DNA of 64,000 bases from Halorientalis sp. LT38. Its GTDB lineage: Archaea > Halobacteriota > Halobacteria > Halobacteriales > Haloarculaceae. Made by a program: the position numbers and the translations under genes. Below the pieces are notes generated by a model. The model did no database searches and had not been told where the DNA came from. It saw nothing but the letters and a program-made list of their open reading frames with translations. Positions within the stretch are counted from its first letter, which is position 1, and the number at the start of each line of letters is the position of its first letter. This document shows, one piece after another, positions 1 to 64,000 of this stretch. Where the stretch lies: assembly GCF_037031225.1 (NCBI RefSeq), contig NZ_JAYEZN010000001.1, forward strand, positions 2,604,001 through 2,668,000. Direction: 5' to 3'.

Positions 1-555
1 GGCCACATGATGACTGGGATCATGGACGTCGACGAACCGTCGGTCGCGCGACCCCACGCCCGCGCCCTCGGGGAGGCCTTCCAGCTCTCGAACTTCCTCC
101 GGGACGTCCGCGAGGACGTCGTCGATCGCGACCGGATCTACCTGCCACTGGAGACCCTGGAGCGATACGGCGTCACCGAGTCCCAGATCGAGACCCTCGA
201 ACTCAGCGACGGGTTCCGTTCGGCGATGATGCACGAGATGGCCCGGGCGGAGGACCTGTACCGCGAGGGGGTCGCGGGCATCAAGTACCTGCCGCGGGAC
301 TGCCAGTTCGCCGTCCTGCTGGCGGCCGTGCTGTACGCCGACCACCACCGACTGATCCGCGAGCGCGACTACGACGTGCTCTCGGCGACGCCCCAGCTAT
401 CGACGACGCGAAAGCTCTGGCTGATCGCCCGGACCCGCTGGTGCTGGCACTGGAACAAGGATCCAGAGGCCGTCTTCGAGCGCGTGTCGACCATCGGCGA
501 CGCGCCCACGCCGGCCTCGGGTCCGGAGCCGTCGGAGTGGACGCCGACGCAGTAG
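1..555 (+). CDS. crtB: phytoene synthase, 3' part (truncated by window start)
   Basis: C-terminal part, about 184 residues, of a squalene/phytoene synthase; the reading frame is open at base 1, so the gene begins outside the window. The enzyme condenses two geranylgeranyl diphosphates to phytoene, the first committed step toward bacterioruberin. Visible family features are the segment around QLSNFLRDVREDVVDRDRIY (about residues 28-47 of the visible part), which matches the second Asp-rich motif of trans-prenyl synthases, followed by the helical region with YLPRDCQFAVLLAA. The tail after residue 160 is Pro/Glu-rich and probably disordered. The later bacterioruberin genes lie about 38 kb away at 38.0-41.3 kb. 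Recognition is from the motif and family resemblance. Confidence 0.9.
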   Translation, partial: GHMMTGIMDVDEPSVARPHARALGEAFQLSNFLRDVREDVVDRDRIYLPLETLERYGVTESQIETLELSDGFRSAMMHEMARAEDLYREGVAGIKYLPRDCQFAVLLAAVLYADHHRLIRERDYDVLSATPQLSTTRKLWLIARTRWCWHWNKDPEAVFERVSTIGDAPTPASGPEPSEWTPTQ

Positions 556-556
556 C

Positions 557-784
557 TCACTCGATCAGCGGCATCACGATGCCGAAGACGATCGGCGAGA
601 AGAATCCGACGAGGATGCCGACGACCTCGGCGCTCAGAAAGAGCGTGTTCTCCCAGGCCGGCAGCGGCTCGAAGAAGGCGTGGCCGACGATTTCGCCGCC
701 CGCCCCGAACAGAAGCAGTGCGAGGCCGACGAAAAAGCCCCACTTGGCGTACGTCTGGTAGTCGAACGTCGCGTGCTGTGGCAT
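557..784 (-). CDS. small two-helix membrane protein, unknown function
   Basis: A 75-residue protein with two hydrophobic segments (about residues 15-38 and 46-74) separated by a short loop containing FFEPLPAWEN. It runs toward crtB and ends one base after the crtB stop. The first residues are polar (MPQHATFDYQTYAKWG), as expected for a cytoplasmic N-terminus before the first helix. I recognise no catalytic motif; small membrane proteins of this kind occur next to many haloarchaeal genes. G+C-rich third positions and the clear hydrophobic pattern favour a real gene over the overlapping frames. Confidence 0.7.
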   Translation of the reverse strand: MPQHATFDYQTYAKWGFFVGLALLLFGAGGEIVGHAFFEPLPAWENTLFLSAEVVGILVGFFSPIVFGIVMPLIE

Positions 785-1118
785 ACGCGGAGATACTTCG
801 CTACCGGTCGAAGTTTTTTCGGTCCGGTCGCCGCCCCCAGATCCGCCGTACCATTCAGAAGTAATTTCTCACTCATCCATCTCGGTTGCTGTCCGCGGTC
901 GAGCGTGGTGGATCGGAGTCACGACGGGCGACCGGATCCCCCACCAAGTCGCTCGATAACTGCCAGAGACGCCGGCAACAGTCCCCATGCGCCCTGCTGG
1001 CGAGTTTTCGAACGCGAACTACCAGCCGTCCGTCGTCGAGCCGACGGGTGGCGACTCGAACCGCACTAGTATAGGATCTCTGTCTATCACAGAAAACCGA
1101 TCGTAATCGCACGAAGTC
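785..1118. other. intergenic stretch, no gene seen
   Basis: About 330 bases between the small membrane protein and the truncated IS630-type ORF. Short open frames exist on both strands but their amino acid content is Arg-rich and looks non-coding. The A/T-rich patch around 1069-1105 lies directly downstream of the transposase-like ORF and could be a remnant of an element end, but I could not find a matching inverted repeat. No tRNA-like sequence was seen. Confidence 0.5.
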
Positions 1119-1589
1119 CTACTCCGGCCGCCACTCGCCGCGGCGTCCGTCGCCGCCTTCTCGATATCGTAACCCTGCTTCCTTCAGCAACCGCCGACAG
1201 CTCGGTAACGAGTACTCGACCCCGTAGGTCTCCGCCAGGTACTCCCGAACCAGTGCCGGCGTCCACGCTGGAGCGTCGACGCCTGCCTCGGTCGGCGGCT
1301 CCTGCACTGTCGCCTCGAACTCCTCTTTCCGAGATCCCGATAACTTTCGATTCCTACCGCTTCGCGTATCGTCGGAGGCGGCCACTGCGAGCGGCTCGTC
1401 GGTGTCGAGGCGCCGGAGCCAGCTGTAGATCGTCCGCCGGTCCACCCCGAACCACTCCGCGAGCTCGGTCTGGCTCACGCCGTTCTCGTACGCGATAGCC
1501 GCCAGCAAGCGCATAGCGGGCTTCTTTTCGTCCACGTCGTCGAGGGCTTCCTGCAACCGTTCGACCGGGACGTCGTCGAGGTGCTCCAC
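1119..1589 (-). pseudogene. IS630-type winged-helix/HTH ORF, DDE part missing
   Basis: 156 residues if translation starts at the GTG at 1589 (VEHLDDVPVERLQEALDDV). The start fits the usual N-terminus of this haloarchaeal family and lies just after an AT-rich stretch (AACTATTTTCC on the minus strand, near 1610-1622) that can serve as a promoter. The N-terminal half is a helix-turn-helix (ETELAEWFGVDRRTIYSWL-type, about residues 40-58). The second half is the winged region ending SCRRLLKEAGL. In full IS630-family transposases a DDE catalytic domain follows; here the frame stops about 16 residues later with a divergent tail. I see it as a truncated transposase, although solo HTH proteins of this kind are common in haloarchaea and could be functional regulators. 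Confidence 0.65.
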
Positions 1590-1853
1590 AGTGTCGAGCT
1601 TCGAGGTATGGGAAAATAGTTCTAACGGAGTGGGTCGAGGTCGGGGTAACGAACGACGGGTGCCCTGACGCCATCGCGGTGATGGGCGGTCCCCCACGTC
1701 GGGCGTCCATGGCAAACTGTCGAAGACCGTCGATTCGCGGGCGTGGTCCGGACGATGGGCCGGCGGGCAAGGTCCTCGTCGGGGGCGATTCTCGGACACG
1801 TAATGAGAGAAAAGATTTTGCCCCACGGCTGTATCCCACCGGTAGTCTCAGGT

Positions 1854-3158
1854 ATGAGTAGTCTGTTACCGCGGTCCGAGGAGGCGGACGATCTGGCGGC
1901 CTCCGAGCCGCTCTGTCGGCAGATACTGGACAATCTCGTGGCCGCGTTCCCCGAGCCGGTCCTGGCGATCGACGCCGACGGGGTCCTCACCCACTGGAAC
2001 GACGAGATGGTCGAACTGATCGGCGTCCCGGCAGACGAGGCGGTCGGTCGCCCGGGGACGGAAGTCGTCGGGACGGAGAACAAATCCGAGATCCTGGCCG
2101 AGACCGTCGTCCGGACGGAGGAACCGATCCGGGAATCGGAGATCCGGACGGGGACGAACGCCGACGGGGAGTCGTGGCACGTCCGGGTCGAGGCCGTCCC
2201 CCTGGTGGACGATTCGGGGACCGTCTACGGCGCGTTCTCCGTCGCGAACCGGGTGACCGAACTGATCGAGCAGCGGCGGCGGATTCAGGAGGTCCAGGAA
2301 CAGGTCGAGGCCGACGTGAAGGGCGCGGTCGAGGACCTCGAAGACACCGTCGAGGGCGTCGCCGACTCCTCCCAGCGGATCTCGCGGGAGGCCGGCGAAC
2401 AGGCCGAGGACCTCGAGACGGTCCGCGAGGAGGTCGCCGCCGTCAGCGCGACGATCGAGGAGATCGCCTCGACGGCCGACGAGGTCAACGCCCACAGCGA
2501 CACCGCCATGGAGCGGGCCGCGGAGTCACGCCGGACGGGCGAGGAGGTCATCGAGGTGGTCGCAGACCTCGAAGACGCCGCGGCGTCGGTCAAGGCGTCG
2601 ACGACGACGCTGCAGGACCGCCTCGCGGCGATCGACGAGATCGTCGGGGTCATCGAGGAGATCACCGAGCAGACGAACATCCTGGCGCTGAACGCGAACA
2701 TCGAGGCCGCCCGTGCCGGCGAGGACGGCGACGGGTTCGCGGTCGTCGCCGCGGAGGTCAAAGAGCTCGCCCAGCAGTCGAAGGCCGAAGCCGCGGAGAT
2801 CACCGAGATCGTCGCGGACGTCCAGGAGACCGCCGACGAGAGCGTCTCGAACGTCGAACGGACGGTCGAGCAACTGGACTCCGTCAGCGGACAGGTGCGG
2901 CGACTCGTCGAGCGCCAGTCCGAGATCGTCGACGCGGTGCGCCAGACGGCCGACGGCCTCGACGAGATCGCCACCGCGACCGACGATCAGGCGGAAAGCG
3001 CCGAGGCCGTCTCCGCCATGGTCGACGATTCCAGCGAGGCCGCGGCGAAGATCCAGCGGGAAGTCGAACACGTCGCCGACGCGAACGAGGAGATCGCGAC
3101 GGAGATCCGGACCATCCGCGAGCAGGTCGCCGCCGTGACCGAACGCGCAGAGGACTAG
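1854..3158 (+). CDS. soluble PAS-domain methyl-accepting chemotaxis transducer
   Basis: 434 residues from the ATG at 1854; a longer in-frame start at 1743 would add a non-coding-looking Arg-rich leader, so I prefer 1854. Residues about 20-130 form a PAS sensor domain ([19 protein letters not shown]), then a long coiled coil rich in Glu. The highly conserved signalling hairpin [20 protein letters not shown] lies at about residues 268-287, followed by the Glu-rich helix carrying [14 protein letters not shown]. No membrane segment or signal peptide is present, so this is a cytoplasmic Htr-type transducer that would couple CheA/CheW to an internal ligand or redox cue bound by PAS. The 3' end overlaps the convergent mocA-like gene by four bases. 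Confidence 0.9.
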
Positions 3159-3811
3159 CGGAGATCCTCGAGGTCGCTCGCGCGATCGACGTCACGCAGG
3201 ACCCCGGGATCGCCCGTTTCGACCGCCCTGGCCCCGTGGCGGTCGGTCAGTAGCTCCCGGCCGCCGACGTCACCCTCGACGTCGGCGAGGCGGTCGAAAA
3301 AGCGCTGGTCGAATAGTACGGGGTTGCCCCGCTGCCCGTCGCAGGCCGCCGCGAGGGCGTCCGCGACGCCGTACTCGTAGGCCTCGAGCAACAGGTCCAT
3401 CGACGCCACGTCGACGGCGGGCATGTCCCCGAGCGCGAAGAGGACGCCGTCGGCGTCGTGGTCCCGGGCCGCTCGCACGCCCTCGCGGACGGACGTGCTC
3501 TGTCCCGTCTCGTAGGCCGAATTCGTCCGGATCTCGACCGGCAGATCGTCGATCGCCGGCCGAATCCGGTCGCGCTCGTGGCCGACGACGACCGTCACGC
3601 CGTCGAGGGAACTCTCGACCAGCGGGGCGACCGCGCGTCGGACCAGTGGCACGCCGTCGAGGTCGGCGAGGAGCTTGTTCTCCTCGCCGAAGCGGCTGCT
3701 CTCGCCAGCCGCCAGCACCACGCCCCACGTCCGCTTCGCCGTGCGGTCGCCGAACTCGCCGCGCTCCCGGAACGATTCGGGCGCGACGGTGGGGAGGTCC
3801 TCGGCGGTCAT
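3155..3811 (-). CDS. MocA/MobA-like nucleotidyltransferase (molybdenum cofactor cytidylyl-/guanylyltransferase)
   Basis: 218 residues. The N-terminal extension of about 28 residues precedes the nucleotide-binding loop [21 protein letters not shown] (a metal/NTP-binding motif) and RGNPVLF follow in the usual order, and the C-terminus has GDVGGRELL and [12 protein letters not shown], which are typical of the CTP-using MocA branch. That branch makes molybdopterin cytosine dinucleotide, the cofactor form of bacterial xanthine-dehydrogenase-family enzymes. Start ATG overlaps the stop of moeA by four bases (ATGA), so the two are co-translated. Its presence near two molybdenum hydroxylases suggests cofactor supply for them. 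Substrate nucleotide (CTP or GTP) cannot be decided from sequence alone. Confidence 0.8.
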
Positions 3812-5043
3812 TCGATGGCAGTGTAGGGAACGACGGCGACCGGTTCGTCCGCCGCCAGTGCCGATTCGGTGAGGACGAACCCGTCGGCCCTGGTCGCCCG
3901 GGTCGTCGACGAGAGGACGCTCGGGTCGAACTGGCGGTCGTACACGTGCAGCGGCGAATCGGCGTGCCCGAGCGGGACCGCAGTCCCGTCCTCCAGGAGG
4001 ACCGGCACGGCGTACTCGAACCCTTCGGGTCCGAGGTCGACGGCCGACCCCATCGTCGCCTCGACAGTCGGCAGCGACTCGATCCCGGTGAAGAAGGGTC
4101 GCGCGACGAGCGTCGTGATCGTGTGCGCCCCCAGCGGTTTCCCGGGGATGGCGAAGGCGACGGCCTCGTCCCCGCCATTCCCGGCACCGCCACCGACGGT
4201 CGCGGCGGCGATCGGTTTCCCGGGCCGGACCCGAACGCGGTGGAAGTGGACGGTTCCCAGTTCCCCCAGCGCGCGGATCACGTAGTCCTTGTGCCCGACG
4301 CTCGTCCCCCCGGTCGTGAGCACGACGTCGTAGCGGTCGGCGAGGTCCGCGATGGCCGCTTCGACCGCCTCGTAGTCGTCAGGGACGGTCCCCTCGTAGG
4401 TCGGTTCGTGGCCCCAGGAGCGGACGAGCGCCGCGAGCATCGCGGAGTCGAGGTCCTCGCGTCGCCCCTCGTGGATCTCCGTCCCCGTGGCGAGGATCCC
4501 GACCGAGAACCGCTCGGCGACGGGCACCTCGTCGTGCCCGAGGTCGCCGAGCAGGATCGCGTCCTTCGCGGAGAGCCGCTCGCCCGCCTCGAACAGCGTC
4601 TCGCCCGCGCTGACGTTGCTCCCGCGGGTGTAGGTGTACGTCCCCGGTTCGACGGCGGCGCCCTCGAGCCGTCCGTCCTCGTCGACGGTCGCCTCCTCGC
4701 GTTTGAGGACCGCGTTCGCCTCGGGCGGCAGCGGCGCGCCGGTGGCGATCTCGACGGCCTCTCCCGCGCCGAGCGAGGGCGGTTCGTCCTCGGGGAACAC
4801 CTCGTCCTCGCGGACCGAGAGGGGGTACTCGTCGGTCGCGTCGAACGCGTACCCGTCCATCGTCGCGTGATCGGCCGCCGGGACGTCCCGCTCGGCGACG
4901 ACCGCCGTCGCGAGCACGCGACCCGAGAGCGCGTCGAGCCCGACGGATTCGGTCCCCACCCGGGAGAGGGCCGCCCGCCGGAGCTCCCGGACGGTCTCGA
5001 CGGCCGCCGACCGCCGGACCATGTCCTCGTGATCGTGAGCCAT
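3808..5043 (-). CDS. moeA: molybdopterin molybdotransferase MoeA (Glp/gephyrin family)
   Basis: 411 residues from the ATG at 5043 (MAHDHEDMVRR). The reading frame extends nine codons upstream, but the shorter start is more usual. The protein inserts molybdate into adenylylated molybdopterin. Visible family signatures are ATMDGYAFDA near residue 65 (domain I), ATGTEI in the central MoCF-biosynthesis domain, the substrate-binding TTGGTSVGHKDYV, then VRVRPGKPIAAA and AIPGKPLGA. The C-terminal beta-barrel domain IV is present. It forms a two-gene operon with the downstream mocA-like gene (four-base overlap). The nearby Mo-hydroxylase island is the likely client. Confidence 0.93.
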   Translation of the reverse strand: MAHDHEDMVRRSAAVETVRELRRAALSRVGTESVGLDALSGRVLATAVVAERDVPAADHATMDGYAFDATDEYPLSVREDEVFPEDEPPSLGAGEAVEIATGAPLPPEANAVLKREEATVDEDGRLEGAAVEPGTYTYTRGSNVSAGETLFEAGERLSAKDAILLGDLGHDEVPVAERFSVGILATGTEIHEGRREDLDSAMLAALVRSWGHEPTYEGTVPDDYEAVEAAIADLADRYDVVLTTGGTSVGHKDYVIRALGELGTVHFHRVRVRPGKPIAAATVGGGAGNGGDEAVAFAIPGKPLGAHTITTLVARPFFTGIESLPTVEATMGSAVDLGPEGFEYAVPVLLEDGTAVPLGHADSPLHVYDRQFDPSVLSSTTRATRADGFVLTESALAADEPVAVVPYTAIE

Positions 5044-5198
5044 ACCCGATCGAACGGAGAGGCGGTCCAAAAGGGTTGTCGTCGCCGGGACGACCCGGAC
5101 CGGCGGAGGACTGGATCGTCGGCAGAGCTCGGCGCACGAATGACACGACGGTTACACGAACCCGTGAGTTTTTGACGGGTCGTGTCCATCGGTACCGT

Positions 5199-5519
5199 AT
5201 GTCTGACAGCGACCCCGAAGTGGCAGGTGCGGAAGCGGCCGACGAGGACTACGTCTTCGACCCGGAGACCACGACGCTCGAACTCTCCGGACGACACGCG
5301 GTCTCGAAGTTCGACGTGAAGGACATGGAGAAGATGGATCTGGCGACGGTCGAGACCGAGGAGCGCGACGGCGAGACGGTCGTCACGGAGTGTACGCTCG
5401 ACGTGACGGTGCTGGCGTCGGTGATCGGCGAACTCGACGTCGTCGAACGCAAGATGGGCGACGACTGGCGGGAGACCAGCTGGAACCCGCGGGTTCGGTT
5501 GAAATACCTCGACACCTGA
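5199..5519 (+). CDS. conserved haloarchaeal hypothetical protein, acidic, 106 aa
   Basis: 106 residues starting at the ATG at 5199. It is an acidic protein with a disordered first 20 residues followed by a compact alpha/beta segment (LELSGRHAVSKFDVKDMEKM, about residues 27-46) and a C-terminal DDWRETSWNPRVRLKYLD. No membrane segment, cysteine pair or nucleotide motif is visible. An open frame continues upstream to 5076, but that stretch is intergenic in character and ends in an AT-rich GAGTTTTTGAC element near 5166. Function unknown; codon bias and strong acidic composition match its neighbours, so I consider it a genuine gene. Confidence 0.75.
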   Translation: MSDSDPEVAGAEAADEDYVFDPETTTLELSGRHAVSKFDVKDMEKMDLATVETEERDGETVVTECTLDVTVLASVIGELDVVERKMGDDWRETSWNPRVRLKYLDT

Positions 5520-5565
5520 ACGCGGCGAATCCGTCTTCGGCGAGGAGAGAACCGGCAAGTGTCGG

Positions 5566-6267
5566 TCAGTCGCCGGCGGCCTGCGAGAAGTCGTCGGGGC
5601 GGGACATGGAGTCCATCTGCTTGCCGTGGAAGGCGTAGGCGGCCTCGAACTTCGCGTCGACGATCTCCCAGACCCGGTCCTGGGTGGCCTGGTCGGTCGC
5701 GAAGCGCGCGAGCATCTTCTTCCCGAGGTTGATGTGGTTGCCCTCGTCGATCTTGGCCTTGTGGATGACGTCTTTCGTCCGGGGGTCGACGATGTTCTTC
5801 TCCATGATGGCCTTGAACGCCTCGGCCAGCGCCGGTTCGCCGGCGCAGTTCAGCGCCGTGACGATCTCGATCGGCTCGTCCCAGTCGGCGGTCCGTTCGA
5901 GCAGGAACAGGTCCTCCTCGGTCGGTTCGTAGTGGATCACGTTCGGATCGCCGCCCAGTTCCTCGACGCGCCGGGAGAACAGCTTCGAGTGTTTGACCTC
6001 GTCGCGGATCTGGTCGCCCAGCCCCAGCATGATGTCCATGTTCGCCACGTCGATCTCGTAGGCGCCCTCGTAGAGCATCGACATCACCCGCATCGGCGGG
6101 ATGACGCCGAGGTAGAACTCGGACCACATGAACCCCTTGAGCATCGGGATCAGGTCGTCGCCGGTGATCGTGTCGTCGGCGTCGAACACCTTCTCCGCGA
6201 GTTCCTTCCCGCGGCGGTTGGACTCCGCGATCACTTCCTTGGCGAACTCTTCGCTGTCCATGGGCAT
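5566..6267 (-). CDS. ferritin-like diiron protein
   Basis: 233 residues, predicted all-helical. Two ExxH pairs in the spacing of a ferritin-like four-helix bundle are visible: DEVKHSKLF (about residues 88-96) and DEGNHINLG (about residues 173-181). Additional Glu residues sit in MWSEFYLG and AGEPALAEAF. These six residues would form a carboxylate-bridged diiron site as in ribonucleotide reductase R2, PaaA-type or rubrerythrin-type proteins. It has no rubredoxin domain or transit sequence, so it is a cytoplasmic oxidase/oxygenase-like protein of unknown substrate. It stands alone on the minus strand, convergent with the preceding hypothetical gene. The exact subfamily cannot be assigned. Confidence 0.7.
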   Translation of the reverse strand: MPMDSEEFAKEVIAESNRRGKELAEKVFDADDTITGDDLIPMLKGFMWSEFYLGVIPPMRVMSMLYEGAYEIDVANMDIMLGLGDQIRDEVKHSKLFSRRVEELGGDPNVIHYEPTEEDLFLLERTADWDEPIEIVTALNCAGEPALAEAFKAIMEKNIVDPRTKDVIHKAKIDEGNHINLGKKMLARFATDQATQDRVWEIVDAKFEAAYAFHGKQMDSMSRPDDFSQAAGD

Positions 6268-6352
6268 GATACGTACCCAACCGCCGGGAGCGCACTTATC
6301 GCTTGCGGTGCGTTGGCATACGACGTTGTGGGCGGGGCCGGTCGGTCGCCGC

Positions 6353-6766
6353 TCACCAGGCGATCAGGACGACCGCACAGACGGCGAAGGCGAAGCCGGC
6401 GGCGTCGGTCGCATCGATCGTGTCTCCGAGGAAGAGGATGCCGACCAGGGCGGCCACGACGAAGAACAGCCCCGTGATGGTGGACGCGATGGCGGCGTCC
6501 CCGAACTTGAGACCGTAGTAGTAGCTCATGGCGCCGACGCTGAGGAAGGCGCCGCTCCCGAGGGCGTACAGCAGGCCCTCCCGATCGAGGGCCGGCGACC
6601 CGGTCGCGAGGACGTACGCGAGGACGATGACCGTCGCCGTGCCGTAGGACAGCACGACCGTTAACTCCGGCGTCATGGCCCGCGTCGCGATCGTCGCGAG
6701 CACGGCCCACAGCCCGTACGCGAACATTCCGAGGAGGGAGACCAGCAGCACTGTCGAATTCGTCAT
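6353..6766 (-). CDS. half-size EamA/DMT-family membrane protein
   Basis: 137 residues starting at the ATG at 6766 (MTNSTVLL); the six-codon upstream extension is less likely. Five hydrophobic helices are visible, with the EamA hallmark order: a first helix with FAYGLWAVLA, then YGTATVIVLAYVLA, YALGSGAFLSVGAMSYYYGL, an AAIASTITGLFFVVAALVGI helix and a final ILFLGDT...VLIAW. Typical EamA transporters have ten helices in two repeats, so this would work as a dimer of half units, like small multidrug-resistance-type proteins. Substrate unknown. Confidence 0.8.
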   Translation of the reverse strand: MTNSTVLLVSLLGMFAYGLWAVLATIATRAMTPELTVVLSYGTATVIVLAYVLATGSPALDREGLLYALGSGAFLSVGAMSYYYGLKFGDAAIASTITGLFFVVAALVGILFLGDTIDATDAAGFAFAVCAVVLIAW

Positions 6767-6827
6767 GCGATACCCGTTCTGCAACTCGTAGCTGGGAGAC
6801 TCTTGTGATCTGTCGCGCTCCGGTCGG

Positions 6828-7250
6828 TCAGTCGAACTGGTCGTCGGCCCACTCGGCCTCGGCCGCCGTGAGCGCGCCCGATTCGACCCACTCCTCGAGG
6901 TGCGGCACGATGGCGAGGTCGTGTTCCTCGCTCTCTTCGGTGATCTGGACCCACTCCGGGTCGTCGATGAGCTGGAGGTAGTAGAACTCCGTGTAGACGT
7001 CGCTCTCGCTGTAGCCGTACCTGATCGCGTCGACCCGGCTGCGGACGATGACGCTCCGGCCGTAGTGCACGTCGACGAGGATGGGGCGCTGGCCGGCGGG
7101 GAGCGTCAACGGCGGCGTCCGGCCCGTCTCGTCGGTCCGCTGGACGAGGTAGGAGTCCTCGTCGAGTCGCTCGATCCCGTGATCCGGCCAGTCGGCGGGT
7201 GGTTCGACCGAGAGCGACGACTCCCCGTCGCGGTCCTCGTCTGGTGGCAT
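6828..7250 (-). CDS. conserved haloarchaeal hypothetical protein, 140 aa
   Basis: 140 residues from the ATG at 7250. The first 30 residues are acidic and disordered. The middle carries a small domain with PAGQRPILVDVHYGRSVIVR and YGYSESDVYTEFYYLQL, suggestive of a beta-rich fold, and the end is highly acidic. No recognised motif. It is transcribed away from the large molybdenum hydroxylase gene at 7383, so the 132 bases between them hold two divergent promoters. Function unknown. Confidence 0.7.
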   Translation of the reverse strand: MPPDEDRDGESSLSVEPPADWPDHGIERLDEDSYLVQRTDETGRTPPLTLPAGQRPILVDVHYGRSVIVRSRVDAIRYGYSESDVYTEFYYLQLIDDPEWVQITEESEEHDLAIVPHLEEWVESGALTAAEAEWADDQFD

Positions 7251-7341
7251 ACTGTCTCGGTCATTGCTAGCAGGGATCTTATGTGTTCTGGGGAGCGCGC
7301 TCGCGTTCGGGCCGGTCGGCCGGCTAGTCGCGGGGCTCTGA

Positions 7342-7364
7342 CTGTCGGTAGTTATAAGCGACAG
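7342..7364 (+). promoter_or_regulatory. TATA box flanked by a perfect inverted repeat, promoter of the first Mo-hydroxylase large subunit
   Basis: CTGTCG (7342-7347) and CGACAG (7359-7364) form a perfect 6-bp inverted repeat around GTTATAAG (7351-7358). The TATA centre is about 29 bases before the ATG at 7383, as in a leaderless haloarchaeal gene. A protein bound here would block TBP/TFB access, so an operator is plausible. Confidence 0.45.
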
Positions 7365-7382
7365 GCTCGACTTGCAGATGGT

Positions 7383-9710
7383 ATGGGTCAGCAAGAACCA
7401 GTCGAACGACCGGCGGATACCGGCCGGGACGCGCCGGACGGGCCCGTGGGCGACCGCGAGGTCCGGGTCGACGCCCTGGGGAAGGTCACCGGGGACATGG
7501 AGTACACCGCGGACATCCCGTTCGACGACCTGGCGCACGGCCACCTCGTGCGGAGCACCGTCGCGCACGGCTACATCGAGTCGATCGACGCCGCCGACGC
7601 GCTCGCCCTCGAGGGCGTGATCGACGTCATCTTCGCCGATCGGATCCCCGGCGAGAAGAAGATCGGATCGATCGTCCCGGACCAGCCCCTCCTCAACGAC
7701 GAGAAGGTCCGCTACCTGGGCGATCCGGTCGCGCTCGTCGTCGCCGAGGACGAGGGGACCGCGCGGACGGCCGCCGACAAGGTCCAGATCGAGTACGACC
7801 GGTTGCCGAAGGCCCTCGACGCCGAGGAAGCGCTCGCCGAGGACGCCGAACCGATCCACGAGTCGGGGAACCTCATCGACGAGTACGGCTACACGCGGGG
7901 CGACCCCGAGGCCGCCTTCGACGAGGCCGACGTGGTCGTCGAGGAGTCCTACCAGAGCTCGATGATCGACCACGTCCCCCTCGAACCGGAGGCCTCGACG
8001 GCCAGACGCTGCTACGACGACACGGTCGAGGTCTGGGCGAGCACGCAGCACCCCCACGGCGACCGCCAGAGCATCGCCCGGGTCCTCGACATCCCCGAAC
8101 GGGACATCGAGGTCAACCGCCCGGCGGTCGGCGGCGGGTTCGGCTCGAAACTCGAGCACAACCAGCCCTGCTACGCCGCGGTCGCGGCCTGGGTGACCGA
8201 ACGGCCCGTCCGGGTCAAGTACAAGCGCGACGACGAGTTCCGCGGGACGGTCAAGCGGAACACGCTCACGCTGGACTACCGGATCGCGGCCGACGAGGAC
8301 GGGAGCCTGCGGGCGGTCGAGGCCGACGTCACCGTCGACGGCGGTTCGTACGTCTCCTTCTCCAGCGGCGTCGCGGTGCGCTCGCTGGTCCACTGCACCG
8401 GCCCCTATCACGTTGACACGGTCGAGGCCAGCGGCCGGGCGGTGTACACGAACAAGCCCTGGGGCGGCGCGATGCGGTCGTTCGACATGTTCCAGACGAC
8501 CTTCGCCGTCGAGTCCACGCTGGACGTGCTCGCCGAGGAACTCGGGATGGACCCGGGTGACCTCCGCGAGCGCAACGCCTTCGACGGGACCGAACCCGCC
8601 GCGACGACCGGCCAGGAGATCGAGGCCGTCGGCCTGCCCGAGACCATCGACGACGTCCGGACCGACCTCGACGACCTGGAGATCGAACAGCCCGACGACC
8701 CGGCCAAGCGCCGCGGCGTCGGCCTGGCGTCGATGTGGTACGGCTGCGGCGAGACCGGCCACCACCACCCATCGAGCGCGTTCTGCGAGATCCACTCCGA
8801 CGGGACCGTCACCGTGCAGTGTGCCGCCGCGGAGATCGGGCAGGGCTCGGACACCGCGCTCACCCAGATCGCGGCGGAGACGCTCGGCCTCGACACCGAG
8901 GACGTGAAACTCGTCACCGACAGCACGGTCGCGCCCAACGCCAACGAGACCTCCGCCAGCCGGCAGACGTTCGTCTCCGGCAACGCCGTCCGCCTGGCGG
9001 CCGAAGACGCTCTCGAGACGATCCTGGAGACGGCCGCTGGCGCCTTCCGCGAGCAGTTCGACGCGGACGTCTCGGCGTCAGAACTGCGCGCGAAGGGCGG
9101 GGAGATCGTCGCCGAGTCCACCGACGAGACGCTCTCCTTCGAGGAAGCCGTCCTCGCGTGTACCAACGAGGGCCAGCTTCTGACCGGGACGGCCTCGTAC
9201 ACGCCCCTCTTCGACTTCGACATCGAGACCTTCGAGGGGGCGCCCTACCCGACCTTCTCCTTCGCCACGCACGGCGCCGTCGTCGTGGTGGACGTCGAGA
9301 CCGGCGTCGTCGAGGTCGAACGCATCGTCACCTCCCACGACGTCGGGCAGGCGATCAACCCGGCCATGGTCGAGGGCCAGATCGAGGGCGGCGCGGTCAT
9401 GGGCATGGGCCACACGCTCATGGAGGAAGTCGAGTTCGACTCCCAGGGGCAGATCCTGAACGCCTCGCTCATGGACTACCACATCCCCCAGAGCCGCCAG
9501 ACGCCGGAGATCGACACGCACCTCGTCGAGTCGGCGGCCGACGACGACGGTCCCTTCGGTGCGAAGGGCGTCGGCGAGTCGGCGCTGATCCCCATCGGCC
9601 CGGCCATCGCCAACGCCGTGGCCGACGCCACCGACGCGCGCATCACCGAATTGCCGCTGAACCCCGAGCGCGTCGTCCGGTCGCTCCCCCGGGACCTGAT
9701 CTACCAGTAG
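7383..9710 (+). CDS. xanthine dehydrogenase-family molybdopterin-binding large subunit (copy 1)
   Basis: 775 residues from the ATG at 7383. The aldehyde oxidase/xanthine dehydrogenase a/b hammerhead domain covers about residues 20-140 (RVDALGKVTGDMEYTADI), then the molybdopterin-binding region. Motifs: VGGGFGSKLE (around 250-258), GGAMRSFDMFQ (around 362-372, retaining the substrate-side Arg365), CAAAEIGQGSDT, and PFGAKGVGES with the catalytic Glu at 732. The Glu that follows GGxFGxK in purine-type xanthine dehydrogenases is Leu257 here. It is not carbon monoxide dehydrogenase: the AYxCSFR loop is absent. It needs a 2Fe-2S and an FAD subunit, both encoded in the island. Reaction: hydroxylation of an (N-heterocyclic) ring carbon or an aldehyde; substrate unknown. 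Confidence 0.9.
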   Translation: MGQQEPVERPADTGRDAPDGPVGDREVRVDALGKVTGDMEYTADIPFDDLAHGHLVRSTVAHGYIESIDAADALALEGVIDVIFADRIPGEKKIGSIVPDQPLLNDEKVRYLGDPVALVVAEDEGTARTAADKVQIEYDRLPKALDAEEALAEDAEPIHESGNLIDEYGYTRGDPEAAFDEADVVVEESYQSSMIDHVPLEPEASTARRCYDDTVEVWASTQHPHGDRQSIARVLDIPERDIEVNRPAVGGGFGSKLEHNQPCYAAVAAWVTERPVRVKYKRDDEFRGTVKRNTLTLDYRIAADEDGSLRAVEADVTVDGGSYVSFSSGVAVRSLVHCTGPYHVDTVEASGRAVYTNKPWGGAMRSFDMFQTTFAVESTLDVLAEELGMDPGDLRERNAFDGTEPAATTGQEIEAVGLPETIDDVRTDLDDLEIEQPDDPAKRRGVGLASMWYGCGETGHHHPSSAFCEIHSDGTVTVQCAAAEIGQGSDTALTQIAAETLGLDTEDVKLVTDSTVAPNANETSASRQTFVSGNAVRLAAEDALETILETAAGAFREQFDADVSASELRAKGGEIVAESTDETLSFEEAVLACTNEGQLLTGTASYTPLFDFDIETFEGAPYPTFSFATHGAVVVVDVETGVVEVERIVTSHDVGQAINPAMVEGQIEGGAVMGMGHTLMEEVEFDSQGQILNASLMDYHIPQSRQTPEIDTHLVESAADDDGPFGAKGVGESALIPIGPAIANAVADATDARITELPLNPERVVRSLPRDLIYQ

Positions 9711-9843
9711 CCCATCTGCTCGGCCCTTTCTCTCGCAGTTCGACGCTGACTGTTTCGTCGCCCGCTGCTCCCGATCACGGACTCGTGACTCACAGGGACG
9801 GACGGAAATCGGGAGCAGGCCGCAGAATCGAATCGGCCGCCGG

Positions 9844-10254
9844 CTACACGTGCTCGACCAGTTCGACCTGGAAGCCGGCGGTGTGGCGCTCTTCGAGGAA
9901 GATGATGCGCGTGCCGCCGGCACCGGGCATCGGCTCGTCGCTCTGGAACGTAAAGTCGTCCTCGCGGAGGGCGTCGACGGCCGCGTCCACGTCGGCGACG
10001 CGGTAGGCCATGTGCTGGTAGCCGGGGCCGTGGCGTTCGAGGAACGTCTTGACGTTCCCCGGCCCGGTTGGTTCGAGGAACTCCAGGTAGACGCCGTCGA
10101 AGTCGAGGAAGACGGCGCGGATGTCGTACTCCGGCAGGTGCTCGTCGATGACCACCTCCTTGCCGAGGCGCTCGTAGAACGCGGTGGCTGCGTCGGCGTC
10201 CCAGACGGGGGCCCCGACGTGGTCGATGCCCTGCAACTGGATGTCGTCGCTCAT
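9844..10254 (-). CDS. VOC-superfamily protein (methylmalonyl-CoA epimerase/glyoxalase-like)
   Basis: 136 residues, one pair of beta-alpha-beta-beta-beta modules. Likely metal ligands in family positions are His in GIDHVGAPV (near residue 11), Glu in VYLEFLEP, His in GYQHMAYRV and Glu in FQVELVEH at the C-terminus. This spacing is closest to methylmalonyl-CoA epimerase and related glyoxalase-fold isomerases, but ring-cleaving or other VOC activities cannot be excluded. It lies eight bases after the SDR gene, so the two probably form an operon reading toward the end of the first large subunit. Its role in the island is unclear; isomerisation of a CoA ester or a dicarbonyl intermediate is a reasonable guess. 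Confidence 0.8.
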   Translation of the reverse strand: MSDDIQLQGIDHVGAPVWDADAATAFYERLGKEVVIDEHLPEYDIRAVFLDFDGVYLEFLEPTGPGNVKTFLERHGPGYQHMAYRVADVDAAVDALREDDFTFQSDEPMPGAGGTRIIFLEERHTAGFQVELVEHV

Positions 10255-10262
10255 CGGATCGC

Positions 10263-11090
10263 TCAGTCCAGGTTCTCGCTGGCTTTGCGGATGGTGTCGA
10301 ACTCGAGGAGGGCCTTCTCCTGGCCGCCGTCGACGTCGATGACGCCGCCGTTGACGAAGCTGGCCTGCTCGGAGGCCAGGAACGTCACGACGTTGGCGAC
10401 CTCCTGCGGTTCGCAGATGCGACCGAGCGGGATGGAGTTCTCGGCGACCTCCATCGCCTGGTCGAAGGTCAGGCCCTGCTCGTCGGCCATGATCTCGACG
10501 AGGTAGTCCCAGCGGCCGGTCGCGACCGGGCCGGGGTTGACGGCGTTGACGCGGACGCCCTCGCGGCCGTACTGCTTGGCCAGCGCCTCGGTCATGTTGA
10601 TGTCGCCGGCGTTGGCCGCGCCGGGCGCCAGCTCGCCGGGGCTGGGTTTGGTCCCGTCGTTGCCGACCAGGTTGACCAGCACGCCCTCGCTCTCGACGAG
10701 GTGGGGCATCGCCTCGGTCGCCCCGCGGACGTGACCCATCAGCTTCAGGTCCAGCGCCTTGTACCAGTCGTCCTCGTCGAGATTTTCGAGGAGGCCACCT
10801 GGCGCGCTGCCGGCGTTGTTGACGAAGATGTCGATCTCGCCGTAGTTGTCGACCACGGCGTCGACGAACGCCGCCACGTCGTCGCGGTCGGTGAAGTCGG
10901 CCGTCTTCGCGTAACACTCGACGCCGTGTTCGGCCTCGATCTCCTCGGCGGCTTCCTCCAGTTCGTCCGCGCTGCGCGCGCAGATCGCCAGGTCGGCCCC
11001 TTCGCTCGCGAGCGTGTTCGCGATCGCGTTCCCGATACCCTTGCTCCCGCCCGTAACGACTGCAACTTTGCCAGTAATGCCTAGGTCCAT
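10263..11090 (-). CDS. short-chain dehydrogenase/reductase-fold protein lacking the catalytic Ser-Tyr-Lys
   Basis: 275 residues from the ATG at 11090 (MDLGITGK). The NAD(P)-binding Rossmann features are intact: TGGSKGIG at 13-20, NNAG at 91-94 and NPGPVATGR further on. The active site is not: at the canonical 13- and 4-residue spacing the Ser is Gly143, the Tyr is Pro156 and the Lys is Asn160 (segment LVGNDGTKPSPGELAPGAAN). A subgroup of SDRs with such substitutions exists in bacteria, so this looks inherited rather than a recent mutation. It may use a different acid-base residue, or bind nucleotide without classical dehydrogenase chemistry. A TATA-like ATTATACC lies near 11139-11146, leaving a short leader with GAGGT upstream of the start. 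Confidence 0.85.
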   Translation of the reverse strand: MDLGITGKVAVVTGGSKGIGNAIANTLASEGADLAICARSADELEEAAEEIEAEHGVECYAKTADFTDRDDVAAFVDAVVDNYGEIDIFVNNAGSAPGGLLENLDEDDWYKALDLKLMGHVRGATEAMPHLVESEGVLVNLVGNDGTKPSPGELAPGAANAGDINMTEALAKQYGREGVRVNAVNPGPVATGRWDYLVEIMADEQGLTFDQAMEVAENSIPLGRICEPQEVANVVTFLASEQASFVNGGVIDVDGGQEKALLEFDTIRKASENLD

Positions 11091-11260
11091 TGTGCTACCT
11101 CTACCGTGCAAACACGCTAGTACTACAAAAATGTATGGTATAATTCCGGATTCTGGAGAAAACTGAGTGGCTCCAGACGCGTCTACGAGGGCCGGAAACG
11201 GCTGTTCGGCCGCTTCAGTGACGACGTGCTGTCACGTCTCGGGCGGGTCCGTGGGGCTAC

Positions 11261-11779
11261 CTAGTCGTCGCTCGGTGCCGCGTCGGCGTCGGGGTCGAGC
11301 GAGGTGTCTTCGAGCCGGTCTGCGGCGCCGAGCACCGCGTCGTAGATCTTGGCGTAGCCGGTACAGCGACAGAGGTTGCCCTTGATGCCGTGCTGGATCT
11401 CCTCGCGGGTGGGGTCCGGGTTCTCCTCCAGCAGTGCCACTGACATCATCGCGATGCCGGGGGTGCAGTAGCCACACTGCATTCCGAACTCGTCGACGAA
11501 CCCCTGCTGGACGGGGTGGAGCTCGTCGCCCTCGGCGGCCCGGTCGGCGAGTCCCTCGATGGTCAGCACGTCCCCGCCTTCGGTCTGGCCGGCGAGGCGC
11601 TGGCAGGACTTCGTCGCCTTCCCGTCCACTATTACTGTGCAGGCGCCGCACTTGCCGGTCTCGCAGCCGCGTTTCGTCCCCTTGAGCTCGAGTTCCTCGC
11701 GCAGGAGCTTCGAGAGCGGGACGGTCGGGTCGACCTCGACTTCCTTCTCCTCGCCGTTGACGGTGAGCGTGACGGTCAT
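11261..11779 (-). CDS. 2Fe-2S small subunit of a molybdenum hydroxylase (copy 1)
   Basis: 172 residues with all eight cysteines of the family. The N-terminal plant-type ferredoxin cluster uses Cys39, 44, 47 and 59 (GCETGKCGAC...SC). The C-terminal helical domain cluster uses Cys102, 105, 137 and 139 (QCGYCTPG and CRCTGY). The last 15 residues are an acidic tail. It passes electrons from the Mo site to the FAD subunit. The start overlaps the stop of the FAD-subunit gene by four bases. It is in an operon with that gene, and upstream sits the divergent large subunit at 14280 with a membrane-protein gene between. Confidence 0.93.
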   Translation of the reverse strand: MTVTLTVNGEEKEVEVDPTVPLSKLLREELELKGTKRGCETGKCGACTVIVDGKATKSCQRLAGQTEGGDVLTIEGLADRAAEGDELHPVQQGFVDEFGMQCGYCTPGIAMMSVALLEENPDPTREEIQHGIKGNLCRCTGYAKIYDAVLGAADRLEDTSLDPDADAAPSDD

Positions 11780-12657
11780 GCGCTTCCCTCCGTGGCCCGC
11801 TCGGCGGCGGTCCGCAACGTCTTCTCGGTCAGGCGCTCCGCGAGGCGATTCTTGTACTCGACGGAGGCGTGCTCTTCGCCCACGGGCTCGGTGAACTCGT
11901 CGACGTGTTCGGCGACGGCGCGCTGGCGGTCGGCGTCGTCGACCGAGGATCCCACGAGCGCCGCCTCCATCTTCTCCATCCGGAGGGGCGTCGGACCCAT
12001 GCAGCCGACGACGATGCGGGCCTCGGTGATCTCAGAGCCGTCGACGGTCAGCCGCGCGGCGACGTTGACCAGCGACATGTCGCCTTTGCGCCAGGCGAAC
12101 TTCTCGAAGGCGACGCCGGTCCCCTCGGGCGGGCGGGGGATCCGGACGCCGGTGACCAGCTGGTCCGGGTCGAGTACGGTGACGTACTCGCCGATATAGA
12201 ACTCCTCGAGGGGGACGTACTCGGTTGACTCCCCGTTCGAGCACTCGACCTCGGCGTCCATCGCGATCATCGTCGGCGGGTAATCGAGCGACGGGTCGGC
12301 GTGGGCGATCGAGCCGCCGATGGTCCCCCAGTTGCGGACCTGCCGATCGCCGATCTCCTTCGCGGTCTCGATGAGCGTGCTCCAGGGAGTCTCGCCCAGG
12401 TCGCTCTCGATCAGTTCCCGGTGGGTCGCGAGGCCGCCGAGGTAGAGTTCGTCGCCGTCGGGGTCGACCTCGTCGTGGCCCTCGATCGCGGAGACGTCGA
12501 CGATGGCCTCCTTGTCGATTACGCCCTGCCGGATGAGCGGCATCAGGCTCTGCCCGCCAGCGATGACGGCGGCGTCGTGCTCGCGGAGGAGGGCGGCGGC
12601 CTCCGCGAACGAGCCCGCTCTGTAAAACTCGCTGTCGTTGCGCTGCTCTGTCGCCAT
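11776..12657 (-). CDS. FAD-binding medium subunit of a molybdenum hydroxylase (copy 1)
   Basis: 293 residues, CoxM/vanillyl-alcohol-oxidase fold. FAD-binding motifs are AGGQSLMPL (about residues 36-44) and TIGGSIAHADPSLDYP (about residues 111-126), followed by the C-terminal CO-dehydrogenase flavoprotein domain. Most bacterial medium subunits are about this length. A TATA box (TTATAA at 12684-12690, read on the minus strand) lies about 31 bases before the ATG at 12657, so the mRNA is probably leaderless. It is co-translated with the 2Fe-2S subunit gene (ATGA overlap). Confidence 0.93.
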   Translation of the reverse strand: MATEQRNDSEFYRAGSFAEAAALLREHDAAVIAGGQSLMPLIRQGVIDKEAIVDVSAIEGHDEVDPDGDELYLGGLATHRELIESDLGETPWSTLIETAKEIGDRQVRNWGTIGGSIAHADPSLDYPPTMIAMDAEVECSNGESTEYVPLEEFYIGEYVTVLDPDQLVTGVRIPRPPEGTGVAFEKFAWRKGDMSLVNVAARLTVDGSEITEARIVVGCMGPTPLRMEKMEAALVGSSVDDADRQRAVAEHVDEFTEPVGEEHASVEYKNRLAERLTEKTLRTAAERATEGSA

Positions 12658-12683
12658 GATGCAAACGTATTCCCAGCCACGCG

Positions 12684-12691
12684 TTATAAAT
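12684..12691 (-). promoter_or_regulatory. TATA box of the FAD/2Fe-2S subunit operon (copy 1)
   Basis: ATTTATAA on the minus strand, centred about 31 bases upstream of the ATG at 12657. Typical distance for a leaderless haloarchaeal transcript. Confidence 0.5.
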
Positions 12692-12721
12692 GTATGTGCT
12701 GTGGTGGACCGACTCTCGCCA

Positions 12722-14167
12722 TCAGTTCACCGCGGGCAGGGAGACGATCCACAGCGTGACCACGGTGTACCCGATCATGCACAGCGCCAGCGGCGCGTGA
12801 CCGCGTCCCGCCGCGCCCGCGTCGCCGTAGCGCCGGCGCGTCACGCGGTGGGCGGCGACGACGGACACCACGTGCCCGACGGTGATCAGTACGACCTGGC
12901 TCGCCCAGAACGCGGGCAGCGGGAGCCAGCCCAGCGGGTCGGCGCCGACCGCGGCGACCGGGAGCGCGGAGAAGACGAGCCGCGTCGCGTTCCAGACGAG
13001 CCCGGGGTAGCTGTGTGCGATCTCGTAGCTGACGGCAATCGGGAGCAGGGCCGGAGCGAACGCGAGCACCGAGCCACCGAGCCGGCCGTCCGATCCGGCC
13101 AGGCGGTCGGACGCGCCGGCGACGAGGACCAGGCCGCCGAGAAACGCCGCGAGGCCGGCGAAGTAGGTCGCGAACTCGACCCCGGGGCCGATCCCGAACG
13201 TCACGCCGACCCACGCGAGCAGGTACTGGTACTCGATCGTCGCCGAGAGCCCGTCGAGGCTGACGGCGTAGATCGCCGCGACCACGAGCGCGGCCGCGGC
13301 CAGATCCGACACCGGAGCGGTGGCGCCCCGCCACGGCGGCCGGACGATCACCCGATAGGCCCCGGCGCCGTCTGTCCTGGCCCCCGTCGCGGACGGCGCG
13401 GAGCTCCCGCGGTCGTCCTGGGCGGCCGTGTGCGCACCACCGCGGATCACGCGTATCGGTGCGACCCGTCCGAACAGCCGGTAGAAGACGGCGAAACAGT
13501 CCGCCTGTCGGAACCACGTGGGCCCGAAGGCGACCCCGCCGAGCAGCATCACCAGCCAGTACCCGCCCACGAGGGCGGCCGTCGCGCGCGGGTCCGCGGG
13601 GACGGACGTCAGGTTCTCCGCGACGCCGACGATCGCCACGAATCCGGCGACCGCCGGCCAGGAGCCCAGGCGTTCGGGATAGGCGTCCCGGCCGAGCGTA
13701 TCGGGGGCGATCCGGACCAGGCCGTCGTAGACGGTCTCCCAGGGAGACAGCACGCGCCAGGGGTCGCCCACCAGCGCGGCCAGCACGGCGACGCCCTTGA
13801 GCCAGAGGGCCCAGAAGAGGACCGTCCCGACGTTCACGTCCGGGTCCGTCGGCCCGAAGACGCCGCCGACGACGACCAGCGCGGCACACGCGAGGAAGCC
13901 GAGCCGAGCGACGGCGCCGAGGACGGTGCCGACCCGTTCGTGGATCCGCCCGACGACCGTCTCCCCGACCGTTCCCACGCGGTCGCCGGCGACGCCGAGG
14001 ACGACGGCTGTCGCCCCGACCGCTGCCGCGGCCCCGGCGTACAGCAGCGAGAGCGGGAGGGGTGCGTCGAACCGGTCGTCCGGGGGCTCGTGCGCGGCGA
14101 CGGTTCCCGGCACGAGCGCGACCAGCGCGACCAGCGCGATGACGGCTGCGGTGGTGTGACGCCCCAT
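12722..14167 (-). CDS. multi-pass membrane protein with signal peptide, island-associated
   Basis: 481 residues from the ATG at 14167. The first 25 residues are a signal sequence ending in VAAHEPP. About ten further hydrophobic segments follow, with a conserved loop GDPWRVLSPWETVYDG near residue 130 and a hydrophilic Gly/Ala/Ser-rich insert around residues 270-290. The loop resembles a family of bacterial membrane proteins, some of which are annotated as fenitrothion hydrolase; I do not think that name tells the function here. The gene sits between the FAD subunit and the divergent second large subunit. A role as membrane anchor, electron-transfer partner or importer for the hydroxylase is an inference from position only. 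Confidence 0.75.
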   Translation of the reverse strand: MGRHTTAAVIALVALVALVPGTVAAHEPPDDRFDAPLPLSLLYAGAAAAVGATAVVLGVAGDRVGTVGETVVGRIHERVGTVLGAVARLGFLACAALVVVGGVFGPTDPDVNVGTVLFWALWLKGVAVLAALVGDPWRVLSPWETVYDGLVRIAPDTLGRDAYPERLGSWPAVAGFVAIVGVAENLTSVPADPRATAALVGGYWLVMLLGGVAFGPTWFRQADCFAVFYRLFGRVAPIRVIRGGAHTAAQDDRGSSAPSATGARTDGAGAYRVIVRPPWRGATAPVSDLAAAALVVAAIYAVSLDGLSATIEYQYLLAWVGVTFGIGPGVEFATYFAGLAAFLGGLVLVAGASDRLAGSDGRLGGSVLAFAPALLPIAVSYEIAHSYPGLVWNATRLVFSALPVAAVGADPLGWLPLPAFWASQVVLITVGHVVSVVAAHRVTRRRYGDAGAAGRGHAPLALCMIGYTVVTLWIVSLPAVN

Positions 14168-14223
14168 CGATGCGCTCCGTTTCGCGTCGACCGGTATCAG
14201 TGTTCCTGCGTCCCGAAGGCCGG

Positions 14224-14254
14224 CGTCTCGATCGGCGAGACGAAAATATATATG
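14224..14254 (+). promoter_or_regulatory. inverted repeat and TATA box before the second Mo-hydroxylase large subunit
   Basis: CGTCTCG (14224-14230) and CGAGACG (14236-14242) are perfect 7-bp inverted arms with a 5-base spacer. Directly after them is AAAATATATATG (14243-14254), a TATA box about 30 bases before the ATG at 14280. The repeat occupies the BRE/upstream position, which suits an activator or repressor site. Confidence 0.5.
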
Positions 14255-14279
14255 CGGTACCTCGCAATAGACGTATGGC

Positions 14280-16679
14280 ATGAGTAAGCACGAAGCCGTC
14301 TCCGAGGAGACGGTCGACCGGGAACCCGACGAGGAGACAGACGTCGTCGGGTCGTCCGAGGAGCGCCTCGACGCCGTGAGCAAGATCATCGGCGAGGCCG
14401 AGTACACGTACGACATCGAGAAGCCCCGGATGTTGCACGTCGAACTCGTCCACAGCCAGCACGCACACGCGGAGATCCTCGACGTCGACACCAGCGCCGC
14501 CGAAGCGATGTCCGGGGTCGCGGCGGTGATCACCGGCGAGGACGTCCCGGACAATCGCTTTGGCTCCGGGATCGACGACGAGTACATCCTCCCCAAGAAC
14601 AAGGTCCGGTTCGTCGGCGAACCGGTCGCCGCCGTCGCCGCCGAGACCGAGGAGATCGCCCGCGAGGCCACCGAGGCCGTCGAGGTCGAGTACGAACCCC
14701 TCGAGGCGGTCTTCGACACGCAGGAGGCGCTCAAGGAGGACCCGCCCGCGGTCGTCCACGACGACCTCCACGACTACGACACGAGCGACGTGCTCGAACC
14801 GCGACTGGATCCCGACCGGCCGAACCTCTACGCCAACCACCGCATCCGGACCGGCGACATCGAGGCCGGATTCGAGGAGGCCGACCACGTCTACGAGGGC
14901 TCGTTCGACACGGACATGATGCACCACGTCCAGATGGAGCCCCACGTCAGCGTCGCCAAGTGGACGCCCGAGGACGAACTCAAGGTGTGGACCTCCACGA
15001 ACACGACCTACCGCGTGAAGAACATGCTCGCGGCGGCCTTCGACGTGCCCTCCTCCTCGGTCAACCTCGAAGTGCCCTTCGTCGGCGGTAGCTTCGGCGG
15101 GAAGGAAGGCGTCACCGAACCGCTCGCGGCCGCGGTCGCCCAGCACACCGACCACCGACCGGTCAAACTGGCCTTCACGCGCCAGAACCAGTTCATCGAG
15201 GGGACCTACCGGACGCCCTTCGAGACGGAGCTGAAGATCGGCGTCACGGACGACCAGGAGATCACCGGCCTGCAGGTCAAGACCTACCTCGGCGGCGGAG
15301 CCTACGCCGGCACTGGCTTCCTGGTCACCCGCAACTGCGGCTTCGCGGCCGTCGGCACCTACGACATCCCGAATCTGAAGTTCGACTCCTACGGCGTCTA
15401 CACCAACCTCCCCATCGCCGGCTCCTTCCGGGGCTTCGGCAACTCACAGCTCATCTTCGCCATCGAGTCGCTGATCGAGGACGCCGTAATGGACCAGGGC
15501 TGGGACCCCATCGCCTTCCGCGAAAAGAACACGATGGAGGAGGGCGACGAGAACCCGGCCGGCGAGGTGATGAAGAGCATGGGGGCAAAGGAGTGTCTCG
15601 ACCGCGCCGCCACGGCCATCGACATGGACGAACGCGACCGGGCCGCCGAGGACGACGAGTGGCTCCGCGGCGTCGGCCTCGCGCAGGGGAGCAAGTACAG
15701 CATGGCGCCCACCGCGTCCAGCGCGTTCGTGAAGGTCCACGGCGACGGCAAGATCGAGGTCCGGACCACGGCCGAGGAGATCGGCACCGGGTCGATGACC
15801 GTCCTCGCCCAGATCGCCGCCGAGGAGTTCGGCGTCGACCTCGACGACGTGCGCGTCCTCCGCGGGGACACCGAGGTCACGCCCTACGACGACGGGTCGA
15901 TCTCCAGCCGACTCACCTTCAACACGGGCAACGCCGTCCGGAAGGCCTGCCACGACGCCAAGGAACAGCTCTACCAGCACGCCGCCGCGAAGTTCGACGT
16001 CGAACCGGAGGACCTCGCGACCGAGGGCGGCGAAGTGTACGTCCAGGGCGAGACCGACGAGGACGAGCGGATGCCCTTCGCGGACCTGTTCGAGCCGACC
16101 GTCTTCGCCGGCGGCGGGTTCCTGAAGGAGGGCGGCGAGATCCTGGGGAAGGCCACCTGGCACTCCCCGGTGAAGAACGTCGACCCGGAGACGGGACGGG
16201 GCGACCGCCTGACGGCCTTCTACACCCACGGCGCGCAGGCGTGTGACCTGGAGATCAACAGGTACACCGGCGAGGTCCGGTTCAACAAGTTCGTCTCCGT
16301 CTACGACGTCGGCAACGCGATCAACCCGAAGATGGTCGAAGGCCAGCTCGAGGGCGGCATCAGCATGGGGATCGGCTCCACGCTGTACGAGGCGCTGACC
16401 CACGACAACGGCCGCATCGACAACGCGAACCTGCTCGACTACAAGGTGCCCTTCTCGACCGAACACCCGCTGAACATCGAGACGCAGATCGTCGAGTCCG
16501 CACACGAAGACGGGCCCTACGGAGCCAAAGGGGTCGGCGAAGCGGTCCTGATCCCGAGCGCTGCGGCCATCGGGAACGCCATCAAGGACGCGACCGGCGG
16601 GCGACTGGGGAAGATTCCGTTCACGCCCGAGATGTTGCTCGGAGCGGTGGAAAACGGATCGGATTGCGCGCCGAAGTAA
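14280..16679 (+). CDS. xanthine dehydrogenase-family molybdopterin-binding large subunit (copy 2)
   Basis: 799 residues from the ATG at 14280, leaderless by its TATA box. Domain order is as in copy 1 with a 20-residue acidic N-terminal extension. Active-site features: GGSFGGKEG with Glu276 (the substrate-contact Glu of purine-type enzymes is kept), GSFRGFGNSQ with Arg384, GTGSMTVLAQIAAE and YGAKGVGEA with the catalytic Glu754. It therefore differs from copy 1 at the Glu/Leu position and in the loop around the Arg, so the two probably have different substrates. No CO-dehydrogenase AYxCSFR loop. Partners are the FAD and 2Fe-2S subunits on the opposite strand on either side. Confidence 0.92.
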   Translation: MSKHEAVSEETVDREPDEETDVVGSSEERLDAVSKIIGEAEYTYDIEKPRMLHVELVHSQHAHAEILDVDTSAAEAMSGVAAVITGEDVPDNRFGSGIDDEYILPKNKVRFVGEPVAAVAAETEEIAREATEAVEVEYEPLEAVFDTQEALKEDPPAVVHDDLHDYDTSDVLEPRLDPDRPNLYANHRIRTGDIEAGFEEADHVYEGSFDTDMMHHVQMEPHVSVAKWTPEDELKVWTSTNTTYRVKNMLAAAFDVPSSSVNLEVPFVGGSFGGKEGVTEPLAAAVAQHTDHRPVKLAFTRQNQFIEGTYRTPFETELKIGVTDDQEITGLQVKTYLGGGAYAGTGFLVTRNCGFAAVGTYDIPNLKFDSYGVYTNLPIAGSFRGFGNSQLIFAIESLIEDAVMDQGWDPIAFREKNTMEEGDENPAGEVMKSMGAKECLDRAATAIDMDERDRAAEDDEWLRGVGLAQGSKYSMAPTASSAFVKVHGDGKIEVRTTAEEIGTGSMTVLAQIAAEEFGVDLDDVRVLRGDTEVTPYDDGSISSRLTFNTGNAVRKACHDAKEQLYQHAAAKFDVEPEDLATEGGEVYVQGETDEDERMPFADLFEPTVFAGGGFLKEGGEILGKATWHSPVKNVDPETGRGDRLTAFYTHGAQACDLEINRYTGEVRFNKFVSVYDVGNAINPKMVEGQLEGGISMGIGSTLYEALTHDNGRIDNANLLDYKVPFSTEHPLNIETQIVESAHEDGPYGAKGVGEAVLIPSAAAIGNAIKDATGGRLGKIPFTPEMLLGAVENGSDCAPK

Positions 16680-16788
16680 GGTCGTTCTCGATCGCCGCTG
16701 ACGGATTCGCTGCTACGTCTCGCCGCCGTCTCGTTCTCCGGAACGGTCGATGCCTGTCGCCTGGGTCGCGTCTGTCGGGTGGTAGCGA

Positions 16789-17271
16789 TCAGCCGAGGAG
16801 ACCGCCGGACTCCTCGGTCTCGACTTCGCCGAGTTCTCCCTTGACGTTCTCGATGGTCTTGTTGATCTGGCGCTGGCCGACGCTCTTGACGATCCGGCTG
16901 CCCATGTTCATGATGCGGCCGGTCACGTCGACCCGTGCCTCCCAGTCGAGGTCGGTCACGTCGGCGTCCTCTCCTTCGGACAGGTCGACGGCGACGGTCG
17001 CCTCCATGCGGCTGTCGCCGTCCTTGGCGTTCCCCGTGAGCTTGAACTCGAGGTACTCCTCTTCGACCTCCTCGATGATCTCCGCGTTCACGTCGAAGGT
17101 CACCGAGATGTGCGACACCGAGACGCCGATCTCGGCGGTGTAGTGTGTGTCGTCGATGACCTCGATGTTCTGACAGTTGGGGATGACGGTCCCGAGTTGC
17201 TCGGGGTCCTGCAGGAAGGCCCACGTCTCCGACAGAGTGCTCGCGACGCTGAATTCTCCTTCAAATTCCAT
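16789..17271 (-). CDS. coxG: CoxG-like SRPBCC protein
   Basis: 160 residues of the carbon-monoxide-dehydrogenase subunit G family (START/SRPBCC fold). The start MEFEGEFSVASTLSETWAFL and the central DVNAEIIEEVEEEYLEFKLTG... region are typical, with an acidic C-terminus. In CODH clusters CoxG helps recruit the Mo enzyme to the membrane; similar genes accompany many non-CO Mo hydroxylases. It faces the end of the second large subunit. An AT-rich AAGAATTAAG (about 17298-17307, minus strand) lies about 30 bases upstream, so it probably has its own leaderless promoter. Confidence 0.85.
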   Translation of the reverse strand: MEFEGEFSVASTLSETWAFLQDPEQLGTVIPNCQNIEVIDDTHYTAEIGVSVSHISVTFDVNAEIIEEVEEEYLEFKLTGNAKDGDSRMEATVAVDLSEGEDADVTDLDWEARVDVTGRIMNMGSRIVKSVGQRQINKTIENVKGELGEVETEESGGLLG

Positions 17272-17424
17272 GCAGGTGTCTACACACGAACGACCGACTT
17301 AATTCTTCTCCCGGCCGCGCCCCCCCCGAGCGGGGTCCACCGCTAACATATACGGAATTTAGCAAAAACACACGTCCTCAGGGTGTTGGAAAGTGTCGAA
17401 GCCCTTAGCAGAACGCCGCCCGGA

Positions 17425-18255
17425 TCACAGCGAATCGAGGTCTGGGAGTAATTCCGCTCTGATGTCGTTTAGGTGTTTCGTCGTGTTCCGGACGTTGGTA
17501 ACCGTTGACGGGGAGACCTCGGCGGAGAGGGTGTCCGGGTCGGCGTCGAGGGTCCCGCGCTCCTCGCCGCTGGGGTCGATCACGGTCGAGGCGCCGAAGT
17601 GGGTCTGGCCCCCCTCGGTGCCGGCGCGGTTGACGCCGACGACGTAGACGGAGTTCGAGACGGCGATGCCGGTGAGTTCCTTCACCCAGACGGCGTCGCG
17701 GTTCTCCTCGCCGAAGCTACAGGTGGGCACGAAGACCACGTCGGCGCCGCGGAGCGCCTGGACGCGGGCGATCTCCGGGAAGTGTCGGTCGAAGCAGATC
17801 ATCACCCCGATCGTCAGCCCGCCGACGTCGAACACCGGCGCGCCGAGGTCCCCGGGCGAGAAGTAGTAGGTCTCGTTGTAGCCGGGGCGCTGGAAGGGGT
17901 GGAGCTTGCGGTACTTCCCCGCGAGTTCCCCGTCCGAATCGACGATCAGCGCCGTGTTGTAGTAGCGGCCACCGGGGTAGCCCTCCTCGAACACCGGCGC
18001 GACGACGGCGGTGTCGAGGTCGGCGGCCGTCTCGCGGATCCGCGCGACGAAGTCGCCGTCGTCGCGGACGGCGAGGTCGAAGTTCTCGGGGTCCTGTTCG
18101 GCCGGGAAGTACGGCGTGGCGAAGTACTCGGGGAGGCAGGCCACGTCGGCCTCGGCCGCGGTCTCCGCCAACACGTCCATCGCCCGCTCGAGGTTCTCCT
18201 CGGGCGAGTCGTCCGGGCCGGCCTCGAACTGGACGGCGGCGACGTTCGGGCTCAT
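17425..18255 (-). CDS. carbon-nitrogen hydrolase (nitrilase superfamily)
   Basis: 276 residues from the ATG at 18255. The Glu-Lys-Cys catalytic triad is visible: Glu43 in CLPEYFATP, Lys117 in KYRKLHPFQR and Cys154 in MICFDRHFPE. Length and the CFDRHFPE signature are closest to N-carbamoylputrescine amidase/beta-ureidopropionase-type enzymes, which release ammonia (and CO2) from amides or carbamoyl compounds. The start overlaps the cyclase gene stop by four bases, so both are made together. In the island it could hydrolyse an amide produced after ring opening; the substrate is not predictable. Confidence 0.9.
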   Translation of the reverse strand: MSPNVAAVQFEAGPDDSPEENLERAMDVLAETAAEADVACLPEYFATPYFPAEQDPENFDLAVRDDGDFVARIRETAADLDTAVVAPVFEEGYPGGRYYNTALIVDSDGELAGKYRKLHPFQRPGYNETYYFSPGDLGAPVFDVGGLTIGVMICFDRHFPEIARVQALRGADVVFVPTCSFGEENRDAVWVKELTGIAVSNSVYVVGVNRAGTEGGQTHFGASTVIDPSGEERGTLDADPDTLSAEVSPSTVTNVRNTTKHLNDIRAELLPDLDSL

Positions 18256-18896
18256 TCGTCGCGGATCACGAAGACCCGGGCCGGCGCCCCGTCGCCGTTG
18301 GCCAGTCGCATCGGCACGACGTAGGTGGTGAACTCGTCCGGAAGCCCGTCGCAGTTGACCACGTTCTCGACGATCACCTTGTCGGCCTCGAGCAGCGTGT
18401 AGTGGTTCCGGTAGCCCTCGTCGCCGGGGTCGATCGCGGCGTCGGTGATCAGCCCGCGGCCGCCCTGCTCGACGACGTACTCGGCGATCTCCTCGGCGTA
18501 GTAGGGGTTGTCGCCGTAGAACGCCTGGGTCCCCTCGTGCTCGTCGCTCCACCCGGTGTGGACGAAGAGGAACTCCCCCTCCTCCAGGGGACCGGGCAGG
18601 CGCTCTTCGACCTGTTCGAGCGTGATCTCCGTGTTGGGTTCCGCGACGTCGCGCACGTCGGCGCGTTTCGTGGGGCGGATCGTCTCGGTCAGCTCGATGT
18701 CGCCGATCTTCCGGCCGTCGGCGTCGAAGTGGTACGGCGCGTCCATGTGCGTGCCGATGTGGGTCGTGGCCGCCATGAAGTCGCTCTCGTAGTCCGACTC
18801 CTCGTGTCGGACGACCCGGCCCTGCCGGAACGTCGGCAGCTTCGGGGGGACGCTCGTGTCCTCGTCGACGCGGATAGATAGGTCTTGGATCTCCAT
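18252..18896 (-). CDS. cyclase-family metal-dependent hydrolase (kynurenine formamidase-like)
   Basis: 214 residues from the ATG at 18896 (MEIQDLSIRV). The metal-binding signature HIGTHMDAPYHF (about residues 46-57) is intact, with additional ligands expected in the C-terminal half. Family members hydrolyse N-formyl, lactone or cyclic amide bonds (kynurenine formamidase, isatin hydrolase). A TATA box TATTTATA (18923-18930, minus strand) sits about 30 bases upstream, which argues for this start over a longer one at 18956. It leads a two-gene operon with the nitrilase-family gene. Confidence 0.9.
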   Translation of the reverse strand: MEIQDLSIRVDEDTSVPPKLPTFRQGRVVRHEESDYESDFMAATTHIGTHMDAPYHFDADGRKIGDIELTETIRPTKRADVRDVAEPNTEITLEQVEERLPGPLEEGEFLFVHTGWSDEHEGTQAFYGDNPYYAEEIAEYVVEQGGRGLITDAAIDPGDEGYRNHYTLLEADKVIVENVVNCDGLPDEFTTYVVPMRLANGDGAPARVFVIRDE

Positions 18897-18922
18897 CTTC
18901 GACTCGACGTGAACGAGCGAGC

Positions 18923-18930
18923 TATAAATA
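18923..18930 (-). promoter_or_regulatory. TATA box of the cyclase/nitrilase operon
   Basis: TATTTATA on the minus strand, about 30 bases upstream of the ATG at 18896; it supports a leaderless transcript and decides the start. Confidence 0.5.
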
Positions 18931-19025
18931 GATTCCCACCGGTTTCGATCGCACACAGCAGGGAGCCGGCGCGTACGTGCGGTCAGCCGGGCGGTCGCCC
19001 TCGGGACGCGGTTCTGGTCGGACCG

Positions 19026-19514
19026 TCAGCCGTCGTACTGCTCGGCGGCGTGCTCGACGGCGTCGAAGATCTTCGTGTAGCCGGTACAGCGACAGAGGTT
19101 CCCCTTCAGGTACTGCTTCATCTCCTCGCGACTCGGATCGGGGTTCTCCTCGAGCATCGCGACCGAGGAGACGACGAAGCCCGGGGTGCAGTAGCCACAC
19201 TGCATCCCGAACTCCTCGATGAACCCCTCCTGGACGGGGTGGAGGTCCTCGCCGTCGTCGCTGCGGTCAGCCAGCCCCTCGACGGTCGTGACCGCCTTGC
19301 CGTCGGCCTGGTGGGCCGGGATCAGGCAGGACTTGACCGGCGTGCCCTCGACGAGCGTCATACAGGAGCCACATTCGCCGACCTCGCAGGCCTCTTTCGT
19401 CCCGGTCAACTCGAGTTCGTTCCGGATGGCGTCCCGGAGCGGGACGCCCGGCTCGACCGAGAACGTCTGTTCCTCGCCGTTCAACTCGATCGTGATGTCG
19501 TCGATTGCGCTCAT
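19026..19514 (-). CDS. 2Fe-2S small subunit of a molybdenum hydroxylase (copy 2)
   Basis: 162 residues from the ATG at 19514. All eight ligands are present: Cys43, 48, 51, 63 (plant-type ferredoxin cluster) and Cys106, 109, 141, 143 (helical domain cluster, QCGYCTPG and CRCTGY). It is clearly paralogous to the copy at 11261, with a shorter C-terminus. The start overlaps the FAD-subunit gene by four bases. Electron transfer between molybdopterin and FAD. Confidence 0.93.
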   Translation of the reverse strand: MSAIDDITIELNGEEQTFSVEPGVPLRDAIRNELELTGTKEACEVGECGSCMTLVEGTPVKSCLIPAHQADGKAVTTVEGLADRSDDGEDLHPVQEGFIEEFGMQCGYCTPGFVVSSVAMLEENPDPSREEMKQYLKGNLCRCTGYTKIFDAVEHAAEQYDG

Positions 19515-20392
19515 CGTGGTGCCTCCGCGAGTGGGGGCGCGTCCGACCGGCGGAGCGCGGTCGTGATCGCCCGTTTGGTCATGACCCGGAACAGGTGTTT
19601 CCGGTACTCGACGTCGTCGCCGACGTCGTCGATCAGTTCGAGGTCGTCGACGATCGCCATGGCGACCTCGTCGACGGTCTCCCGGTCGATCCGGTCGCCG
19701 ACCAGCAGCGATTCGATCTCGTCGGGAACGCGTTTCGGCACGGGCGCGCCGGCGCAGTAGGCCAGGCGGGCGTCGACGCACGTCTCGCCGTCCTCGGCGT
19801 CGGGGACGACCAGCGCGGCGATGCCGGCCGTCGACCAGCCGCCGGGGGCCTCGGTGTCGCTGGCGTACGCGCCGCCGGCCCTCGCGGGCGGGCGCTCGAA
19901 CTCGATGCCGGTGACGATCTCGTGGGGGGCCAGCTCCGTCAGGTAGTAATCGAGGAAGAACTCGGACAGGTCGTGACGGCGCGTCCCGTCCCCGTCGAAG
20001 CTGACGGCCGCGGCGTCGAGACACTGGAGCGCCGGCGGCAGGTCCTGGGCCGGGTCGGCGTGGGAGACGCCGCCGCCGATCGTCCCAGCGTTGCGGACGG
20101 GGACGTCGCCGATCGCCTCCACGGCGTCGCGGAGCAGGTCGAGGTCGGCACAGAGCTCCGCGTCCAGCAACTCGGAGTACGTCACGAGCGCGCCGATCTC
20201 GACGGTGTCGTCGGACGCCGTCACCTCGTCGAGGTCCGGGACCGCCGTGATGTCGACGAGGGCGTCCGGTGAGATGAGCCCCTGTCGCAGGAGCGGCATC
20301 ATGCTCTGGCCGCCGGCGACGATCTTCGCCTCGTCGACCTCCTTCAAACGGTCGACCGCGTCTGCGAGCGAACCGGGTTGGTAATACTGCAC
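19511..20392 (-). CDS. FAD-binding medium subunit of a molybdenum hydroxylase (copy 2)
   Basis: 293 residues, same length as copy 1 but diverged. FAD motifs are VAGGQSMMPLL (about residues 25-35) and TIGGGVSHADPAQDLP (about residues 104-119). The middle region contains a longer, different loop (ARAGGAYASDTEAPGG) compared with copy 1. Adjacent to the 2Fe-2S gene (four-base overlap) and divergent from the first substrate-binding protein gene. The 215-base divergent region carries several AT-rich boxes. Confidence 0.92.
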   Translation of the reverse strand: MQYYQPGSLADAVDRLKEVDEAKIVAGGQSMMPLLRQGLISPDALVDITAVPDLDEVTASDDTVEIGALVTYSELLDAELCADLDLLRDAVEAIGDVPVRNAGTIGGGVSHADPAQDLPPALQCLDAAAVSFDGDGTRRHDLSEFFLDYYLTELAPHEIVTGIEFERPPARAGGAYASDTEAPGGWSTAGIAALVVPDAEDGETCVDARLAYCAGAPVPKRVPDEIESLLVGDRIDRETVDEVAMAIVDDLELIDDVGDDVEYRKHLFRVMTKRAITTALRRSDAPPLAEAPR

Positions 20393-20411
20393 TTAATCAC
20401 CCATGCGTTGG

Positions 20412-20452
20412 AGTCTCAATACTGGAACGTAAATGTACCGGATAGCGAGACT
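20412..20452. promoter_or_regulatory. widely spaced GTCTC/GAGAC inverted pair in divergent promoter region
   Basis: AGTCTC (20412-20417) and GAGACT (20447-20452) are inverted copies 29 bases apart, just upstream of the FAD-subunit start. The same GTCTC/GAGAC half-sites form the tight repeat at 14224-14242. Short motifs like this can occur by chance. Confidence 0.25.
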
Positions 20453-20568
20453 ACACCGCACCACAGGCCCGTTCCCGGGGCGTCGGTTCCGTTCGCTGGG
20501 GAACCCACGGCCGTCGTCAGAGGCCGCAGGACCCGCGCCGGTCGAACACGGTCCTCCGGTTCCCCATA

Positions 20569-20579
20569 AAGTATAAATA
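20569..20579 (+). promoter_or_regulatory. TATA box of the first substrate-binding protein gene
   Basis: AAGTATAAATA, centred about 33 bases upstream of the ATG at 20608; strong match to haloarchaeal TATA boxes. Confidence 0.55.
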
Positions 20580-20607
20580 GACACATGATATCTCTCAGTA
20601 CAGACCT

Positions 20608-21885
20608 ATGAGTGATTCTCACAACCCCAGCGAGCGGGATAGCGACCGAACTGTGACTCGCCGATCGGCGATGAAGGGCCTCACCGCCGTGGCTGGCGCG
20701 GGTACCATCGCTCTCGCGGGCTGTACCAGCGGCGGCGGTGGCGAGAGCGGCGGACCGATCAAGATCGGCCTCCAGGCCGACCTGACCGGCGCGCTGTCGA
20801 TCTACGGCTTCTGGCACCGGCGCGTGCTCGAAAACTACGTCGACAGCGTCAACGAGGACGGCGGCATCGACGGCCGCGAGGTGGAACTAGCGGTCGAAGA
20901 CACCGAGACCGACGCGGAGACCGGCGGGCAGGTATTCCGCCGCCTCGTCCAGCAGGAGGGCGTCGACTTCGTCATCGGCTCGCAGTCCTCGGGCGTCTCG
21001 ATCGCGACGAACCCGCTGGCGAAGCAGATGCAGGTGCCGTACTTCCCGCTGGGGGAGGCCCCCTCGATCACCGGTGAGGACGGTAATCGCTGGGTCGTCC
21101 GGAACAACCACAGTACCGAACACGCGGCCGAGATCGCCGTCGAACACGGGATCGAGAGCGGCTCGCAGTGGACGATCATCTACCAGGACTACGCCTTCGG
21201 CCAGCAGTACCGGGACGCGGTGACCGCCGCCGTCGAACGGCGCGACGGCGAAGTGCTCGAGTCCATCGGCGTGCCCGTCGGCGAGAGCGACCTGAACTCC
21301 TACCTGAACTCGGTCCCCGAGGACACGGAGGTCCTCTTCAACGCGCTGATCGGCGCCTCCTCGCTCGGCTTCCTCCAGCAGAGCGCGGACCTCGGGACGC
21401 CCGGCCAGCGGCTGGGTGCCATCGCGTCCATCGAGGGCGTCGACGTCAGCGACACCGGCGAGGGTGCCGAGGGCGCCGAGTACGTGACGATGCTCCCGCG
21501 CGACACCAGCGGCGTGGACGTCGACGGGGTCGGGCGACTCCGGGAGATGGCGAACCCGTCGGGCACCGACAACATCTACCTCGGCGGCCACATCAGCGCC
21601 TCCTACGAGTCCCTCTCGTGGATCGAAGACGCCGTGACGGAGACCGAGTGGGCCGGCTCGGACGACAACCAGGCGCTCATCGAGTGGTTCGAGGGCGGCC
21701 CCTCCGTCGAGGGCAGCGAGCGCTACCCCCAGGGACCGAAGTTCTTCCGCGGGGAGGACCACCAGGCGTTCATGGACATGCACATCGAGCGCATCGAGGG
21801 CGGCTCGCTGACCGACGTCAAGCGCGTCGAGGTCGACGAACCGACCTTCGAGGCGCGCGCCGACCTGGCCGGCCAGGAGTTCTGA
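20608..21885 (+). CDS. ABC transporter substrate-binding lipoprotein, branched-chain amino acid/amide type (copy 1)
   Basis: 425 residues. The N-terminus is a twin-arginine signal (VTRRSAMKG) followed by a lipobox LAGC near residue 36 and a Gly/Ser linker, so it is exported folded and anchored to the membrane. The mature part is a type I periplasmic-binding fold of the LivK/AmiC/UrtA group: IKIGLQADLTGALS at the start, EDGGIDGREVEL, and FVIGSQSSGV. Such proteins bind amino acids, amides, urea or aromatic acids. It probably serves the LivHMGF permease at 26.7-30.1 kb. The paralogue at 22080 follows directly. A T-rich terminator-like stretch lies at 21927-21940. Confidence 0.92.
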   Translation: MSDSHNPSERDSDRTVTRRSAMKGLTAVAGAGTIALAGCTSGGGGESGGPIKIGLQADLTGALSIYGFWHRRVLENYVDSVNEDGGIDGREVELAVEDTETDAETGGQVFRRLVQQEGVDFVIGSQSSGVSIATNPLAKQMQVPYFPLGEAPSITGEDGNRWVVRNNHSTEHAAEIAVEHGIESGSQWTIIYQDYAFGQQYRDAVTAAVERRDGEVLESIGVPVGESDLNSYLNSVPEDTEVLFNALIGASSLGFLQQSADLGTPGQRLGAIASIEGVDVSDTGEGAEGAEYVTMLPRDTSGVDVDGVGRLREMANPSGTDNIYLGGHISASYESLSWIEDAVTETEWAGSDDNQALIEWFEGGPSVEGSERYPQGPKFFRGEDHQAFMDMHIERIEGGSLTDVKRVEVDEPTFEARADLAGQEF

Positions 21886-21926
21886 CGCGGGAGATTCGGC
21901 CCGAGGACGTGGCCTCGATCACGTAA

Positions 21927-21940
21927 TTTTTCGTTTCTTT
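21927..21940 (+). terminator. T-rich probable terminator after the first substrate-binding protein
   Basis: TTTTTCGTTTCTTT located 42 bases after the stop codon; U-rich tracts terminate transcription in archaea. Would separate the two paralogues into independent transcripts. Confidence 0.4.
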
Positions 21941-22079
21941 CAGGTCCGGACCAGTTAGTTCGCTACGATAAACTCTCGGCGCTTGCGTCAGAAGTTTTAT
22001 TGTAGGTGGCGCTGTCTTTGTGATGAAGGCACATACCATACCAAGGATCGTGTCTAATTCCGACAGAAGGAAAACGAAC

Positions 22080-23315
22080 ATGAAGGAATCTCGAAAATAC
22101 GTAAACAGGCGTAGCGTTCTCGGGTCGATCGGCGCGGGCAGCGCCGTGGGACTGGCTGGCTGTCTCGGCGGCGGTGGTGGCGGCGGCAGCGAAGACGCGA
22201 TCACGGTCGGCCTGCAGGCCGACCTCACGGGACCGCTCTCGACGTACGGGTTCTGGTTTCGGCGCGTGCTGGAAGCGTACGTAGACGAGATCAACGAGGA
22301 CGGCGGCATCGACGGCCGCGAGGTCGAACTGGCCATCGAGGACACCGAGACAAACGCGGAGACCGGTGGGCAGGTGTTCCGCCGACTCGCCCAGCAGGAA
22401 GACGTCGACTTCGTCATCGGCTCCTTTTCCTCGGGGGTCAACATCGCCACGATCCCGCTGGCCAAGCAGATGCAGGTGCCGTACTTCCCGGCCGGGTCTG
22501 CGCCGTCGACCACCGGCGAGGACGGCAACCGCTGGACGATCCGGACCGCACACGACATCACCCAGAACGCGGCCCTGGGCGTCGAGTGGGGGCTCGAGAA
22601 CCTAGGGACGAACTGGACGATCATCTACCAGGACTACGCGTTCGGCCAGCAGTGGCGGGACGCGATTCAGGAGGTCATGGGCGACGAGGGTGAGATCCTG
22701 GAGACGATCGGCGTCCCCGTCGGCGAGAGCGACCTCAACTCCTATCTCAACGGGGTCCCCGAGGAGACGGACGTCCTGTTCAACGCGCTGATCCTGCCGT
22801 CCTCGATCAGCTTCCTGAAACAGAGCGCGGACCTGAACACCCCGGGCGCCCGCTTCGGCGACATCTCCGGGATCGAGGGCACGGACATCTCGGACATTCA
22901 GGACGCGGGGCAGGGCGCCTCCTTCATCACCGGGCTCCCGCCGAATCTGGACTCCGAGGGGAACAACCACCTGCGAGAGCTCGCGGACGTCGATGGCGCG
23001 AACGAGGCCCTCGTCCGGCAGTACTGGGTGGCCTACGAGTCGCTCTCCTTCATCCGCGAGGGCATCGAGGCCTCCGGCTGGAAGAGCCAGGAGGACCATC
23101 AGGCGTTCATCGAGTGGTTCGAGACCGGCCCGGCGGTCGAAGAGGGGATCGATTACCCCCAGGGTGACAAGTTCATCCGCGGTGAGGACCACCAGGCCTT
23201 CATGGACCGGTACATCACGCAGGTTTCGGGCGACGAACTCGAGATCGTCACGGAGATGGAACTGTCGGAGGCGCCGCTGCCCCCGAGGGCGAACCTGGCG
23301 GGCCAGGAGTTCTGA
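22080..23315 (+). CDS. ABC transporter substrate-binding lipoprotein, branched-chain amino acid/amide type (copy 2)
   Basis: 411 residues from the ATG at 22080 (MKESRKYVNRRSVLG). In-frame starts also exist at 22020 (GTG) and 22023 (ATG). A TATA-like TTTTATTG near 21995-22002 would put a leaderless start at 22020-22023, so the longer form (430-431 residues) is a real possibility. Twin-arginine motif NRRSVLG, lipobox LAGC and a Gly-rich linker precede the mature domain. The sequence runs parallel to copy 1 through most of its length (GLQADLTGPLSTYGFW, INEDGGIDGREVEL, DYAFGQQ, LAGQEF ending), indicating a tandem duplication. Differences in the middle domain suggest different ligands. Confidence 0.9.
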   Translation: MKESRKYVNRRSVLGSIGAGSAVGLAGCLGGGGGGGSEDAITVGLQADLTGPLSTYGFWFRRVLEAYVDEINEDGGIDGREVELAIEDTETNAETGGQVFRRLAQQEDVDFVIGSFSSGVNIATIPLAKQMQVPYFPAGSAPSTTGEDGNRWTIRTAHDITQNAALGVEWGLENLGTNWTIIYQDYAFGQQWRDAIQEVMGDEGEILETIGVPVGESDLNSYLNGVPEETDVLFNALILPSSISFLKQSADLNTPGARFGDISGIEGTDISDIQDAGQGASFITGLPPNLDSEGNNHLRELADVDGANEALVRQYWVAYESLSFIREGIEASGWKSQEDHQAFIEWFETGPAVEEGIDYPQGDKFIRGEDHQAFMDRYITQVSGDELEIVTEMELSEAPLPPRANLAGQEF

Positions 23316-23379
23316 CCGGCCCGACGCTGGTTGCTGGCACCGATAGAACGAACACGGTCGGCTGCGACCCACCGAACGA

Positions 23380-24270
23380 ATGGTCGAACTTCTCGGTCCC
23401 GGTCTGGCAGTCGCGGCCGCACTGGCCCTGGCGATCCAGGTCGGCTGCGTCCGCGTCGGGACGGACAGCGGTCGGTCCAACGACGCGCTGATCGTCGTCC
23501 TGCTGGTCAACATCGCCGTTCTGGTCCCGGTCGCGCTCGTCGTCGGCTACCCGGACTATACCCTCCCGAGAAACGCACTGCTCGCGTTCGCCGCGGCCGG
23601 ACTCGTGGGGACGATGATGGGCCGGGCCTTCGAGTACGCGGGCATCGAGAAGATCGGCGCGAGCCGGTCGGAACCGATCAAGGCCTCCCAGCCGCTCCAC
23701 GCGGCCGTCCTCGCCGTGCTGGTCCTGGGGGAGACGCTGACGCCGCTGATGGGCGTCGGCACGGTGCTCGTCGTGGTCGGCGTGGCCGTCATCTCCTGGG
23801 AGAGCCGCAGTTCCGCGGACGGTCTCGAGTCGATCTCCTGGTCCTATCTCGCGTTACCGCTCGCCTCCGCGTTCCTGTACGGCATCGAGCCCATCTTCGC
23901 CAAGGTCGGGCTGGCGACCGGCACCTCGCCGTTCGTCGGGCTGGGCGTCAAGACCGTGGCGGCGACGGTCGCCTTCTACGCGTACCTGCGGTACCGCGGT
24001 GCGCTCCCGAAACGAAGCGTCTTCGGGTCGGGGAACACGAAGTGGTACGTCGCGGCCGGCCTCGCCAACACCGCGTTCCTGCTCAGCTACTACGCGGCGC
24101 TGGCGGTCGCGCCCGTCGTGCTGGTCCAGCCCGTCCTGCAGACGAGCCCGCTGTTCGTCATCCTCATCTCGTACGTCTTCCTCCAGCGGCTCGAACGCGT
24201 CACCTGGAAACTCGTCGTCGCGGCCACCGTGGTCGCGCTCGGTGCGGGCCTGGTCGCGCTGCAGGTCTGA
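23380..24270 (+). CDS. EamA/DMT-family transporter
   Basis: 296 residues with ten predicted helices in two EamA repeats. Recognisable spots are the first repeat end GEKIGASRSEPIKASQPLH region and the matching VAPVVLVQPVLQTSPLFV segment in the second. It follows the second binding protein by 64 bases on the same strand. It could export or import a metabolite of the island pathway, but the family has very broad substrates. Ends seven bases before the convergent PF06684 gene. Confidence 0.9.
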   Translation: MVELLGPGLAVAAALALAIQVGCVRVGTDSGRSNDALIVVLLVNIAVLVPVALVVGYPDYTLPRNALLAFAAAGLVGTMMGRAFEYAGIEKIGASRSEPIKASQPLHAAVLAVLVLGETLTPLMGVGTVLVVVGVAVISWESRSSADGLESISWSYLALPLASAFLYGIEPIFAKVGLATGTSPFVGLGVKTVAATVAFYAYLRYRGALPKRSVFGSGNTKWYVAAGLANTAFLLSYYAALAVAPVVLVQPVLQTSPLFVILISYVFLQRLERVTWKLVVAATVVALGAGLVALQV

Positions 24271-24276
24271 GCCCGC

Positions 24277-24846
24277 TCAGTCCTCGAGTTCGTCGATTTG
24301 CAGCCCACCGATACGCGGGTGCGGTCGGCCGCCGTCGGTCGCGACGACGATCAAGACGAGTTCGTCGGCCGCGGGCGCGTCCTCGATCCGGACCGGCATC
24401 GCGTCGTAGTGGGTCCGGACGTAGGCCTCGTCCTTGTAGTGGGTCGGGACGTCGAGGCAGGTCCCGGGGCCGCCGCGTTTCTTCGCGCTGGGGATGATGG
24501 CCTCGCCGCCGCCGACCGCTTCCCGCAGCGGCGTCCCGAGTTCGGGGTGGAGCATCGCCGCGACGTGTTCGAGTTCGCCCTCGGTGCCGACGATCCCGCC
24601 CTTCCCGTAGCCTTCGACCGTCTCCGGGCCACCGAGCCTGTCCACGGCCGCCGTTGCGAGCCGCCCGCCCAGGTCTGCGCCCCACTCGGTGAGCAGCGAC
24701 AGGTCCTCCTGCCACTCACCGGCGTAGGGGTTGTCGATCACGGCCGCCGCGGCCGCCTTCGTGACCGGGTCGGCGAGCGCTCGCTCGCCGTCGCGGTAGG
24801 TCGTCGATTCGATCACCGTCTGCGTTCTGATCGTTGGGTCGGTCAT
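24277..24846 (-). CDS. amino acid synthesis family protein (PF06684/DUF1185)
   Basis: 189 residues from the ATG at 24846. The family pattern is clear: DPVTKAAAAAVIDNPYAGEW near residue 27, GGPETVEGYGKGGIVG, GELEHVAAMLHPELG, then GGGEAIIPSAKKRGGPGTCL and DGGRPHPRIGGL at the end. Members occur widely in bacterial catabolic clusters but no reaction is firmly established to my knowledge. It overlaps the enamidase-like gene by four bases, so the two are co-translated. That pairing suggests a role in the same hydrolytic step, possibly as a second hydrolase or an isomerase. Confidence 0.85.
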   Translation of the reverse strand: MTDPTIRTQTVIESTTYRDGERALADPVTKAAAAAVIDNPYAGEWQEDLSLLTEWGADLGGRLATAAVDRLGGPETVEGYGKGGIVGTEGELEHVAAMLHPELGTPLREAVGGGEAIIPSAKKRGGPGTCLDVPTHYKDEAYVRTHYDAMPVRIEDAPAADELVLIVVATDGGRPHPRIGGLQIDELED

Positions 24847-25988
24847 GACTGGTCGATGGTCGCGGTCGTCTTCGCGGGGGCGGTGTTCCGGCTCCCGTCG
24901 ACCAGGACGTCCCCGTCGACGAGTACGGCGTCGATCGCCGGGTAGGTGCCGGCGTCCAGTGCCTCGAGCGCCGTCTCGGCCTGACTCCCCTTCGGCGGTC
25001 CCATCAGCGTCAGGTCCGCCGGTCGGCCAGTCTCGATCCGGCCGGTGTCGAGGCCGTGGTGTCGGGCCGTGGTGCCGGTGGCGAGACAGAGGATCTCCTC
25101 GGGGGCGACCTCGGTCATCCCACAGAGCGTCGCGGCCTCCAGCAGGACGCCCAGCGGGGTCACGCCCGTTCCAGAGGGGGTGTCGGTGCCCAGCTGGACG
25201 CGGTCGAGTTCGTCCCGGTCGGCGGCCATCTCCAGCACGTCGACGGCGACGCGCTGGTTGCCCGCCAGCACCAGGTCGAGGACGATGTCGGTCTCGGTGA
25301 CCAGTTTCGCCACCTCGTCGTCGGGGACGGGCGTCGGGCCGCCGTTGACGTGGGCGGCGATATCGGGGCCGACGTCGACGAACATCTCGGCGTCGGTCGA
25401 CTTCACGCCGGGGAGGCTCGTGCCGCCGCAGTGCATCAGGACGATCATGTCCCGCTCGTGGCCCCAGGCGACGAGGTTCCGGGCGCGTTCGCGGTCCTCG
25501 ACCGGCATCAGGAACTTCAGGCGCTCGACGCCTTCTTGATGGACGTCCTCGACGTCGGCCTCGGTCATCTCGCCGTCGAGGATCAGCGTGCCGCCCCGTA
25601 CTTTGACGCCGCCCGGGCGCTCGTTGGCGAGGGACTTCCGGGCGAGCGTGGCGAGCGATTTCGCGCTCTCGACGTCGTCCGGCCGGCCGGGGAGGTGCGG
25701 TTCCCCGTTCGAGATCATCGAGGTGATCCCGCCGTGCAGGTAGCTCTCGCACCAGCCGAGCGTCCGTTGCCGGGGCGTGTAGTCGCCGAACACCGGGTGG
25801 ACGTGCGAGTCGATCAGTCCGGGCGTCAAGGTGAGACCGCTCGCGTCGATCGTCTCGTCCGCTGTCGTCGTCGTGGCGCCCAGTTCCCGGATCTCGCCGT
25901 CTTCCAGATAGACCGACTCGACGTCGATCACCGGTTCCTCGAGGCGACCGGTGACGACACGGCCCAGGTTCGTGACGAGCGTGCTCAC
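24843..25988 (-). CDS. enamidase-like amidohydrolase
   Basis: 381 residues, amidohydrolase superfamily. Metal ligands in order: His62/His64 in DSHVHP, His186 in MHCGGTS, His213 in AAHVNGGP and Asp269 in GTDTPSGTG. Long stretches recall enamidase of Eubacterium barkeri, which opens 6-oxo-1,4,5,6-tetrahydronicotinate to 2-formylglutarate and ammonia: TPRQRTLG, LHGGITSMISNGEPHLPGRP, NGGPTP, DTPSGTGVTPLGVL and SRNTAPAK near the end. The bridging Glu of the bacterial enzyme appears to be replaced by Lys158 (RLKFLM), which might be carboxylated. It is the middle gene of a cupin-enamidase-PF06684 operon with four-base overlaps. Confidence 0.85.
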   Translation of the reverse strand: MSTLVTNLGRVVTGRLEEPVIDVESVYLEDGEIRELGATTTTADETIDASGLTLTPGLIDSHVHPVFGDYTPRQRTLGWCESYLHGGITSMISNGEPHLPGRPDDVESAKSLATLARKSLANERPGGVKVRGGTLILDGEMTEADVEDVHQEGVERLKFLMPVEDRERARNLVAWGHERDMIVLMHCGGTSLPGVKSTDAEMFVDVGPDIAAHVNGGPTPVPDDEVAKLVTETDIVLDLVLAGNQRVAVDVLEMAADRDELDRVQLGTDTPSGTGVTPLGVLLEAATLCGMTEVAPEEILCLATGTTARHHGLDTGRIETGRPADLTLMGPPKGSQAETALEALDAGTYPAIDAVLVDGDVLVDGSRNTAPAKTTATIDQS

Positions 25989-26374
25989 GACTCCTGCACC
26001 TCCCGATCGCGGATCGCTTCCTCCGGGCCCTGGGGTGCGAAGATCCAGAGCTTCCGGAGCGGTCCGGACCCGACGTTGACGTGCCTGTGATGGACGCCCG
26101 GGGGGATCACGGCCGCCTGGCCCGCGGTGAGACCGTGGGTCTCCTCGTCGGTGACGATCTCCGCCTCGCCCTCGAGGACGTAGACGATCTCCTCGACCTC
26201 GCGCACGTGTCGCGAGCCTTCGGCGCCCGGTTCGAAGGTGACGACGCCGACGCTCACGTTCTCGACGCCGACGGTCTCGTCGGCGACGATCTGGCTGGCG
26301 AACTCGCCGCCCCCGAATCGGGGGAGGTCGGCGGTGTCCCGGACGACGATCCCCGCGTCTGTGTCGTCGGTCAC
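25985..26374 (-). CDS. cupin-domain protein
   Basis: 129 residues from the GTG at 26374 (TDDTDAGIVVRD). A single cupin barrel: motif 1 PGAEGSRHVREVEEIVYVLEGEAE with His/Glu ligands, and motif 2 PPGVHHRHVN. It could be a dioxygenase-like metal enzyme or a small-molecule-binding regulator. Its start is unusual: an ATG at 26412 opens a 13-codon mini-ORF whose TGA overlaps this GTG. A start at 26461 in the same frame would include the promoter region, so I reject it. First gene of the operon with the enamidase. Confidence 0.8.
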   Translation of the reverse strand: MTDDTDAGIVVRDTADLPRFGGGEFASQIVADETVGVENVSVGVVTFEPGAEGSRHVREVEEIVYVLEGEAEIVTDEETHGLTAGQAAVIPPGVHHRHVNVGSGPLRKLWIFAPQGPEEAIRDREVQES

Positions 26375-26412
26375 GGTCGATCGCCCTCGTCGAAACTGTA
26401 TTGGTAACTCAT
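26371..26412 (-). other. leaderless 13-codon mini-ORF overlapping the cupin start
   Basis: ATG at 26412 encodes MSYQYSFDEGDRP and ends with TGA at 26373-26371; the GTG of the cupin gene starts one base earlier (GTGA overlap). The TATA box at 26441-26448 puts the transcript start close to this ATG, so ribosomes would translate the mini-ORF first. Either a coupled leader peptide or, less likely, an N-terminus joined by frameshifting. Confidence 0.35.
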
Positions 26413-26440
26413 ACCACGGGGCGACGTTTCGGGAGACGGG

Positions 26441-26448
26441 ATATATAG
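26441..26448 (-). promoter_or_regulatory. TATA box of the cupin-enamidase operon
   Basis: TATATAT core on the minus strand, about 32 bases before the mini-ORF ATG at 26412. Confidence 0.5.
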
Positions 26449-26549
26449 CTTGTCCGTGCACCGGCCGGTACCGACGGTGGCGGCGTCGGTCGGCCGAACC
26501 CGGCCGAGGGCGGCCGGGACCGTTCAGTTGACCTGCGCTTCCAGCAACC

Positions 26550-26556
26550 TTTATAC
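26550..26556 (+). promoter_or_regulatory. TATA box of the Liv transporter operon
   Basis: TTTATAC, centred about 33 bases before the ATG of the mini-ORF at 26586; the permease start at 26725 lies 170 bases downstream. Confidence 0.45.
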
Positions 26557-26585
26557 CACCGGCGTTGAAACTACTCGATCAAGTC

Positions 26586-26723
26586 ATGAGAGTGCATCCC
26601 ACTGGCAGGTGTGTCACGAGCAGGTGCCGCGTACGTGGACGAGGCCGCGAACTTCCGTCGAGAACTCGCCCGTCGTCGGCGGGGATTCGCGTGGCGGGCC
26701 CATCGCCCGCTGGCACCTACTAG
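26586..26723 (+). other. possible 45-codon leader ORF before livH
   Basis: ATG at 26586 lies at the distance from the TATA box expected for a leaderless start, and the frame runs to TAG at 26721-26723, one base before the permease ATG at 26725. The product would be Arg-rich (MRVHPTGRCVTSRCRVRGRG at its start), unlike haloarchaeal proteins, so it is more likely a regulatory leader than a protein gene, or chance. Confidence 0.25.
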
Positions 26724-26724
26724 A

Positions 26725-27591
26725 ATGGCGCTGGAAAGTGACCTCGCGGTGGCGATCCTGAACGGCGTCACCTGGGGGCTAATCGTGGCGCTGATCGCGC
26801 TCGGGCTCAACCTGATCTACGGGTTGCTCGAGATCGTCAACATGGCCCACGGCTCGCTGTACATGCTCGGTGCCGTCATCGGCTGGTTCGCCATCGACGC
26901 CACCGGGAGCTTCGCCGCGGCGCTGTTGATCGCGCCCCTCGCCGTGGGTGCGATCGGGATGACCGTCGAACGCGGGATCCTCCGGCCCATCGAGGACGAC
27001 CTCACGATTACGCTGATCGCGACGTTCGGGCTCCTGTTGATGTTCGACCAGCTGGCGCTGATGACGTTCGGCCCCGGCACCCGCTCGGTGTCGGCGCCCA
27101 TCGCCGGCACGGTCTCGTACGCCGGCATCTCCTACTCGCTGTACCGGCTGGTCGTCGGCGTGGTCTCGATCTTCCTGATGGCCTGTCTGTACCTGTTCCT
27201 CTTCCGGACCCGGTACGGGACCTGGATGCGGGGCGTCCGTCAGGACCGCGAGACCGCCAGCGCGCTGGGGATCCCCACCTCGAAGGTGTACGTCTTCACG
27301 TTCGGCCTCGGCGCGTTCCTCGCGGCGCTGGCCGGCGTGTTGCTGGCGCCGATCGTCAGCGTGGGCCACCTGATGGGGCTCGACATCCTCGCGGTGGCCT
27401 TCATGGTCGTGATCGTCGGCGGCCTGGGCTCCCTGCGTGGCGTCCTCGTCGCCAGCCTGATATACGCACTCGTCGAGAACGTTAGTACCCTATTCATGAC
27501 GCCAGTCGAAGCGCGCATCCTGACCTTCGCGCTCATGATCTCGTTCGTGTTGATTCGTCCCGACGGCATCTTCCGGGGTGCGTCCGCATGA
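26725..27591 (+). CDS. livH: branched-chain amino acid-type ABC transporter permease LivH
   Basis: 288 residues from the ATG at 26725. An in-frame start at 26611 would add an Arg-rich leader that looks non-coding. About eight hydrophobic helices; the LivH signature region is NLIYGLLEIVNMAHGSLYML near residue 30, and VVGGLGSLRGVLVASL near residue 230 matches the cytoplasmic loop that contacts the ATPases. With LivM it forms the channel of the uptake system for the two binding proteins. Its stop overlaps the livM start (ATGA). Confidence 0.93.
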   Translation: MALESDLAVAILNGVTWGLIVALIALGLNLIYGLLEIVNMAHGSLYMLGAVIGWFAIDATGSFAAALLIAPLAVGAIGMTVERGILRPIEDDLTITLIATFGLLLMFDQLALMTFGPGTRSVSAPIAGTVSYAGISYSLYRLVVGVVSIFLMACLYLFLFRTRYGTWMRGVRQDRETASALGIPTSKVYVFTFGLGAFLAALAGVLLAPIVSVGHLMGLDILAVAFMVVIVGGLGSLRGVLVASLIYALVENVSTLFMTPVEARILTFALMISFVLIRPDGIFRGASA

Positions 27592-28655
27592 GCCGCACCT
27601 TCGAGACGCCGCTGGGCACGCTAACGGCGAAACACGGCGGCTTGATCGTCCTCGCGATCATCGCCGTGATCTTCCCCTTCACCGTCGGGAACTTCCTGTT
27701 GTTCCTGGCGGCGTCGATCCTCGCGCTGGGGCTGTACGGTGCCTCGTTCGACCTGATATACGGCTACACGGGGCTGTTGACGTTCGGCCACGCCGTCTTC
27801 TACGGCGTGGGCGCCTACGCGGCCACCTTCGCGATCCAGGACCACGGGCAGGGCATCCTCACCGCCATGCTCGTCGGATTCATCCTCACCGCGATCATCG
27901 CCGTCGGCATCGGCCTCATCGCCATCCGGGTCAGTTCACACGGGTTCGTCATCGTCACGATCCTGATCGTGCTGATCGCGAACCTCGCCGCGGTGAGCAT
28001 GACGGCGATCACCGGCGGTACCGACGGGGTCAGCGTCATGCTCCCCGAATTCACCGTCCCGGCCCTCGGGGAGTTCACGATGTTCGACCCGATGTTCAGG
28101 TACTTCTTCGTCCTGGCAGTGGTCGCCGTGTCGCTGCTGGCCATGAACCGGCTCGTGAACTCGCCGATCGGTCTCGTCTTCCGGATGATCCGCGACAACG
28201 AACAGCGCGCGAAGATGCTCGGCTACAACGTCACCACCTACAAGCTGATCGCCTTCAGCGTCAGCGGGGCCTTCGCCGGCCTGGCGGGCGTGCTGAGCAT
28301 GTACGTCACCGGCTTCGTGAGCGCGTCGCACTTCAGCCTCATCGTCTCCGGCGACGCGGTGATCTTCACGCTGGTCGGCGGCCGCGCGACGCTGATCGGT
28401 GCCATCTTCGGGGCGATCCTGATCGAGGGCGCCTCGAACTTCGTGAGCGGGTTCACTGACGCCTACCCGCTGATCATCGGTGGACTCCTGCTGTTCACGG
28501 TGATCTTCGAGCCCGAGGGCCTGGTCGGGATGTTCGACCGGATCCGCGACGCCCTGGGCGACCGCGGCCTGCTGTCCGGGTCGGACGACGAGGAGTCGTC
28601 GCCCGAACCCGACGCCGATCCCAACCCGGCCCAGGAGGTGACGACCGATGAATGA
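27588..28655 (+). CDS. livM: branched-chain amino acid-type ABC transporter permease LivM
   Basis: 355 residues, about ten hydrophobic helices and a hydrophilic acidic tail of about 35 residues (after FDRIRDALGDRG). Family landmarks are GYTGLLTFGHAVFYGVGAYA near residue 60 and the GVLSMYVTGFVS and VGGRATLIGAIFG segments near residues 235-270. The stop lies eight bases inside livG. The gene order H-M-G-F is the standard Liv order. Confidence 0.93.
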   Translation: MSRTFETPLGTLTAKHGGLIVLAIIAVIFPFTVGNFLLFLAASILALGLYGASFDLIYGYTGLLTFGHAVFYGVGAYAATFAIQDHGQGILTAMLVGFILTAIIAVGIGLIAIRVSSHGFVIVTILIVLIANLAAVSMTAITGGTDGVSVMLPEFTVPALGEFTMFDPMFRYFFVLAVVAVSLLAMNRLVNSPIGLVFRMIRDNEQRAKMLGYNVTTYKLIAFSVSGAFAGLAGVLSMYVTGFVSASHFSLIVSGDAVIFTLVGGRATLIGAIFGAILIEGASNFVSGFTDAYPLIIGGLLLFTVIFEPEGLVGMFDRIRDALGDRGLLSGSDDEESSPEPDADPNPAQEVTTDE

Positions 28656-29394
28656 GACCGTCCTCCGGACGGACGGCCTGACCCGCAAGTTCGGCCAGCT
28701 GGTGGCCGTCAACGACGTCGACCTCGAGATCTACGAGGGCGAGATCCGCGGCCTGATCGGCCCGAACGGCGCCGGGAAGACGACCGTCTTCAACATGCTC
28801 TCGGGGATGCTCGAACCCACCTCGGGCGAGATCTGGTTCAACGAGGAGGAGATCACGCACATGCCGCCGCACAAGATCACCTCCCGCGGGATGGCGCTCG
28901 CGTTCCAGATCACGAGCATCTTCCCCGAACTCACGGTCACGGAGAACGTCCTCGGCGCGCTCAACGGGCAAAAGCGGTTCCTGAGCCCGCTCGAACGGTA
29001 CGGCGACGACGAGGACGGAATCGCACGCGCGATGGACATCCTCGACCGCGTCGGGCTGGCCGAACACGCCGAGGAGACGGCGGAGAACCTCTCCCACGGG
29101 GACCAGAAGGTCCTCGAGATGGCGCTGGCGCTGGCGGGCGATCCGGAACTGCTACTGCTGGACGAACCGGCCGCGGGGCTCTCGGCCAGCGAGACCCGGA
29201 CCGTGGTCGACCTGCTCGAGGAACTCCGCGGGGAGATTACGATCATGCTCATCGAACACGACATGGACCTGGTGATGGAACTGGTCGACAACCTGACCGT
29301 GCTCCACCACGGCGAGATCATCGCCGAGGGATCGCCGGCCGAGATCAAGGCGAACGAACAGGTGCAAGAAGTCTACTTCGGGAGGGAGTACTGA
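28648..29394 (+). CDS. livG: branched-chain amino acid-type ABC transporter ATP-binding protein LivG
   Basis: 248 residues. Walker A GPNGAGKTTVF near residue 37, signature NLSHGDQKVLEMALAL (SHGDQ is the LivG variant of the ABC signature), Walker B LLLLDEPAAGLS and the switch His in IEHDM. A strong ribosome-binding site GGAGGTGA (28634-28641) lies six bases before the ATG at 28648, inside the end of livM. The C-terminal tail with EVYFGREY is typical of LivG. Confidence 0.95.
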   Translation: MNETVLRTDGLTRKFGQLVAVNDVDLEIYEGEIRGLIGPNGAGKTTVFNMLSGMLEPTSGEIWFNEEEITHMPPHKITSRGMALAFQITSIFPELTVTENVLGALNGQKRFLSPLERYGDDEDGIARAMDILDRVGLAEHAEETAENLSHGDQKVLEMALALAGDPELLLLDEPAAGLSASETRTVVDLLEELRGEITIMLIEHDMDLVMELVDNLTVLHHGEIIAEGSPAEIKANEQVQEVYFGREY

Positions 29395-30095
29395 TGCTCG
29401 AAGTCGACTCCATCAACACGTTCTACGGCAAGAGCCACATCCTCCACGACGTGAGCTTCGAGGCCGGGGCCGACGAGGTGGTCGCACTGCTGGGCCGCAA
29501 CGGCGTCGGCAAGACCACGACCATGAAGTCCGTCATCGGCCTGACGCCGCCGCAATCCGGCACCGTACGCTTCGAGGGCGAGGTCGTCTCCGGCGACTCG
29601 CCGAGCTCGATCGCCAACCGGGGGATCGGCTACGTCCCCCAGGACCGGGGTATGTTCCCGGAGCTGACCGTCGAGGAGAACCTGACGATGGGGCTCGGGA
29701 CGGCCAAGCGCGACGAGACGATCATGGCGGAGATCTTCGATCGGTTCCCCCGCGTCGAGGAGCGCATGCACCAGAAGGCGGGGACCCTCTCCGGCGGCGA
29801 ACAGCAGATGGTGGCGATGGCCCGCGCACTGATGCGCGACCCGAAGCTCGTCCTGATGGACGAGCCCACCGAGGGGCTGATGCCCTCGCTGATCCCCGAG
29901 ATCGCCGATATCACCGAGGAGATCGCCGACTCGGGGTACAGCATCGTCATCGTCGAACAGAACGTCGACCTGGTGCTCGACATCGCCGACCGGATCTACC
30001 TGATGGACAACGGCCGGATCCACGAGCAGGCGACGCCCGCGGACCTGCGCGACGACGAAACGATCCTCGAAAAGTACCTCGGAGTTGGTATCTAA
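29394..30095 (+). CDS. livF: branched-chain amino acid-type ABC transporter ATP-binding protein LivF
   Basis: 233 residues. Walker A GRNGVGKTTTM near residue 36, Q-loop PQDRGMFPELTVEENL, signature LSGGEQQMVAMARAL, Walker B LVLMDEPTEGL and the switch His replaced by Gln (VEQNVDLVL), the usual LivF pattern. The ATG at 29394 shares its first base with the livG stop. A GGGAGG stretch lies just upstream. Second ATPase of the uptake system. Confidence 0.95.
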   Translation: MLEVDSINTFYGKSHILHDVSFEAGADEVVALLGRNGVGKTTTMKSVIGLTPPQSGTVRFEGEVVSGDSPSSIANRGIGYVPQDRGMFPELTVEENLTMGLGTAKRDETIMAEIFDRFPRVEERMHQKAGTLSGGEQQMVAMARALMRDPKLVLMDEPTEGLMPSLIPEIADITEEIADSGYSIVIVEQNVDLVLDIADRIYLMDNGRIHEQATPADLRDDETILEKYLGVGI

Positions 30096-31093
30096 TGATA
30101 GACCTCGAACTCAGTCCGATCTCGCGACGCATCGTCGAAGAACTGGCAACCGTCACGGCCGACGAGGAGGTGCTCGTCATCTCCGACCCCGAGAAGGTCA
30201 GCGTCGGGCGCGCCATCACCAACGCGGCGCGCTCGACGGGCGCGAACGCGACCCTCTCGATCATGCCGCGACTGGACGCCCACGGGAACGAACCGCCGGG
30301 ACCCGTCGCCGCCGCGATGAAGGAAGCCGACGTGGCCTTCACGGCGACGACCCACGCCATCACCCACACCCAGTCCCGGCTGGCGGCGTCGGACGCCGGC
30401 ACGCGCGTCGTCGTCCTCCGTGGGGTCACCGAGGACATGCTGATCGAGGGCGGGATGAACACCGACTACCAGCGCCTCAAGGAAGTCACCGGCGCCACGC
30501 GCGACGTGCTCGACGCCGCCAGCGAGGCCCACGTCACGAGTCCTGCCGGGACCGACATGCACCTCAACCTGGACGGGAGCTCGGCCTTCTCGCTCGACGG
30601 CTACTTCCACGACTACGGCTTCTCGGCGCTGCCCGGCGGGGAGTCGCCGACCTGCCCGCAGAAGAAGTCCGGCACCGACGGCACCGTCGTCATCGACTAC
30701 TCGATGGACAACATCGGCCACCTGGACGACCCGATCGAGCTCACCTTCGAAGCGGGGACGCTCACCGGCATCGCGGGCGGCAGTGAAGCCGACGAGCTCC
30801 GTGAGATCGTCGACGCGGCCGGCGAGAACGCCGGCAACCTCGCCGAGTTCGCTATCGGGACCAATCCCGACGCGCGACTCATCGGTAACCTCGCCGAGGA
30901 CAAGAAGAAAGCCGGGACCGTGCACTTCGCCATCGGCGACGACACGAGTCTGGGCGGCACGCTCGAGAGCGAGATCCACTTCGACGGACTCGTCCTCGAC
31001 CCGACCGTCGAACTCGACGGCACGGTCGTCCTCGACGAGGGGACCCTCGACGTCGAGGGCATCCTGGAACTCGCAGACGAAATCCGGGACTGA
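30095..31093 (+). CDS. NicX/M29-aminopeptidase-like metalloprotein
   Basis: 332 residues. Such proteins are usually annotated as M29 leucyl aminopeptidase, but the closest named relative I recall is NicX, the Fe(II) 2,5-dihydroxypyridine dioxygenase of bacterial nicotinate degradation. Shared segments: AHVTSPAGTDMHLNL, GTVVIDYSMDNIG, GTLTGIAGGSEADELRE and the ligand segment EIHFDGLV (His295, Asp297). Where NicX has a third His (SHIGWG), this protein has Glu251 (AEFAIG), and His277 (VHFAIG) is a further candidate ligand as in M29 peptidases. So dioxygenase and hydrolase activity are both open. It is the last gene of the Liv operon (start overlaps the livF stop), which ties it to use of the imported compound. 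Confidence 0.75.
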   Translation: MIDLELSPISRRIVEELATVTADEEVLVISDPEKVSVGRAITNAARSTGANATLSIMPRLDAHGNEPPGPVAAAMKEADVAFTATTHAITHTQSRLAASDAGTRVVVLRGVTEDMLIEGGMNTDYQRLKEVTGATRDVLDAASEAHVTSPAGTDMHLNLDGSSAFSLDGYFHDYGFSALPGGESPTCPQKKSGTDGTVVIDYSMDNIGHLDDPIELTFEAGTLTGIAGGSEADELREIVDAAGENAGNLAEFAIGTNPDARLIGNLAEDKKKAGTVHFAIGDDTSLGGTLESEIHFDGLVLDPTVELDGTVVLDEGTLDVEGILELADEIRD

Positions 31094-31183
31094 CTCGGAG
31101 ACCGCCAGCCACCGCTCGTCGTTCGTTTTCTGCACCAAATACCGCGAAGTGCGAAGTCAACAGTTCTAGCCGGAGCGCCGCGC

Positions 31184-32317
31184 TTATTCGGCCGCGGACC
31201 GGCCGTGGATCGCTCCGTCCCGTTCCGAGAGGTGCTTCGGGTCCCGGTCGTTCGCGACGGCCAGGAGTTCGGCGACGATGCTGTGTGCGATCCCGTAGGG
31301 CGTGCCGCCGCCCAGGTCGAGGCCGATGGGCGTGTAGATCCGCTCCAGATCGTCGTCGGTCGGCGTCGCGGCGGTCTCGTCGTCGGCCATCGCCGCGACC
31401 AGTTCCTCGAAGCGCTCGCGCGGGCCCATGAGCCCGACGTAGGGGACCGGGACGTCGAGCAGTTCCTCCAGTGCGAGCCGGTCGTCGACGAAGTTGTGGG
31501 TCATGACGACGACGTAGGTGTTCTCGTCGAAGGACTCGACGTCGCGGATCTGCGCCGGCGAGGTCGACCGTACGGCGTCGGCGGCGGGGAACTGGTCCGG
31601 GCCGGTGGTGCCGCGGAAGCCGACGACGTGGACGCGGAAGTCGACGTTCGCGGCCAGTTCGACGACGGGACCCACGTCGTGTCCGGAGCCGACGACGACG
31701 AGTTTCGGGGCGGGTGTGAGCGCGTCGACGAACACCTCGGCCCACCCGTCGTCGGTCTCGACGCGGACGACGCCGCTGCGTTCCCGGTCGAGATGCTCCC
31801 GCACCTCGGGTTCGACGGCGTCGCGGAGCCACGCCGGCGCGTCAGCGTCGTCGGCGAACCCCTCGCCCGGGCGGTAGTCGGTCCGGCTCCAGGTGGGGAC
31901 GTCGCCGTCGAGGACCGTGACGACGCCGACGGGGTCGTTCGCTGCCACGGCGTCGAGGGCCGACCGTTGGTCCGCGGTCAGCGGTTCGAGGAGGACGTCG
32001 ATGATCCCGTTACAGCCGACGCCGAGCCCCCAGACGTCCTCGTCGTCCTCCATCATGTCGTAGGTCTCGACGCGCGGCCGCCCGCTCTCGAGGACGTCGG
32101 CCGCGATGCGGTTGATCTGGTCCTCCAGACACCCCGCGGTGACGCTGCCGACGCCGTCGCCCTCGGGGGTGACGAGCATCTTCGCGCCGGGCCGCCGGTA
32201 GGCGTTCCCCTCGACGCCGATCACGGTCGCGAGGACCGCCGGTTCGCCCGCTTCGAGCAGTTCGCGAGCCCTGGCGTACACCGTTGACTCGGGAACGCTC
32301 CACCTGCTGTCCGTCAT
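31184..32317 (-). CDS. xdhC: XdhC-family molybdenum hydroxylase maturation protein
   Basis: 377 residues from the ATG at 32317. The XdhC/CoxI domain covers about residues 15-95 (VLATVIGVEGNAYRRPGAKML and GSVTAGCLEDQI). A middle hydrophilic region follows, then a Rossmann-like XdhC C-terminal domain (LVVVGSGHDVGPVVELA and VVMTHNFVDDRLALEEL). XdhC binds molybdenum cofactor and helps the sulfuration and insertion needed by xanthine-dehydrogenase-type enzymes. It fits the two hydroxylases in the island. Convergent with the NicX-like gene and divergent from the glutaryl-CoA dehydrogenase gene. Confidence 0.9.
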   Translation of the reverse strand: MTDSRWSVPESTVYARARELLEAGEPAVLATVIGVEGNAYRRPGAKMLVTPEGDGVGSVTAGCLEDQINRIAADVLESGRPRVETYDMMEDDEDVWGLGVGCNGIIDVLLEPLTADQRSALDAVAANDPVGVVTVLDGDVPTWSRTDYRPGEGFADDADAPAWLRDAVEPEVREHLDRERSGVVRVETDDGWAEVFVDALTPAPKLVVVGSGHDVGPVVELAANVDFRVHVVGFRGTTGPDQFPAADAVRSTSPAQIRDVESFDENTYVVVMTHNFVDDRLALEELLDVPVPYVGLMGPRERFEELVAAMADDETAATPTDDDLERIYTPIGLDLGGGTPYGIAHSIVAELLAVANDRDPKHLSERDGAIHGRSAAE

Positions 32318-32430
32318 TACCGAGAAGTCGCACTCCCGAACTGTAAGCGTTTTCCCCACGCCGGCGTCGACGCGCGAGGGGCGACGGATCCCGAAAAACT
32401 GGTGAGAACGCAGCGTGGTATCCACCATCA

Positions 32431-32437
32431 TTATAAC
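32431..32437 (+). promoter_or_regulatory. TATA box of the glutaryl-CoA dehydrogenase gene
   Basis: TTATAAC, about 26 bases before the ATG at 32460; predicts a leaderless mRNA in spite of the GGAGGTGG directly before the start. Confidence 0.5.
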
Positions 32438-32459
32438 CGGTCCAACGCAAGGAGGTGGC

Positions 32460-33623
32460 ATGCTCGACTACTTCGACGTGGAGTCGGACGTGTCCGCAGA
32501 GGAACGGATGATCCGGGACACGGCCTGCGAGTTCGTCGACGAGAACGTACGCCCCGACATCGGCGAGCACTGGATCGAGGGCACCTTCCCCAAAGACCTG
32601 ATCCCCGAGATGGGCGAGATGGGCTTTTACGCCCCGAATCTGGAGGGCTACGGCTCGCCCAACGTCTCGGAGACGGCGTATGGACTCCTGATGCAGGAAC
32701 TGGAAGCCTGCGACTCGGGCCTGCGCTCGATGGCGTCCGTGCAGGGCGCGCTCGTCATGTACCCCATCCACGCCTACGGTTCGGAGGAACAGAAAGAGGA
32801 GTGGCTCCCCAAACTCGGTTCCGGCGAAGCGGTCGGCTGCTTCGGCCTCACAGAGCCCGAACACGGCTCGAACCCCACCGCCATGGAGACCCGTGCCGAG
32901 GAAGCCGACGGCGGCTATCTCCTGAACGGGTCGAAGACGTGGATCACGAACTCACCGATTTCGGACGTGGCGATCGTCTGGGCGCGTGACCGTACCGACC
33001 CCGATACGCCGGTCCGGGGCTTTTTGGTCGAAACTGACCGCGACGGCGTCTCCACGAACAAGATCTCCGAGAAGCTTTCGCTGCGGGCCTCTATCACGGG
33101 CGAGATCGGCCTGAACGACGTCTTCGTGCCCGAGGAGAACCTCCTGCCAGGTGCAGAGGGCATGGGCGGACCCCTCGGATGCCTCACGCAGGCCCGCTAC
33201 GGCATCGCCTGGGGCGCTATCGGCGCCGCGCGGGACTGCTTCGAGACCGCGCGGCAGTACGCCAAAGACCGCGACCAGTTCGGCGGCCCGATCGGCCGGT
33301 TCCAGCTCCAGCAACAGAAACTCGCCGAGATGGCCACCCAGATCACCCTGGCGCAACTCCTGGCACACCGGCTCGCGGACCTGAAAGAGCGCGGCGAGAT
33401 GCGCCCCCAGCACGTCTCGATGGCAAAGCGCAACAACGTCCGCATGGCCCGTGACGAGTCCCGCATCGCCCGCGAGATGCTCGGCGGCAACGGCATCACG
33501 GCGGACTACTCGCCCATGCGTCACATGGCCAATCTGGAGACGGTCTATACCTACGAGGGCACGCACGACATCCACACCCTCATCCTGGGCGAGGACCTCA
33601 CCGGGCTCGCCGCCTACCAGTAA
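32460..33623 (+). CDS. gcdH: glutaryl-CoA dehydrogenase (acyl-CoA dehydrogenase family)
   Basis: 387 residues. It oxidatively decarboxylates glutaryl-CoA to crotonyl-CoA. Beyond the general acyl-CoA dehydrogenase fold it shows the glutaryl-CoA-specific pattern: DSGLRSMASVQGALVM with Arg89 at the position of the gamma-carboxylate-binding Arg of the human enzyme, GCFGLTEPEHGSNP, KLSLRASITGEI, ARYGIAWGAIGAA and TYEGTHDIHTLILG with the catalytic Glu366. Short-chain acyl-CoA dehydrogenases lack several of these. The CoA-transferase gene starts two bases after its stop. It needs an electron-transfer flavoprotein encoded elsewhere. Confidence 0.88.
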   Translation: MLDYFDVESDVSAEERMIRDTACEFVDENVRPDIGEHWIEGTFPKDLIPEMGEMGFYAPNLEGYGSPNVSETAYGLLMQELEACDSGLRSMASVQGALVMYPIHAYGSEEQKEEWLPKLGSGEAVGCFGLTEPEHGSNPTAMETRAEEADGGYLLNGSKTWITNSPISDVAIVWARDRTDPDTPVRGFLVETDRDGVSTNKISEKLSLRASITGEIGLNDVFVPEENLLPGAEGMGGPLGCLTQARYGIAWGAIGAARDCFETARQYAKDRDQFGGPIGRFQLQQQKLAEMATQITLAQLLAHRLADLKERGEMRPQHVSMAKRNNVRMARDESRIAREMLGGNGITADYSPMRHMANLETVYTYEGTHDIHTLILGEDLTGLAAYQ

Positions 33624-33625
33624 CC

Positions 33626-34852
33626 ATGGTGGGAGAAGCCAGAGAGGCCGAGACCGACACGGGGCCGCTCGACGGGCTGACGGTGCTCGACGCCTCGCGG
33701 GTGCTGGTCGGCCCGTTCTGCACGATGCAACTCGGGGACCTCGGTGCGGACGTCGTCAAGGTCGAACGCCCCGACGGGGGCGACCAGACGCGTGGCTGGC
33801 ACCCGCCGACCTACGGCGACAGCGAGGAGAGCGCCTACTACATGAGCGTCAACCGGAACAAGCGCTCGATCACGCTCAACCTCGCCAGCGAGGACGGACG
33901 CGACCTGTTCCGCGAACTCGCCGAGAAGGCCGACGTGGTCGTCGAGAACTTCCGCGTCGGCCAGATGGAGCAGTGGGGCCTGGGCTACGAGGACCTCCGC
34001 GAGGACAACCCCGAACTGATCTACTGCTCGCTGTCGGGCTACGGCGAGTGGGGCCCGGACCGCGACCGCCCGGCCTACGACATCATCATGCAGGCCGAGG
34101 GCGGCATGATGTCGATCACCGGTGCGGAGGACGGGCCGCCCGTCAGAGTCGGGGTGGCCATCGCCGACATCGGTGCGGGGATGTACGCCGCGCAGGCGAT
34201 CCTCGCCGCGCTCCTGGAGCGGGAACTCGGCGACGGACAGGGACAGAAGGTCGACGTGAGCCTGCTGGACGGCCAGGTCGCCTGGATGACCTACATGGCG
34301 TCGAACTACTTCGCGACGGGCGAGTCGCCGGGGCGGATGGGGAGCAAACACCCGACGATCTCCCCCTACCAGGCGTTCCCGACGGCCGACGGCTACGTGG
34401 TCGTGGCGGTGGCCTCGGAGAACATCTGGCCGCGCTTCTGTGAGGCGCTCGACCGTCCCGACCTCGCGGCGGACGAGCGCTTCGAGACGAACGCCGACCG
34501 CGTCGAGAACCGGGACGACCTCGACCCGATCCTCGAGGCCGAGCTCTCGGCGTACGAGACCGCAGAGATCCTGGACCGGTTCGAGGACCACGACGTGCCG
34601 GCTTCGGACGTCAAGGACATGGCGGAAGTGTTCGACAACCCGCAGGTCGATGCCAGGGAGATGCACCGGACCGTCTCGCACCCCACTGCCGGCGAGGTGG
34701 AGATGGCGGGGAGTCCGATGCACTTCTCGCGGACCCCGACGTCGATCAGGCAGTACCCGCCGGAACTGGGCGAGCAGACCGAGGCCATCCTGCGGGAACT
34801 CGGCTACTCGGCGGCGGCGATCGAACGGCTGCGTGAAGCCGACGCGCTGTAA
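33626..34852 (+). CDS. class III (CaiB/BaiF) CoA-transferase, probably succinyl-CoA:glutarate
   Basis: 408 residues, single-domain family III CoA-transferase. Conserved parts are DASRVLVGPFCTMQLGDLGA at the start, VKVERP, NLASEDGRDLF, then PAYDIIMQAEGG with the likely catalytic Asp152, and DIGAGMYAAQAILAAL. It moves CoA between two carboxylic acids. Because it directly follows glutaryl-CoA dehydrogenase, the best guess is glutarate activation from succinyl-CoA (as in human SUGCT). Other acids remain possible, since sequence alone does not fix specificity. Confidence 0.85.
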   Translation: MVGEAREAETDTGPLDGLTVLDASRVLVGPFCTMQLGDLGADVVKVERPDGGDQTRGWHPPTYGDSEESAYYMSVNRNKRSITLNLASEDGRDLFRELAEKADVVVENFRVGQMEQWGLGYEDLREDNPELIYCSLSGYGEWGPDRDRPAYDIIMQAEGGMMSITGAEDGPPVRVGVAIADIGAGMYAAQAILAALLERELGDGQGQKVDVSLLDGQVAWMTYMASNYFATGESPGRMGSKHPTISPYQAFPTADGYVVVAVASENIWPRFCEALDRPDLAADERFETNADRVENRDDLDPILEAELSAYETAEILDRFEDHDVPASDVKDMAEVFDNPQVDAREMHRTVSHPTAGEVEMAGSPMHFSRTPTSIRQYPPELGEQTEAILRELGYSAAAIERLREADAL

Positions 34853-34909
34853 ACCTGTGACCGGTTTCGGACGGTCTACGAATGACTCGCAACCGACATA
34901 ATAGCCAAG

Positions 34910-34922
34910 TTTATAGTTTATA
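34910..34922 (+). promoter_or_regulatory. double TATA-like box before rdfA
   Basis: TTTATAGTTTATA lies 19-31 bases before the ATG at 34941, in an AT-rich patch that marks the boundary between the catabolic island and the cell-shape pair. Confidence 0.5.
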
Positions 34923-34940
34923 CCCGCGTAAAATTCGGCA

Positions 34941-35588
34941 ATGACCCAGACCCAGTGCAAGATCGAAATCGTCGCCGAGCGGTACGGCCTCGACGCCTCA
35001 GAGGGCCGGTACGGCACGGTCGACGAGCGGCTGCTGACTCGCTGGACTGGTGCGGACGGCCGCGACCCCGACGGGTACCGCACCCTCACGGAGTGGTTCA
35101 ACAAGCGGCTGCTCAAGTCCGTCTACGACGAACACGGGCGGGACACGACGGGGACGCGGGTGAGCAGCGACTACCAGGCGCTGACCGGCGACGACGACCT
35201 CCTCCGTGAGGAGGTGATGGACGACCTCCGGGCCGACGGCGTCGATCCCGAGCGGGTGCGAAGCGACATGGTGTCCTGGAGCACGATGCGCGATCACCTC
35301 AACTCCTGTCTCGACGGCGAGAAGGAGGTCGAGGACTCCGAATCTGACTGGGAGCGGCGCAGTCTCGAGGTGGCGAAGAACATCACTCGATCCAAGGTCC
35401 GGGAGGCGCTGTCCTCGCTCGACACGAAGGACGTGCTGCCCGAGGGCGACACCGCCGAGATCGAGATCCAGATCCTCCTCTCCTGCCCGGACTGCCCGAT
35501 CAGGATCCCGGTCGACGACGCGGTCGAGCGCGGGTTCGTCTGCAAGGACCACTTCCCGAAAGCGCCGTCGGTGGAGGTGGAGAGCTGA
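34941..35588 (+). CDS. rdfA: rod-determining factor RdfA
   Basis: 215 residues. It matches the haloarchaeal RdfA family: N-terminal KIEIVAERYGL...RYGTVDERLLTRW region, a helical middle (DHLNSCLDGEKEVEDSESDW) and a C-terminal treble-clef-like part LLSCPDCPIRIPVDDAVERG...CKDHF with two CxxC-type cysteines plus a third Cys. RdfA was described as needed for rod shape in Haloferax. The neighbour is the SMC-related Sph-type gene one base downstream, the same pairing as in other haloarchaea. Regulated by a strong double TATA box. Confidence 0.85.
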   Translation: MTQTQCKIEIVAERYGLDASEGRYGTVDERLLTRWTGADGRDPDGYRTLTEWFNKRLLKSVYDEHGRDTTGTRVSSDYQALTGDDDLLREEVMDDLRADGVDPERVRSDMVSWSTMRDHLNSCLDGEKEVEDSESDWERRSLEVAKNITRSKVREALSSLDTKDVLPEGDTAEIEIQILLSCPDCPIRIPVDDAVERGFVCKDHFPKAPSVEVES

Positions 35589-35589
35589 G

Positions 35590-37377
35590 ATGTCCTGGGA
35601 GCTCGAATTCCAGAACATCGCCGGCATCCGTTCGGGTCGCGCGTCGCTCGAACCCGGAATCAACGCCGTGCGCGGGACCAACTGGCAGGGGAAATCCAGC
35701 TTCGTCACCGCCGTCGAGACGGTGATGGGGACGGAGGCGGTCCTGACCGAGGGCGAGGCGTCCGGCGCGGTCGAACTGCAGGCCGACGGGGAAACCTACC
35801 GGGTCGAACTCGATCGCGACGGGGAGGCGGTCCTTCGGTCGGGTGAGCCGTACCTCGACTCGGAGAAAGAGCGGGTGACCGCGTCACTGTACGCCTTCCT
35901 CGACGACGACAACGACGTCCGCGAGGCCGTCCGGAGAGACGACAACCTCGAGTCCGTGCTCACGCGCCCGCTGGACTTCGAGAACATCGACGAGCAGATC
36001 GCCGAACTCAGCGGGGAGCGAGACCAGGTCGAGACCGAACTCGAACGGGCCGAGGAGGCGGCCGAGCAACTCCCGGACACGCAGGCGACGATCCGACGGC
36101 TGGAGGACGACCTGGAGGAGTTGAACGAACGGCGCGAGGCCATCCGGGAGGGGAGTCCGGACGAGGAGTCGGTCTCCGACCGGCGCGACGAACTGAGCGA
36201 CGCGAAGGCCGAACGCGACTCGGTTCAGCAGCGCATCGAGCGGCTCGAGCAGACCGTCGAGCGGACGGCCGAGAAACTCGACGAGAAGCGCGCGGAACTC
36301 GACGGGCTAGAGATCCCGGAGGAAGACGAGGACCTGGCGAGCCGGATCGCAGAGCGCAAGGAGCGACTCACCAGAGTCGAGCAGGACGCGGAACTGCTGC
36401 AGTCGGTGTTCGCGCCGACGAAGCGACTCATCGACGAGGACCGGATGGACCTGATCACGGACGTCGACCGGGACCTCATCGAGGACACGGTCCGGTGCTG
36501 GACCTGTGGCTCGAAGACGAGCAAGGGGGACGTGGAGGACCACCTCGACGACCTCGGCGAGCGCATCTCGGATCTCCGGTCGGAGGCGAAGGAGTACCGG
36601 AACGACGTCACCGACCTGCAGGAGCGCCAGGAGGAGGTAAAGCGGGCGAAACGCCGCGAGTCCGATCTCGAAGACGAGATCGCGCGCCTCGAGTCGACGC
36701 TCGAAGAGCGCGAGACGAGCCTCGAACAGGCCCGACAGCGCGACGAGGAACTCGAGAGCCGGATCGACGAACTCTCGGCGGTCGTCGAGGCCGAGGACGC
36801 CGAACTGACCGACGTCGAGAGCGAGATCAAGTACACGGAGACGCGCCTCGAAGAGGCGCGGGAGGAACTGGAGACCCTCGAGTCGCGGGCGGACCAGCGC
36901 GACACGCTCGAAGCCGAGCGGGACGAGTTGACCGACGAGATCCACCGACTGCGCGACCGGAAGGCGGCGATCAAACGCCGGACGCGGGAGGCCTTCGACG
37001 ACGCCATCCAGGACATCCTCGCGAAGTTCGACGTCGGCTTCGAGATGGTCCGGCTCACCTCGGAGTTCGAGCTCGTCGTCGCCCGGGACGGCCGCGAGGC
37101 GAGCCTGGACGCGCTGAGCGAGGGCGAACTGGAACTGCTGGGCATCGTCGCCGCGCTGGCGGGGTACGAGGCGTTCGAGGTCACCGAGGACGTCCCCGCC
37201 ATGCTGCTCGACGGGCTCGGCGGGCTGGCCGACCAGAACCTGCAGACGCTCATCCAGTACCTCGAGGATCGCGTCGAATTCCTGGTCTTCACGACCTACC
37301 CGGAGACCACCTCGTTCGAGGCGAACACGATCGATCCCCGGGAGTGGTCGGTCGTCTCGCCGACGACGCCGACCTGA
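35590..37377 (+). CDS. sph: archaea-specific SMC-related protein (Sph type)
   Basis: 595 residues, SMC/Rad50-like. Walker A GTNWQGKSSF (Gly29-Lys35) at the N-terminus, a long coiled coil interrupted by CWTCGS (Cys303 and Cys306), which resembles a zinc hook, a second coiled coil, then the ABC signature LSEGELEL near residue 509 and Walker B VPAMLLDGLGGL. At about 600 residues it is half the size of a canonical SMC. Sph proteins are linked to cell-shape control in haloarchaea and are co-encoded with rdfA. Confidence 0.9.
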   Translation: MSWELEFQNIAGIRSGRASLEPGINAVRGTNWQGKSSFVTAVETVMGTEAVLTEGEASGAVELQADGETYRVELDRDGEAVLRSGEPYLDSEKERVTASLYAFLDDDNDVREAVRRDDNLESVLTRPLDFENIDEQIAELSGERDQVETELERAEEAAEQLPDTQATIRRLEDDLEELNERREAIREGSPDEESVSDRRDELSDAKAERDSVQQRIERLEQTVERTAEKLDEKRAELDGLEIPEEDEDLASRIAERKERLTRVEQDAELLQSVFAPTKRLIDEDRMDLITDVDRDLIEDTVRCWTCGSKTSKGDVEDHLDDLGERISDLRSEAKEYRNDVTDLQERQEEVKRAKRRESDLEDEIARLESTLEERETSLEQARQRDEELESRIDELSAVVEAEDAELTDVESEIKYTETRLEEAREELETLESRADQRDTLEAERDELTDEIHRLRDRKAAIKRRTREAFDDAIQDILAKFDVGFEMVRLTSEFELVVARDGREASLDALSEGELELLGIVAALAGYEAFEVTEDVPAMLLDGLGGLADQNLQTLIQYLEDRVEFLVFTTYPETTSFEANTIDPREWSVVSPTTPT

Positions 37378-37895
37378 ACGGCCCGGCCATCGAGCGACAT
37401 TCTGCGTTCGGTCGACGACGCCCCCGAAACGGCTGCTGAAAGCGCGAGGCCCCCCTTCTCGCGAGCCACTGCTCACTGGTCGGGTCACGAAAGCCGGGGT
37501 GGTCGGTACAGGACGACCATGGTTAACGATGGACGGTCCGAGGGATGACGGAGTCGTCCGGTGGCGTCCGCTGCGACACCCACGGTGTATTCAGTTTCCA
37601 TGCGCTCAGCTAGCGCATACGACCATTTGCCGGCCGACGACATATACGTTGCGCCCACCGCACGTCGTGACGGCGGTCGCCGAAACACGATAGATATACT
37701 GCAAGTGTGGATACATACCTGAAAACCTATGGCTCGGGCGAGGCCGATAGCTGGACGCAGCCAGGGGATCGGCTGATCGACGGCGGACTGGGGAAATATC
37801 GGTCCTTCGAGGGCTTAGACTCGGAACTCGGGTATGCCTGTTCGGCCGACGCACTCTGGCCGCGGGTCGGGAGGAATGGGGATCTCTGAACGGGT

Positions 37896-37920
37896 TTTAG
37901 CGCAGCTAACCAGCGCTAAA
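37896..37920. repeat. 8-bp perfect inverted repeat
   Basis: TTTAGCGC (37896-37903) and GCGCTAAA (37913-37920) with the 9-base spacer AGCTAACCA. Could be a hairpin, operator or integration remnant; the spacer also begins with AGCTAA, so the motif AGC-TAA recurs three times here. Confidence 0.5.
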
Positions 37921-37979
37921 CCGTCGAGTTGGAGAGGGCTGTTATCCCGTACTGATATCGCTCCAGAACCGTAGATATC

Positions 37980-38018
37980 GCTAAACATATAAAAATTATA
38001 TCTATCCAGTAAATTTGA
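37980..38018 (-). terminator. A/T-rich probable terminator of the bacterioruberin operon
   Basis: Read on the minus strand, the stretch downstream of the cruF stop contains AATTTTTATATG and other U-rich runs within 45 bases, which would stop transcription. The same stretch could also hold TATA elements; no gene starts near it, so terminator is preferred. Confidence 0.35.
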
Positions 38019-38023
38019 TACAC

Positions 38024-38878
38024 CTACCGGTGCTCCCGGCCGACGGGGAGGGTTCGCAGGACCGCGAAGTCGAACCGGTCGATCCGGATCAGGCCGGCGA
38101 AGAGGAGTCCCGCGAGCGCGACCGGAATCCAGTTCCCGAAGGCGGCGTTGATCGCGCCCCAGAGGATCACGAAGCTCACGAGGTCGTCGAGCATGAACGC
38201 GCAGTCGTTGACGCGGTCGACCAGCGCCTGCCAGTCGAACGCGAGGTCGAACAGGCCGACGGCCACGGTCGCCGAGAGGATCCACCCGAGGTAGTTCGAC
38301 CACGGGACGCCGTAGTAGACGCCGCCGGCGTCGTAGGCCCAGAACCCGAGCGCCACGGCTCCGGGGTCGAGGACGAGGTCCACGAGCAGGACCGTGGCGA
38401 TCACGACCGGGAGGCGGATCGCCCAGCGGCCGGCGCGGTCGCCCAGCAGGAGCAGACAGAGCAGGTAGCTGTTGAGCACGAGCGGGAAGAAGAAGACGGG
38501 GAGGCCGACGGGCACGGCGCCGAGCAGCATCGGGCCGAGGTCGACGCCGTACTCGAAGGCGCCGTAGGGCCAGCCGGTCGTCACGCCCACGTACTCGATC
38601 CCGTAGGAGTAGGCGGTCAGGGCGAGCAGGGCGGCGGTCGCGCGCCGGTCGAGCAGCGGTGCGACGCCGGCGATCAGTGGGAGTCGCATGACGAGTGTGC
38701 CAAAGAGCACGAGATATGGGTTGAAGTTGAGCGGGCCGGGCAGCAGCGACTCGGCGCTGGCCAGGAGCGTGATCGCCCCGACGACGGGGAAGACGACGGC
38801 GATGGTGAAGCGGTTCTCGCGGACGAGTCGGTCGAGGCGGGCCTCGATCCGGTCGCGCGCGGCGGGCTCAGCCGCCAT
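38024..38878 (-). CDS. cruF: bisanhydrobacterioruberin hydratase CruF
   Basis: 284 residues, about eight membrane helices. Family features are YGIEYVGVTTGWPYGAFEYG near residue 95 and DLVLDPGAVALGFWAYDAGG near residue 170, both typical of the CruF carotenoid hydratase family. It hydrates bisanhydrobacterioruberin, the last step to bacterioruberin, in the cell membrane. The start lies 11 bases inside lyeJ. Final gene of the crtD-lyeJ-cruF operon, the same order as in Haloarcula. Confidence 0.9.
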   Translation of the reverse strand: MAAEPAARDRIEARLDRLVRENRFTIAVVFPVVGAITLLASAESLLPGPLNFNPYLVLFGTLVMRLPLIAGVAPLLDRRATAALLALTAYSYGIEYVGVTTGWPYGAFEYGVDLGPMLLGAVPVGLPVFFFPLVLNSYLLCLLLLGDRAGRWAIRLPVVIATVLLVDLVLDPGAVALGFWAYDAGGVYYGVPWSNYLGWILSATVAVGLFDLAFDWQALVDRVNDCAFMLDDLVSFVILWGAINAAFGNWIPVALAGLLFAGLIRIDRFDFAVLRTLPVGREHR

Positions 38879-39764
38879 AGACGAGCACCCAGAGGCCGCC
38901 GAGGGTCATCGCCATGCCGATCAGCGTGTTGATCGCGGGGTACCACCAGTAGGCGTCGTCGACGTCGATCTGGGCGAAGGCGATGCCGAAGACGAGGACG
39001 GGGTAGGCGAGCAACAGGGCGCCGAAGCCGACGTGGACGAGCGAGAAGGCGACGGCCGCCGCCAGCCAGCAGGCCGCGCAGTAGTAGTAGGTGCGACGCT
39101 TCCCGAGCGCGGTCGCGGTGGTCCGGATCCCCGCCTCGCGGTCGGGTTCGATGTCCGGGATGGCCGAGAAGGTGTGCATCCCCATAGTCCAGAGCCAGCC
39201 GGCCGCGATGGCCGCCAGCGGGGGCAAGGTGCCGGCGACGGCGGTGAAGGCGATCACGCCGGGCAGGACGTACAGGCCGTTCGACACCGAATCCAGCAGC
39301 GGCGTGGTCTTGAACCGCAGCGGGGGCGCGCTGTACTCGACGGCGAGGAAGAACCACAGGGCCAGCACGCCGGTCGCCACCGGCGGGAGCGAGAGGGCGA
39401 ACGGGACGCCGAGGGCGCCGCTCAGGACGACGGCCAGCCGGACCCAGCCGTCGTCCCGGAAGCGGACCTCCTGGTCGTCTTTCTTGGGATTTGCCTCGTC
39501 CACGTCGGCGTCGAAGGCGTCGTTGACCCCGTAGAGGAAGACGTTCGCGGGCACGGTGAAGTACGCGAGCAGGAGGACGGCGACGGGGGCAAACAGTTCC
39601 GCGACGCTCCCGGCGGCGTAGGTCGTGCCGACGATGACTGGCCCGCCCAGGTAGAGCCAGAAGCGCGGCCGGGAGAGCCAGAAGAGATAGCCAGTGCGAC
39701 TCTCCTGGGAGGGGAGATGGCTGGCGACCGATTCGAGTCGGGAGCGGACGGCGCCGTCGCTCAT
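38868..39764 (-). CDS. lyeJ: lycopene elongase/hydratase LyeJ (UbiA family)
   Basis: 298 residues from the ATG at 39764. UbiA-type prenyltransferase with about eight helices and the two Asp-rich motifs: NDAFDADVDEANPKKDD (near residue 85) and DIEPDREAG (near residue 205). It adds C5 isoprene units and water to both ends of lycopene, giving the C50 skeleton of bacterioruberin. The start overlaps the crtD stop by four bases. The gene is co-translated with its neighbours on both sides. Confidence 0.92.
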   Translation of the reverse strand: MSDGAVRSRLESVASHLPSQESRTGYLFWLSRPRFWLYLGGPVIVGTTYAAGSVAELFAPVAVLLLAYFTVPANVFLYGVNDAFDADVDEANPKKDDQEVRFRDDGWVRLAVVLSGALGVPFALSLPPVATGVLALWFFLAVEYSAPPLRFKTTPLLDSVSNGLYVLPGVIAFTAVAGTLPPLAAIAAGWLWTMGMHTFSAIPDIEPDREAGIRTTATALGKRRTYYYCAACWLAAAVAFSLVHVGFGALLLAYPVLVFGIAFAQIDVDDAYWWYPAINTLIGMAMTLGGLWVLVYGG

Positions 39765-41329
39765 CTGTCCGCGAGCACGGCGTTGGCGGCGTGTTCGCCG
39801 CTGATCAGACACATCGGGACGCCGATCCCGGGGGTGGTGAACGAGCCGGTGAAGTAGAGCCCGTCGACGGCCGACGAGCGGTGTGGCGGGCGCAACAGCG
39901 AGGTCTGCCGGAGGGTGTGGGCCAGCCCCAGCGCGGTCCCCTGGATCGAGTTGTAGCGGTCGGCGAACTCCGACACCGAAAATCGCTCCTCGACGGCGAT
40001 GCGGTCCCGGAGGTCGACGCCGGTGTTCTCGGCGAGGTCGGCGAGCACCTGATCGCGGTAGCGCTGCCGGGTGGTCTCGTCGTCGTCGAGGTCGGGCGCG
40101 ATGGGCACGAGGACGAACAGATTTCCGTACGCGTCGGTGTCGCCGTCGGGGACCGTCGACGCGTCGGTCTCGGAGGGGACGCAGCAGTAGTACGCCGGAT
40201 CGTCCGGCCAGGCCGGTTCGTCGAAGATCTGCTCGAAGTGGGGGTCCCAGTCCTCGGGCAGGACCAGTGTGTGGTGGGCGAGTTCGTCGAGGTCGCCCTC
40301 GACGCCCAGATAGAGGAGAAAGGCGGAGGGCGCGTAGGTCTTCGAGTCCCAGTAGTCGGCGTCGTACTGGCGCTCGTGTTCGGGGAGGAGTTCCTGCTCG
40401 GTGTGGGCGTAGTCGGCGTCGCTCACTACGAGATCGGGATGATACTCGTCTCCGCTCTCGGTCGCGACGAGGAAGCCCTCCTTCCGGCGGGTGATCTCGG
40501 CGACCTCCGTGCCGGTGACGTACTCGACGCCGAGTTCCGTGCCAAGGTCGACGACGGCGTCGACTACAGCGCCGATGCCGTTGTCGCGGTCGCCCTTCCC
40601 GCGTGGGTAGTGGACGCCGAGGTTGAAGTCGACGTGGCTCATCATGTTGTAGAGCGCGGGGGTGTTGTGCGGCGCGCCGCCGAGGAACACGAGGGTGTAC
40701 TGCATGATCTGCTGGAGCTTGGGGTTCTCGAAGTAGTCCGCGACGTGGCCCTGCATGTTCCCCAGGAGCTTGAGGCCGACCGGCGCGGCCCGCATCACGT
40801 CCAGATCCACCCAGTCGCGCAGCCGCGGGCGGTCCTCGTAGACGAAGTTCTCCATGGCGAGCTCGTAGTTCCGCTTGCTCTCCTCGAGGTAGGCGTCGAA
40901 GGCCTCGCCGCCGCCGTCTTCCAGGGAGGCAAACAGCTCGCGGACCTCCTCGCGGTCCGCGGAGACGTCGACCCGCTCGCCGTGTTCTCGCGGGCCCTGC
41001 CCGCTCGAATCGGTCGCGGCGCTTCGCGCCTCGCCGTCCTTGAAGAAGATTCGGTAGTGCGGGTCCAGTCGCTCCAGGTCGTAGTAGTCCGAGGGGGAGC
41101 GGCCGAATTGGCCGAAGAAGCGCTCGAAGACGTCGGGCATCAGGTACCACGACGGGCCCATGTCGAAGCGAAACCCCTCGACTTCGAGCCGGCTGGCGCG
41201 ACCGCCCAGTTGCTCGTTTTTCTCGAGCACTCGCACGTCGGCGCCGGCGTCGGCCAGGTAACACGCCGTCGACAGTCCCCCGAACCCTCCACCGACGACG
41301 TCGACCGCCGTTCCAGCGAGCGAACTCAT
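39761..41329 (-). CDS. crtD: carotenoid 3,4-desaturase CrtD (phytoene desaturase family)
   Basis: 522 residues from the ATG at 41329. The FAD-binding motif VVGGGFGGLSTACYLADAGA is at residues 10-30, followed by EKNEQLGGRASRLEVEGFRFD, typical of the CrtI family. The C-terminal FAD motif is VDGLYFTGSFTTPGIGVPM. Sequence alone cannot separate CrtI from CrtD, but position directly before lyeJ and cruF matches the known crtD-lyeJ-cruF operon, so 3,4-desaturation in bacterioruberin synthesis is preferred over phytoene desaturation. It leads the operon. Confidence 0.8.
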   Translation of the reverse strand: MSSLAGTAVDVVGGGFGGLSTACYLADAGADVRVLEKNEQLGGRASRLEVEGFRFDMGPSWYLMPDVFERFFGQFGRSPSDYYDLERLDPHYRIFFKDGEARSAATDSSGQGPREHGERVDVSADREEVRELFASLEDGGGEAFDAYLEESKRNYELAMENFVYEDRPRLRDWVDLDVMRAAPVGLKLLGNMQGHVADYFENPKLQQIMQYTLVFLGGAPHNTPALYNMMSHVDFNLGVHYPRGKGDRDNGIGAVVDAVVDLGTELGVEYVTGTEVAEITRRKEGFLVATESGDEYHPDLVVSDADYAHTEQELLPEHERQYDADYWDSKTYAPSAFLLYLGVEGDLDELAHHTLVLPEDWDPHFEQIFDEPAWPDDPAYYCCVPSETDASTVPDGDTDAYGNLFVLVPIAPDLDDDETTRQRYRDQVLADLAENTGVDLRDRIAVEERFSVSEFADRYNSIQGTALGLAHTLRQTSLLRPPHRSSAVDGLYFTGSFTTPGIGVPMCLISGEHAANAVLADR

Positions 41330-41440
41330 TGGGGAAACTAGAGACCGGACGGAGAATAAAAGGGCGGGCTGACCAGTATGGTTCGCCAAGGGTTCACACG
41401 ATAGAAACCGGGATGGGGCTGCCGATCCAACTGGAAGGCG

Positions 41441-42133
41441 ATGGACGGGACGAACGCCGTCGTCACGGGTGCGAGCAGGGGTATCGGGGCCGCCGTCACT
41501 CGCGAGTTCGTCGACGCGGGGGCTCACGTCCTCGCCTGCGCCCGAACCGCGGACGATCTGGAGGACCTGGCCGCTGCCCTGGAATCCGCAGCCGGATCGG
41601 TGACCACGCAACGGGCGGACGTCCGCGACGAGTTCGACGTGGAGCGGGCAATGGAGACCGCGGCCCGCGAGAACGGAGCCATCGACGTCGTCGTCGCGAA
41701 CGCCGGCGTCTACCACGGGACGCCGGGCGAGACGCCCCTGTCCGGGGAGTCCTACGCCGCCTTCGACGATCACCTGCGGACGAACGGTCGGGGCGTGTTC
41801 ACGACGATTCGCGAGTCGCTGCCCCACCTCGCGCCGGACGCACGCGTGCTCGTCAGCTCCGGACACGTGGCCCGCGAGGCCGAACCGGGCTACGGCTCCT
41901 ACGCGGTCTCGAAGGCGACCGCCGAGGCCGTGGCTCGGGGGTTCGCCGCCGACCTCGACCAGTCGGTCGGCGTCGTCGACCCCGGCGTCGTGGCGACCGA
42001 CCTGACCGACGAGCACGGGCGCGACCCGGCCGAGGTCGCCCCGATGTTCCGCTGGGCGGCGACGGCGGCACCCGAGGCCGACCTCGACGGTGCGATCCTG
42101 GACCTGGCGACGTGGAAGCGAGCCACCCGCTGA
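41441..42133 (+). CDS. classical short-chain dehydrogenase/reductase
   Basis: 230 residues. All classical features are present: TGASRGIG at 9-16, NAG near 88, the catalytic Ser in VLVSSGHVA and the YAVSK motif with Tyr and Lys. This contrasts with the broken SDR at 10263-11090. Substrate unknown. The gene is divergent from crtD with about 110 bases between, and transcribed alone. Confidence 0.9.
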   Translation: MDGTNAVVTGASRGIGAAVTREFVDAGAHVLACARTADDLEDLAAALESAAGSVTTQRADVRDEFDVERAMETAARENGAIDVVVANAGVYHGTPGETPLSGESYAAFDDHLRTNGRGVFTTIRESLPHLAPDARVLVSSGHVAREAEPGYGSYAVSKATAEAVARGFAADLDQSVGVVDPGVVATDLTDEHGRDPAEVAPMFRWAATAAPEADLDGAILDLATWKRATR

Positions 42134-42212
42134 CACGCTCGCGAGCGTCGCGTTCGCCGGATCGGAGGATTTATTGGCGCCATCGCACCTCTTCCAACAA
42201 GGCCATAATAAT

Positions 42213-43064
42213 ATGAGCACTGGTGTTATTAACCGACGAGCGCGCCCGTCGCTGGCGGGACTGGTCGGTGTGGTCGCGCTGATCGCGCTCTCGGGGCTCG
42301 CGGTGATGGCGGACCTCGGGAAGGTGCTGGTGATCGCGTGGGTCGCGTTCGCGGCGATGGCGGGGTCGATCCCGCTCGGCGTGCGCGCGGCCGAGAGCGC
42401 GAGCGCGACGCGGCTGGTGTGGGGCTACGGGCTGGCCAGCGGCGCGATGATCACGAGCGCGGCGGTCTTCCTCGTGCCGCAGGCGATGGGCTTCGACCCG
42501 CGGATCGGCGGGTTCGGCATCGCTGCCGGCATCGTCGTCGGCTTCGGCTCGCACGTTCTGGGTCACCGGCTCTCGCACCTCAACGCCGCGTTCGACGACA
42601 CGGCCGTCCAGCTGTCGGCCCACGCGCTCTCCGCGGGCGCGATCATCGGCCTCGTCTACGGCGCGATGCCGGAACTGGGCCTCCTGCTAGGGCTGGCCAT
42701 CGTCTCGCACAAGGGGCCGGCCGGCTACGCGGCCGCGCGTCGGCTGGCGAACGCCGACCGCTCGGCGTCGGTCATCCTCTTTCCCGCGTCAGGCGTCGGC
42801 ATCACGGCCATCCCGACGGCGTTGCTCGACCTCCCCGCGATCCCGGCGATCAACGCCGCCGTCTTCGGCTTCGCCGCCGGCCTGTTCCTCCACGTCGCTA
42901 TGGACTTTCTCCCCCGCTGTGAGGTCGGCGGTGAGGTCGGCGAGGTCGCGCAGGTCTCCGACCACGCCCACGAACTGCTCGACCGCCTCCGGATCCACGC
43001 CGTCGTCAGCACCTCGCTGGGCGGCCTCGCCGTCTTCGCTGCGTGGCTCGCCGTCGGCGCCTGA
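42213..43064 (+). CDS. ZIP-family-like metal transporter
   Basis: 283 residues from the ATG at 42213, about eight hydrophobic helices. The ZIP metal-binding stretch is recognisable as AIVSHKGPAGYAAARRL near residue 168, where the usual HKxPEG has Ala instead of Glu, and as SAHALSAGAIIG earlier. FLHVAMDFLPRCE resembles the second ZIP helix pattern. A TATA-like TTTATT lies near 42170. Metal specificity (zinc, iron or manganese) cannot be read from it. Confidence 0.75.
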   Translation: MSTGVINRRARPSLAGLVGVVALIALSGLAVMADLGKVLVIAWVAFAAMAGSIPLGVRAAESASATRLVWGYGLASGAMITSAAVFLVPQAMGFDPRIGGFGIAAGIVVGFGSHVLGHRLSHLNAAFDDTAVQLSAHALSAGAIIGLVYGAMPELGLLLGLAIVSHKGPAGYAAARRLANADRSASVILFPASGVGITAIPTALLDLPAIPAINAAVFGFAAGLFLHVAMDFLPRCEVGGEVGEVAQVSDHAHELLDRLRIHAVVSTSLGGLAVFAAWLAVGA

Positions 43065-43252
43065 GGGGACGATCGGCCGGTTCTCGCCGCTCGCTCGCCC
43101 GCGAATCTTGCATTTTCACACGCTCCCCTGGCAAAAAGTCACGTCCGTAGCGGTGTCCGGGAGAATATAAGGAAAATATATCTATTCTGGGGGCTATTGC
43201 TGTACATTCAGGGGAAGATTTTTACTATGCCGGGACACACGTGGAGGTAAGC

Positions 43253-43564
43253 ATGGTAGAATGCGACAGCTGTGAAGACGACGTACTGCACGTCTGGAGA
43301 CACCGCGCGATCGGCGAGACGGTGACCCACCGCGAGCAGCGCTGGGTCTGTGCCGACTGTCACCCGAAACTGGCGAGCACCCTCCGGAACGACGCCGAGG
43401 CCGAGTCGACCGAGGAGCCGACGACCGACGCCACGGGGGAGGACGCCGAGAAGGTCATCGTCACCGACGGCGGCCGCTTCGCCTGTCCGTCCTGCGGCGG
43501 CGAGACGATAAACGGCCAGGGGCTGTTCGGTTGTCTGTCCTGTTCCTGGACGGGCGTCAACTAG
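43253..43564 (+). CDS. small double zinc-ribbon protein
   Basis: 103 residues with four CxxC pairs: Cys4/7, 33/36, 78/81 and 94/97, giving one N-terminal and one C-terminal zinc site joined by an acidic linker of about 40 residues. The start at 43253 is set by a good ribosome-binding site GGAGGT (43243-43248). Such small haloarchaeal zinc proteins often act as modifiers or adaptors; the function is unknown. An AT-rich TTTTTACTAT near 43219-43228 is the likely promoter. Confidence 0.75.
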   Translation: MVECDSCEDDVLHVWRHRAIGETVTHREQRWVCADCHPKLASTLRNDAEAESTEEPTTDATGEDAEKVIVTDGGRFACPSCGGETINGQGLFGCLSCSWTGVN

Positions 43565-43606
43565 TTCGGCGCCGAGCTCCGTCGTTCCGGTGGCACGCGG
43601 CCGGAT

Positions 43607-43930
43607 TCAGTTGTACTCGCGCCAGCGGTTGCCGCACTCCTGGCACTTGAAAAAGCGCGTCGGCGGTTCGTCGGCCGAGCCGGTCTGTTTGATCGTGTAC
43701 CAGGCCTTGCCGTGCCCGCACTTCTCGCAGGTCACGTCGTCGGCCGTCGGTTTGCCCTCGAAGCTGTCGCCCTCTTCGGTCTCGATCAGTTCGTCCCCGC
43801 TCTGTTCCTCGGTAGAGACGAACTTCTCGGCGGCGGCCTCGTCTTTTTCCTGCTCGGCCCCACAGGACGAACAGACCATCACGTCGCCGTCCGCGTGCAT
43901 CATCGAACCGCACTCGTCACAGAATTGCAT
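43607..43930 (-). CDS. tfs: transcription factor S (TFS)
   Basis: 107 residues. N-terminal zinc ribbon Cys4/7/20/23 (RPB9-like) and C-terminal ribbon Cys68/71/96/99 (TFIIS-like), with the catalytic acidic pair Asp87-Glu88 in GSADEPPTRFFKC that stimulates RNA cleavage by stalled archaeal RNA polymerase. The ending NRWREYN is characteristic. It is convergent with the zinc-ribbon gene and separated from the histidine kinase by 247 AT-rich bases. Confidence 0.95.
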   Translation of the reverse strand: MQFCDECGSMMHADGDVMVCSSCGAEQEKDEAAAEKFVSTEEQSGDELIETEEGDSFEGKPTADDVTCEKCGHGKAWYTIKQTGSADEPPTRFFKCQECGNRWREYN

Positions 43931-44177
43931 AGGAGTTCTCCGGTCTGTTCCGAGATTTGCGACTCCGCCCCTTTTGTCTTTGCAACCGCGGTCGCGCTCG
44001 CCGTCGAACCATCAGTTCGAACATAATAGTTTATTAATCAGTTTTTCCAACAGTTCGTCGCCGAGCGATCGGTCGGCCCTCCAGGCACCTGCTTTCCGAA
44101 GCCGGGACTCCATCGCTCGCGGCGCTGCGCTGTGGGCAACTGATACTGACGACCCGGCTCGCCGTCGCACGATCCGA

Positions 44178-45245
44178 TCAGAGCGGCTGGAGCGAGTCGA
44201 TGCCGCGCACCTCGACCCGTGCCCCGCCGGATTCGCTTTCCGTCACCGCCACGGTCCAGTCGTGGGCCTCGACCACTCGCTGGACGATGGCGAGGCCGAG
44301 TCCGGTCCCGTCGTCGGCCGTGGTGACGCCGGGTTCGAGCACCTCCTCGCGCCGATCGGCGGGGATGCCGGGGCCGTCGTCTTCGACGAAAAAGCCCGTG
44401 CCGTCGGCGTTGCCGAGCGGTCCGACACGGATCGCGGGGTCGGCTGCGCCGTGTTCGACGGCGTCCTCCTGAGCCTGCGAAGGAGGGCTCGTCGAGCCGT
44501 GCTCGACGGCGTTGCGAAAGCAGTTCGCGAACGCCTGCGAGAGGCGGTCGGGGTCGGCCCTGAGCGTGGCGTCGCCGTTCTCGACCGAGAGCGTCGCGGG
44601 GCCCGAGTCGACGGCCGCCCAGGCGTCGGTGGCGACGGCCTCGAGCGACGTGCGCTCGGTCTCGTCGATGACTCGGCCGTCGCGGGCCAGTTCCAGCACG
44701 TCCTCGACGAGCGTCCGCATCCGTTCTAAGGCCTCGGCGATCCGGTCGAGCTGCTCGTCGTCGCCGTCCTCCCGCGCCATCTCCAGGTACGTCTCCGCGA
44801 TCTCGATGGGGTTGCGCAGGTCGTGGGAGACGACGCTCGCGAAGGTCTCCAGGCGCTCGTTCCGCTCGGTGAGCTCGTCGACCTCGGCCTGCAGTTCGCG
44901 CTCGCGCTCGGGGCGGTCGCCGAGGTCGGTGTACAGGAGGTAGCCGCCGTCGTCGGTCGGGACGTTGCGCAGGCGGAACCGGCGTTCGCCACTCGCGGTG
45001 TCGCAGTCGGTCTCCCGGTCGAGGGGGTCACCCGACTGGATGGCGCGGGCGACGGCGTCGAGGGCGTCGTCGTCGGCCAGCGTCGCCCGCAGCGAGACCT
45101 CGGCGCCGTCGACGGTGAAGGTCTCGCGGAACGCGGGGTTGATAGAGCGGACGACGATTCCGTCGGCCCCTTTCTCGTACTGGACCACGGGGTCCGGGTG
45201 GGCCGTGAGCAAGGTGTCCTCGGTCCGGCGCTCCCGTTCGGCCAT
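44178..45245 (-). CDS. PAS-type sensor histidine kinase
   Basis: 355 residues, no membrane helix. A PAS-like domain (about residues 10-110) precedes a coiled linker and the dimerisation box with the phosphorylatable His141 (SVVSHDLRNPIEIAE). The ATPase domain has the N box FRNAVEHG, a short disordered insert, the G1 box DDGPGIP and the G2 box GTGLGLAIV. It is divergent from the HalX response regulator 127 bases away, so they may form a two-component pair. Cytoplasmic signal unknown. Confidence 0.9.
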   Translation of the reverse strand: MAERERRTEDTLLTAHPDPVVQYEKGADGIVVRSINPAFRETFTVDGAEVSLRATLADDDALDAVARAIQSGDPLDRETDCDTASGERRFRLRNVPTDDGGYLLYTDLGDRPERERELQAEVDELTERNERLETFASVVSHDLRNPIEIAETYLEMAREDGDDEQLDRIAEALERMRTLVEDVLELARDGRVIDETERTSLEAVATDAWAAVDSGPATLSVENGDATLRADPDRLSQAFANCFRNAVEHGSTSPPSQAQEDAVEHGAADPAIRVGPLGNADGTGFFVEDDGPGIPADRREEVLEPGVTTADDGTGLGLAIVQRVVEAHDWTVAVTESESGGARVEVRGIDSLQPL

Positions 45246-45372
45246 GCGTCGTCCGGAGTTGGGCGACCCCCTTGGAGTAGCTGTCGACCGTTACGAACCG
45301 TGAGCCGGTGGCTCGGACGGTGATATCGCCCGAACGTATTTGAACGCGGCTCCGATACGGGAGACTGACACT

Positions 45373-45960
45373 GTGTCCCACGAGTTCAGCACCGCGCCGA
45401 AGGTTCTGGTCGTCGACGACGAGGAGGACGTCGCAGAAGCTTACGCGTTGAAGCTCAGGGACGACTACGACACAGAGCTGGCCTACGGGGGCGAGGCGGC
45501 CCTCGAGATGGCCGACGCGAGCACCGACGCGGTGTTGCTCGACCGCCGGATGCCGGACATCCACGGCGACGAAGTCCTCGAGCGCCTCCGCGAACGGGGC
45601 TTCACCGCGCCCGTCATCATGGTGACCGCGGTCGACCCCGACCTCAACATCCTGGAGATGGACTTCGACGACTACCTCTGTAAACCGGTGGACAGGGACA
45701 CGCTCCGGCAGACGCTCGACCAGCACCTCGAACGGACCGCGACCGATCCCAAGCTCGAGGAGTTTTTCGGCCTGCTGTCGAAACTCTCGGTCCTGGAGGC
45801 GGAACTGCAGCCGAGCGAACTGGAAAACGACGAGGAGTTCCAGCGACTCAAGCGTCGCGCGGTGAAACTCAGCGACGAACTCCGGGATTCCGTCGACGAT
45901 TTCGAGGAGATCGTCGAGACACACCGGTCGGTCGACCGGGGAACGCGCACGTCGCTGTGA
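45373..45960 (+). CDS. HalX-domain response regulator
   Basis: 195 residues from the GTG at 45373; an in-frame TTG at 45340 is less likely. A receiver domain with phosphoacceptor Asp57 (LLDRRMPD), Thr85 and Lys104 (LCKPV) is followed by the helical HalX domain (EEFFGLLSKLSVLEAEL and EEFQRLKRRAVKLSDELRD). HalX regulators have no DNA-binding domain in the classical sense; in haloarchaea they are frequent partners of PAS kinases. Located divergent to the kinase at 44178. Ends two bases before the convergent DDPF-repeat gene. Confidence 0.9.
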   Translation: MSHEFSTAPKVLVVDDEEDVAEAYALKLRDDYDTELAYGGEAALEMADASTDAVLLDRRMPDIHGDEVLERLRERGFTAPVIMVTAVDPDLNILEMDFDDYLCKPVDRDTLRQTLDQHLERTATDPKLEEFFGLLSKLSVLEAELQPSELENDEEFQRLKRRAVKLSDELRDSVDDFEEIVETHRSVDRGTRTSL

Positions 45961-45961
45961 C

Positions 45962-46618
45962 TCACTCCCCGCCCAGTTCCGTCCCGCGCTCTTCGAGCGC
46001 CCGCTGTTCCGCGACGATCGGACAGTTCAGCAACCGGACCGTCTCCACGTCGAGGAACTCGACGATGGCCGCGCCGTCGTAGGTACAGCGGACCTCCGGG
46101 GGCCCGCTGAAGTGCTCGCAGCGCTCGCAGAACCGGTGTTTCGAGACCTCCGAGTAGACCCGGTCCTCCGGCTCCGAGCCGTCCCGATTCTGGAGGTCCT
46201 CCCAGACGGCGTCGTGGTCGATCTCCTCGACCCCCGCGGACTCGAAGGCGCAGAACGGGTCGTCGTCCCCTTCCCCCTGCCGAGGCGTCGAGAACGACGC
46301 GAAGGGGTCGTCGGTCGGTTCCGCGTCCGCCGGGTCGGCGTCGGGGCCGGCCGCGCCCGCCGCGGTTTCGCCGTCCCGGTCGGTACCGTCCTCGGGACGC
46401 TCCCCGACTGCCCCGGGGTCGCCGGGATCCGCCGCGCTTTCCCGATCGAACGGGTCGTCGGGCAGTCGGCCCGGTGGCGACTCGGCGGTCGAGTCGGGGT
46501 CCACGGCGTCGAAGTCGTCGCCGTCCGTATCGTCGGCCGGCCCTTCCAGGTCCTCGAAGGGATCGTCCTCGGGCGCCTCGAAGTCGGCGAAGGGGTCGTC
46601 GTCCTCGTCGTCAGGCAT
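45962..46618 (-). CDS. acidic DDPF-repeat protein with C-terminal zinc-binding domain
   Basis: 218 residues. The first 120 are disordered, acidic and contain DDPF five times: DDPFADF, DDPFEDL, DDPFDRE, DDPFASF and DDPFCAF. The last 70 residues hold a Cys cluster (CERC, Cys in PEVRC, and LLNCP) and probably bind zinc. The repeats look like short linear docking motifs. The start lies eight bases inside the CopG/coiled-coil gene, so the proteins are likely made together and may form a complex. I do not recognise the function. Confidence 0.7.
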   Translation of the reverse strand: MPDDEDDDPFADFEAPEDDPFEDLEGPADDTDGDDFDAVDPDSTAESPPGRLPDDPFDRESAADPGDPGAVGERPEDGTDRDGETAAGAAGPDADPADAEPTDDPFASFSTPRQGEGDDDPFCAFESAGVEEIDHDAVWEDLQNRDGSEPEDRVYSEVSKHRFCERCEHFSGPPEVRCTYDGAAIVEFLDVETVRLLNCPIVAEQRALEERGTELGGE

Positions 46619-47555
46619 CGTCGTCCTCCGGGGCCGCGATCCCCTGGGCCTTCACGAGCGTGGGGTTGCCGAAGAAGCTGTCCTTGGGCTCGACGTCGGT
46701 GACGGTGGCCTCGCAGTGCGGACACTCGGGGTCGGTCATGAGGGCGATCTCGACGCCCTCGCCACAGACCGTGCATTTGGCCCGGTCGACGTCGAGTTCG
46801 GCGGCGGCGCGCTTGATCCCCTCGACGGAGGCGGCCCGCTTCGAGTTCCGCCGGGTGTCGTTCCGCAGGTCTCGGACGACGTGGGCGACGGTCCTGAGTT
46901 TCTCTTCGGCGTCCGCCATCGAACCCTCCAGGTCCTCGAGGCGGGCCTCGCTGTCCTCGGCCAGCGCGTCGAGTCGGTCGCGGAGGCTGTCGACGTCGTC
47001 GTCGAGTTCCGCGAGGTCGGCCGCCACCTCGTCGACGTCGTCGGCCAGGTCCGGGTGGCCGTGGTCGGCGGGCGCTTTGGCGTCGGTCTCCCGCTTGACC
47101 TGGACGACGCGCTCGCGCACGTCCGTGATCTTGGCCATGAAGTCGTCCTCGACCGCGCCGAGGCGTTCGTCGAGGCGGTCGTCGACCCGCCCGCTCGCGC
47201 GCTCGGCGGCGGTCTCGGCCACGTCTTCCAGTCGGTCGTCGAGTGCCTCCTGGAGGGTCGCCTCGATCGCGTCCTGCACTTTCGCGTCGACGTCGAGTCG
47301 CTCGGCCACGGCCTCTGCGATCTCGGGGAGGCGGTCCCCGAGGGCGTCCTGCACGGCCGTCTCGACGTCGATGGCGTCCGCCAGCGAGTCCGGGTCGGCG
47401 TCGTCCAGTTCCTCGGCGGCGCGGTGGGCCGCCAGCAACTGGGCCAGCACGGTCTCCCGGTCGCTCCCCTGGCTCGTGGCCTGCTCGTCGATCCACGTCG
47501 CCAACTCCGGCGGGAGCGAAACCGTCACCGGCTCGTCCGTCGGCTCACTGGCCAT
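46611..47555 (-). CDS. CopG/RHH-like protein with coiled coil and zinc ribbon
   Basis: 314 residues. Residues 8-45 resemble a ribbon-helix-helix DNA-binding motif (VTVSLPPELATWIDEQA). Residues about 60-250 are an uninterrupted acidic coiled coil with repeated RLDxxxDxxE patterns. The C-terminus has CTVCGEG and CPHCEA (two CxxC pairs), a zinc ribbon. It overlaps the DDPF-repeat gene by eight bases. Architecture (DNA-binding head, long rod, zinc tail) suggests a DNA- or membrane-associated scaffold, but no specific role can be given. Confidence 0.75.
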   Translation of the reverse strand: MASEPTDEPVTVSLPPELATWIDEQATSQGSDRETVLAQLLAAHRAAEELDDADPDSLADAIDVETAVQDALGDRLPEIAEAVAERLDVDAKVQDAIEATLQEALDDRLEDVAETAAERASGRVDDRLDERLGAVEDDFMAKITDVRERVVQVKRETDAKAPADHGHPDLADDVDEVAADLAELDDDVDSLRDRLDALAEDSEARLEDLEGSMADAEEKLRTVAHVVRDLRNDTRRNSKRAASVEGIKRAAAELDVDRAKCTVCGEGVEIALMTDPECPHCEATVTDVEPKDSFFGNPTLVKAQGIAAPEDDDA

Positions 47556-47687
47556 CTACTCGCAGTTGTCACCTTCGGCAGTTAAGGGTTTGCCACAGTT
47601 TATCAGTTCGTAAAACAACGGGACGGCGACTGAAAGCGTGCCTCGCGGCCGAGTGCGGGCCGCTGCGCGATCGGTGCCGGAAACCTG

Positions 47688-48524
47688 TCAACGGATCTTC
47701 CGGACGTCGCTGATGTCGAAGCCGGCGTCGCCGATCTCGGTCTCGAAGCGGATGATGTTCTCGTCCTCGATCCGCGAGAGGACGCCGCGGAACTTCTTGA
47801 ACACGAGGGTGCGTGCCCGCTCGGAGCCGCCCTGCTCCCACTCGAAGATCATGGTCCCGTTGGCGGCGTCGACGAGCTGGCCGTGCTCTTCGGGCGTGAC
47901 CGTCTCGTGGTTGACGTGGACGAGGATCAGCCCGTTCCAGGCGTGGGCGGCCTTCTGGAGGCCCTTGACGAGGTAGACGATGTCCGACCAGTCCCGGTCC
48001 TCCCCCATCGCGCTGATCAGGTCCGACAGCGAGTCCAGGATGACGAGGTTGCCCGCGGCGTGTTCGTTGAGGTACCGCCCGAGGGCGGCGAAGATGTCCT
48101 CGCGGTCGTGTCGGCCGGCCATGTCCCGGATGTGGCCGGTCTCCTCGGCGTACCAGTCCCGGGGGACGCTACTGGCGTGGAAGTACGCCTCGGCCATGTC
48201 GACGAACGAGACCGACGAGAAGCCCGACTCGACGATCTCTGTGTCCATGGTCCGGTCCATCTCCCGGTAGAGCTGGTCGCTGTCGGCCGTGAAGGAGACG
48301 TAGTGGATCTCGTCGCTCACCGAGGCCTCCGCGTCGAGATTTCCGTAGTAGAGGTCGTGGAGTTCCCGGTCGGCGGTGGCCAGCCCGTTCAGGACGGCGC
48401 TCGTGTACATGAACTCTCGCGAGCCGGCCCCCGCCTCGCCCGACAGCAGGACGACGCTGCCCGGCGGTGCCCCCCCGTCGATGATCGTATCCAGCTGCCG
48501 GATACCGAAGGGGATGCGGTCCAT
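47688..48524 (-). CDS. RecA/KaiC-superfamily protein with degenerate P-loop
   Basis: 278 residues from the ATG at 48524; a GTG at 48533 would add three residues. A RAD55/KaiC-like core with hydrophobic strands is visible. The P-loop reads GEAGAGSRE (residues 29-37): the essential Lys is Ser35. Walker B NLVILDSLSDL is retained. The degenerate P-loop probably prevents normal ATP hydrolysis. Haloarchaea have several such proteins, usually called HTR-like, near signalling genes. 132 bases separate it from the CopG-type gene. Confidence 0.8.
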   Translation of the reverse strand: MDRIPFGIRQLDTIIDGGAPPGSVVLLSGEAGAGSREFMYTSAVLNGLATADRELHDLYYGNLDAEASVSDEIHYVSFTADSDQLYREMDRTMDTEIVESGFSSVSFVDMAEAYFHASSVPRDWYAEETGHIRDMAGRHDREDIFAALGRYLNEHAAGNLVILDSLSDLISAMGEDRDWSDIVYLVKGLQKAAHAWNGLILVHVNHETVTPEEHGQLVDAANGTMIFEWEQGGSERARTLVFKKFRGVLSRIEDENIIRFETEIGDAGFDISDVRKIR

Positions 48525-48587
48525 GCCACCCACAAACGGACCCGCCGCTTTACTACTTGCGGCGGGTTCGGCCGCCGAAACGTCCCC

Positions 48588-49556
48588 TCAGGAATCGACC
48601 CGGATGCCGTCCACCGCGGGTGCGCTGACGACGACCCGGCCGTCGACGCCGACCGATTCGAGTGCGTCGCGGGCGGCCGCGCGGGCCTCGTCGGCCCGAG
48701 CCGCGTCGGTCACCGCGTAGACCGCCGGCCCCCACGAGGACTGGCCGGTGCCCGTGATCGCCGGGCAATCGGAGAGTTCGTCGACGATCCGGCCCGCCGG
48801 CGGGCGGTAGACGCCGCCCTGTTCGTCGGCGTACCAGGCGCCGTTGAGGCGGCCGAGCGTGGCGACGCCCGCGCCGAAGGTCGCCCGGTCGCCCTCGGCG
48901 GCGGCCGGGAGCACGCGCCTGAGGAGGACGCCACCGATCTCGTCGGCGATCCCCGGATCGGCGCGCTCGACGACCGCGCGCATGCTCTCGTCCTCGCGGT
49001 CGCCGCTGCGCCCCGCCGACACGTCGGGGACTGCGACGACGAAGCGCCAGTCGTCCGGGAGTTCGTGGCGAGCGGTCACCGGCGGGACCGTCCACTCGCC
49101 GTCGGCGGGCGGCGCGGCCGTGAACAGCTCTGTGGGGTGCCCGCCGTCGACGAGGAATCCCCCGCGCTCGGCGACGGCGACGCCGACGCCGCTGCGGCCG
49201 CCCCGGCCCATCGCCGGCGCGCGCTCGCGGAAGGACGGTTCGCGGTCATGGGCGGCTGCGACGGCCGCCAGCGTCGCCAGCGCGAGTTGCGTCCCGCTGC
49301 CCAGCCCGACGTGGCGGGGGAGCCGCTCGGTCACGGTCACGTCGGCTCCCGAAACCTCCAGCAGGTCGACGGCCGTCCTGGCCTGGGCGGCCACGAGGTC
49401 GTCGTCGCAGTGGACCGTGTCGGCGGGGTCGGCTTCCACGACCACCCGCGGCTCCTCGAGGGCGACCCCGACGCCGCCGTAGAGGCGCTCGCGGGCCAGC
49501 GAGAGGTTCTGGAAGCCGAAGTGGAGGCGGGCCCCGGCGACCGCGCGTGCAGTCAT
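48588..49556 (-). CDS. beta-ribofuranosylaminobenzene 5'-phosphate synthase-like GHMP protein
   Basis: 322 residues from the ATG at 49556. GHMP-kinase-type fold: ATP-binding motif RHVGLGSGTQLALATLAAVA near residue 83 and a C-terminal ITGTGQSSWGPAVYAV segment. The family member in methanogens joins 4-aminobenzoate to phosphoribosyl diphosphate on the way to methanopterin; in haloarchaea it probably makes a modified pterin or folate. Named by family resemblance only. Confidence 0.85.
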   Translation of the reverse strand: MTARAVAGARLHFGFQNLSLARERLYGGVGVALEEPRVVVEADPADTVHCDDDLVAAQARTAVDLLEVSGADVTVTERLPRHVGLGSGTQLALATLAAVAAAHDREPSFRERAPAMGRGGRSGVGVAVAERGGFLVDGGHPTELFTAAPPADGEWTVPPVTARHELPDDWRFVVAVPDVSAGRSGDREDESMRAVVERADPGIADEIGGVLLRRVLPAAAEGDRATFGAGVATLGRLNGAWYADEQGGVYRPPAGRIVDELSDCPAITGTGQSSWGPAVYAVTDAARADEARAAARDALESVGVDGRVVVSAPAVDGIRVDS

Positions 49557-49731
49557 GGCTGGTCCTTTCGGCCTGACCGACATTGCAGTTGCGGGTTCCA
49601 GTGGGCTGCGCCGACTGGCCGCCGGGAGGCCGCTGGTGTCCCCGCGACGGCCGAACCCGTTCGGCCGGGCTCGGATCGCGGGGCGGCGGCTATCGGGGAA
49701 TTAAAGCCGCCAGCGCGTCTTGTCCTCGCGC

Positions 49732-51465
49732 ATGAGCCAGCAACCGCAGGAACCCACACACGAGGGGAAACCCGACGACCTCCCGAGCAACGAGGTCACG
49801 GAGGGGACGGAGAAGGCCCCACACCGCGCGATGTTCCGCGCGATGGGCTACGACGACGAGGACCTCTCCTCCCCCATGGTCGGCGTCGCCAACCCGGCGG
49901 CCGACATCACCCCCTGTAACGTGCATCTGGACGACGTCGCCGATTCCGCCTACGAGGGCATCGACGGGGGCGACGGGATGCCCATCGAGTTCGGCACGAT
50001 CACCATCTCGGACGCCATCTCCATGGGCACCGAGGGGATGAAGGCCTCCCTCATCAGTCGGGAGGTCATCGCCGACTCCGTCGAACTCGTCGCCTTCGGC
50101 GAGCGCATGGACGGCCTCGTGACGATCGGCGGCTGTGACAAGAACATGCCCGGGATGATGATGGCCGCCATCCGGACGGATCTCCCCTCGGTCTTCCTCT
50201 ACGGCGGGTCGATCATGCCCGGTGAGCACGACGGCCGGGAGGTCACCATCCAGAACGTCTTCGAGGGCGTCGGCGCGGTCGCCGACGGCGACATGAGCGA
50301 GGACGAACTCGACGACCTGGAGCGCAACGCCTGCCCCGGCGCGGGCTCATGCGGCGGGATGTTCACCGCCAACACGATGGCCTCCATCTCCGAGGCGCTC
50401 GGGTTCGCCCCCCTCGGGTCTGCCTCCCCGCCGGCCGAGGACGAGGCCCGCTACGAGGAGGCCGAACGCGCCGGCGAACTCGCCGTCGAGGTCGTCCGGG
50501 AGCGGCGCAAGCCCTCCGATTTCCTCACCAAGGGGTCCTTCGAGAACGCCATCGCGCTACAGGTCGCCATCGGCGGGTCGACCAACGCCGTCCTCCACCT
50601 GCTGGCGATGGCCGCCGAGGCCGGCGTCGACCTGGACATCCAGGACTTCAACCGCATCAGCGCGCGAACGCCGAAGATCGCCGACCTCCAGCCCGGCGGC
50701 GAGAAGGTGATGAACGACCTCCACGAGGTCGGCGGCGTGCCCGTCGTGCTCAAAGAACTCCTCGACGCGGACCTGCTCCACGGCGACGCGCTGACCGTGA
50801 CGGGCGAGACGATGGCAGAGGCCATCGAAGCGGTCGACCCGCCCGCCATCGCCGACCTGGACGCGGACTTCCTCGAGACGGTCGCGGACCCGATCCACGA
50901 GCGCGGCGCGATCCGGATCCTCACGGGCAACCTCGCGCCCGGTGGCGCGGTCATCAAGATCACCGGCGACGACCACCTCCACCACGAGGGTCCCGTCCGG
51001 GTGTTCGAGCAGGAGGCCGACGCCATGCGGTACGTCCAGGAGGGGAAGGTCGAGACGGGTGACGCCATCGTCATCCGCAACGAGGGCCCCAAGGGCGGCC
51101 CCGGGATGCGGGAGATGCTGGGCGTCACCTCCGCTGTCGCCGGCCAGGGCCACGCCGACGACGTGGCGCTGCTCACCGACGGCCGGTTCTCCGGTGCCAC
51201 GCGCGGCTTCTCCATCGGCCACGTCGCCCCCGAGGCGTTCGTGGGCGGCCCCATCGCCGCGCTGGAGGACGGCGACGTGCTCACCATCGACATCGACGAC
51301 CTCGAACTCTCGGTGGACGTCTCCGAGGAAGAGATGGAGCGCCGCCTCGAAGAGCGCGACCCGCCGGAGCCGAACTACACGAACGGCGTGCTGGCGAAGT
51401 ACGGACAGCTGTTCGACTCGGCGGAAAACGGCGCGGTGACGAGTCCGGGCGCGAAGCGGGACTGA
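49732..51465 (+). CDS. ilvD: dihydroxy-acid dehydratase
   Basis: 577 residues from the ATG at 49732; a TTG at 49720 is a weak alternative. Removes water from 2,3-dihydroxy acids in valine, isoleucine and leucine synthesis. Fe-S ligand motifs are [12 protein letters not shown] (Cys135) and [16 protein letters not shown] (Cys201 and Cys207). [19 protein letters not shown] near residue 485 and the metal-binding C-terminal domain are present. A TATA-like AATTAAAG near 49698-49705 is about 30 bases upstream, so the mRNA is probably leaderless. Single-gene transcript. Confidence 0.95.
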
Positions 51466-51478
51466 GTTTCGGCGCGGC

Positions 51479-52534
51479 TCACGTCCCTCGAATCGAGCGG
51501 ATGGTTATATTCTCGCTGCCAGTCGCGGTGTAGAGGCCGGCGCCGTTCGCGTCGGCGGTCACGTTCACCAGCCGCGCGTCGGTCACGCCGTCGAAGTCGA
51601 GGCCCCACAGGCGATTACCGGTCACGGTGAGGTCGCGGACCCGGATCGAACTCGCGTCGCGGACGACGAGCCCGCTCCCCTCGTTATCGGTCGCGGTCGC
51701 GTTCCCGAAGGTGACGTTCGACGCGGGGCCGAGCGTGACGCCCGACCCGCCGTTATCCGTGGCGGTGAGATCGAGGAGGCGGCCGTCGTCGAAGCCGTTG
51801 CCGGCCCAGAGTCCGGTTCGGGCGTTGTCGCTGACGGTCGCGTTCCGCAGGGTCGCCGCCGTGGCGTCGCCGAGCTGGATGCCGGCGGTGTTGTTCGTCG
51901 CGCGGGTGTCAGATAGCGCGAGGTTCCGCACGTCGACCGCGACGATCCCGGCGTCGTTGTTCCGGGCGACGATATCCGTGAGTCGCTCGCCGTCCGCGCC
52001 GGGCCGGAGGGTGACCCCCCAGCGCTCGTTGCCGACCGCGCGGACGGCCACGATTTCGATGGTCCCGTCGGCGGGCGCGAACTCGTAGGCGGGATCGACA
52101 ACGACGCCGTCGCGGTTGTTCTCGGCCGTCACGTTCCGGACCGTGCCCGAGGCGACGGCGCCGCGGTAGGTGATGCCGGTCTCCCACCCAGTCGTCGTCA
52201 GGTTCGAGACCGTGACGTTCTGGAGGCGTTCGTCGGTCGGCGGTTCGACGAGGACGCCGACGGTTCCGGTCCCGGAGCCGTTGCCGACGACGGCATCACC
52301 GCCGCCATCGAGGACCACGTCGCTCGTCCGGATCCGCAGGCAGGCGGCAGCCCCGCCGCCGCTGAGGTTGCCGGCGAGGGCGTACTCGCCCGGTTCGGTG
52401 ATCTCCCGGCAGTCCTCGACGGCCGTCTGTGCCGTCGCACCGCCGGCGGCCAGGGTTCCCAGGGCGAGCACGGCGACGGCGGTGGTGAGTAACAGCGATC
52501 CCGCGCGTCCCAACCGGCCGCGTCGACGCGTCAT
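51479..52534 (-). CDS. secreted right-handed beta-helix (NosD/CASH-like) protein
   Basis: 351 residues. A Sec signal peptide (about residues 1-35, ending AGGATAQ) precedes a disulfide-capable short loop (CREITEPGEYAL...ACLRI). The rest consists of repeated about 22-residue rungs with the pattern NVT/DLTxTDNxxxGV, as in parallel beta-helices. It is probably extracellular or cell-surface attached. No catalytic residue pattern is visible. Convergent with ilvD, stops 13 bases apart. Confidence 0.8.
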   Translation of the reverse strand: MTRRRGRLGRAGSLLLTTAVAVLALGTLAAGGATAQTAVEDCREITEPGEYALAGNLSGGGAAACLRIRTSDVVLDGGGDAVVGNGSGTGTVGVLVEPPTDERLQNVTVSNLTTTGWETGITYRGAVASGTVRNVTAENNRDGVVVDPAYEFAPADGTIEIVAVRAVGNERWGVTLRPGADGERLTDIVARNNDAGIVAVDVRNLALSDTRATNNTAGIQLGDATAATLRNATVSDNARTGLWAGNGFDDGRLLDLTATDNGGSGVTLGPASNVTFGNATATDNEGSGLVVRDASSIRVRDLTVTGNRLWGLDFDGVTDARLVNVTADANGAGLYTATGSENITIRSIRGT

Positions 52535-52615
52535 GTCCCCGGCCAGGGACGGGCGCGAGTTAGTTACGAACGGCGTGTCGACGGGTAAGCCCGGCTTAGG
52601 CGGGTCCGCGGTCGG

Positions 52616-54865
52616 CTAGCCGAACAGGCGTTCGAGTAGCGACCGGTCGCGCGACTTCTCGGCCAGCAGGACCGAGCACTCCACGTCGTCGACGACGTCG
52701 AGGACGAGCGAGCCGCGGACGAGCCGTTCGAGCAGGCCCTCCTCGGTTGCGCCGATGACGAGCATCGAGGACTCGGCGGCGGCGTTCTCGATGGCCGCCT
52801 CCACGTCGCCGGTCTCGACCCGGAGCGTCGCGTCCTCGAGGCCGTTCTCGGCCGCCCACTCCTCGAGGAACCTGTGGCCGGTCGCCTCGTCGTCGGCGAC
52901 GTGCAGCAGCGTCACTTCGGAGCCGTACTCGGCCCGGAGCATCTGCGCGATGGCGGCGCTCAGCTCGGAGTCGGGGCCGCCGGCCGTCGGGACGAGCAGC
53001 CGCGAGGGGTCGAACCCGCGGTCTTTGAACACGAGGAAGTCACAGGGCAGGTCGTGGGCGAGGTCGTCGATGGCCGACTCGGCCCGGCCCGGCGAGCCGT
53101 GCGAGTCCGGCCCCCAGCCCATCACGACGAGGTCGGCGTCAGCGGAGCGCGCCGCGCCGAAGATCTCCTCGAAGGAGCGATGGGAGAGGATCGTCCGGGT
53201 CTCGACGGGGACGCCGAAGGTCTCGGCGTCTTCCTCGGCGGCCGCCAGCAGGTCGGCCGACTCGGCGTCGAGTTCGTCGACGTGCTCTGCGCCGTAGGCC
53301 AGCGAGGTCTGGTCGGGGACGGTGACGATGTGGGTCGCGAGGACGCTCCCGCCGCGCTGCTTGGCGATGGCGCTTGCCAGCGTGATGAGTTCGGTCTCGT
53401 GCTCCGGGTTGGCCAGCGGGACCATCACCTTGTACGTGCCGCCGTCGGGCTGGACGCCGGAGGCCGCCGCGACCGCCGAGTCCGGCATCTCCTCGGAGCG
53501 TTCCTGGACGTACTGGCCGAGGATGCCCTGTTTCTCGGTGCGCGAGCGGGCGTAGACGAAGTACCACGCGACGGCGGCCGCCACGAGCCCGAACCCGAGC
53601 GTGACGATGGTCGGGTCGATGAAATAGATCAGCGCGAAGGAGGTGATCGCCCCGAGGATCGGGGTGAACGGGTAGAGCGGGACCGTGTAGTCCGGCTGGT
53701 AGTCGGCCGGGTCCGCGGTCCGCATCACGATCAGGGCCACGTTGAGCAACCCGTAGATCACCAGGTGGAGGAAACTGGCGGTGCTGGAGAGCGAGACGAT
53801 GGCGTTCCCGCCGACGACGTCCGCGCCGACGATGAACGCGATGATGAGCGCGCCAGTGACCGCGATGGAGCGGTAGGGGGTCGCGAAGCGGTCGTGGATG
53901 TCGTTGAGCGCCGGCGTGATGAGTCGATCCCGGCCCATCGCGAAGTTGATGCGCGAGGAGGCGAGGATCGACGCGTTCGCGGAGGAGGCGGTCGCGAGCA
54001 GGCCGCCGAACAGCATGGCGACCGCGCCGATCGGACCGAGCAGTTCGTCGGCCGCCGAGACGACGACGATGTTGCCAGCGGCCTGTTCGGCGGCGATGAA
54101 CCCCTGCTCGACGGCGGCGCTCATCGCGATCAACACGAGGGCGTAGATGGCGGTCACCAGGACGACGCTGCCGATCACCGCCCGGGGCAGGTTCCGTCCG
54201 GGGTCCTTGATCTCCTCGGCGACGCTCGTGATCTGGACGAAGCCGAGATAGGAGACGAAGATGATGCCGGTCGTGACCATCATCGGCCCGTAGCCCTTCC
54301 CCGCCGGCAGGTTCCCGGGGTCGGCCCGGAGCGCGCCGGCGATTGTGAAGACCGTCAGGATCGCCACGAGGATCACGACGATGACGTTCTGGAGGCGTCC
54401 GGTCTCCTTCGCGCCGACGTAGTTGACCGAGATGAAGAAGGCGCCGCCCACCACCGCCAGCAGCGTCACCGAGTCGACCACCACGAAGCCGAGACCGACG
54501 GTCTCGCCGAGGCCGGCGATGTCGCGGACGTACTCGCCGAAGCCGACCATGTAGAACGCGGAGGCGAAGGCGAGGCCGAGCCAGTTGGCCCAGCCGGCGA
54601 CCGAGCCAAAGAGCGGGCCCAGCGCGTGGTTGACGTAGTAGTAGGCCCCGCCGGACTTGGGCATGGCCGTCCCGAGTTCGCTCGCCGACAGCGCGGTCAG
54701 CAGCGCGATCCCCCCGCCGATCAGGAAGGCGACGACGGCCAGCGAGCCGGACTGCTGGATGGCGTCGCCGGGGAGGACGAAGATCCCGGCACCGATCATG
54801 GTCCCGACGCCGATCGTCAGCGCGGCGAGCGGCCCCAGGTCCTTCGCGAGTTCCTCGTCGCTCAT
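52616..54865 (-). CDS. APC-family amino acid permease fused to two universal-stress domains
   Basis: 749 residues. About 430 residues form a 12-helix APC-superfamily transporter (IGVGTMIGAGIFVLPGDAI near residue 18). A linker of about 40 residues leads to two tandem universal-stress (Usp) domains, about 487-625 and 630-745. In the second, nucleotide-binding residues are visible in MLVIGATEEGLLERLVRGSL. The Usp tail may let the cell tune transport to energy state. It overlaps the uspA gene by four bases and belongs to the potassium/stress block. Confidence 0.9.
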   Translation of the reverse strand: MSDEELAKDLGPLAALTIGVGTMIGAGIFVLPGDAIQQSGSLAVVAFLIGGGIALLTALSASELGTAMPKSGGAYYYVNHALGPLFGSVAGWANWLGLAFASAFYMVGFGEYVRDIAGLGETVGLGFVVVDSVTLLAVVGGAFFISVNYVGAKETGRLQNVIVVILVAILTVFTIAGALRADPGNLPAGKGYGPMMVTTGIIFVSYLGFVQITSVAEEIKDPGRNLPRAVIGSVVLVTAIYALVLIAMSAAVEQGFIAAEQAAGNIVVVSAADELLGPIGAVAMLFGGLLATASSANASILASSRINFAMGRDRLITPALNDIHDRFATPYRSIAVTGALIIAFIVGADVVGGNAIVSLSSTASFLHLVIYGLLNVALIVMRTADPADYQPDYTVPLYPFTPILGAITSFALIYFIDPTIVTLGFGLVAAAVAWYFVYARSRTEKQGILGQYVQERSEEMPDSAVAAASGVQPDGGTYKVMVPLANPEHETELITLASAIAKQRGGSVLATHIVTVPDQTSLAYGAEHVDELDAESADLLAAAEEDAETFGVPVETRTILSHRSFEEIFGAARSADADLVVMGWGPDSHGSPGRAESAIDDLAHDLPCDFLVFKDRGFDPSRLLVPTAGGPDSELSAAIAQMLRAEYGSEVTLLHVADDEATGHRFLEEWAAENGLEDATLRVETGDVEAAIENAAAESSMLVIGATEEGLLERLVRGSLVLDVVDDVECSVLLAEKSRDRSLLERLFG

Positions 54866-55281
54866 TCCTCGGCCCCGTCGGGCAGGACGATCACGGGTCG
54901 GTCCGTGCCGGTGATCAGGTCCAGCGCGACGTCGCCGGTCAGCAGCTGGATCCAGCGGCTACCTCCACGGGGGGTGAAGGCGATCGCCGTCGCCCCGACC
55001 GCCTCGGCGACGTCGAAGATGGTCTCGGCGACGTCGGTGCCGTAGGCGATCTCCGTCTCGAGGTCGACCCCGTCGAGTTCCTCCCGGACGACGTCGAAGA
55101 TCCGTTCGCCCTCCTCCTCGCGCTGCTCGACGGAGGCCTTGTCGACGGCGCCGCCGGCCTTCTCGACGACGTAGACGGCGACGACGCTCCCTGTCGCGTG
55201 GTCGCTGAGCGCCCGACAGGTCGTCCGCGCGTCCTCGCGGCTGGCGACGGGCACGACGACGCGTTCGAGGATATCAGCCAT
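54862..55281 (-). CDS. UspA-like universal stress protein
   Basis: 139 residues from the ATG at 55281; a GTG at 55293 would add four. A single Usp domain with VVVPVASREDARTTCRAL at the N-terminus and the ATP-binding-type end LITGTDRPVIVLPDGAEE. The stop overlaps the start of the APC-Usp gene by four bases (co-translated). It is divergent from trkA, and an AT-rich TATA-like CTTATGAT lies near 55345-55352. Confidence 0.85.
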   Translation of the reverse strand: MADILERVVVPVASREDARTTCRALSDHATGSVVAVYVVEKAGGAVDKASVEQREEEGERIFDVVREELDGVDLETEIAYGTDVAETIFDVAEAVGATAIAFTPRGGSRWIQLLTGDVALDLITGTDRPVIVLPDGAEE

Positions 55282-55474
55282 CGTGTCCGACACCCCCGCC
55301 TTCCATCGGTCGGTCCGGTTCCGCGGTCCTCCGGTCGACTCGGTGTATCATAAGCGACATTGATGCTCGACCGGACTTAAGTTCTCGTACCTTCGGATTC
55401 GGGGGAAACGGCCCCGGATCCGGGTGGTGGAAGGGAAATCCTCTTGACCGCCCCGGGGATAGGTGCGGGCAATC

Positions 55475-55507
55475 ATGACGGGAGCGGGTGAGCGACCGTG
55501 CGCGTGA
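55475..55507 (+). other. 10-codon mini-ORF overlapping the trkA start
   Basis: ATG at 55475 encodes MTGAGERPCA and stops at TGA 55505-55507, seven bases inside trkA, in another frame. It may slow or couple initiation at the trkA GTG, or be chance; its expression is not supported by other evidence. Confidence 0.25.
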
Positions 55508-56829
55508 TCATCGTCGGTGCCGGGCAGGTCGGGTCGAGCATCGCCCAGAGTCTCGCGAGCGATCACGACGTGGTGGTCATCGACACCGACGGCGAACGGG
55601 TCGACGAACTCACCTACTCCCACGACGTGCTCCCGATCCAGGGCGACGGGACGGAACTGGAGGTCCTGGAGGAGGCCGGCATAGCCGACGCCGACATGCT
55701 AATCGCCAGCACCGACAGTGACGAGACCAACATCGTCACCTGCGGGGTGGCCGAGGTCCTCGGAGACGCCTTCACCATCGCTCGCGTGAAACAGCCCCAG
55801 TACCTCCGGGCCTGGGAGCGCGCTCGCGGGGCCTTCGGCGTGGACTTCATGGTCTGTACCGACCTGCTGACCGCGAAGGCCATCGTCGCCGTGATCGGCC
55901 TGCCGACCGCTCACGACGTCGACATGTTCGCCGACGGCCTGGTCCAGATGACCGAGTTCGAGATTCCAACGGAGAGCCCGGTCGCGAACCAGACCATCGC
56001 GGAGGCCGACCGCTTCGACTCGCTGACCTTCGCGGCGATCCTCCGGGACGAGGAGGTCCTGATCCCGACGGGTGAGACGGTCATCCAGGCCGGTGACGAC
56101 CTCATCGCCATCGGGAGTCCCGAGAGCATGCGCGGGTTCAGCACCGCGGTGGCGCCCCAGTCCGAGGGGCCGAGCGACGTGGTGATCGTCGGCGGCGGCG
56201 AGATCGGGTTCCAGACGGCGCGCCTGCTCGAGAACCGGGGGTACAAGCCCCGCCTGTTCGAGCACGACGAGGAGCGGGCCCGCTGGCTGGCCGAGAACCT
56301 GCCGAAGACGACGGTGCTCCACGGGGACGCGACCGACCAGGACCTCCTCGAACGCGAAAACGTCGGGAGCGCGGACGTGCTGGTTTCGGCGCTGGACAAC
56401 GACCAGAAGAACCTGCTCTCGACGCTCATCGCGAAACGGATGGGGACCGACCGGACGGTCGCGGTCGTCGCCGCCGCGGACTTCTCGAGCCTGTTCGAGG
56501 CCGTGGGCGTCGACGTGGCCGTCAGCCCGCGCGAGGTGACCGCCGAGGAGATCACGCGATTCACCCGGGCGCGCCGCGCCGAGAACGTCGCGATCATCGA
56601 CGGCGACAGGGCCGAGGTTATCGAAGTGGAGGTCGACGCGGAAAGCGTCCTCGTCGACCGGCCGATCCGCGAGTCGATGGCCGACCTCCCGGAGGGGGTC
56701 GTCCTCGGGGCGATCACCCGGGGCAACGACCTCATCACCCCACGCGGTGACACGGTCGTCCAGGTGGGGGACCACGTCGTCGTCTTCGCCGACGTCGACG
56801 CGCTCACGGAAGTGACCGAGAAACTGTGA
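55498..56829 (+). CDS. trkA: Trk potassium uptake regulatory subunit TrkA
   Basis: 443 residues from the GTG at 55498. Two RCK modules in tandem, each with a Rossmann NAD/ligand-binding part (VIIVGAGQVGSSIAQSL at residue 3, DVVIVGGGEIGFQTARLL near residue 225) and a TrkA-C-type domain. TrkA binds NAD(H)/ATP and gates the TrkH channel. The trkH start overlaps its stop by four bases (GTGA). The short mini-ORF at 55475 overlaps its start. Confidence 0.95.
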   Translation: MRVIIVGAGQVGSSIAQSLASDHDVVVIDTDGERVDELTYSHDVLPIQGDGTELEVLEEAGIADADMLIASTDSDETNIVTCGVAEVLGDAFTIARVKQPQYLRAWERARGAFGVDFMVCTDLLTAKAIVAVIGLPTAHDVDMFADGLVQMTEFEIPTESPVANQTIAEADRFDSLTFAAILRDEEVLIPTGETVIQAGDDLIAIGSPESMRGFSTAVAPQSEGPSDVVIVGGGEIGFQTARLLENRGYKPRLFEHDEERARWLAENLPKTTVLHGDATDQDLLERENVGSADVLVSALDNDQKNLLSTLIAKRMGTDRTVAVVAAADFSSLFEAVGVDVAVSPREVTAEEITRFTRARRAENVAIIDGDRAEVIEVEVDAESVLVDRPIRESMADLPEGVVLGAITRGNDLITPRGDTVVQVGDHVVVFADVDALTEVTEKL

Positions 56830-58319
56830 CCGACGTGGCCGTCGACTGGCGGACGAGCGCCACCCTCCTCGGCACCGTCCTGAAGGCGCTGGCTCTGCCG
56901 CTGGCGGCCACGGCCGCCGTCGCAGCCTGGTACGGCGAGGCCGTCGTCCCGTTTCTCGCACCGCTCGGCCTGACGCTCGCCGTCGGCGTCGCGCTCGAAC
57001 GGTTCGACCGGCACGACCTTCGGCTGCGCGAGGCGTACCTCATGGTGGCGCTGACGTGGCTGGCGATAGCCCTGGTCGGCGCGATCCCGTTCCTGATCGC
57101 CGGCCAGGGGGTACTCGCCGATCCCGTCAACGCGCTGTTCGAGTCGATGAGCGGGGTGACGACCACGGGGGCGACGGTGATCGACTCCTTCGACGCCCAC
57201 GGGCGGTCGATCCACCTCTGGCGGTCGCTGCTGCAGTGGATGGGGGGACTGGGGATCCTCGTGCTGGCGGTGGCCGTTCTCTCCCAGATTTCGGTCGGTG
57301 GCGCCCAGTTGATGGAGACCGAGACCCAGACCGAGAACGTCACCAAACTCACCCCCCGGATCGAGGAGACCGCGCGGCTGATCGGCGGGATCTACGCCGG
57401 CCTCACGGGGCTGATGGTGCTCTCCTGGCTCGGCCTGCACGCGCTCGGCCTCGCGCCGAACGTCACGCTCTACCAGGCGGTCGCCCACGCCTTCACGGCC
57501 GTCTCGACGGCCGGGTTCTCGCCGCAGCCGGCGAGCCTCGGGGCCTTTTCCCCGGCGATCCAGTGGGTGACGATCCTCTTCATGTTCACCGGGGCGACGA
57601 ACTTCGTCCTGCTGTACTTCCTCCTGCAGGGGGACCCGACCCGGCTGAAAAACAGCGAGGAGTTCCGCTTCTACCTGGGAATCGTGCTCGGCCTGACGGC
57701 GCTGACCGTTACCTTCCTCGTCGGTAGCGCCCAGTTCCGGGGCGTCGAGCCGACGATCCGCCACGCCCTCTTCCAGGTCGTCTCAATCGTGACGACGACG
57801 GGCTACGCGACGGTCGATTTCAACGTCTGGTCGGCCGGGGCGAAACACATGCTCTTTCTGGGGATGTTCGTCGGCGGGATGGCGGGGAGCACCACCTGTT
57901 CGATCAAGACCGTCCGCTGGCTCGTCGTCGTCAAGTCCCTCCGCAGGGACCTGTTCACGGAGATCCACCCGGAGGCGATCCGACCCGTCCGCCTCAGCGG
58001 CAACGTGGTGGACGAGGAGACGATCAAGGACATCTACGGGTACGTCCTCCTGAGCGTCGTCATCTTCGCATTGTTGACGGTCTTCATCGTCACCGACGCG
58101 ACCCGCGCCACCGAACACGTCGGCGAGTTCGACGCCATGGGCGCGGCGGCCTCCACGTTCCTCAACATCGGCCCGGCCTTCGGCGCGGCCGGGCCCTACG
58201 GGAGCTACCTCCACTTCCCCGAGACGACGAAAGCGGCGATGATCGTCCTGATGTGGGTCGGGCGCATCGAGATCATCCCCGTGCTCGTCATCCTGACGCC
58301 CGCCTACTGGCGATCCTGA
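56826..58319 (+). CDS. trkH: TrkH family potassium transporter (copy 1)
   Basis: 497 residues from a GTG at 56826. Four repeated M1-P-M2 motifs; selectivity-filter stretches include SGVTTTGATVIDS, FTAVSTAGFSP, STTGYATVDF (VTTTGYATVDF) and FLNIGPAFGAAG. It takes up potassium, the main compatible solute of haloarchaea. Co-translated with trkA. The paralogue follows 52 bases later. Confidence 0.95.
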   Translation: MTDVAVDWRTSATLLGTVLKALALPLAATAAVAAWYGEAVVPFLAPLGLTLAVGVALERFDRHDLRLREAYLMVALTWLAIALVGAIPFLIAGQGVLADPVNALFESMSGVTTTGATVIDSFDAHGRSIHLWRSLLQWMGGLGILVLAVAVLSQISVGGAQLMETETQTENVTKLTPRIEETARLIGGIYAGLTGLMVLSWLGLHALGLAPNVTLYQAVAHAFTAVSTAGFSPQPASLGAFSPAIQWVTILFMFTGATNFVLLYFLLQGDPTRLKNSEEFRFYLGIVLGLTALTVTFLVGSAQFRGVEPTIRHALFQVVSIVTTTGYATVDFNVWSAGAKHMLFLGMFVGGMAGSTTCSIKTVRWLVVVKSLRRDLFTEIHPEAIRPVRLSGNVVDEETIKDIYGYVLLSVVIFALLTVFIVTDATRATEHVGEFDAMGAAASTFLNIGPAFGAAGPYGSYLHFPETTKAAMIVLMWVGRIEIIPVLVILTPAYWRS

Positions 58320-58371
58320 CCGTCGGGCCGGCAACGGTGGATTCTTGGTCCCCTGCCGAGTCACCGCTGGT

Positions 58372-59940
58372 GTGCTCGGTCTCACCTCGCGCGTCTCGGT
58401 CGGGTTCCGCATGGACTGGCGGGTGAGTTGCAGCCTCCTCGGCACCGTCGTGAAGTTCTTCTCACTGTCGATGCTGTTGCCCCTCCTCGTCGCGATAAGG
58501 TACGGCGAGGACGTCTGGGTGTTCGCGGTCTCGCTCGCCATCGGCGTTTCGGCGGGGCTGGCGATGGAACGGCTCTCGGCCGATCCGGAGCCCGGACTGC
58601 GGGAGGCGCTCTTGCTCGTCTCACTGTCGTGGCTGGCGGCCTCGCTCATCTCTGCGATCCCCTTCTTCCTCGCCGGGCAGGGGACCGCCTCGACGCTCGC
58701 GAACCCGGTCAACGCGCTGTTCGAGGCGACCAGCGGGGTGACGACCACGGGCGCGACCGTGCTGGGACAGATCGGGCTCGAGCGCCACTCTCACGCCGTC
58801 ATGCTCTGGCGACAGCTCATCCAGTGGCTCGGCGGCATGGGGATCATCGTCCTGATGATCGCCATCCTCCCGGAGATCGCCGTCAACGGCGCGCAGTTGA
58901 TGCAGAACGAGGCCCCCGGCCCGGAGTTACAGAAGCTCACGCCCAGGATAGCCGAGACTGCGCGCGCGCTGTGGCTCATCTACGTCGCCTTCACCCTGCT
59001 GCTGATGGCGATCCTCTACGGTCTCCACCTCGCGGGCTTCGCGCCGAACATGGACCTCTACAACGCCATCGCGCACGGCTTCTCGACGCTGCCGACGGGC
59101 GGATTCTCGCCGCAATCGGACAGCATCGCCGCGTTCAGCGCCGTCGTCCAGTGGGTGTTCATCCCGTTCATGATCGTCGCCGGCGTCAACTTCGCGCTGT
59201 TCTGGCACGTCCTCCGGGGCGAGTTCCGGACGATGCTCGACAACGCCGAGTTCCGGACCTACGCGGGGGCGATCGCGGTGATCACGGCCGTCCTGGCGTT
59301 CGTCCTCTATCGCGGCGCGGCCCCGCCACTGGGCGATCTCGGCGGCACGACCCAGGGCATCACCGAGAACGCGCTGCGACAGGCCGCCTTCCAGATCGCC
59401 TCGCTTTTGAACTCGACCGGGTTCGCTACATCGAACTTCGCGCAGTGGGGGCCGGAGGGCCGGATGATCCTGCTGTTCGCGATGTTCATCGGCGGCTCCG
59501 CCGGGTCGACCGGCGGGGGGATCAAGGTCGTCCGCTGGCTGGTGACCCTCAAGGTGATCCGCCGGGAACTGTACACGACGGCCAGACCCGACGTGGTTCG
59601 CCCGGTCCGGCTGGGCGGTCGCGTGGTCGACGAAGACGCGATTCGGGGCATCCTCGTGTTCACCCTCCTCTACTTCGTCCTGATGGGCGTCTCGGCCGTG
59701 TTCCTCGAACTCGACTCGGCCCGGATCGGCTACCAGCTCTCGACGTTCGAGGCCTTCAGCGCCGCGCTGGCCACCATCGGGAACATCGGCCCCGGATTCG
59801 GCTCGGTCGGGCCGTTCGGCAGCTACCTCCAGTTTTCGCCCGTCTCGAAGCTCTGGATGACGTTCCTCATGTGGGCCGGACGCCTCGAGATCGTCCCGGT
59901 CCTCGCGCTGCTCGTGAGCGCCATCGACGACAGCCCATAA
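58372..59940 (+). CDS. trkH: TrkH family potassium transporter (copy 2)
   Basis: 522 residues from the GTG at 58372; ATG at 58411 (MDWRVSCSLLGTV) gives 509 and TTG at 58345 gives 531. I prefer the GTG because the codons after it keep G/C in the third position. Same fold and filter motifs as copy 1 (SGVTTTGATVLGQ, STLPTGGFSP, LLNSTGFATSNFA, IGNIGPGFGSVG). The two copies in tandem suggest duplication with divergence, and share one TrkA upstream. Confidence 0.9.
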   Translation: MLGLTSRVSVGFRMDWRVSCSLLGTVVKFFSLSMLLPLLVAIRYGEDVWVFAVSLAIGVSAGLAMERLSADPEPGLREALLLVSLSWLAASLISAIPFFLAGQGTASTLANPVNALFEATSGVTTTGATVLGQIGLERHSHAVMLWRQLIQWLGGMGIIVLMIAILPEIAVNGAQLMQNEAPGPELQKLTPRIAETARALWLIYVAFTLLLMAILYGLHLAGFAPNMDLYNAIAHGFSTLPTGGFSPQSDSIAAFSAVVQWVFIPFMIVAGVNFALFWHVLRGEFRTMLDNAEFRTYAGAIAVITAVLAFVLYRGAAPPLGDLGGTTQGITENALRQAAFQIASLLNSTGFATSNFAQWGPEGRMILLFAMFIGGSAGSTGGGIKVVRWLVTLKVIRRELYTTARPDVVRPVRLGGRVVDEDAIRGILVFTLLYFVLMGVSAVFLELDSARIGYQLSTFEAFSAALATIGNIGPGFGSVGPFGSYLQFSPVSKLWMTFLMWAGRLEIVPVLALLVSAIDDSP

Positions 59941-59959
59941 GGCACTCTCTCGCCCGCCC

Positions 59960-60328
59960 TCACTCCTCGACGCGGAGGTCGTACCCGTCCGGGAACTCGA
60001 ACACCGAGAGAAAGAGCCGATCCACGAAATCGGCGGCGTGTTTCGGGTCCGCCAGTGCCGAGAGGTGGACCTCGCCGTCGGGGGCCTTCCGCGTCGCTGG
60101 CTGGGCGACCTTGAACACGTGAAACTCCCCGAGGAGGGCGTCGAGTCGCTCGCGTTCGGCCTCGTCGACCCACACCGTGATCTCGCGGTCGCGGTACTCG
60201 ACGGCGGGTGCGTCCGCGTCGGCGGCGGCGAACCGGACGGGCGACTCGCTCCCGGCCTTTCGGTGGGCGAGGATGGCCGTCGCGATCCGGGTCCGGCGAT
60301 CCGCCGCGTACTCTCCCCCGTCGGTCAT
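59960..60328 (-). CDS. conserved haloarchaeal hypothetical protein, 122 aa
   Basis: 122 residues from the ATG at 60328. It has a compact alpha/beta pattern (ITVWVDEAERERLDALLGEF near residue 50) without metal or nucleotide motifs and ends FLSVFEFPDGYDLRVEE. It is convergent with the second trkH. Function unknown; I do not recognise a family. Confidence 0.7.
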   Translation of the reverse strand: MTDGGEYAADRRTRIATAILAHRKAGSESPVRFAAADADAPAVEYRDREITVWVDEAERERLDALLGEFHVFKVAQPATRKAPDGEVHLSALADPKHAADFVDRLFLSVFEFPDGYDLRVEE

Positions 60329-60438
60329 GTCCGGACCGAGGGCGGCCAGGGACAAAAGCGGCCGCGTTCGGCCGGGCGGACACGTCCACGCCGGGACAGA
60401 ACAACAGGTAGAAGTTCCGGGGTGGTGAAGCCGCGCAC

Positions 60439-61086
60439 ATGGCGAACGCACACGTCCTGATCCTGGGACCGCCGGGCGCTGGCAAGGGGACACAGAGCAG
60501 CAAGATCGCCGACCGCTTCGACGTGGAGCACGTCACGACCGGCGACGCGCTGCGGGGGAACAAGGACATGGACATTAGCGACATGGACACCGAGTACGAC
60601 ACGCCCCGCGAGTACATGGAGGCGGGCGACCTCGTACCCGACGCCGTCGTCAACGCCATCGTCGAGGAGGCACTCGCGAGCGCCGACGGCTACGTGCTCG
60701 ACGGCTACCCGCGCAACATGGAGCAGGCCGAGGAACTCGAAGGCATGACCGACCTCGACGTGATCCTCTCGCTCTCGGTGAGCCGCGAGGAACTCGTCGA
60801 CCGGCTGACCGGCCGCCGGGTCTGCGACGACTGCGGCACCAACTTCCACGTCGAGTTCGATCAGCCCGAGGAAGCGGGCGTCTGCGACGAGTGCGGCGGC
60901 GAGTTGATCCAGCGCGACGACGACAACGAGGAGTCCGTCCGCAACCGGCTGGACGTCTTCGACGACAACACCGCGCCGGTGATCGACCACTACCGCGACC
61001 ACGACGGCTTCGTCGAGATCGACGGCGAGCAGACGCCCGACGAGGTCTGGAGCGACATCGAAGCGGCGATCGACGAGCGGGTCTGA
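60439..61086 (+). CDS. adk: adenylate kinase
   Basis: 215 residues. P-loop [10 protein letters not shown] at residues 9-18, NMP-binding TTGDALR and [14 protein letters not shown], and a lid domain with two CxxC pairs (CDDCGTNFH and CDECGGEL) that bind zinc. Converts ATP+AMP to 2 ADP. First gene of the archaeal adk-EMC3-cmk-cbf5 group. Start is close to the gene on the minus strand, with about 110 bases between. Confidence 0.95.
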
Positions 61087-61155
61087 GCGGCGCCGGGCGA
61101 TTTTCCGACGGCGGCAGAGTAAAAGTTGATTAGCGGCGGTGTTCTAGGGCCTCCA

Positions 61156-62040
61156 ATGCCACGGACAGCCGAGAAAGTAGAGTCGCTCGCCCGCGAGGAC
61201 GGCGAGTTGCTGGACGCGCTCGAGGCCGCCCTCGACGTCGCCGAGACGGAGGGGACGGTCGAGTGGAGCGACGTCAGCGACGAGATGACCAGCGGGCAGT
61301 GGGGCCGTCTCATCGAGAAGGGCCTGCTCGTCGACGCCGACGGGAGCGGCTTCGTCGTCGACGACCCCGGCGGCGTCCGCGAGGCGCTCACCGACGACGA
61401 CGTGAGCGACGCGGCCGCCTCCGGCGACGAGGAGAGTTCGTGGTCGAGCTACGACAAGATCGCCGGCGTCGGCGCGCTGGCGATGATGGCCGGCTACACG
61501 CTGTCGTCGGTCCGGAACGCCATCGGCGGGACGCTCGACGCCCTGTTCGGCCCGCTGGAGGCGATGTTGCCCTTCTACGTGGTCGTGATGGTGCTCGCCA
61601 TGCTGACGGGGCTGTACTCGACGCTCCTGCAGGCGAACCTGATGGACATGGACAAGATGAGCGAGTACCAGGAGCGGATGTCCGAGATTCAGGAGAAACG
61701 GAAGGCGGCCAAAGAGCGGGGCGACGACGAGGCCCTCGACCGCATCCAGCAGGAGCAGATGGAGGCCATGGGCGACCAGATGGGCATGTTCAAAGAGCAG
61801 ATCCGGCCGATGGTCTGGATCATGCTGCTGACCATCCCCGTGTTCCTCTGGATGTACTGGATGCTCCAGACCGGCCAGATCGAGGGCCAGACGGTCGTCC
61901 TGCCGCTGCTGGGCGAGACCGGCTGGCGGGCGGGCATCCTCGGCCCGCTGCAGGCCTGGATCCTCTGGTACTTCCTCTGCTCGATGGGCTTCACCCAGAT
62001 CATCCGCAAGTCACTGAACATCCAGACGACGCCGACCTGA
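61156..62040 (+). CDS. EMC3/TMCO1 (DUF106) membrane insertase-like protein
   Basis: 294 residues from the ATG at 61156; an in-frame start at 61126 is less likely. The first 100 residues are acidic. Then three membrane helices with a long cytoplasmic coiled loop between the first and second (MDKMSEYQERMSEIQEKRKA, then QEQMEAMGDQMGMFKEQIRP). This is the archaeal Oxa1/YidC-superfamily protein homologous to EMC3; it helps insert membrane proteins. The adk-EMC3-cmk order is typical of archaea. It follows adk by 69 bases. Confidence 0.88.
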   Translation: MPRTAEKVESLAREDGELLDALEAALDVAETEGTVEWSDVSDEMTSGQWGRLIEKGLLVDADGSGFVVDDPGGVREALTDDDVSDAAASGDEESSWSSYDKIAGVGALAMMAGYTLSSVRNAIGGTLDALFGPLEAMLPFYVVVMVLAMLTGLYSTLLQANLMDMDKMSEYQERMSEIQEKRKAAKERGDDEALDRIQQEQMEAMGDQMGMFKEQIRPMVWIMLLTIPVFLWMYWMLQTGQIEGQTVVLPLLGETGWRAGILGPLQAWILWYFLCSMGFTQIIRKSLNIQTTPT

Positions 62041-62046
62041 TCGGGC

Positions 62047-63099
62047 TCAGTTTTCCCCGGCGTCGACGCGATTCGCCTCGACCAGCGCCGGCAGGATCTC
62101 GCGCGCGAAGTGGACGGCGACGACCAGCAAGATCGGCCCGACGAAGATGCCGTACCAGCCGAAGGCGACGGAGGCCAGGACGTACGTCAACACCAGCAGT
62201 CCCATGTGGAGGCTGCCCGCCGAGAGGTACGACCTGACGAACACGTCCGGGACGAAGTCGACGACGACGAACGTGACGACCGTGAAGACGACGGGGAACC
62301 ACAGGCCCGCGTCGGCGCGCAGCCCCCGCACGAACAGGGACGCGGCGTATGGGACCCAGATTATTTTCATCCCGACTGCGGGGACGAGGGTGAAAACGCC
62401 CACGAGCAGGCCCAGCAGGACGGGATACCGGATCGGGAGCGCGGCCGGCGCGACGCTTCCGAGTCCGACGTAGACGGCGACCGCGATGGCGGACGTCGCG
62501 CCGATGACGAGCAGGTTCCCCGTGTAGATGGTCGTCAGGTCGTCGTCGACGCCTTCGGCGAACGCGACGGCCCCCGGCGACTCCCCGAACGTCTCGCGAA
62601 ACCAGCGGCCGATTCGGTCCCCGTCGCACAGCAGGTAGTAGGCCAGCGTGACGGCGACGAAGACGCGAAGCACCCAGGTCATCGCGAGGCCGAGGTAGTT
62701 CGTGACCGGCCCCAGCTCCCCGCCCAGCAGCCCGAGCAGGGCCGACGGCTCGGTCAGCGACGCCACGTCGACGTAGGGAGAGAGGGAGTCCCGGAACTGC
62801 GACAGCCCCATCTGGCCGACGACGGCGTTCAGGGCGCGTGCGCCGACCAGGACGGCATAGCCCAGCACGGCGAGTATCGGCACCCCGACCAGCCCGAGCG
62901 CGGCCGTCGCGGCACCCCCGTCGTGACCGATCCGGGCCGCGACCCACCGGTAGACCGGCCTGACCGCGTAGTAGAGGAAGACGCCGATGGCGAGGCCGCC
63001 GACGAACGACGCGAGGACGACGACGAGGAGCGCGGCGACGACGACCCCCACCAGCGTCCAGACCACCTGTGCGCGGCTGACGCGCCAGGTCAACTCCAT
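62047..63099 (-). CDS. AI-2E family transporter (UPF0118)
   Basis: 350 residues from the ATG at 63099, about eight hydrophobic helices. The central [28 protein letters not shown]... part and [20 protein letters not shown] region are typical of the TqsA/PerM family. The family includes Na+/H+ antiporters and putative signal exporters. It lies on the minus strand between the EMC3-like gene and cmk, breaking an otherwise co-directional set, so it has probably been inserted there. Confidence 0.85.
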
Positions 63100-63261
63100 G
63101 GACCGACGGACGGCGTCGAGCCCCCAAAATCCACGCTTTCCTCTGACGGCCGTCACGTCGAGCAGGTGAGACTGGGGTGTGGGCGGGGGTTCCGGTGTCG
63201 CGTGACCCACCGCGCGACCGGAAGACACAACCTCTTTTACCGCGACCGCCGGAGGGTTGAT

Positions 63262-63840
63262 ATGCTGATTACAGTCTCCGGCCCCGCGGGCAGCGGGAAG
63301 AGCACGCTCGCCGCGGGACTGGCCGACGCGCTCGACTACGAGCACGTCAGTGGGGGTGACATCTTTCGTTCGCTGGCCGACGAGCGCGGCCACTCGCTGG
63401 TCGAGTTCAACCGCCTCGCCGAGGAGGACGACCAGATCGACCGCGACCTGGACCGTCGCCTGCGCGAGACCGCCCGCGAGTCGACTGACCTCGTCCTCGA
63501 GTCGCGACTCGCCGGCTGGATGGCCGCCGACTACGCCGATCTGCGACTCTGGCTCGACGCCCCGCTCGACGTGCGTGCCGCCCGCATCGCCGACCGCGAG
63601 GACAAGGCGCTGGACACCGTCCTCGAGGAGACCCGCGCCCGCGCCGCCAGCGAGGCCCAGCGCTACCGGGAGTACTACGGCATCGACATCGAGGACCGCT
63701 CGATCTACGACCTCACCGTGAACACCGCCCGCTGGGACCCCGACGCCTGCCTCTCGCTCGTCCGCTCGGCCGTCGAGTCCTACGCCGGCGACCGCGACGA
63801 GGGGCAGTACCCCGTCGAGGGCGTCCGGTACGAGTTCTGA
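63262..63840 (+). CDS. cmk: cytidylate kinase
   Basis: 192 residues. P-loop [12 protein letters not shown] at residues 6-17, then [20 protein letters not shown] and the [19 protein letters not shown] pattern of archaeal CMP kinases. GGAGGG (63251-63256) about six bases before the ATG at 63262 is a good ribosome-binding site. Phosphorylates CMP/dCMP. Its stop codon shares a base with the cbf5 start. Confidence 0.93.
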
Positions 63841-64000
63841 TGGCCCGTCGCGGCGCTCCCGACGACCGATCGATCCCGGAACTCCTCGAGTTCGGCGTCG
63901 TCAACCTCGACAAACCGCCGGGCCCCTCCGCCCACCAGGTCGCCGCCTGGGTCCGGGATCTGGTGACCGACGCCCTCACCGACGAGGGCATCGACGGCGT
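63840..64000 (+). CDS. cbf5: Cbf5 (TruB-type) RNA pseudouridine synthase, 5' part (cut by window end)
   Basis: First 53 codons. FGVVNLDKPPGPSAHQVAAW at about residues 19-38 is the conserved substrate-binding start of the TruB/Cbf5 family; the Asp active site lies beyond the window. Cbf5 works with guide RNAs in archaeal H/ACA particles and also modifies tRNA position 55. The start overlaps the cmk stop (TGATG), so the two are co-translated. Confidence 0.9.
   Translation, partial: MARRGAPDDRSIPELLEFGVVNLDKPPGPSAHQVAAWVRDLVTDALTDEGIDG

Follow-up and report, generated by a model that had tools for sequence, protein, structure and literature searches.

A haloarchaeal enamidase relative with a lysine in place of the Gly-Glu pair at the metal bridge, and the subfamily to which it belongs

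Within the 64,000 nucleotides of haloarchaeal DNA analysed here (the window), the gene at 24843..25988 on the minus strand encodes an enamidase-like amidohydrolase of 381 residues (GTG start), in which a single lysine, Lys158, stands where the E. barkeri enamidase (2vun) has a Gly-Glu pair. It is one of a group of homologues, termed K-type, that are set apart from the Glu-bearing E-type by this exchange and by the loss of one residue. With a probability of roughly 0.8, the protein is an enamidase-family amidohydrolase with a binuclear centre bridged by carboxylated Lys158, the backbone lying deeper than in enamidase, and it would hydrolyse the C-N bond of an enamide or lactam, either cyclic or derived from a ring.

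The window is haloarchaeal in appearance: it has 68% G+C, its proteins are mostly acidic, and it encodes the rod-determining factor RdfA, a family that we take to be haloarchaeal. In the 3.58-Mb, 99.97% complete genome the amidohydrolase gene is present in a single copy, the second match being short and weak. Its G+C content by codon position (0.72/0.47/0.91) is a coding signal, and the differences from the copy in another genome (G351) number 55/20/206 at codon positions 1/2/3. As 171 of the codon changes are synonymous and 66 non-synonymous, the gene is under purifying selection. Carriers are rare, amounting to 5 of 391 genomes sampled from the same class, source genome included; a homologue at 58.8% on a named Haloarcula plasmid again points to the haloarchaea (13 of the 25 plasmid records were extracted and read). 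Viral contigs yielded no relative, either by single-protein search (12 stretches matched a pattern) or by alignment search (33 stretches). Among the NCBIfam matches listed (25 of 49), no model reached its cut-off, and these were low-scoring generic amidohydrolase models only.

Membership of the amidohydrolase superfamily (PF01979) follows from the Pfam score (53.4 bits, cut-off 25), the barrel fold and the HxH, two His and Asp residues. The preliminary description had seen a long match to the bacterial enamidase, and this was borne out: the best PDB match in a phmmer search is 2vun, over residues 2-378 (E 7.4e-98) with the NGGP and DxPSGTG regions aligned, followed at a distance by atrazine chlorohydrolase (E 4.6e-7). 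An AlphaFold model of the protein (pLDDT 93) superimposes on 2vun with Z 58.5 and rmsd 1.5 over 378 residues at about 42-43% identity, the runner-up chain being 2paj (Z 31.4). Since 2vun leads by far in both comparisons, the protein is an enamidase-family amidohydrolase, and 2vun is its only close solved relative. The two have in common the fold, the metal ligands and the PRQ, PGRP, NGGP and SRNT motifs, as in the pairs AHVNGGPTP/SHINGGPTA and LGTDTPSGTG/FGNDAPSGTG (window protein first). Kinship within the family does not fix the reaction, however, as the amidohydrolase KpiC, which shares 28% identity with enamidase, has been reported to be a ring-cleaving dioxygenase (PMC7356986).

Counted along 2vun, the ligand positions are H67, H69, E164, H193, H220 and D276, which we take to be the metal ligands, with E164 bridging. 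The five others are all kept in the window protein, on the minus strand throughout: the H62-x-H64 motif (25797..25805; 2vun H67, H69), which is invariant in the K-type alignment, and, placed by model and alignment, His186 at the end of strand 5 (25431..25433; H193), His213 after strand 6 (25350..25352; H220) and Asp269 after strand 8 (25182..25184; D276). Lys158 itself (25515..25517, minus strand, codon AAG), the K of RLKFLM, occurs without exception in the 14 K-type proteins aligned, alongside all other ligands; in a set of 54 rows, the first His is replaced once, by Gln (L108). One Chloroflexi MAG homologue (L063, about 10760-10900) reads GNAAPSG for GNDAPSG at the ligand Asp, which is either a lost ligand or an assembly error.

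A profile of the 14 K-type proteins places Lys158 opposite Glu164 of 2vun, the extra residue before it being Gly163. When the N-terminal half of the profile is used alone, Lys158 falls opposite the lysine in SSFKIFLS of hydantoinase 1gkp, presumably the carboxylated Lys150, so that the strand-4 lysine of the window protein lines up with one known to be carboxylated. Carboxylated lysines at this same strand, together with cyclic-amide chemistry, are found in hydantoinase, dihydroorotase and dihydropyrimidinase, although the similarity of these cyclic amidohydrolases to the window protein is far lower. Strand 4 of the window model (pLDDT 93) spans residues 156-159 and so includes K158; in an E-type model (pLDDT 94.6) it covers residues 155-159, Glu158 among them. 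The loop at strand 4 is shorter than in 2vun. Taking the strand register from the preceding helix, K158 occupies the position of the E-type Gly and the Glu comes one residue later. The preliminary description, which had aligned Lys158 with the bridging Glu by eye, was therefore right about the place; the change is no plain substitution, but one from GE to K with deletion of one residue.

The division into two types was assessed over 125 aligned rows, made up of 2vun, the window protein, an initial set of 12 loci, 80 loci on genome contigs (of 542 relatives), another 5 on plasmids, and 26 out of a group of 29 genome loci. By motif, 102 are E-type (Gly-Glu, GE[VI]G), 16 bacterial K-type and 6 haloarchaeal K-type, giving 22 K-type rows of 125 plus one unclassed row, L018, which MAFFT had gapped and which on direct reading (GVRRGKLLYEI) is K-type as well. 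Three sequences outside the 125 rows (L106, L108, L113) also read as K-type, L106 and L095 representing one plasmid gene. Among the 14 sequences of an initial alignment, 2vun and the homologues adjoining 6-hydroxynicotinate reductase read [LI]-[LV]-G-E-[VI]-G-[LI] at the bridge; those from Thermomicrobium, Agrobacterium and Shinella are one residue shorter and read [AV]-K-[AF]-G-F-G, and the haloarchaeal ones read L-K-F-L-M, M-K-I-L-F or T-K-I-I-F. The GE[VI]G motif of the E-type is thus absent from the window protein. The NGGP and [TN]D.P.G.G motifs occur in both types and are therefore no guide to substrate. Three genomes, G1275 (L163 and L178), G1364 and G1177, each carry two E-type copies about 9 to 15 kb apart.

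The same exchange is known from the isoaspartyl dipeptidases, for which solved structures exist of Type I, with a bridging Glu, and of Type II, with a bridging carbamylated Lys (PMC5517026, PMC7774594). According to these reports, E156 of the Fervidobacterium enzyme FiBAP bridges two zincs and follows G155 via a cis-peptide, whereas the E. coli enzyme has carbamylated Lys162 (PMC7774594), and in the Colwellia enzyme Glu166 replaces the carbamylated Lys, a protruding loop making up for the shorter side chain (PMC5517026). When E. coli IadA is aligned with chain 8dqn from Leucothrix, GV-K (K162) stands against GVGE, with one residue inserted before the Glu; here too, the exchange occurs within a family and the Lys form is one residue shorter. 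The isoaspartyl dipeptidases differ in family and substrate, and their Lys is the enterobacterial type, whereas the K-type Lys is characteristic of one bacterial and one haloarchaeal clade. Because their GE-versus-K signature is identical, the window protein would be the enamidase-family counterpart of Type II, and a carboxylated Lys158 bridge is the best reading of its metal site. The variant metal centre suggested in the preliminary description is favoured in this sense by the alignments, the strand position and the isoaspartyl dipeptidase precedent. A search of the open literature on enamidase and bridging residues, by titles and the beginnings of abstracts, found no report of a Lys-type enamidase.

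Two other arrangements of the metal site have to be weighed against the carboxylated bridge. An unmodified Lys158 beside a single metal would have a parallel in some one-metal amidohydrolases, among which a type-I dihydroorotase has been published (PMC3880350), but the four His and the Asp expected of a two-metal site are all present, and the sole deviation is the one-residue signature that divides the carbamylated-Lys from the Glu isoaspartyl dipeptidases. Moreover, the Colwellia mutants E166A and E166K are both reported inactive (PMC5517026), so a lysine simply placed at this position is not neutral; a single-metal site is accordingly unlikely. It is more improbable still, to the point of being nearly negligible, that Lys158 merely points inward and that another carboxylate forms the bridge, be it Glu96 (25701..25703, minus strand) or an acid of the loop PVEDRE. 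Glu96 is indeed invariant in the 14 K-type proteins; it occurs just as well in E-type proteins, where the bridging Glu is already in place, and 2vun has Ser instead. This does not fit a compensatory role, and the PVEDRE acids are not conserved and lie after strand 4. With nearly every homologue having Glu at position 96, it is 2vun that is atypical there.

The carboxylated lysine, if such it is, probably arose once or twice, from a glutamate. More distant relatives (L175, L176, L177 and L181, 33-38% identity) read AEIG and are of the Glu-type. Of 124 rows, 59 were kept for a first tree after thinning of near-identical E-type rows and with L018 left out, and in it a weak branch (88/56) separated the bacterial and haloarchaeal K-type proteins together from the other rows. 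A second tree was rooted with three of the four distant relatives, leaving out the motif columns and 14 more E-type rows. In this tree the bacterial K-type forms a clade of 18 rows (100/100), and the haloarchaeal K-type together with L018 one of 7 rows (99/94), both inside an otherwise Glu-type tree. The best rooted tree requires at the fewest two changes; a topology that unites the K-type in one clade is not rejected (p-AU 0.207). Since the outgroups are Glu-type and both K clades lie inside the Glu-type tree, Glu is probably ancestral and Lys derived.

As to the substrate, the preliminary description had expected the same ring opening as in enamidase, and this expectation is not supported. 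Leu283 (25140..25142, minus strand) stands in place of Arg290 of 2vun, an Arg that all 102 E-type rows have; elsewhere the position holds Tyr or Lys in the bacterial K-type, Leu in the haloarchaeal proteins, Gln in L018, and Lys or Leu in the outgroups. From the loss of Arg290 in every K-type row we infer that Arg290 matters for substrate and that the substrate has changed relative to the E-type. The gene neighbourhood differs likewise: 6-hydroxynicotinate reductase (Hnr) is a neighbour at 52 of the 81 E-type loci and at none of the 18 bacterial K-type or the 6 distinct haloarchaeal ones, some loci being short. Genome-wide searches of 19 K-type genomes found no reductase to make the enamidase substrate in the window's genome, its four haloarchaeal relatives or G990. 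A genome-wide mutual exclusion of K-type and reductase was considered and rejected, since 5 of the 19 genomes (5 of 13 bacterial ones) have the reductase.

These data bear on an alternative reading, an ordinary enamidase that hydrolyses 6-oxo-1,4,5,6-tetrahydronicotinate, giving 2-formylglutarate and ammonia, and differs in its metal bridge only. The identity of about 42% to 2vun and the common PRQ, PGRP, NGGP and SRNT motifs would fit it, and whereas two of the five reductase-bearing K-type genomes also have an E-type copy, the other three (G415, G399, G640) have a reductase homologue while only a K-type copy was found in them, which tells against a clean substrate split. Nevertheless, an unchanged enamidase is improbable for the window protein, given the absence of the reductase from its 99.97% complete genome and from the four other haloarchaeal carriers, its absence beside the 18 bacterial and 6 haloarchaeal K-type loci, the loss of Arg290 throughout the K-type and the three genomes that carry both types.

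The amidohydrolase gene lies in an operon on the minus strand that sets it apart from 2vun, overlapping by four bases each a Cupin_2 gene (25985..26461) and a gene for a PF06684 protein (AA_synth, DUF1185; 24277..24846, 217 bits). Around it, the window encodes the molybdopterin-binding large subunit of a xanthine-dehydrogenase-type hydroxylase (14280..16679, plus), the 2Fe-2S and FAD subunits of a molybdenum hydroxylase (19026..20392, minus) and an XdhC-type molybdenum hydroxylase maturation protein (31184..32461, minus; below the curated cut-off). Uptake may be served by an ABC substrate-binding protein (20608..21885, plus; weak match to the urea/branched-chain type), a second one 58% identical to it (22020-23315), and four ORFs (26611..30095, plus) whose sequences read like a pair of permeases and a pair of ATPases belonging to this ABC type. 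Genes for a carbon-nitrogen hydrolase (PF00795) and a cyclase-family protein (PF04199) at 17425..18956 (minus) and for an acyl-CoA dehydrogenase with a family III CoA-transferase (32415..34852, plus) complete an island that looks like one for the uptake and breakdown of an N-heterocycle. An M29-like protein (30095..31093, plus) has as its sole PDB sequence match 2,5-dihydroxypyridine 5,6-dioxygenase (7cn3, E 2.8e-8) and may be a NicX-like ring-cleaving dioxygenase rather than a peptidase. A second set of large (6900-9710, plus), 2Fe-2S (11261-11779, minus) and FAD (11776-12657, minus) subunits at 6900-12657 means that the region encodes two molybdenum hydroxylases.

The order cupin, amidohydrolase, PF06684 is kept in two other haloarchaeal loci (L135, L136), and L135 keeps the whole island, with ten markers, cupin and PF06684 included, within 20 kb. 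The remaining three of the six haloarchaeal loci (L007, L137, L138) have other gene contexts without a PF06684 neighbour, so the pathway is not fixed. PF06684 lies within 300 nt of the amidohydrolase in 13 of 18 bacterial K-type loci and, counted anywhere in the locus, is found at 65 of the 81 E-type loci, 14 of the 18 bacterial K-type ones and 3 of the 6 haloarchaeal ones; being present with both types, it accompanies the family as a whole. Chorismate-mutase-like folds are common to RidA-type enamine/imine hydrolases, and the single ground for regarding PF06684 proteins as possible enamine/imine hydrolases is a fold likeness of this kind. For PF06684 itself, the structure paper describes a chorismate-mutase-like fold but no established function, and in its available text no mention of a functional link to enamidase was found (PMC2954203).

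In the proposed mechanism, two metals would be bridged by carboxylated Lys158 in place of the Glu of the Gly-Glu pair; the longer carboxylated side chain would let the backbone sit one residue deeper, which may account for the deletion. The metals and their bridging hydroxide would then attack an amide C-N bond in the cyclic or ring-derived substrate, an enamide or lactam possibly supplied by the neighbouring molybdenum hydroxylases. The released enamine would decay to aldehyde and ammonia, perhaps aided by the PF06684 operon partner, and the acid product would enter CoA metabolism. A further generalization is doubtful at present: GE-to-K with deletion might be a repeatable route from Glu to a CO2-dependent Lys, taken separately in isoaspartyl dipeptidases and in the bacterial and haloarchaeal K-types, in the last two with a change of substrate, and PF06684 might be a dedicated enamine/imine hydrolase.

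The exchange of Glu and Lys at the metal bridge, the Lys probably carboxylated, is hereby found in a second enzyme family, having been known before from one other, and the K-type constitutes a whole uncharacterised subfamily. The outgroup gives a likely direction, Glu first, and the question of why two types exist, raised by the isoaspartyl dipeptidases, becomes testable by GE-to-K mutants and back. The uncharacterised PF06684 family is tied to relatives of enamidase, and bacterial and archaeal proteins called enamidase by similarity may act on other rings.
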